Shown here: positions 1 through 22,858 of the stretch, piece after piece
Numbering within the stretch: position 1 is the stretch's first letter
Layout of the letters: the number at the start of each line of letters is the position of its first letter
Position numbers and translations under genes: made by a program
Source of the DNA: a virus
Virus record (IMG/VR): IMGVR_UViG_3300040807_000774
Location: 1 to 22,858 of that record
Direction: 5' to 3' (one strand)
DNA: 22,858 nucleotides
Notes under the pieces: generated by a model
Databases searched by the model: none
The model's input: only the letters and a program-made list of their open reading frames with translations
Told to the model about the DNA's origin: nothing

Positions 1-558
1 CCATTGATTAAGATAGCACACTTCACTGAGTGCACTGTACCAATCTTTACCAATGCTATGTATTTTTATAAATGGTTTGTCTGCTTTATAAAACATATAA
101 TGAAAGTTCACTTCATCAATTTTAAATGTAGTCAAAGCACTAGGCTTATCTTCCTGTTGACAGATACGATGTAGAATCGTTGTAAGTAAAATATAATTTT
201 TTGCATAATTGCTAAGTGTTTTAACCACGTATGTTTTATCTGGTTCGAGAATTCTATGCCCAAAGATTGTTTCACCGTCCTTGCCTTTACCAAGATATTG
301 CTTGGCTGTGTAACCATATGCATAGAGAATTTCTCGATCTCTATTTAGGTTTCTAAAGTAGTATATCGATTCTCCGCTATTTGTAATAAGATACTGGTTT
401 ACAAGATTCATATTAGTATTGAATTTACGCTCAATAGCAAATTTTACTTCTTTATTGAGTGTAGCCCAACCTGGAATGTCTCGTTTGCTTGCCCAAACTT
501 GAGGTGTAATCTTCATAGACTTTCGATGTTCCTCATGATGTTCTCCCCACTTAGGCAT
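1..558 (-). CDS. Hypothetical protein, C-terminus cut by window edge
   Basis: An open frame of 186 codons runs from an ATG at 558 to the left edge without a stop, so the C-terminus lies outside the window. The N-terminus begins MPKWGEHHEEHRKS and is basic and hydrophilic, followed by a mixed region rich in Tyr, Lys and Ile. No signal peptide, membrane segment or known catalytic motif is visible. The start overlaps the stop of the upstream SGNH hydrolase gene by 8 bp, so it is probably translated from the same message and is the next member of the accessory operon. I do not recognise the family. That it is coding is well supported by the uninterrupted frame and the overlap; function is unknown. 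Confidence 0.7.
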   Translation of the reverse strand, partial: MPKWGEHHEEHRKSMKITPQVWASKRDIPGWATLNKEVKFAIERKFNTNMNLVNQYLITNSGESIYYFRNLNRDREILYAYGYTAKQYLGKGKDGETIFGHRILEPDKTYVVKTLSNYAKNYILLTTILHRICQQEDKPSALTTFKIDEVNFHYMFYKADKPFIKIHSIGKDWYSALSEVCYLNQW

Positions 559-1252
559 AATATTGTCCTAAGAAAAAATCTGCTACTTGTTTGTTCCTAT
601 CCTTACTCATATGATGTAGATCGTCATTAAACAGATTAAGTTTTTTATCCTTTAGATGAAATATTCTGTGTTTTATCTTTTCTGTCAATGGTAGTTCCCA
701 ATGCACATAACAGTCAGGTAAGTGATTGATGTGCTCCTGTTTTAAATAGTCTACTTCGTCTTTACGCCAACACCATTCTGGTATAAAAGTATAATATGCG
801 TGTTTAATATAGTTATCTAAAAAATATTCTATATTTTCCTTTTTGGGTATATCTCTGTGCGTTGTAAGCACACCATTGTCCAATCGTCTAAAAAAGTAAC
901 TGTACATCACAAACACGTTTTTTACATCAAATAATTCTTGTGCACGGTCATGGATTATACGTATAGTATCGTTGCCTGCGCCGTCTACTGCCAAGTTAAT
1001 TGTAGGAATATCCAAATGTTCTGCCAACTGACTGGCCCAACTGTTGTCTACATCGTCTCCTTGGTTAACAGTAAAACTATCTCCCAAACATATGTTTACT
1101 GGTTTGCCTACAAGATCTGTATATTCAGGTCCGCGGAATCCCCAACTGTTAAAGTTTGCCCAGTAGGGCAGCAGCTCTTGTGTATAGCAGTGTACACACT
1201 GATGTGACTGATTGGATCTACGAGTGTATATGTCAAAGTCTTCAATTAGCAT
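551..1252 (-). CDS. SGNH/GDSL-family hydrolase
   Basis: This 233-aa protein has the blocks of an SGNH/GDSL esterase: GDSF with the nucleophile candidate Ser59, a GAGND block with Gly93 and Asn94, and a C-terminal DDLHH with the Asp/His pair near residues 210-214. The stretch SWGFRGPEY just before block I is common in members that act on sugars or cell envelope polymers. The family hydrolyses or transfers acyl groups, often O-acetyl on polysaccharides; the substrate here is unknown. There is a CVHC motif at residues 19-22 that could bind a metal or form a disulfide. No signal peptide is visible, so it should act in the cytoplasm. It lies 6 bp downstream of a radical-SAM/SPASM gene and overlaps the next gene by 8 bp. 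Context suggests acyl editing of a glycan made by the neighbouring genes; that part is inference. Confidence 0.8.
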   Translation of the reverse strand: MLIEDFDIYTRRSNQSHQCVHCYTQELLPYWANFNSWGFRGPEYTDLVGKPVNICLGDSFTVNQGDDVDNSWASQLAEHLDIPTINLAVDGAGNDTIRIIHDRAQELFDVKNVFVMYSYFFRRLDNGVLTTHRDIPKKENIEYFLDNYIKHAYYTFIPEWCWRKDEVDYLKQEHINHLPDCYVHWELPLTEKIKHRIFHLKDKKLNLFNDDLHHMSKDRNKQVADFFLGQYYA

Positions 1253-1258
1253 TGAACA

Positions 1259-2215
1259 TTATCTGTAATCGTTTAGGCTAAACTTGGTTCCATTCATGTG
1301 CATCTCACTGCGCCCACTGTTTGTGTATACCATAGTTTCTGGATCGTCCACTAAGAAATCACAGCTCTTGCAGTAGTCTGGATAGTTGCCTGTACGATGT
1401 TTTTCTCTGAGGTCTTCATACAGCTCTCCGGTCATTATTTCTTGCACACTTTGCTCGCTAAAATGTCCTAGCACAGCCGCACTGTCATTTCCCAGTACCT
1501 GACAACAAGGATGCACAGCACCTGTTTTGCCACCGTTTCCACCTGCTCTTATAACAATGTCAGGACTAAAGGGTCTGCCACATGTTTTAATTCTGCCGGA
1601 TCTGTTATAGTCTGGTTCGTATACTCCGCTCCAGTTGTGCATTTTCCATATTTCTGTAGCACAGCCTGCGGCCTCCACTATCTTTTTGTATTGCTCTGTT
1701 TCATATTCTATGTTGTCGTTATCCAAGATAAGATGATAGGTTGCAACCTGACAGTTGGTGTTAGTAGCATACTCTACCATAGCATTTAGGTTTTGCAACA
1801 CATTATCAAAGTTATCTACATTCATCCATTCTTTGTACTTTTCCCTATTGTATCCAATAATACTAAAGCGATAAAAGTCCAGACCTGCATCCACACATTC
1901 ATGCATGAACTGATCCTGCATGCGAAATCCGTTGCTGAATATATAACATTTTGCGCCATACTTTTTAACAATACTAATATAGTCTGGCAAGTTTCTATTA
2001 AGAGTCGCTTCGCCACTGCCGTCCAAGTTTACAACGTTTAGACCAGCTTCAGCACATTCTGCTACTGCTCTCTCAAACATGTCCAGTGGCATTTTACGTA
2101 GCCAGCCTTTGCCTCTGGCACCTGTAGTGCCATCAGGATTGGTTTGTGGACACATCTGACAGGTATAATTACATCCGCCATTTATCTCTATTACTGCCCT
2201 ATCTATCTCTTGCAT
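1259..2215 (-). CDS. Radical-SAM protein with C-terminal SPASM-type domain
   Basis: The 318-aa protein carries the radical-SAM cysteine motif CNYTCQMC (Cys15, Cys19, Cys22), which binds the 4Fe-4S cluster that cleaves S-adenosylmethionine, and a GSGE segment (66-69) in the place of the usual GGEP SAM-binding motif. The C-terminal third has Cys212, the pair Cys237-Cys238 and CKSC (282-285), the pattern of a SPASM domain holding auxiliary clusters. SPASM enzymes include peptide-modifying maturases, anaerobic sulfatase-maturing enzymes and sugar or aminoglycoside dehydrogenases/epimerases; the sequence alone does not choose between them. Its start codon shares one base with the stop of the GT-like gene upstream (TAATG), implying translational coupling. 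Together with the adjacent glycosyltransferase-like and SGNH genes, a sugar-modifying role is plausible but not shown. Confidence 0.85.
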   Translation of the reverse strand: MQEIDRAVIEINGGCNYTCQMCPQTNPDGTTGARGKGWLRKMPLDMFERAVAECAEAGLNVVNLDGSGEATLNRNLPDYISIVKKYGAKCYIFSNGFRMQDQFMHECVDAGLDFYRFSIIGYNREKYKEWMNVDNFDNVLQNLNAMVEYATNTNCQVATYHLILDNDNIEYETEQYKKIVEAAGCATEIWKMHNWSGVYEPDYNRSGRIKTCGRPFSPDIVIRAGGNGGKTGAVHPCCQVLGNDSAAVLGHFSEQSVQEIMTGELYEDLREKHRTGNYPDYCKSCDFLVDDPETMVYTNSGRSEMHMNGTKFSLNDYR

Positions 2216-3141
2216 TAGTACTTTCCCTTAAGATGTTCCCAGGCAACACCACGTTGTATTTCGTCCATACTCCAGCTAATATATGCCATATCATATAACC
2301 ATTGTTCACGTTCTATATCCATGGGAGGATCTTCTATTAGTTCTATAGGGATACTACAGGGCCCAGTAAGTGCGTCTGGATCTAAACTTACTGTTGGTAT
2401 ACCATCTGTAATACTCTCAAACAACGTGCTGGTGTTATATCCAACTACTGCCCATGCATCTGCTAGCTCTGTCAATAACCCTGGTCCCCCTTCTATATTC
2501 TTTGTAAACTTAGTTCCGTCTGTACTTGGGTTATCTTTATATGTCTTACTTATCGACACTCCTGGCAGTCTTTTTGCATCTGCCCAGCTTAATGGGTTTG
2601 TTTTAGCACTAGGTCGTATCAGTATAGGGCGATCACTGTACTTGCGTATGTCTGTTATTGTTGTATTAAGCCAGTTACGCATACTGCCGTATCTGTCCAT
2701 CATACTCTGAACCACACTGTCATTATTCTTTTGTAATGGTATCAGTATGTGTGTGCCACTCTTACGCCAGGGCTTTACTTCTAATTGCTGTTTAGCTTTG
2801 AGTGCTAGCCATCTGTCACTGGGCGAATTAACATTGTTAAACTTACCAGGTGCAAGCAAATGCCACCAACCTAGTCTCCACTGCCAGTCTTTCCAGGCAC
2901 CATTACGTGCTTGTCTTTTAAATACCGCGGTCTCAAATATCATGTAGGGCTTACCAGTGTTTAACACAAAGTCAAACACTGGATCTTCTCTGAACTTGTC
3001 ACAGTATATGTTGCAGGTAATATAATGATCTGCTTCTGGATAGGGATTGTCAAACCAGTCTACTATCTGTAAGTCAGGATGGACAAACTCCATCTGTTTT
3101 AAAGCACCCTGAAACTGATGTCTAAATGCTAGTACCTTCAT
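2215..3141 (-). CDS. GT-B/capsule-synthesis-like protein, paralogue of the plus-strand gene at 9901-10758
   Basis: This 308-aa protein starts MKVLAFRHQFQGA and has two halves, in the manner of GT-B or capsule-synthesis transferases. The second half contains a TDIRKYSDRPILIRPS strand-loop, then AWAVVGYNTSTLFESI and DGIPTVSLDPDAL, the kind of glycine/serine-rich turn followed by a G-I-P-T/S-V segment seen in capsule polysaccharide and CDP-glycerol transferase-like folds. The same ordered landmarks (TEIRKYYDKPIVLRSH, QGIPSVTTC, and a C-terminal EEWLINM versus EQWLYDM) occur in the 285-aa plus-strand protein, so the two are diverged paralogues. The start overlaps the upstream B12-type radical-SAM gene by ATGA and the stop overlaps the next start by TAATG. 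Specific donor and acceptor are unknown; the fold assignment is by motif resemblance only. Confidence 0.65.
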   Translation of the reverse strand: MKVLAFRHQFQGALKQMEFVHPDLQIVDWFDNPYPEADHYITCNIYCDKFREDPVFDFVLNTGKPYMIFETAVFKRQARNGAWKDWQWRLGWWHLLAPGKFNNVNSPSDRWLALKAKQQLEVKPWRKSGTHILIPLQKNNDSVVQSMMDRYGSMRNWLNTTITDIRKYSDRPILIRPSAKTNPLSWADAKRLPGVSISKTYKDNPSTDGTKFTKNIEGGPGLLTELADAWAVVGYNTSTLFESITDGIPTVSLDPDALTGPCSIPIELIEDPPMDIEREQWLYDMAYISWSMDEIQRGVAWEHLKGKY

Positions 3142-4739
3142 GCTACTTCCCAGTGGTAAGTGCTGGTGTGATCGTGTAATGCACAGAACTTTTGTATACG
3201 ATCTGCACCGCCCTGTTGGTACTGATCAAAAAACTTACTGGTATAGTCCTGCATATATTCCTGTCTTAGTTGTTCATCTGTCTCTGCCAGTCTTATTCTG
3301 GGCCAGTGTTCGTCATCATAAAAACAGTACAGTGCAAATGTTTTAATTATGCCATTCAGATCAGATTGTTGTATATAAGGTTCTGGCATAGTTAGTGCCC
3401 ACTTGTCCATAAATCCACCGCCTATTGCTCCGCTTTCCCATCCGTTAATATGATCTGGATCCATAAAGCCAGCGTCAACTGCTATCTGCCTAAGTTTAGT
3501 TCCTCTATAAGGTTGAAAGATACTAATGTTAATTCCATCGTACCCTCTGGCATCTCTGACCATCTGTGCAGTTTCCATTATCATGTCTCTGGTTTCAAAT
3601 GGCATGCCCACAATAACATTAAGTCCATATGGTATATTACTGTCGTTAATATGTCCTAAAAATTCTGCATACTTTTCGTTTTTAACTTTACGCATAAGCA
3701 CATTTTCTCTGTACTCTGCGTTGCCGCTTTCGATACCCAAACTGATACGATATATGCCTGCCTCTTTGAGTGCTGCCAGATATTCTGGTCTGCAATTTTC
3801 TATTCGGGTATTCATCCAGAATGGTATTTTATACTTGCCCCACATCTCGCAAAACTTATATACTTCTTTTGCAGGGCGAGCTAAGAAACTATCGTCCTGT
3901 ATCATAATAAGATCAGGATTGTACAGCTCTTTAAACTCTAATAGCTCTTGTTCTACACGGCTAGCATTTTTGCGACGGATAAAGTTACCCACTTCAAATA
4001 CATTTGCTATGTTTCTGGTGTTAGGGCTATTGCAGTATGTGCAGTTGTAAGGACAACCACGGTATGTTTCCATGCTCACAGCGGCATTAAATGTTCTGCC
4101 GCCCATGGGTCTGTTCCAGCGTTTTACTTCAAAACAGGTATAGTCAGGTATAACTTCTTCTATGTTTGTTAAGGGCTGGGGAGCATTTTTGTGTACACCA
4201 TCTCTATCACTATACCAGGTGCCTTTTACATACTTTGTGGTCTCGTCTGCTTTAATACAGTTAATTATATCAACTGCTACACGTTCACCTTCGTATACAC
4301 ACACCTGGTCTACTAAAGGGTTTGCAATTACAAGAGCAGGATCGCTCATTACTAGCACACCGCCCAGTATGTTTGGTATATTTAAATGTTTTATACTGTC
4401 TAACAGTTGTAACCCTATACGGTAAACATCCTCTTGGACACTCATCATAATTAGGTCTGGTTTAAATTGATTTACATGTTCTAGGAAATCTGGAATAATT
4501 TGATCTGGGTCAGCAACATAAAACATGTCTTTGACCTCGTCATCTTTGTTGGCCCTAACGGCACCGATTTCACTTTGCCTAATGTGCTTGTTGCTAAATT
4601 CGCTGCTATACTGTGTGGTTTCAAATATTTCTACTAGACAGCCTTCACGCTTGCCAATAGCGTTTAGTATCGCCATGCTCATTGCTGGCGACATCATCAG
4701 AGGTAGATTGGGATAAACTAGTAAAATTCTTGGGATCAT
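3138..4739 (-). CDS. B12-binding-domain radical-SAM protein
   Basis: The 533-aa protein has an N-terminal Rossmann-like region (about 1-165) starting RILLVYPNLPLMMSP with a later PNILGGVLV segment, as in cobalamin-binding domains of class B radical-SAM enzymes, although the DxHxxG motif of base-off cobalamin binders is not seen. The radical-SAM core follows with RGCPYNCTYC (Cys229, Cys233, Cys236). Downstream landmarks IYRISLGIESG and LNVIVGMPFET fit the Elp3/MiaB-like core of this group. Relatives methylate unactivated carbon or phosphorus, cyclise rings (BchE), or act in antibiotic and lipid pathways. The gene overlaps the next by ATGA and starts 10 bp after a methyltransferase gene. Substrate is unknown; a C-methylation or rearrangement of a sugar or lipid precursor would suit the neighbours. 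Confidence 0.85.
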   Translation of the reverse strand: MIPRILLVYPNLPLMMSPAMSMAILNAIGKREGCLVEIFETTQYSSEFSNKHIRQSEIGAVRANKDDEVKDMFYVADPDQIIPDFLEHVNQFKPDLIMMSVQEDVYRIGLQLLDSIKHLNIPNILGGVLVMSDPALVIANPLVDQVCVYEGERVAVDIINCIKADETTKYVKGTWYSDRDGVHKNAPQPLTNIEEVIPDYTCFEVKRWNRPMGGRTFNAAVSMETYRGCPYNCTYCNSPNTRNIANVFEVGNFIRRKNASRVEQELLEFKELYNPDLIMIQDDSFLARPAKEVYKFCEMWGKYKIPFWMNTRIENCRPEYLAALKEAGIYRISLGIESGNAEYRENVLMRKVKNEKYAEFLGHINDSNIPYGLNVIVGMPFETRDMIMETAQMVRDARGYDGINISIFQPYRGTKLRQIAVDAGFMDPDHINGWESGAIGGGFMDKWALTMPEPYIQQSDLNGIIKTFALYCFYDDEHWPRIRLAETDEQLRQEYMQDYTSKFFDQYQQGGADRIQKFCALHDHTSTYHWEVA

Positions 4740-4749
4740 GCTTTATTTA

Positions 4750-5553
4750 CTAATAAGTTGCGCTGGTGTGATCTTTTTGTCTTACATCAACGTTAGAGTT
4801 GCTATATTCAGTTTTTAATTCATCAACAACGTCATTTACATAACGTCCTTGCATAGGAATATTAAATGGCTGATCTACAGTTTTACGATATGCTGCTACT
4901 ATACTGATGTTTTGTGCTTTACCATCTCTGTTGTGTAGTTCATCGTAAGCACGTTCTAAATCACTGATAGGCATGCGTGGTTTCTTCTGTTCGTAGTTTG
5001 CCCAACCGTCCATTGAGTGTGGCATGTCAACATATTTGCCTGTGTTTTGTGCTAGCCATAAGAACTGCCATTCATAACCGTTTGCTGCGGCAATATCTCT
5101 GAACAGCGCAGGGTGATAGTTGTAAAAGCCGTGATTGATCCAGGGAGCAAATGGCAATACGCATAGCATAACACCGCCTGCACGACATAGGTTGTGCATG
5201 TTTTCAAATACTGTACGCTGATCAAATATATGTTCGCCTGTTCCGTTGTTTGTTACTAGATCAAACTGTTCAGTATAATTGTACTTGTCTTTGAGAATAA
5301 AGTTCAAGTCCATTGCTATGCTGCGTAGCTCTGTATTGATATCGATAGCTAAGTATTCTGGAAATCCCAAATCTTCAAAGTATTCCCAAACATAGTTTAC
5401 AGGTTTGCGTATAGTCTTACCTGCACGTTCACTGCACTGTTGCACCCAACTCTCTGTATAACGGAAACGCTGATTACCCCATTCAACTACTGTGCCCTGT
5501 GTAGTTTTACTTACTTGAGCGCAGGCTAACTGCATAATATTATTAAAAGCCAT
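4750..5553 (-). CDS. Putative class I SAM-dependent methyltransferase
   Basis: This 267-aa protein has the layout of a class I methyltransferase with a degenerate motif I: VVEWGNQRF (22-30) instead of a Gly-rich loop, then YLAIDIN (67-73) as the motif II acidic strand end, and FDLVTNNGTGEHIFD (97-111), which matches the strand-4 region with a 'GEH' instead of the common 'hEH'. Residues after 120 include a VMLCVLPF strand and HGFYNYHPALFRDIA, a segment shared by many sugar or small-molecule methyltransferases in glycan clusters. The ATG overlaps the upstream kinase-methyltransferase stop by TAATG. Residues that define the substrate cannot be recognised. The weak motif I leaves open that it is a non-catalytic partner of the adjacent methyltransferase. 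Confidence 0.65.
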   Translation of the reverse strand: MAFNNIMQLACAQVSKTTQGTVVEWGNQRFRYTESWVQQCSERAGKTIRKPVNYVWEYFEDLGFPEYLAIDINTELRSIAMDLNFILKDKYNYTEQFDLVTNNGTGEHIFDQRTVFENMHNLCRAGGVMLCVLPFAPWINHGFYNYHPALFRDIAAANGYEWQFLWLAQNTGKYVDMPHSMDGWANYEQKKPRMPISDLERAYDELHNRDGKAQNISIVAAYRKTVDQPFNIPMQGRYVNDVVDELKTEYSNSNVDVRQKDHTSATY

Positions 5554-6791
5554 TAGACTTTCCTAAAATGATAGTATTCTCTACGCCCGCTTGGTCTTGC
5601 TTGACCATGGTCAATGATTTCAAACTTGCCTGGTCTTGTAAATGCACGAATCATTGCCTCAGTATGTTGTTGATTGTTAGGCCGATTCTCAAGTTTTTGT
5701 GTTTCATGTACTACTACTCCGCTAGGTACAAGAAGTTCATGGTAGGCATCCACAATTTGTTCTTCGGTTAGCCCGCCAAAGTCACGTAGTTGAATACTTA
5801 CTGCAAGACTTAGTACAATATCATAATAGTCAGTTGCTTTAAACTTCATATAGTCATTGAATGTTCCTGCGTACCATTTTACGTTGGCTGGCTTTTTATC
5901 ATCACTCAACTTTACAAAAGGTTCTACTCCTGTTGCTTTTGCTACATGTGGTGCCATAAGTTTCGTGATGAATCCATCATTGCACCCAATATCAATTAGT
6001 TGTGCATTGCCGTCCCATTGTTGTGCTAGCTCAACTAGCTTCATACGTTGGACTCTATCTTCAGCATCATTGATACCATAACGCTTTTGATACTTGTTCC
6101 ATTCTTTAACTACTTTTTCTGGTGGTTGTGTAAACATTGTCATATTATCCCATATTTCTCGAGGGTCACCCTTACTTAACTCTTTAAACTTAGACTTGTC
6201 AGATAGTTTAGCCATTAGCTCACTTTCCCAACTTTGTCTAGGATCATCTAGACAAATATGTAGTGCTTGTCTAAAGTCATCCTTATTATAAAAACTGTAT
6301 AGGTATCCTAACCTATCACTTAATCTCTCGTGTGCTAAACTGTTTATTGGACACGACATTTCAAAATCTATTAGGCTTATTTCACCATCCTGTATACAAA
6401 AGTTACTTAGCGGAAACTTTGCGAAGTCTTTTGATTTGCTGTTTGGATCCATTCCTGGATAGAAATACATTATATTAGCACGTTCTAGTTCATCTGCAAT
6501 ACAATTAATTTGATCATGATACTTGGTTAAATTGTGTTCATGCCAAGAGTGAAATAGACTTTCGCCAACTTTGGTCATAGCTAGACTATAGTCGGTTTTA
6601 TCTGCACCTATAATGTTAGGAAAATGTAGTTTTCCTTGTAGCCTTTGTAAACATGTTGTTTCTCGTAACCAACAATCATATATGCTACCACGAGCAGGCT
6701 TAACACTTTTTTTATTTCTAGTGCTGTAACTTTTTACAACATGCTCACCTGTCATAAAACACCAGCTGGCTTTGCCCATTGTATACTGCAT
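5553..6791 (-). CDS. Kinase-like domain fused to a SAM methyltransferase domain
   Basis: I place the start at the ATG at 6791, which overlaps the upstream stop (TGATG); a longer frame to 6818 would need GTG. The 412-aa product has an N-terminal kinase-like domain in the style of lipopolysaccharide and aminoglycoside kinases: Lys20 in a HVVKSYS strand, Glu44 on the next helix, a PLSNFCI segment with Asn130, and LIDFE with the metal-binding Asp142. The catalytic HxD loop is not canonical: Asp122 lies eight residues before Asn130 rather than five, so activity is uncertain. The second domain is a class I methyltransferase with motif I DIGCNDG (267-273) followed by ATGVEP and YYDIVLSLAV. Fusion implies a bifunctional enzyme acting on one substrate, possibly a phosphorylated and methylated sugar. 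The substrate is not evident. Confidence 0.75.
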   Translation of the reverse strand: MQYTMGKASWCFMTGEHVVKSYSTRNKKSVKPARGSIYDCWLRETTCLQRLQGKLHFPNIIGADKTDYSLAMTKVGESLFHSWHEHNLTKYHDQINCIADELERANIMYFYPGMDPNSKSKDFAKFPLSNFCIQDGEISLIDFEMSCPINSLAHERLSDRLGYLYSFYNKDDFRQALHICLDDPRQSWESELMAKLSDKSKFKELSKGDPREIWDNMTMFTQPPEKVVKEWNKYQKRYGINDAEDRVQRMKLVELAQQWDGNAQLIDIGCNDGFITKLMAPHVAKATGVEPFVKLSDDKKPANVKWYAGTFNDYMKFKATDYYDIVLSLAVSIQLRDFGGLTEEQIVDAYHELLVPSGVVVHETQKLENRPNNQQHTEAMIRAFTRPGKFEIIDHGQARPSGRREYYHFRKV

Positions 6792-7564
6792 CAGTTTTTG
6801 ATTTCTTTTACTTTCCACATGCGACCTGTGCCGTTAAACTCACCAATAATATTAATGCTCTGTCTGCGATGCTGAGGTTTGATACGTGGCGTAACACTGT
6901 GTACACTATCTTTTACGTTTAGGAACATACAGAAACTATTTGCTACATAAGGTACTTGCTTGACAGGGTTGTGTAAACTATCCTCAACTTGCCTGCCTAA
7001 TTTTTTGTTTACTTCCGTAATTTCACCTGTAACTTCATGTATTGTAAAGTTTCCGCCTAGGCTTTCGTCTTCTGGAAGTCTCATGTATAACAAACCTGCA
7101 TAGATTTCCACAGGATTATCAATGTGTGGTGTCCGACTGGTACCTGTTTCGTCTACTGGTTCGTGAACAACAAACTGACAGTCAGTTACATAACTGCCAG
7201 TATTGTCTATGTCACGTACCGTTACAGGCTTGCTATACATGTCATCGAGATATTGAGGATAAAGTTCCTCAATCCAGGGCTCGAATAAGTTTATACACTC
7301 TCTGAAGTAATCAGAACTTGTATGGTATTCAAAGAACTCCTGCCATATGTTACTGATCTTACCTTCAACTAGTGCAGGGTTAGACTTATAACGATATGTT
7401 ATGCCACCATCATGTGGCTGTGTACTACATACAAGTTCTTGCGGAAATGTTTCTGCAAGTTCTTTGTAAATGTAATCGGGCAGTGCCTCATCCACACATA
7501 CATGTGGATATGGGTGCTTGAATACAGTTTTCACATTTTGTAGTACACTTATTTTGCCGTTCAT
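6791..7564 (-). CDS. 2-oxoglutarate/Fe(II)-dependent oxygenase-like protein
   Basis: The 257-aa protein has the facial triad of the 2OG-Fe(II) oxygenase (prolyl-4-hydroxylase-like) superfamily: HID at 147-149, a distal histidine in DSVHSVTPR (His222), and an Arg-x-Ser pair (Arg234, Ser236 in RRQSINI) suited to binding the 2-oxoglutarate carboxylate. The N-terminal PHVCVDEALPDYIYKEL segment is typical of these phage and bacterial oxygenases. The family hydroxylates proteins, nucleobases, lipids or small molecules. T4-like marine phages often carry such genes near glycan or tail-modification genes, but targets are rarely known. The gene overlaps its neighbours on both sides by single bases (TAATG and TGATG), so its product is likely made with the kinase-methyltransferase and the membrane protein. 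Confidence 0.85.
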   Translation of the reverse strand: MNGKISVLQNVKTVFKHPYPHVCVDEALPDYIYKELAETFPQELVCSTQPHDGGITYRYKSNPALVEGKISNIWQEFFEYHTSSDYFRECINLFEPWIEELYPQYLDDMYSKPVTVRDIDNTGSYVTDCQFVVHEPVDETGTSRTPHIDNPVEIYAGLLYMRLPEDESLGGNFTIHEVTGEITEVNKKLGRQVEDSLHNPVKQVPYVANSFCMFLNVKDSVHSVTPRIKPQHRRQSINIIGEFNGTGRMWKVKEIKN

Positions 7565-8997
7565 TAGCTTATTGGTCCCATGGGAGTTGGATTAACTGGC
7601 ATTGTAGTATATACTGGTTGAGGTTGCTTTTGCATAGGATCATATGCTGAACTTGCTTGACTAGGTGGATTGTTTTTCAAACTATTAGTTTGATTTTGTG
7701 CATCACTCTGTCCACGTAGCGCAGTCTTAATGTCGTTGTTGTCCATCACGCTATCCATTAGGATACCAAAGCCAGCTGGGTTTTTACCACTAGCAGCGCC
7801 ACCATAGTTACTTGCTTTCCAACTTACCGCACCTTCACCTCTGGGGAACCAAACATCAACTTGTGATGTGGTGTCAAATCTGTTCCAGTGTAGGACCATG
7901 TTGTCACCAACATAAACTTCTGCTTCGTTGTCACATGCTATAGCAATAGTATAATAGCCTTCTAGTGGAATATTAAACTTAACACTGCCTTCCCAGGTAG
8001 CACGATTGTCAGTGGGCCACAAACTATTATTGTTCATAAAGTTACAATAGGCACCATTTGTGACACGATGAAGTTGCGTGTGCTGTCCATTATTTGTTTG
8101 GAAGTTGTTTTGTTCAATCATACCTCTGTTAAGAACTGTTAGCTTTGCGCTATTATGACTAAATGTACCGTTAGCACCAGTTGGTTTTGTAAGTCCTGTG
8201 TTCTTGGGCGCAATGCCATTACAAACTAATGTTGTAACAACAGGAATAACGATACTAGCAATAGCAGCACCAACTGTTTCTGGTGTACTCCAAAGCATCC
8301 AGTACACGCTCATGCTATTTGCAATACTGGTTGTAATAACACTGTTCAATAGGTCCTTGTTTACCTGTCCTTTAATACCTGGAATGTTATAAATTACAGG
8401 CGTAATAAAGTAAGCAATGCTTGCGGCAGCGCCATAGAATACAATACTAGCACCAGTACTAGGCAAACTTGCTGCTGCGGCTTTTGCTGCTAAGGCAAAG
8501 CCATTAATACTAAAGATACTTGCTTGATTTGGGTCTTCAGGGCCTTTATAAGTAAACGCTAGAATAACGCCTGTGCTGAGTGCGCTGCCTAGTGCTAGAC
8601 TACAAGCATTTGCACTTACCCATTCATATGCTTCTTCGCCATACTTTACTACTGCTTCAGCACCTTCTTCTAGATAATGTTCAGTTGTTTTAAGACCGTC
8701 TTGATATTCTTTTGGTAAGCTGTTCCAACCCTCTTGTAAAAGGTTAGTGCTCAAATCACCTGCATTGTGTGTTACAGTAGCTACAGTTGCCTGAGGATTT
8801 GCTGCTAGACTATAACTGTAGTTGTAAGCATCTGTAAGTGCTTTGCTTGTGTCTTTGTAAGCGTCGCTAGCATAGTGTTCAGTTGGCTGAATAACATTAT
8901 CGTCAACCCACCCAGTAGCACTGTTTACAGCGTCTTTGGTATCATTGTATGCATTTTCAATATCGTGTCCCCACGTGGATGGATTATACCAACTCAT
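7564..8997 (-). CDS. Multi-pass membrane protein with a C-terminal PA14-like beta domain
   Basis: I do not recognise the whole 477-aa protein. Residues 1-128 are hydrophilic and helical, with heptad-like repeats of short acidic/aromatic motifs (NAYNDTKDAV, SDAYKDTSKA). Residues about 130-260 hold several hydrophobic segments (near 130-150, 163-178, 183-203, 216-236, 241-260) consistent with a multi-pass membrane region rich in small residues. Residues about 330-415 form a beta-rich unit, WEGSVKFNIPLEGYYTIAIA followed by DNEAEVYVGDN, WNRF and KNPAGFGILM, resembling the PA14-like carbohydrate-binding modules found in virion proteins of marine T4-like phages. The tail is rich in Gln, Pro and Asn. 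A membrane-inserting, glycan-binding virion or envelope protein is one reading; pore formation is another. Both are inference. Start and stop overlap neighbours by TAATG. Confidence 0.6.
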   Translation of the reverse strand: MSWYNPSTWGHDIENAYNDTKDAVNSATGWVDDNVIQPTEHYASDAYKDTSKALTDAYNYSYSLAANPQATVATVTHNAGDLSTNLLQEGWNSLPKEYQDGLKTTEHYLEEGAEAVVKYGEEAYEWVSANACSLALGSALSTGVILAFTYKGPEDPNQASIFSINGFALAAKAAAASLPSTGASIVFYGAAASIAYFITPVIYNIPGIKGQVNKDLLNSVITTSIANSMSVYWMLWSTPETVGAAIASIVIPVVTTLVCNGIAPKNTGLTKPTGANGTFSHNSAKLTVLNRGMIEQNNFQTNNGQHTQLHRVTNGAYCNFMNNNSLWPTDNRATWEGSVKFNIPLEGYYTIAIACDNEAEVYVGDNMVLHWNRFDTTSQVDVWFPRGEGAVSWKASNYGGAASGKNPAGFGILMDSVMDNNDIKTALRGQSDAQNQTNSLKNNPPSQASSAYDPMQKQPQPVYTTMPVNPTPMGPIS

Positions 8998-9887
8998 TAC
9001 TTTATTCCTTTTGATTTAACTTGTTGCTCCGCATCATATTCATGCGGGTTCTTTAATTTTTCTTGGCGTATTTGAGATTTAGTTACATGTCTCAAATCCT
9101 GCCACCATGGATTGGTGTCGAAATGTTGACTGCGATTACCGTAAACATCTCCTACCAAACTCTTACCCACTTCCTTTCGAAAGCCTTTAAGGTGATCCAT
9201 ATACTTCCCTAGTACACTGTTGATAAACACATGACCAGATTGGCCCGGGCCGCCTAAGTCTCTATGTCCTGCGTCTGCAAAGTCCTGTACCAGTTCACCA
9301 AATATAAAACTATCATGACTTTCTTCGTGATTAAAGATATCATCACTTTCATATATCCATCGCCACTGTTCCATAAACTCAGCAAACTGTGGATGGTGTC
9401 TGTTAAACATCATCCAGCCACACTCAGGCCAAGTTTTACGTCCTAAGTGTGTAGTAAGTTGTTGTTCACCGGGAGCAATCTCTTGCAAAAACTCCATGGG
9501 CATTGGAGTGTGTGTACGCACATCGCCGTCACACCAAATCATTATATCCGCATCAGTGTTTTTTGCAAAGTGCCAGAGAGCAAATACTTTGTTTGCAAAG
9601 CGACTTGCGTCCCATAGAAAACTTTTCTTTGTCTTGTCTTTGTTCCAGCCGTGAGCATGTGGATTATCTTTGTGACGCTCCTGCCATGCTTTAAGATCTG
9701 GCAATGTGCTACGTTGGTCCAATACTTCTATGTTGTCAGCGTTATATGTGTTGGGCTCATGGTCTTCTGCATATATCGTTAACTTTACTTCAGTAGGCCA
9801 GTTTTGTAGGAAACCCTGTATGAAGTGATCTCCATACTTCTTATAACCGGTCTTGTGCCATGTACTAAATACTGATAATGTACGCAT
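8997..9887 (-). CDS. GT-A-like glycosyltransferase
   Basis: I chose the ATG at 9887 (MRTLSVFSTWHK, 296 aa), which opens directly into the first beta strand; another in-frame ATG at 9902 would add five residues and overlap the divergent gene start. The protein has a GT-A outline: an N-terminal strand, LTIYAEDHEP, and the DADIMIWCDGDVRTHTP segment with a DxD-type metal and nucleotide-sugar binding motif (Asp120, Asp122). CGWMMFNRHHP and the later DSFIFGELV fit acceptor-side helices of families such as GT8 or the NTP-transferase-like group. There is no membrane segment, so it would act in the cytoplasm or at the inner membrane face. The stop overlaps the next start by TAATG. Donor sugar is unknown. 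I see no strong Shine-Dalgarno at either start. Confidence 0.75.
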   Translation of the reverse strand: MRTLSVFSTWHKTGYKKYGDHFIQGFLQNWPTEVKLTIYAEDHEPNTYNADNIEVLDQRSTLPDLKAWQERHKDNPHAHGWNKDKTKKSFLWDASRFANKVFALWHFAKNTDADIMIWCDGDVRTHTPMPMEFLQEIAPGEQQLTTHLGRKTWPECGWMMFNRHHPQFAEFMEQWRWIYESDDIFNHEESHDSFIFGELVQDFADAGHRDLGGPGQSGHVFINSVLGKYMDHLKGFRKEVGKSLVGDVYGNRSQHFDTNPWWQDLRHVTKSQIRQEKLKNPHEYDAEQQVKSKGIK

Positions 9888-9900
9888 ATTATTATTTACC

Positions 9901-10758
9901 ATGAAGATAGCTCACTTTCCAAATAACTTGCCGGGTAACAAGGATATGGTATATCCACAACTACTTAGCGCAATAGAATCTACAGACGAACTAGTTGTGG
10001 GCAGCATGGATGCTGACGCTGCTCTTATTTGGAGTGTACTGTGGTTTGGAAAGATGGGTGGCAATAAAAGAGTTTGGGATCACTATCGTGCACAAGGTAA
10101 GCCAGTTGTAGTGATAGAAGTTGGCGGTCTAATACGTAACGAAACTTGGAAGTTAGGTATTAATGGTATCAATCGTGACGCTGACTTTGCACTTGAAGTG
10201 GGTGTAAATCCTGACAGGGTCAAGCAATTAGGCATTGAAAGAGCACCGTGGGTGTTTGAGGACAAGCCCTACATATTAATATGCGGACAGCATGCTCATA
10301 GTTTACAGTGGGAGGACATGCCAGACATGGACACGTATTTCCGTGAAACTGTAACAGAGATACGCAAATACTATGACAAGCCTATTGTACTACGATCTCA
10401 TCCACGTTATAGAGAACGTGTGCACTTTCAAATACAAGACGAACAATGGTACAAAGATCAAGGATGCGAATGGAATATTGCCAAACAAGTCCAGAAAACC
10501 TACGACAGTTTTGATTTAGAAGACCAACTAAAAGAAACTTATTTTACAGTTAGTCACAGCAGTAACGCAGGCGTTAACAGCATTATACAGGGTATACCTT
10601 CTGTTACTACCTGTCATAGTCTTGCTTGGGAAATGAGTAGTAAGTTTAAAGAAATTTTCCATCCTAGACGTGAGGAATGGCTTATAAACATGTGTAATAT
10701 AGAATGGCGTGCAGATGAGATAGGAACGCAATGGCAGCGTTTAAGAACTAAGCTCTAG
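9901..10758 (+). CDS. GT-B/capsule-synthesis-like protein, the only plus-strand gene
   Basis: The frame stays open upstream to 9853, but the ATG at 9901 (MKIAHFPNNLPG, 285 aa) gives the same strand-first start as the paralogue at 2215-3141. Shared landmarks in order are GKPVVVIE, a W-K-LG-NGIN stretch, TEIRKYYDKPIVLRSHP, a serine-rich SHSSNAGV loop, IIQGIPSVTTC and REEWLINM. The C-terminal half resembles capsule polysaccharide or CDP-glycerol transferase-like folds. The gene is wedged into a minus-strand cluster: its start abuts the divergent glycosyltransferase start and its last 11 bp overlap the convergent methyltransferase end. A weak promoter-like pair, TTGTGC (9853-9858) and GATAAT (9874-9879) with 15 bp between, lies upstream inside the divergent gene. 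No plus-strand terminator follows. Substrate unknown. Confidence 0.7.
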   Translation: MKIAHFPNNLPGNKDMVYPQLLSAIESTDELVVGSMDADAALIWSVLWFGKMGGNKRVWDHYRAQGKPVVVIEVGGLIRNETWKLGINGINRDADFALEVGVNPDRVKQLGIERAPWVFEDKPYILICGQHAHSLQWEDMPDMDTYFRETVTEIRKYYDKPIVLRSHPRYRERVHFQIQDEQWYKDQGCEWNIAKQVQKTYDSFDLEDQLKETYFTVSHSSNAGVNSIIQGIPSVTTCHSLAWEMSSKFKEIFHPRREEWLINMCNIEWRADEIGTQWQRLRTKL

Positions 10759-11506
10759 AGTTATATCTATAGTCAAACACTTCGCCATTTAGCCATTGGG
10801 TAAGTAGTCCTTGATCTGACAAATAGTTTTTAGCTAATACAACGTCACGTGCACTAGCACTTAATAGATCCTTGTCAACTAAGTCTCCCCATGTAGTAGA
10901 CTTGTCTAACGGTTCGCTGTTCTTATAGACTACACAATCAATGCCATCTACAAACTTTGGCTTACGAAAGTAAGCATCCTTAACATCAAATCCTGCAATA
11001 GCAAGTAGGTAAATTAACTGCGGCAGTGTGAAAGTAAACAACTGATTGTTATAACAATAACTTTCAAAACGTCCATAGTAAACATTAATAGTACTTGGCA
11101 CATACAAGTATAACATTCCTTGTGGATCTAAAATTCTATTGATTTCAAATAGTAGATCTAAAGGACTATGTGCAAACTGTAGTGAGTCATGACACCAAAC
11201 GATATCCTGTGACTTATCATTAAGAACTGTAAGTCCTAGGTTAAAGTCTTGTTTAATGCGCCTAACGTTTTTTACTTTTAGATCAGGTGGTTGGACAATG
11301 TCTAGTGCAGTGCATTTGATATTAAGTGGCTGTGGATTTTCTTCGTCTTGATCCGTTAGAGTAGCCCAATAGTTTATATCTAACTGTTCCTTACCACATC
11401 CAATATCGCATACACGCTTGATGCTCTGTAAAAATTCAATATGATTGCAAAACTCTTCTAGTGTTTCTCTACTATGAGCATGACTTTCTTCTGAAATTGT
11501 AAACAT
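10748..11506 (-). CDS. Class I SAM-dependent methyltransferase
   Basis: The 252-aa protein shows a clear methyltransferase core of the Methyltransf_11 type: motif I RVCDIGCGK (31-39), an acidic strand end in CTALDIVQPP, DFNLG for the adenine side, and DIVWCHDSLQFAHSP with RILDPQGMLYLYVP as the strand 4-5 region. The C-terminal part (TLPQLIYLLAIAGFDV) is the usual helix near the substrate pocket of small-molecule and sugar methyltransferases. No DNA-recognition domain and no DPPY/NPPF motif is present, so a DNA methylase is unlikely. The start overlaps the upstream 107-aa gene by TGATG, and the end runs 11 bp into the convergent plus-strand gene. Its substrate is unknown. Confidence 0.8.
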   Translation of the reverse strand: MFTISEESHAHSRETLEEFCNHIEFLQSIKRVCDIGCGKEQLDINYWATLTDQDEENPQPLNIKCTALDIVQPPDLKVKNVRRIKQDFNLGLTVLNDKSQDIVWCHDSLQFAHSPLDLLFEINRILDPQGMLYLYVPSTINVYYGRFESYCYNNQLFTFTLPQLIYLLAIAGFDVKDAYFRKPKFVDGIDCVVYKNSEPLDKSTTWGDLVDKDLLSASARDVVLAKNYLSDQGLLTQWLNGEVFDYRYNSRA

Positions 11507-11829
11507 CAGCTAAGAGCTCCTATTAATGACCATTGCCTAGCGTTCTGCCAAGTTTCGTCAAACAGTTCCAAATTATGTCGAATTTTTCTTATGCTAGTAT
11601 CAGTAGGACGTTTAACAGCTAGTAATGCTTCACTATGAGCTTGGTTGAGATACCTATCAGCAGTACTAAACAATGCTTGACAATCTCTATAGCGTTTCCA
11701 ACCTTCCCTACTGGTTTCTTTGTCACGCATTGTTTTAAGTAGACTGTATTGCTCTACATCAAACTTTTCACGTGATTGCTCCACTTCCAGTAGTAGATTA
11801 TATGCTGCATCGTATTTAGACAGAGACAT
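11506..11829 (-). CDS. Small helical protein, unknown function
   Basis: This 107-aa product is predicted by eye to be almost entirely helical and highly charged, with no cysteine pair, membrane segment or known motif (it has one Cys, in DCQALF). It is sandwiched between a twitch-type radical-SAM gene, with which it overlaps by 14 bp, and a methyltransferase gene, with which it overlaps by TGATG. Such tight coupling suggests a partner or adaptor protein of one of these enzymes. It does not look like a RiPP leader-core precursor: there is no Gly-Gly cleavage site and no residue-biased core. I do not recognise the family. That it is coding rests on the overlaps and an intact frame. Confidence 0.6.
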   Translation of the reverse strand: MSLSKYDAAYNLLLEVEQSREKFDVEQYSLLKTMRDKETSREGWKRYRDCQALFSTADRYLNQAHSEALLAVKRPTDTSIRKIRHNLELFDETWQNARQWSLIGALS

Positions 11830-12946
11830 ATCGTGCTAACTCTTTAAATGTGTCCTGAAAACTATTTCTGCGATAAACGTCATGTCTTTTAATCCAGTCA
11901 ACAAACAATTTAAATAACTGTTCCTGTACAGGATTATCAAAAAGAGAAATCCACGTTCTAATCTCAGGTTGTGTACTGTTACTTAGTTTGTTTTTAATTA
12001 GTGTTCTTGCATCACCTGTCCACACATCCGGGCGAAAGTGTTCTGGAGAAAATACTTTTCCCAAGTAAGGCTTTGGCAACCCTGTTTGTTTACACCAATC
12101 CCAAAATTCCTGCATATAGAATATATTATATGCTCCAACTGTATGACTAACACTGAGTCTTATATTGTTATAATCCTGTTGATATTGCAACCATTGTTCT
12201 ATATTGTTTAATAGTATATTCCAGTTGCCAGGATATCTAATATATTCATAATGGCTTCCCACACCATCAATACTAAGTTGTACGTCTATTTCTTTAAAGT
12301 TGCTCCATTCTACTAACCAACGTTCGTCTGGCATTACTTGGGTATTAGTAGTGTAATGTAAGGTTACATTACTGGCACGTTCTCGTAATCTTGAAAGAAA
12401 GTCCAGTTGTTTTAGTGGTTCACTTAGAAAAGGCTCTCCGCCCGGTATGTCAATGTGTATAACATTCGGCATGCTAGCGTGTAGCTGGTCTACAATACTA
12501 TCATTCAAATATTCATGACTTTTGATATCTACATTATATAAGTCTTTTTGTTCTTGACGCCATCTACTGCTGGAGTATGGACTACACATCACACACTTCA
12601 AGTTACAGGTATTACCAAATGCAATACTTGTAGTAATATACCCATCCTCTTCTTGCCAGTTGTCATACTGCTCAGTCCAACGTTCGTAATCTAGTTGTCT
12701 TTTACTGGGTGTGCCTATCTGTTCATCCTGTACACAACGTATACAACCCTGAGGGAAACTGCCAGACAGAAACTCCTGTTTGATTCCTTTAAGGAAATCA
12801 CTGTCTGTATATTCTTGTATTGTGTTTTTAGTGATATTATAACGTTCGTTATAACCTTGTGTGCGAAATTTGCAGCAGGGAGATATAACTCCCTGCGGAC
12901 TTATATCTAAACTAGCCCATGGTGCGTAACATTTATACTTGGACAT
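11816..12946 (-). CDS. Twitch-domain radical-SAM protein (cysteine domain N-terminal)
   Basis: The 376-aa protein begins with CYAPW (Cys6), then a SPQGVISPCC segment (Cys24, Cys25) and CIRC (68-71) followed by a conserved-looking E-x-x-G-x-P-S-x-R stretch. These resemble the auxiliary-cluster cysteines of SPASM/twitch domains but stand before, not after, the radical-SAM core. The core has CNLKCVMC (Cys114, Cys118, Cys121), PGGEP (168-172, the SAM-binding GGEP) and LSIDGVG. Proteins of this plan occur in marine phages and bacterial glycan loci, mostly without assigned function. The start overlaps uvsY by 14 bp. It is a paralogue of the protein at 13399-14649 with uvsY between them. The chemistry is likely radical-based modification of a sugar or peptide, but this is inference. 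Confidence 0.85.
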   Translation of the reverse strand: MSKYKCYAPWASLDISPQGVISPCCKFRTQGYNERYNITKNTIQEYTDSDFLKGIKQEFLSGSFPQGCIRCVQDEQIGTPSKRQLDYERWTEQYDNWQEEDGYITTSIAFGNTCNLKCVMCSPYSSSRWRQEQKDLYNVDIKSHEYLNDSIVDQLHASMPNVIHIDIPGGEPFLSEPLKQLDFLSRLRERASNVTLHYTTNTQVMPDERWLVEWSNFKEIDVQLSIDGVGSHYEYIRYPGNWNILLNNIEQWLQYQQDYNNIRLSVSHTVGAYNIFYMQEFWDWCKQTGLPKPYLGKVFSPEHFRPDVWTGDARTLIKNKLSNSTQPEIRTWISLFDNPVQEQLFKLFVDWIKRHDVYRRNSFQDTFKELARYVSV

Positions 12947-13391
12947 CTTCCATACCCGCTGTGCGTAGTCTTACAATATGTCCAGTCATCCACTGTTTAC
13001 TGTCTAGGCCTTTCATAATACCCAACCACTTATTGCGTAGTAGTGCTACTTCATTGATAATGGTTTCAAAGTCTACTACTTCATCTTCACCGTCCACATA
13101 CTTCTCAGCATCTCGACTGCTAAGTGCACGTGGATAGTTTTCCAAATACTTGGTGAAGTGCTTGCGGCGTATCTTACGCAACTGTATGTTTAGATGATTA
13201 AGCACAGCCTCAACTTCTTGTAGTTGATTAAAACGTATTTCAGTTACTGCTGGGAGTTCTTTGATACTTTTCTCAACAAGTCCATGTATGCCAACTTCTT
13301 TACGAGCTTGCTCAAGTTCGTTTTCAAAGTGATCAATGAAGTCAGGTATCTTTCCAATATCTTCTACAACAATAGTATACCAGTTTGCCAT
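12933..13391 (-). CDS. uvsY: UvsY-like recombination mediator
   Basis: The 152-aa protein matches the T4-like UvsY family by its central and C-terminal pattern: a basic helix LRKIRRKHFTKYLENY, then RALSSRDAEKYVDGEDEV and a helix ALLRNKWLGIMKGLDSKQW. UvsY loads UvsX recombinase onto single-stranded DNA coated by gp32, so it acts with the two proteins encoded just upstream in this window. T4 UvsY is 137 aa, so the size fits. The gene has no Shine-Dalgarno in front of its ATG, and a sigma70-like promoter ends seven bases upstream of it (see separate entry). Its end overlaps the next radical-SAM gene by 14 bp. Being placed between two related radical-SAM genes is unusual. Confidence 0.85.
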   Translation of the reverse strand: MANWYTIVVEDIGKIPDFIDHFENELEQARKEVGIHGLVEKSIKELPAVTEIRFNQLQEVEAVLNHLNIQLRKIRRKHFTKYLENYPRALSSRDAEKYVDGEDEVVDFETIINEVALLRNKWLGIMKGLDSKQWMTGHIVRLRTAGMEDVQV

Positions 13392-13397
13392 ATTACT

Positions 13398-13425
13398 ATT
13401 ATACAGTTTCTAATAGATTAGTCAA
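13398..13425 (-). promoter_or_regulatory. Sigma70-like promoter in front of uvsY
   Basis: On the minus strand TTGACT (13425-13420) and a perfect TATAAT (13403-13398) are separated by 16 bp. The elements sit in the last codons of the upstream radical-SAM gene. A start site at the usual distance from the -10 would fall at about 13391, which is the A of the uvsY ATG, so the transcript may be leaderless; this agrees with the lack of a Shine-Dalgarno there. Seen in sequence; promoter use is inferred. Confidence 0.5.
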
Positions 13426-14649
13426 CCAGGGAAAAGTAGACTGCCAGTTAGTGCTTCTGCGCCTGTCTAACTCGGTGAGGTATACTCCAAGTTTTTTTAT
13501 TTCTGCTCTGTTAAGCTCATGTGTGTTGATTTCTTTTTGTATACCTAACATATAGTCTTTAGCAGCCTGTTCCTGTTGTGTATTGCTGGGCATATTTTCA
13601 AGTATTTGTTCAAAGTCAGCATCGAAAAAACCTTTTCCAAATATCCGAGGATGTAAAAACTCGTAAGTCATCACTGTGGTGCTAAAGTAGTGGTTAATCT
13701 GTCTGTGTGTACGAAGTGTGTTTACATAGTCAATTAGATCTGCACTTGTTTTCATTGTAAGACCACAGAGTGTTTGATTAAAGTTAAGATATATCCAATC
13801 CTCAGCGACTACATGTTCGAAGTTACGTTTTACTAAATTTAAGTCTGTTCCAAACCGTACATACTCTTGTTCTGCACCTAGGCAGTCTATACTACACGTT
13901 AAATCAAGTCTACCCAAACATTGTTTCTCTACCAGCTCTTTAAGACTACTAATATACTGTTTAAATTTGGTGTGTTTGATATTTAGGTTGCTTACAATAT
14001 TAAATTCAAGTTCTGGACAAGGGTATTCATTAAACCATTCTAGTGCATAATCAAATTGCCGTTGATAAAATGGTTCTCCTCCTAAGAAATGAAAACGTTT
14101 AACATCATGCCTATGTTGTTCCAAATATTTCCAAAACTTTTGTGTAAGCTCTGGTAAATTATCTACAAGCTGTGCACGATTATCAATCACAACACCGTCT
14201 TGTTCAAATCTGCCATGCTTGAAATTCTCACCACGTATCTTACTGCTAAAACCATCCCAACAATATAAACAACTCAAGTTGCAAATGTTATCAAAATATA
14301 CTTCTACTATTTTGGGAGTTACTTCTATTGCAGAAAGATCAGTTTCTAATTCTACTGGAGTAAGATCTGGTATGGTTAAATGATGCATACGATCACTAGT
14401 ACCGCCTGCATCCTCTACAAGTTTGCAATGTTCACACCCGCGGCCAGGCCATTCGCCTGCTAACATTTTAGTTCTATCTTCAAGTTTTAAGGGGGTGTTA
14501 TGAAACGTTTCAAAATTAGTTGAATCAATAAACTCTTTCTCTACCCGGTGACAGCTACTCGTACTTCCTTCATAAAGTCTTATAGTGCTCCATGTCCATT
14601 TAAGCTGACAAGCTGGCGATTGTTTTATGGGAAAATGCTTATCAGACAC
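13399..14649 (-). CDS. Twitch-domain radical-SAM protein (cysteine domain N-terminal), GTG start
   Basis: The frame opens with GTG at 14649; the next in-frame Met (residue 62) is past the conserved N-terminal block, so the GTG start is favoured. The 416-aa protein has single cysteines at 14 (CQLKWTW) and 33 (SSCHR), CEHC at 72-75, then a radical-SAM motif CNLSCLYC (Cys123, Cys127, Cys130) and LGGEP (189-193). The N-terminal cysteines correspond in order to those of the paralogue at 11816-12946, although here the CC pair is replaced by a single Cys followed by His. A cluster-binding twitch-like domain in front of the core is the likely reading. The gene starts 3 bp after a small acidic protein gene downstream of uvsX and stops 7 bp before the uvsY start. 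Function unknown. Confidence 0.85.
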   Translation of the reverse strand: MSDKHFPIKQSPACQLKWTWSTIRLYEGSTSSCHRVEKEFIDSTNFETFHNTPLKLEDRTKMLAGEWPGRGCEHCKLVEDAGGTSDRMHHLTIPDLTPVELETDLSAIEVTPKIVEVYFDNICNLSCLYCWDGFSSKIRGENFKHGRFEQDGVVIDNRAQLVDNLPELTQKFWKYLEQHRHDVKRFHFLGGEPFYQRQFDYALEWFNEYPCPELEFNIVSNLNIKHTKFKQYISSLKELVEKQCLGRLDLTCSIDCLGAEQEYVRFGTDLNLVKRNFEHVVAEDWIYLNFNQTLCGLTMKTSADLIDYVNTLRTHRQINHYFSTTVMTYEFLHPRIFGKGFFDADFEQILENMPSNTQQEQAAKDYMLGIQKEINTHELNRAEIKKLGVYLTELDRRRSTNWQSTFPWLTNLLETV

Positions 14650-14652
14650 ATC

Positions 14653-14871
14653 TTACTCGTCTTCAAATTCATAATCATCATCTTCAGAATTGGAACTTAA
14701 TTCATCAATTGCTATACCTAAATATTTGTCAGCATTAGCTAGTTCTTCTAAAGTTTCGTCATCAATACCTAGATCAATTAGTTCATTGATCCAATGGTCT
14801 GCTGCATGCTGCTTATCTTTAATATACTGACTAAGAATAATCCAAGTGTCTACAAGAATTTCAGAATCCAT
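14653..14871 (-). CDS. Small acidic helical protein next to uvsX
   Basis: I take the ATG at 14871 (MDSEILVDTWIILSQYI, 72 aa); the longer frame to 14886 would need TTG and would overlap uvsX. A Shine-Dalgarno-like GAGGAA lies just upstream, inside the uvsX end, and the ATG comes one base after the uvsX stop. The protein has helical patches (DTWIILSQYIKDKQHAADH and a leucine-rich ELIDLGIDDETLEEL region) and an acidic tail SEDDDYEFEDE. Small proteins of this style are found near recombination genes in T4-like marine phages, but I know no function. The acidic tail resembles those of gp32 and UvsX, which suggests binding to basic replication proteins; this is inference. Confidence 0.65.
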   Translation of the reverse strand: MDSEILVDTWIILSQYIKDKQHAADHWINELIDLGIDDETLEELANADKYLGIAIDELSSNSEDDDYEFEDE

Positions 14872-14872
14872 A

Positions 14873-15955
14873 TTATTCCTCAACAACCTCTAGCTCGTCT
14901 TGTTCAATTTCTTCTTCTAAAGGTTCATCTTCGGAATTACTTATCAAACCATTTGAAATATCATTCATAATGATTTCAAGTTTTTCACCGGTCCAACCTT
15001 TGCGGAACTCTAGCAATTCTTCGCCAGCGGCTGTAGTATACTTTAGACGATTACCTTGTTTAACAAGTAGCTCTTGCTTTTCAAACATATCAAGCAATCC
15101 ACTGTAGGGATCCATTCCTGACTCGTAAGGAATCTTAACCTGTACGCCTTCAAATGGCTTTGCGTAGCGTGTTTTCATAACCTTACATGCTGCACGAATA
15201 CCACGTACATCACTTACCTTATTACCATCTACATCTTCTTTGAGCTTGAGCTTACGCATTGCTACTACAATACTTGATGCGTAGATAAAGCCCTGTCCGC
15301 CTGAAATCTTATCATCAGGATCAAACATGTCCTGGCTAGCATATGTGTGGTTGGTACACACCATACCAACGTTATAACTACCAATCATGTTAACTGTGTT
15401 ACGCACAAGAGCTGTTAGTGCCTTGGGCTTACGACCCATATCACCTTTCATATCACCTCTATCGAACTGATCAACATCTGTAGGAGTTAGTAGCATGCCT
15501 AGGCTATCAATAACAAACAGAACCTTTGGACGGTCTTCTTCTGCCATAGCACGATAGTCTTTCATAAACGTACTAATAGTCTTAGCAACGTCATCAATCA
15601 TGCTCATGCTTAGTTTGAGTAGTTTGCTTTCATCTGTGTCAACACCTAGTGCCTGTAGCCATGCTTCGTCTAGAGCGTTCTCGCTGTCAACTAGTACAAC
15701 AAAGATACCTTGCTCTTGGGCGTTCTTAACAATGTTAGCACTAGCAAAATAACTCTTACCGGCGCCGCTCTCGCCAGCAAACACTGTAACCTTACCCATT
15801 GGTACACCCTTGTGGAAATCACCACTGATAAGATAGTTTAGTGCATAATTGCCTGTGCTGATCCAGTCAGTTGGATCATGAAACCCAACACTGAGTCCAT
15901 CAATACTTTTTGTAATATCCTTACGGAATTTGCTTACGTCAAAAGGCTTTGCCAT
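14873..15955 (-). CDS. uvsX: UvsX RecA-like recombinase
   Basis: The 360-aa protein is a RecA-family strand-exchange ATPase of the T4 UvsX type. Walker A is GESGAGKS (61-68), Walker B is VLFVID (145-150), and NHTYASQDMFDPDDKISGGQG covers the region equivalent to loop L2. The C-terminus is very acidic (about 340-360), as in UvsX proteins. It works with gp32 (encoded just upstream) and UvsY (12933-13391) in recombination-dependent replication and repair. The ATG at 15955 has a good Shine-Dalgarno, GGAGA, about seven bases before it. The gene follows gp32 after a 56-bp gap that holds a stem-loop, so its level may be set by read-through from the gp32 promoter. Size is near the usual 390 aa. Confidence 0.95.
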   Translation of the reverse strand: MAKPFDVSKFRKDITKSIDGLSVGFHDPTDWISTGNYALNYLISGDFHKGVPMGKVTVFAGESGAGKSYFASANIVKNAQEQGIFVVLVDSENALDEAWLQALGVDTDESKLLKLSMSMIDDVAKTISTFMKDYRAMAEEDRPKVLFVIDSLGMLLTPTDVDQFDRGDMKGDMGRKPKALTALVRNTVNMIGSYNVGMVCTNHTYASQDMFDPDDKISGGQGFIYASSIVVAMRKLKLKEDVDGNKVSDVRGIRAACKVMKTRYAKPFEGVQVKIPYESGMDPYSGLLDMFEKQELLVKQGNRLKYTTAAGEELLEFRKGWTGEKLEIIMNDISNGLISNSEDEPLEEEIEQDELEVVEE

Positions 15956-15970
15956 TTATATCTCCAGTAT

Positions 15971-16002
15971 AAGAAAAGTAAGGGAGAGCATTGCGCTCTC
16001 CC
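15971..16002 (-). terminator. Stem-loop between gp32 and uvsX, possible attenuator
   Basis: On the minus strand GGGAGAGC and GCTCTCCC (16002-15982 overall) form a perfect 8-bp stem with a five-base loop, followed by TTACTTTTCTT. The tract is T-rich but interrupted, so this looks like a partial terminator or an mRNA-stabilising hairpin that lowers uvsX relative to gp32. Confidence 0.6.
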
Positions 16003-16011
16003 CCTATTTAA

Positions 16012-16029
16012 TCAAGACTTCTGTCTTGA
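16012..16029 (-). repeat. Inverted repeat over the gp32 stop codon
   Basis: TCAAGAC (16012-16018) and GTCTTGA (16023-16029) are perfect inverted arms with a four-base loop and include the gp32 TGA. With the stem-loop at 15982-16002 this gives two hairpins in tandem at the gp32 3' end, which could protect the message from 3' decay. Confidence 0.55.
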
Positions 16030-16995
16030 ACGGATCATTGCAAGAATGTCTTCTGCACTCTTACCACCGTTATCGCCTGCTGGCGCTTCTGCTACTGGAG
16101 CAGGTTCTGGAGCAGCCTCTGGTTCAGGTGCTGCTGCTGTTTCAGTGGCCTGTGGTGCTGGCGCTGGCTTTGGTGCTGCCGCAGGAGTGTCAGACGTTTT
16201 AGAGGAACCCGCTGGAGCATCAACACCATATGGACGATAATACTGTCCAAAACGCTCAACATCATAAGCCTCGCCATCAACTGATGCTTCAAACATCTCC
16301 TTGATAGCGTTTAACTCTACCTCGCTAGGACGCTTGGGTAGGAAGTCATTTAGGTTATGTAAGCCAAAGGAATCAATTGCTGCCTTCTGTGCCTCTGTTA
16401 GTGCAGTCTCCTTGCGAGCCCACTTACTTGTGGAGTAGTCAGCGTACTGTCCCTTGGTTGTCTTTGTGATGCGGAAATCAAGTCCTGCATCATAGTCTGT
16501 TGGAAGTTCCTGGATATCAGGATCCATAAGTGCATCCTTAATAAGATTAAAGATACTTGGACTAATTACAAACCTACGAATTGGATTCTCAGGCTCAACA
16601 TCATCTGCGAGAGGATTTTCTGTTACGAAGCCCTGGAAAATGTAACTGCGCTTCTTCCAGTACTTGCGACCCATCTCCTCAAGACTTGAGTCCTTAAACC
16701 AGCCACGTACTTCACTTAGTACTGGGCAAGTATCGTTCCACATCTCAACGCATGGAACTTGAACTGTAACTTGATTAGAATGGTCACCCTTTACACCATT
16801 AAAGGGTAGACGAATCATTAGCCTTTCCATCCAAAAGAAAGTGTTTGATTCATCCTGATCTGGAAGGAAACGAACAACTGCCGTTGAGCCTTCTGGGATA
16901 TTCCAATGTGGGAAGATTGCGTTGTCGCCGCCTACACGTTCTGAACGTGTCTCTTGTGCTTTTAGTTTTGCACGGATTTCTGCTAAAGATGCCAT
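16012..16995 (-). CDS. 32: gp32-like single-stranded DNA-binding protein
   Basis: The 327-aa protein follows the T4 gp32 plan: a basic N-terminal segment (residues 1-20, with AEIRAKLKAQE) for cooperative binding, an OB-fold core rich in aromatic residues, and a C-terminal tail. The zinc site of T4 gp32 is only partly kept: His72, Cys82 and Cys90 are present, but the CPxC motif reads CPVL, so Leu93 stands in place of the last Cys. Residues about 262-308 are a low-complexity Ala/Pro/Glu linker, ending in a conserved-looking EDILAMIRSRQ. The start at 16995 has a strong Shine-Dalgarno AAAGGAGAA. A sigma70-like promoter and a T4-late-like motif lie upstream. The protein coats single-stranded DNA during replication and interacts with UvsX and UvsY. 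Confidence 0.9.
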   Translation of the reverse strand: MASLAEIRAKLKAQETRSERVGGDNAIFPHWNIPEGSTAVVRFLPDQDESNTFFWMERLMIRLPFNGVKGDHSNQVTVQVPCVEMWNDTCPVLSEVRGWFKDSSLEEMGRKYWKKRSYIFQGFVTENPLADDVEPENPIRRFVISPSIFNLIKDALMDPDIQELPTDYDAGLDFRITKTTKGQYADYSTSKWARKETALTEAQKAAIDSFGLHNLNDFLPKRPSEVELNAIKEMFEASVDGEAYDVERFGQYYRPYGVDAPAGSSKTSDTPAAAPKPAPAPQATETAAAPEPEAAPEPAPVAEAPAGDNGGKSAEDILAMIRSRQKS

Positions 16996-17067
16996 AATGC
17001 CTATTCTCCTTTGCCTATGTTTTAGCCTATTTGTTGCCTAAGACATACACTGCTTAACAACATGTAT

Positions 17068-17095
17068 ACAGTATATGACATTGTATTTATACTGT
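17068..17095. promoter_or_regulatory. Operator-like inverted repeat over the gp32 promoter
   Basis: ACAGTATA (17068-17075) and TATACTGT (17088-17095) are perfect 8-bp inverted arms with 12 bp between. They cover the -10 box and reach into the -35 box, the position of a repressor or activator site. The regulator is not known. Confidence 0.45.
17084..17091 (-). promoter_or_regulatory. T4-late-type promoter motif TATAAATA
   Basis: A perfect TATAAATA, the T4 late promoter consensus read by gp55-type sigma factors, lies on the minus strand inside the spacer of the sigma70-like promoter. Late start would be near 17078, still upstream of gp32. A chance match in A+T-rich DNA cannot be excluded. Confidence 0.45.
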
Positions 17096-17121
17096 CAACA
17101 ATAAAATTTAGGTTTTTTTGA

Positions 17122-17154
17122 CAAAAAAAGAAACCCTCAAACTGAAGTCTGAGG
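17122..17154 (-). terminator. Rho-independent terminator after the 780-aa gene
   Basis: The minus strand has CCTCAGAC and GTTTGAGG (17154-17135) as an 8-bp stem, one G-T pair, with a TTCA loop, followed by GTTTCTTTTTTTG. It lies about 35 bp past the stop of the 780-aa gene and upstream of the gp32 promoter, and closes the gp17 transcription unit. Confidence 0.85.
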
Positions 17155-17188
17155 ATCTCTCTTAGGCGGGTGTATTACCGGGAAATGA

Positions 17189-19531
17189 TTATTTTAGGCC
17201 TTCTAGGTATTTGCCGATCTCATCTCTTAGACTTTTTTGATATCCTTGCTCACCTTCTCGAATGCCAAAGTTGCTTTTTGTGTTTGACCCTATGCCTGCT
17301 GCTTTCTTTAGCCAATCAATGCTTTCATCATATTCAGCGGGCCTATCCATTTCTTCTGCTCTCATACTTTTTAGTTGCTGTTTGCTTACTAGACCTGGCA
17401 ATGCTGCCATAATGTCTTCGTCGCTTTCGCCATCGTCGATCATCTGTGTAATCTCTAGATGTACGTCTGACATACGACCTTCATCAAGGTCTTCAACTTC
17501 AGCTTCTGCGCTTTCGCCGTAGCCGCCTTGTAGTTGCTGTAAAACTTCATTAGTCCAAATACTTACGTCGCTACTGCCAATTTCTTCAACATCGCCAACA
17601 CTATCTGCTACATCTTGGATTGCGTCCATTACTGCCTCAGGGCCAGCTGAGCTAATTACACTAGTATGTTGACTTAAGATTCTTCTAAGAATTGATTGGT
17701 AAACTGGATTTTCTTCTTGTTGCTCGTAACCTTCTTCCTCATCTGCCCAGCTTTGGAATCCATACTCGTTATCTTCCATTTTCTTTTTGTCTGCAAGTGC
17801 CTTCTTCATTGGCTCATCTTTGTCGCCGTCGCCATCAAAGTCCAGGTAATCTGGCTTTTCTTCTTTCTTCTCAACAATATCATTCATTGATTGTTCGTAT
17901 TCAGCCATATATGGATCAGCTGATTCTTCCATATTCTGTGCAATAAGTTCTGCTTGGTCGCGGTCTGCTTTAACTTCTTCTACGCTTACACCAATGTAGT
18001 CTGCTAGATCTTCATCTGACATTTTGTTAATTGGAGCGTCGCCTGAACCTTCTTCAACTGACTCGTTTTGTGCTTGCTTGATTGCCATATTAGCAAGTTG
18101 TATTGCTAGCTTCTTGTTGTCTTTGTAGCCTTCGTCACTCATTCTAACGCCAAAAGACTGACCTTCACTAGCTACTTTAGTAGCCATATCTGCTGCGAAC
18201 ACACTAACTTCATCGTCTTGTGCACGATCAGCAATATCTCTAAGTATACCTGCTAGCATTGCGTTCTTGTCTTTGAACTGCATGCCCTTCCAACTTGGTG
18301 TTCCTGACATAAGTTCTAGGCTTGCGGGTAATTCAAATGTTCTTGCATCGCCTTCACCGCGGTCACCGCCGCCCATATTAATCTCGCCATAACCAGGCTC
18401 TTTGATATCACTGCCCATCTTTGGACCTTCTAAATCTTCAGCGTCTTGACTCCATGAACCAATCTCTACGCCGTCTTTCATTGCTCGTGCGCCAGTTACA
18501 TCGCCTTCAATTTCGGCGCCTGCACTCTTTGCACTTCTAGACCATTTGCCAAAGTCAAAGAACTCGCCAGATTTCTTTTCGCTTAATTTCATTGCTCTTC
18601 CTACTGCGCCTAGGCTGCTTTCTAACCTGTCATCGAATACTTCACGTGTAAGTTTTGTACGTAAATCATCGATGTCATTCTCATCAACTTCAATTTCTGC
18701 AGGCTCATAGTTCTCAAAGTAGTCTACATAACCTTTTTGTTTGCTAATGCTTTCCAGTGTACTCTTCAGGCCATAATAACGATCAGTTGCAAGGTCAATG
18801 ATCTCTTGGCTATCTTCAGTAACATAGTCATCTCTTTTAACACCGCGGACAAAGCTCTTAAGTTCGCTCATTTCTGCCATAATCTCTGAAATGTGTTCAC
18901 CGTATTCATCATTTTGATAACCACCATTACTAATGTGGCGAGCCATTGCTCTAGCCCCTGGTAGATAGTTGTTCTCAAAACGGAACCGTTCTCCTAAACT
19001 GTTCTCAATGTAGATGGCTCTAATATCTCTACTGCGACTTCCCATCTTCTCTTCGTCTACAGTTTTGTTATGCTGTACAATCAACTTTGCACCGTTAAGG
19101 TCTGCATAGCTGCGTTGACTGCTTCCGTATAGTTTGCTTTCCATGGCAACGTTATCCTTGGCGTTACTTTGTCCTACTAAGAAATCAAAATCTGCTTTGT
19201 CCAATCTAGACTTTGTCACGTTCTTAGTTTCGTAATTTAACATGTTTTGTGCGCTGAAAAATCTAAGATCCTTGAGAAAGTTATACCATTTATCTTTGGC
19301 ATCTTCGTCTGCTTCTTCAACAATATCATTTTTGAAATAAACTTTAAGTGATCCCTCGTCAAGAATACTAACAACTACACTACCGTAATCATTAACACCT
19401 TCTTTGAAGCCAAACTCAAAGAATACTGCTTCGTCAGGAACTAGTGTTTTGGCACCGTCGTCCCTGCCCATTGTTAGACTGTTGAATCTTCCACGTAGTC
19501 TTTCGTGTAAATCTTGTGATAATGCGCTCAT
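17189..19531 (-). CDS. Large acidic phage protein, probably virion or head associated
   Basis: The 780-aa protein resembles a long hypothetical protein recurrent in marine T4-like phages; I cannot give it a T4 name. The N-terminal part (about 1-250) contains a GAKLIVQHNKTV-type strand, SRSRDIRAIYIENSLGERF and LPGARAMARHISNGG. The middle is Gly/Asp-rich (GPKMGSDIKEPGYGE). Near residues 560-575 is DFDGDGDKDEP, a DxDxDxD calcium-loop-like motif followed by a lysine-rich helix. The C-terminal part has YQSILRRILSQHTSVI and PEAVMDAIQDVADSVG with GSSDVSIW. The protein is acidic, with many Asp, Glu and Ser, and shows no membrane segment. The gene follows gp17 by 10 bp and ends before a strong terminator, so a packaging or virion role is plausible. 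No strong Shine-Dalgarno is seen. Confidence 0.7.
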   Translation of the reverse strand: MSALSQDLHERLRGRFNSLTMGRDDGAKTLVPDEAVFFEFGFKEGVNDYGSVVVSILDEGSLKVYFKNDIVEEADEDAKDKWYNFLKDLRFFSAQNMLNYETKNVTKSRLDKADFDFLVGQSNAKDNVAMESKLYGSSQRSYADLNGAKLIVQHNKTVDEEKMGSRSRDIRAIYIENSLGERFRFENNYLPGARAMARHISNGGYQNDEYGEHISEIMAEMSELKSFVRGVKRDDYVTEDSQEIIDLATDRYYGLKSTLESISKQKGYVDYFENYEPAEIEVDENDIDDLRTKLTREVFDDRLESSLGAVGRAMKLSEKKSGEFFDFGKWSRSAKSAGAEIEGDVTGARAMKDGVEIGSWSQDAEDLEGPKMGSDIKEPGYGEINMGGGDRGEGDARTFELPASLELMSGTPSWKGMQFKDKNAMLAGILRDIADRAQDDEVSVFAADMATKVASEGQSFGVRMSDEGYKDNKKLAIQLANMAIKQAQNESVEEGSGDAPINKMSDEDLADYIGVSVEEVKADRDQAELIAQNMEESADPYMAEYEQSMNDIVEKKEEKPDYLDFDGDGDKDEPMKKALADKKKMEDNEYGFQSWADEEEGYEQQEENPVYQSILRRILSQHTSVISSAGPEAVMDAIQDVADSVGDVEEIGSSDVSIWTNEVLQQLQGGYGESAEAEVEDLDEGRMSDVHLEITQMIDDGESDEDIMAALPGLVSKQQLKSMRAEEMDRPAEYDESIDWLKKAAGIGSNTKSNFGIREGEQGYQKSLRDEIGKYLEGLK

Positions 19532-19541
19532 ACTGTATTTA

Positions 19542-21107
19542 TTAAACTAGCACAAAAGGCATAGGCTCCCTTGTGAAGTCATTACTGTCCCTTATTTGGT
19601 TTTCTAGCTCTGGTACATAAGTCTTTAATTGAGTTGCCATACGTAAAGCAAGTATTGTACTCATTACTAGATCGTCTGTTTCTCCAATTTTAGCAGCATA
19701 ACTACTACCATTTGCAATAAAGTTTTTAAGTTCACTTATTAACATCTTACTGTTTAGTGTGATTTTATCAGTCTCAACAAGTGTTTTTAGTTTGGCACAA
19801 CTGCTAAGTTTGGTACGTTGTGTAGTGTTAAAACCTTTTCGGAAGCGTCTTGCGTTGCCATGTGCTTTACTTTCACTTAGGAATATACCAGGTATATTTT
19901 CTTCACCTATATCTGCAATACTAATAAGAGCAGCTTCCCCTAGAGTATTGTTTTCTACACTGTAATAAACGCTATTTTCGTTAGCTGTTTCTTCCATGAT
20001 GTATTCGCAAATACTAACAAGAATCTTTATCTGTTGTGGGATAGGTGTTTTATTATGACACCATTCAGCTACCTGTGTCATACTAGGTGCTTCGAACACT
20101 TGTATAGCAGCAGGATCTCCACCAGTTCCTAGGCTAGGATCAAGTGCTACAATGTACAATTTATCTTTACTAGGCTTACGATACCAACGTACCATACCTT
20201 GTTTAAACAAAGGATCTTCGCCTCTCATACTTACAAGATGTAGACTATCTATAAGCGTTTCGTCATTAATAATAAATTCACATTCGTGTTCACGTCTGAA
20301 ACGTTCCTCGCCAATACGTCCTAGCTCTTCTTTTTTCCATTCTTCATCTCTGTCAGGATGATCCTGCCAGTAACTACGATATGATTTAAATCCATTAATG
20401 CCTATATCTGTTTCATTGCCGTTTTCATCAAAACACTTGTTAGCAAGTCTCCATATCTCAGCAAACTGGTCTTCATCACTGTTAGGTGTACTAGTAATAA
20501 TAGCTGCACCACCAGTTGCCAGTGTAGGACTAATACTGGTCCAAAACTCTCTAGCAATAGTAGGACGCACAAATGCAAACTCATCACAGTATAGTAAACT
20601 AATACTCAGACCACGCCCTGTATTTTCTGTTGTTGCTTGACTTAGTATGCGTGATCCGTTTTCAAATTCAATGCTACCTTTGTTGTAACTTGTTACGCCT
20701 GCTCGTATGTGATCCGGACAAAGTTCGTACGCATAACGTATGCGACTCATAATTTCTTGTGCACCGCTGTACTTGTGTGCAGCAATAAGAATAATACTGT
20801 CAGGAACAAACATAGCACGCCATAACAGATACCCTGCTGCCGTAGTTGTTTTGCCTGTTTGTCTAGGAAGCATGTTAACGTTGAATCTATAACCGTGATA
20901 TGTCTCTAGTAGCTTTTGTTGGTACTCGTACGGCTGATACTTCAGTTGTCCCTTTGTAGGGTGCTGGATAGTAAAATAGTTCTCCATAAAGAAAAACACA
21001 CCTGTTTCAGGATGCGCACAGGCAGCAAACTCCTGCACTTGTTCCTGTGTAAATCTTTGTGCTCTATGAGCTTTTTTTATGAGAACACCGTCTAAACTAC
21101 GACTCAT
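19542..21107 (-). CDS. 17: Terminase large subunit (gp17), ATPase and nuclease
   Basis: The 521-aa protein is the DNA-packaging motor of T4-like phages. The N-terminal ATPase has a Walker A variant RQTGKT (82-87, compare RQLGKT in T4), Walker B LLYCDE (171-176, with Glu176 as catalytic glutamate), and the coupling motif IITSTPN (203-209). The C-terminal RNase H-like nuclease shows its acidic residues at Asp323 (VALDPS), Glu385 (SVENN) and Asp478/Asp479 (TDDLV). All expected catalytic residues are present, so it should be active. It cuts concatemeric DNA and docks on the portal. The ATG at 21107 has an AAGGA Shine-Dalgarno and the gene overlaps the 144-aa gene before it by 11 bp, as gp16-gp17 pairs often do. 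Length is a little shorter than the 610 aa of T4. Confidence 0.95.
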   Translation of the reverse strand: MSRSLDGVLIKKAHRAQRFTQEQVQEFAACAHPETGVFFFMENYFTIQHPTKGQLKYQPYEYQQKLLETYHGYRFNVNMLPRQTGKTTTAAGYLLWRAMFVPDSIILIAAHKYSGAQEIMSRIRYAYELCPDHIRAGVTSYNKGSIEFENGSRILSQATTENTGRGLSISLLYCDEFAFVRPTIAREFWTSISPTLATGGAAIITSTPNSDEDQFAEIWRLANKCFDENGNETDIGINGFKSYRSYWQDHPDRDEEWKKEELGRIGEERFRREHECEFIINDETLIDSLHLVSMRGEDPLFKQGMVRWYRKPSKDKLYIVALDPSLGTGGDPAAIQVFEAPSMTQVAEWCHNKTPIPQQIKILVSICEYIMEETANENSVYYSVENNTLGEAALISIADIGEENIPGIFLSESKAHGNARRFRKGFNTTQRTKLSSCAKLKTLVETDKITLNSKMLISELKNFIANGSSYAAKIGETDDLVMSTILALRMATQLKTYVPELENQIRDSNDFTREPMPFVLV

Positions 21108-21531
21108 TTAAAATCCTTATATCTCTTCTAGCATTTGTACTTAAATTGATATACTCAGCTACGAAGTCAAAATGTCTTGCTAGCATTTTAAAAACCTGTT
21201 GATGTAAGATACTACTAGCAATATCATAGCTGCTCGATCCTATCTCACGATAGTATCTTTTATTTAATCCATATCGTTTTCCATACGCAGGAAAAACTCC
21301 ACTAAGAAATAAACACGTATCTCCCAGTTCTTTAGCACTAGTATAATCTTTTTTACTTAAAACTGAATATGCTTCTGCAAAACTCCGTTCTGGTAAAAAG
21401 TTTGGCTTATCTATGAAACTTCCAAGAAGTGCACTCACGTATACTTCTATATCCACTGGCAACTCATATCCTGTCTCTGTGCGTGTGTGTACGATTAGCT
21501 CGTTCATTGGGACAAAATATTCATTACGCAT
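21097..21531 (-). CDS. Hypothetical protein in the gp16 (small terminase) position
   Basis: The 144-aa protein lies directly before gp17 and overlaps it by 11 bp. In T4 this place is taken by the small terminase gp16 (164 aa), so position and size fit, but I see no sequence motif that proves it: no clear coiled coil and no helix-turn-helix. Visible segments are a SFAEAYSVL helix, KELGDTCLFLSGVFPAYGKR, and SYDIASSILHQQVFKMLARH, all helical by eye. The ATG at 21531 has a perfect Shine-Dalgarno, AGGAGGT, seven bases upstream, and is the first gene after the terminator at 21562-21592, so it may head the packaging transcript. The gp16 role is an inference from position. Confidence 0.65.
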   Translation of the reverse strand: MRNEYFVPMNELIVHTRTETGYELPVDIEVYVSALLGSFIDKPNFLPERSFAEAYSVLSKKDYTSAKELGDTCLFLSGVFPAYGKRYGLNKRYYREIGSSSYDIASSILHQQVFKMLARHFDFVAEYINLSTNARRDIRILNES

Positions 21532-21561
21532 TAAAACCTCCTATATATATGTACTTATCAC

Positions 21562-21592
21562 AAAAAAGAGGGCGACAAATATGCCGCCCTCT
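21562..21592 (-). terminator. Strong rho-independent terminator
   Basis: On the minus strand AGAGGGCG and CGCCCTCT (21592-21567) form a perfect 8-bp stem, extended by three inner pairs including one G-T, and run straight into TTTTT and G. It lies 27 bp past the stop of the 76-aa gene and closes the structural-SOD-membrane protein unit. Confidence 0.9.
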
Positions 21593-21618
21593 CTAATAGA
21601 GTCTAGATATCTAAACTA

Positions 21619-21849
21619 TTACTTACTTTTGTAGATGTGGTATAACACCCAAACAGCAACTAGACCTACTAGGCCTTCTGCTGATAGTCCTTTGATAATG
21701 CCTGTAACATTCTCAATGACACTGATGTCTGACCAAAAAGGTACTGCGCCTTTGAATAACACTTCTAGCACAATACCTAGTGCGATTAGGCTAACACCAA
21801 CTTCTGTTAGTGAACCTGCCCAACCTTTTACTTTTTTAAGAGCGTCCAT
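21619..21849 (-). CDS. Small membrane protein, two hydrophobic segments
   Basis: The 76-aa protein has a basic amphipathic start (MDALKKVKGWAGS), a hydrophobic segment GVSLIALGIVLEVLF (about 18-32), a polar middle (PFWSDISVIENVTG), and a second hydrophobic segment GLVGLVAVWVLYHIY (about 59-73), ending in KSK. Two membrane passes are likely. The ATG at 21849 has a strong AGGAGGAG Shine-Dalgarno. Similar short proteins are found near terminase or tail genes of marine T4-like phages; I know no function. A holin-like role is possible by topology, but there is no lysis gene next to it. It follows the 55-aa membrane protein by 28 bp and precedes a terminator. Confidence 0.75.
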   Translation of the reverse strand: MDALKKVKGWAGSLTEVGVSLIALGIVLEVLFKGAVPFWSDISVIENVTGIIKGLSAEGLVGLVAVWVLYHIYKSK

Positions 21850-21859
21850 TGTACTCTCC

Positions 21860-21874
21860 TCCTTAAGTTAAGGA
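21860..21874. repeat. Inverted repeat overlapping the Shine-Dalgarno of the 76-aa gene
   Basis: TCCTTAA and TTAAGGA are perfect 7-bp arms around a single base. In RNA a shorter stem, TCCTT with AAGGA, could form and bury part of the AAGGAGGAG ribosome-binding site, lowering translation of the 76-aa membrane protein. Seen in sequence; effect inferred. Confidence 0.4.
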
Positions 21875-21877
21875 CAT

Positions 21878-22045
21878 TTAGTCCTTTTTAATAATAGTCC
21901 AGATACCATAGGCTAAACCAGCCCATGCTACCCATGTAATGATTGGACTAGCAATTAGAGCGAGTACGCTGACTGCAATTACTACGCCGCCGTCCCATGA
22001 GGTACGTTCAGCGATACGGTCTTTTACCCAATTTACAATTTTCAT
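21878..22045 (-). CDS. Very small membrane protein (55 aa)
   Basis: This short frame begins at an ATG at 22045 with a strong Shine-Dalgarno, AAGGAG, nine bases upstream, and ends in TAA at 21878. The product starts with a basic amphipathic helix (MKIVNWVKDRIAERTSWDGG), then a long hydrophobic region VVIAVSVLALIASPIITW and VAWAGLAYGIWTII, ending KKD. One long or two short membrane passes separated by the Pro are likely. It lies 12 bp after the SOD gene and 28 bp before another small membrane protein gene, so the two probably act together or are both virion or membrane-associated. Function unknown. The good ribosome-binding site and clear composition support it as real despite its size. Confidence 0.75.
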   Translation of the reverse strand: MKIVNWVKDRIAERTSWDGGVVIAVSVLALIASPIITWVAWAGLAYGIWTIIKKD

Positions 22046-22057
22046 AGTTATATCTCC

Positions 22058-22633
22058 TTAGGTATCTGTTTTGGCAAGGACTATTACGCCGCATGCCAAT
22101 CGATCCCCAGCATTACCGGTTTTGAGGCTTTCTTCATCTCCGCCTTGACCTAGATCGTCTTCATCAGCATGAACCACTGCGGCTCTGCCCACGATGCTAC
22201 GATCACCTGTTAGATCAACACGTTTTGAAACAATACTAAAGTTTGCGATTCCTTGATCGTTTGCTTCAATATTGCCTAAGTCCCCCACATGGCCCTGCTC
22301 AAGATCTCCATGATCTATACCGTCAGGATTGTAGTGAGCACCAGCAGATTCACAACCTTTGCTCAGGTCTCCATACTCGTGTATGTGAAACCCATGCTTG
22401 CCAGGTTGTAATCCAGTGATTGTTCCCTTTATTAAGGTAGGACTGTCACCACGCTGCATAAACAGAATGGTGCCTGTCACTGTGTCTGAGTGTTCAAGAT
22501 TGCAGACAGCAATAATGTCCTGTTCTGCTTCTTGTATCTTGTTAACGCTTTCGCAAAAGCATTCAGTTGCCCTAGTTCTAGGGCAACTGTTTTGAATGCT
22601 TTCTAAGCGTTGTTTAACTTGGCTAATATCCAA
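22058..22633 (-). CDS. sodC: Cu/Zn superoxide dismutase with N-terminal extension, TTG start
   Basis: The 191-aa protein has all Cu/Zn SOD active-site residues: copper ligands His83 and His85 (GFHIHEYGD), bridging His100 (GAHYNP), zinc ligands His108, His115 and Asp118 (GHVGDLGN), copper ligand His155 (VVHADEDD), the guiding Arg178, and the Cys94/Cys181 pair for the structural disulfide. It should turn superoxide into peroxide and oxygen. The frame must start at TTG (22633), because an in-frame stop lies upstream and the next ATG (residue 59) is inside the domain; an AAGG Shine-Dalgarno-like site precedes it. Residues 1-40 lie outside the SOD fold, contain CFC and hold a large hairpin in the DNA. 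No signal peptide is seen. The gene sits between structural-type genes, so the enzyme may be made late or even be in the virion. Confidence 0.92.
   Translation of the reverse strand: MDISQVKQRLESIQNSCPRTRATECFCESVNKIQEAEQDIIAVCNLEHSDTVTGTILFMQRGDSPTLIKGTITGLQPGKHGFHIHEYGDLSKGCESAGAHYNPDGIDHGDLEQGHVGDLGNIEANDQGIANFSIVSKRVDLTGDRSIVGRAAVVHADEDDLGQGGDEESLKTGNAGDRLACGVIVLAKTDT
22544..22602 (-). repeat. Large hairpin with alternative pairing, in the 5' coding part of SOD
   Basis: CAGTTGCCCTAG and CTAGGGCAACTG (22564-22589) are perfect 12-bp arms around two bases. Outside them AAAGCATT (22556-22563) and AATGCTTT (22595-22602) add an 8-bp stem with a five-base bulge. On the other side, AACGCTTT (22544-22551) can instead pair with AAAGCATT (22556-22563; one G-T pair in RNA) over a four-base loop, so one arm has two possible partners. 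No T-run follows, so it is not a standard terminator. Confidence 0.7.
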
Positions 22634-22645
22634 AGTAAAACCTTA

Positions 22646-22858
22646 TTATGCTAGCGGAATGCTAACTGATGAGCCGCTTACTTCGCTACCGCTAGCAACC
22701 CATAGTGCACGTTGTCCACTTGTGAACTGTACACCATCGTTTGGTACTAGTGTTACATAACGTGAAGTAATCTTACTTACATAGTAAGTATTTGCATCAC
22801 TGTCAGTTGCTGTAAGTTGGCATTCGCCTGCACTTAGTGAACCACTTGCAACAGCGTT
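22646..22858 (-). CDS. C-terminal fragment of a probable structural protein
   Basis: The last 70 residues of a protein whose start lies beyond the right edge. The fragment is beta-rich by eye and rich in Ser, Thr, Val and Ala (SLSAGECQLTATDSD, YYVSKITSRYVTLVP, RALWVASGSEVSGSS), as is common in phage virion proteins, and it ends in two consecutive stop codons (TAA TAA). It lies 12 bp before the SOD start. The composition and its place at the head of a late-type unit suggest a structural protein, but I do not recognise the family. Confidence 0.6.
   Translation of the reverse strand, partial: NAVASGSLSAGECQLTATDSDANTYYVSKITSRYVTLVPNDGVQFTSGQRALWVASGSEVSGSSVSIPLA

Follow-up and report, generated by a model that had tools for sequence, protein, structure and literature searches.

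Two N-terminal-twitch radical-SAM genes as apparent cargo on either side of uvsY in a phage genome fragment

At 22,858 nucleotides, the window (the whole stretch of DNA analysed here, an IMG/VR virus record) encodes two radical-SAM proteins of the N-terminal-twitch type, NTA and NTB, on the two sides of the recombination mediator gene uvsY. Comparison with related viral loci indicates that NTA and NTB are cargo genes, each gained and lost independently of the other, and we favour, with a probability of about 0.6, the view that this cargo uses radical chemistry to tailor a glycan or glycan precursor, probably in sugar decoration. The genes concerned are all on the minus strand. The core recombinase gene uvsX (14873–15955; PHROG_97, E 2e-70; Pfam RecA) is followed by g77 (14653–14886), encoding a small acidic protein whose position between uvsX and uvsY is conserved in relatives, by NTB (13399–14649, 416 aa) in slot S1 between g77 and uvsY, by the resident core gene uvsY itself (12933–13391), by NTA (11816–12946, 376 aa) in slot S2, and by g107 (11506–11829), a gene for a small protein, also conserved in position. 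A gp32-like protein is likewise encoded upstream of uvsY. The assignment of UvsY is supported by its match to a UvsY-like family (PHROG_231, E 5.4e-13) and by its synteny with uvsX; its relatives are encoded in 587 stretches of viral contigs. The preliminary description of this DNA had placed two N-terminal-twitch paralogues around uvsY, which is confirmed by NF033640 for both proteins and by PHROG_231 for UvsY, and its reading frames, coordinates, cysteine positions, 14-bp overlap of uvsY with NTA (12933–12946) and 7-bp gap between NTB and uvsY (13392–13398) were all reproduced.

Both proteins match NF033640 (N_Twi_rSAM) over nearly the full length, NTA with 289.9 bits and NTB with 199.3 bits. 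The curated cut-off is 170 bits, to which NTB (199 vs 170) comes nearer than NTA; the result was reproduced when the model was run on the genome record. The Radical_SAM model PF04055 gives 30.3 bits for NTA, above its cut-off of 29.5, and 21.6 bits for NTB, below it, although NTB retains all the radical-SAM motifs (CxxxCxxC, GGEP). The Pfam SPASM model matches residues 6–56 of NTA at 18.3 bits, below the cut-off of 21.5, and has no match in NTB. The C-terminal SPASM class (PF13186), in which the domain follows the core, does not fit, as the match in NTA precedes the core. NTA and NTB share 18% identity. Their AlphaFold models have mean pLDDT values of 88 and 92 and pTM values of 0.85 and 0.90, respectively, and each of the top matches of these models among solved structures is a radical-SAM enzyme (SkfB, viperin, anSME, EpeE and MoaA); a sequence search against solved structures found nothing. 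The twitch-then-core architecture of both proteins is well supported, and their predicted catalytic class is likely to be correct.

Extra cysteines ahead of the core had been presented as a reversal of the usual order. Such an order is in fact what defines NF033640, and the arrangement was already known from the name of that family, which puts the twitch in front. NTA and NTB are additional members of this family, like it in having the twitch before the core and differing from it in nothing as far as architecture is concerned; no assigned reaction for the family was found in the literature searched. Several genes of this type are present in Vibrio phages K566/K567. The profile of the family's N-terminal segment aligns with a SPASM domain at the C-terminus of a different radical-SAM protein of the window (1259–2215; hhalign probability 94%, E 1.3e-7), a region that NF033640 also matches, so that one genome carries both module orders.

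The N-terminal cysteines were followed in an alignment of 175 rows, which contains 101 representatives at less than 70% identity, including 31 taken from contigs catalogued as cellular. Cysteines C6, C24, C68 and C71 of NTA correspond to C14, C33, C72 and C75 of NTB, and among the representatives these columns hold cysteine in 95/95, 97/97, 98/98 and 96/98 aligned rows, a conservation equal to that of the core cysteines C114, C118 and C121 (CxxxCxxC). Their spacing, C, G-x4-C, CxxC, is that of the half-SPASM site. The preliminary description had counted Cys25 of NTA as well, and here it does not stand, since this column is variable (C in 64 rows, H in 15). With Cys25 not conserved and the other four essentially invariant, the site has four cysteines rather than five, and the set is a putative auxiliary cluster site and not a chance occurrence.

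In viral contigs, the backbone of the locus reads TerL, g780, gp32, uvsX, g77, [S1], uvsY, [S2], g107, methyltransferase, g301b, and S1 and S2 are mostly empty. Among 80 loci recruited by UvsY alone, an N-terminal-twitch gene is found in S1 in 11, in S2 in two and in both slots in none. When loci recruited by radical-SAM genes are included as well, four occupancy states are seen: both genes in the window and in its near-identical relatives L084 and L085; NTB only in L086, L013, L087 and L089; NTA only in L004, L005 and L091–L094; and neither in L008, L009, L010 and many more. The existence of all four states means that NTA and NTB are not a unit. Other genes also use these positions, namely a 695-aa B12-type radical-SAM protein (L028, L030, L031) or unassigned genes in S1 and an unassigned protein of 289–305 aa in S2. 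The phage is related to the Paride/PA5oct jumbo group (53% identity in TerL, 54% in UvsY), and in cultured jumbo relatives uvsX and uvsY are adjacent or almost adjacent and radical-SAM genes are absent: in Vibrio phage 2.275.O and phage CBB uvsY follows uvsX directly, and in Paride an annotated homing endonuclease and two small genes separate them. Judged by this synteny, the order native to related jumbo phages is uvsX-(g77)-uvsY, and the inserted genes are the radical-SAM genes rather than uvsY. The suggestion that they were inserted as a pair around uvsY does not hold, as S1 and S2 are filled independently in relatives.

NTA has the form of a 1,117-bp cassette with the same 14-bp start/stop overlap at both ends. 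In the window it begins within the uvsY stop (ATGTCCAAGTATAA, 12933–12946, minus strand, the left copy of the 14-bp module) and finishes within the g107 start (ATGTCTCTGTCTAA, 11816–11829, minus strand, the right copy). The two flanks of NTA in the window are matched by contig L086 at 99.5% and 96.5% identity; L086 lacks exactly 1,117 bp and has a single 14-bp copy identical to that on the g107 side; the difference would represent loss or gain of the cassette, in either direction. In L005, NTA is 93% identical to that of the window and the adjoining g107 only 53%, which indicates that NTA travels as a unit. The alleles of NTB are discordant with the phage backbone, since the window and L006 are 100% identical in UvsX and 61% in NTB; a tree test of NTB following the backbone gave an AU p of 0.08. 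Within NTB of L086, a stretch of about 270 bp is closer to L006 (mostly 85–95%) than to the window (68–81%), and the remainder is 93–100% identical to the window. From these comparisons, slot S1 appears as a site where NTB alleles are swapped and recombined.

A predicted sigma-70-like promoter of uvsY, TTGACT-16-TATAAT (13425–13398, minus strand, 11/12 consensus), is located in the last codons and the stop of NTB and ends 6 bp ahead of the uvsY ATG. Sites with at least 10/12 consensus positions occur 5–6 bp from the uvsY ATG in 31 of 90 loci, compared with 0.14% of shuffled sequences at 5–7 bp; these loci are related, so the 31 are not independent events. The region-wide number of promoter-like sites is no higher than chance (21 vs 18.5 expected), and it is the position-specific, comparative signal alone that exceeds it. 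The site is retained while the sequence preceding it changes completely: in the empty locus L004 it lies past the g77 stop and ahead of uvsY, in loci with NTB it is spelled by the NTB codons FPW-LTN-LLETV-stop, and with other S1 cargo (L021, L028) it follows the cargo gene. In phages without the promoter (L064, L080), NTB-like proteins retain FPWL but not the residues after it. We read this persistence to mean that a gene can occupy S1 without shutting off uvsY. If active, the promoter would start transcription approximately at the uvsY ATG and yield a leaderless transcript; the literature searched offered nothing usable on leaderless promoters in such phages. Because NTA overlaps uvsY, it would share the predicted uvsY promoter, and NTB, which abuts g77, is probably read with the uvsX-g77 side. 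Co-timed expression is possible, but by different means for NTB (g77/uvsX side) and NTA (predicted uvsY promoter). A more specific proposal, which we regard as doubtful, is a slot system beside the recombination genes of this group of jumbo phages, in which single cargo genes are swapped between set positions by way of short, shared junction modules (the 14-bp start/stop overlap after uvsY and the uvsY promoter before it), the 3' end of the cargo rebuilding the predicted promoter so that uvsY expression would survive the swaps. The slot behaviour and the predicted promoter embedded in NTB are the most interesting parts of the finding, and a promoter written in the final codons of a cargo gene may be a way of adding a gene while the one next to it stays expressed.

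A variable island stretches from uvsY to uvsW, and NTA is its first gene; the left part of this island occupies positions 1–11829 of the window, as judged by its extent in relatives. It spans 29 kb in G002, the closest long relative, from the end of uvsY at 58,580 to the start of a uvsW-type helicase at 87,814, and is shorter in G001 (about 22 kb) and G017 (12 kb). The genes at positions 1–11,829 of the window correspond to the portion of the G002 island that adjoins uvsY, and they encode methyltransferases, a B12-binding radical-SAM protein, the C-terminal SPASM radical-SAM protein mentioned above, an SGNH-like protein and others. Among 58 proteins of the three islands searched with Pfam, methyltransferases were most frequent, followed by cupins, mannose-6-phosphate isomerase C-termini, nucleotidyltransferases, radical-SAM and B12 domains, and glycosyltransferases of families 8, 25 and 61. 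In most of about 76 other viral loci examined, the NTA-like gene comes immediately or nearly immediately before a uvsW-type helicase. NTA-like genes are thus found at both edges of the island, which marks NTA as island cargo and not as a replication gene. Instead of being a replication gene inside a metabolic pair, as had been proposed, uvsY borders a metabolic island that extends to uvsW.

In the radical-SAM superfamily, the core cluster cleaves SAM to the 5'-deoxyadenosyl radical. In NTA and NTB, a radical formed in this way would take hydrogen from the substrate, while the auxiliary cluster would bind the substrate or accept an electron, as has been proposed for the twitch enzyme BtrN; in both BtrN and MoaA the auxiliary cluster is available for either task (PMC9012708). 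The substrate would most likely be a sugar, a nucleotide-sugar or a lipid-linked glycan precursor, and the outcome may be an altered surface of the infected cell or the virion. A glycan substrate is suggested by the content of the island and by the neighbours and fusions of cellular relatives. On a cellular contig, a Synechocystis relative combines Sulfotransferase, SPASM, Radical_SAM and Aminotransferase III domains, in this order, in one chain, and other relatives on cellular contigs adjoin genes for carbamoyltransferase, DegT aminotransferase, asparagine synthase or family-2 glycosyltransferase. Genome neighbourhood is weak as evidence, because the slots also accept genes without any recognisable domain. 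Against the favoured explanation as a whole stand the SPASM match of NTA below the Pfam cut-off and its absence from NTB, the peptide-modifying enzymes among the closest solved structures, and the fact that peptides are often the substrates of twitch and SPASM enzymes. Taken by itself, the glycan role has roughly an even chance.

Several other roles were weighed. NTA and NTB might be RiPP-like maturases acting on a short peptide or protein of phage or host, in keeping with SkfB, anSME and EpeE among the structural matches and with weak NCBIfam SPASM/twitch matches that are mainly to peptide maturase models; but NTA and NTB score far below each specific maturase cut-off, neither gene has a recognised precursor peptide next to it, and the cellular relatives adjoin or fuse with sugar- and amino-transfer enzymes, which leaves this explanation rather unlikely. 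The structural matches to viperin, together with weak PADLOC pVip matches, would fit antiviral or anti-competitor enzymes that make modified nucleotides. The profile matches reach just 18–23 bits and cover the shared core alone, and a twitch is, to our knowledge, not a feature of viperin, so we consider such a function very improbable. The viperin or defence reading was rejected on these scores, prokaryotic viperin NF038283 giving 22.7 and 21.4 bits against a cut-off of 180.

The position beside the adjacent uvsX and uvsY, and of NTA-like genes in many other phages directly upstream of the uvsW-type helicase, could point to modification of DNA or of UvsX/UvsY in replication or recombination. 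This role was demoted when it emerged that one variable island reaches from uvsY to uvsW; most uvsY loci have no twitch gene (11/80 before uvsY, 2/80 after), the slots also hold the B12-type radical-SAM gene and unrelated genes, and such a role now seems quite improbable. Entry of NTA and NTB together around uvsY is scarcely tenable: the window and its two near-identical contigs hold both, but the two proteins are highly divergent and occupancy already contradicts a joint entry. Rapid gain, loss and mosaicism would be expected of recombination passengers of little benefit, an improbable account given that all seven presumed metal-binding cysteines are kept in 101 divergent representatives, which argues that the family is selected for activity somewhere. 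The preferred reading remains that of cargo that modifies a glycan, or the precursor of one, by radical chemistry.

Like the SPASM/twitch enzymes BtrN, MoaA, PqqE and anSME, NTA and NTB combine the radical-SAM core with an auxiliary G-x4-C ... CxxC cysteine site, but their auxiliary domain is N-terminal and that of the former is C-terminal (PMC9012708). Radical-SAM cassettes together with glycosyltransferases have been described in variable islands of marine phages, among them pelagimyophages (PMC7029224; see also PMC7150976), and the T4-like TARA_ERS488813_N000010 has 12 radical-SAM genes (PMC5332604); a change of the host surface is the purpose proposed for the glycosyltransferases of marine phage islands (PMC7029224). 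The present island resembles these in the addition of radical-SAM cassettes and glycosyltransferases to a variable island of a T4-like phage, but the named island of marine myophages is situated between structural genes, whereas that of the window lies between uvsY and uvsW, with a further slot before uvsY. The odd gene order becomes a clear case of the carriage of metabolic cargo in large phages, with core recombination genes as fixed posts between which enzymes are swapped one gene at a time, and near-identical loci with and without a gene offer natural pairs for the study of N-terminal-twitch radical-SAM enzymes. Paride, CBB and Vibrio phage 2.275.O share with the window the order ssb, uvsX, uvsY and encode, a short way past uvsY, a protein annotated as a helicase or P-loop protein, but they possess no radical-SAM genes, and at most one gene separates uvsY from the helicase. 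The annotated homing endonuclease of Paride lies in the slot before uvsY, the one that holds NTB in the window.

The island, a variable gene region between uvsY and uvsW that holds one of the two N-terminal-twitch radical-SAM genes flanking uvsY, encodes on the minus strand a radical-SAM protein with a C-terminal SPASM domain (1259–2215) and another with a B12-binding domain (3138–4739). Within this one genome the twitch/SPASM unit is found in both module orders, before and after the radical-SAM core. A methyltransferase-domain protein (5553–6818, minus strand) shares 95% identity with its counterpart in a viral relative (L010, at 15488), whereas its island neighbours share 66–77%, which indicates exchange at single-gene resolution. 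A further minus-strand island gene (7564–8997) encodes a 477-aa protein with hydrophobic stretches that shows 91% identity in the relative L087 and matches no Pfam family.

Among named phages, Vibrio phage K566 (L128) possesses four clustered N-terminal-twitch radical-SAM genes (7956–14698) and could possibly serve as an experimental model for them. In the uvsX-uvsY region of Pseudomonas phage Paride (L125, 968–5504), a 477-aa ORF interrupts the uvsX annotation and a homing endonuclease is placed between uvsX and uvsY.

Three contigs assigned to Pelagibacter, Rickettsiales and Betaproteobacteria bins (L129, L130 and L131) each encode five N-terminal-twitch radical-SAM genes, mostly in tandem and accompanied by SGNH-like genes; these may be misbinned phage contigs. 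In Synechocystis salina, a 1597-aa protein (L140, 7128–11921) carries its N-terminal SPASM/twitch and radical-SAM domains in one chain between a sulfotransferase domain and a class-III aminotransferase domain.

Close to TerL, the window encodes a copper/zinc superoxide dismutase (22058–22633, minus strand; PF00080, 157 bits), which is retained at 96–97% identity in relatives including L087, L018 and L005.
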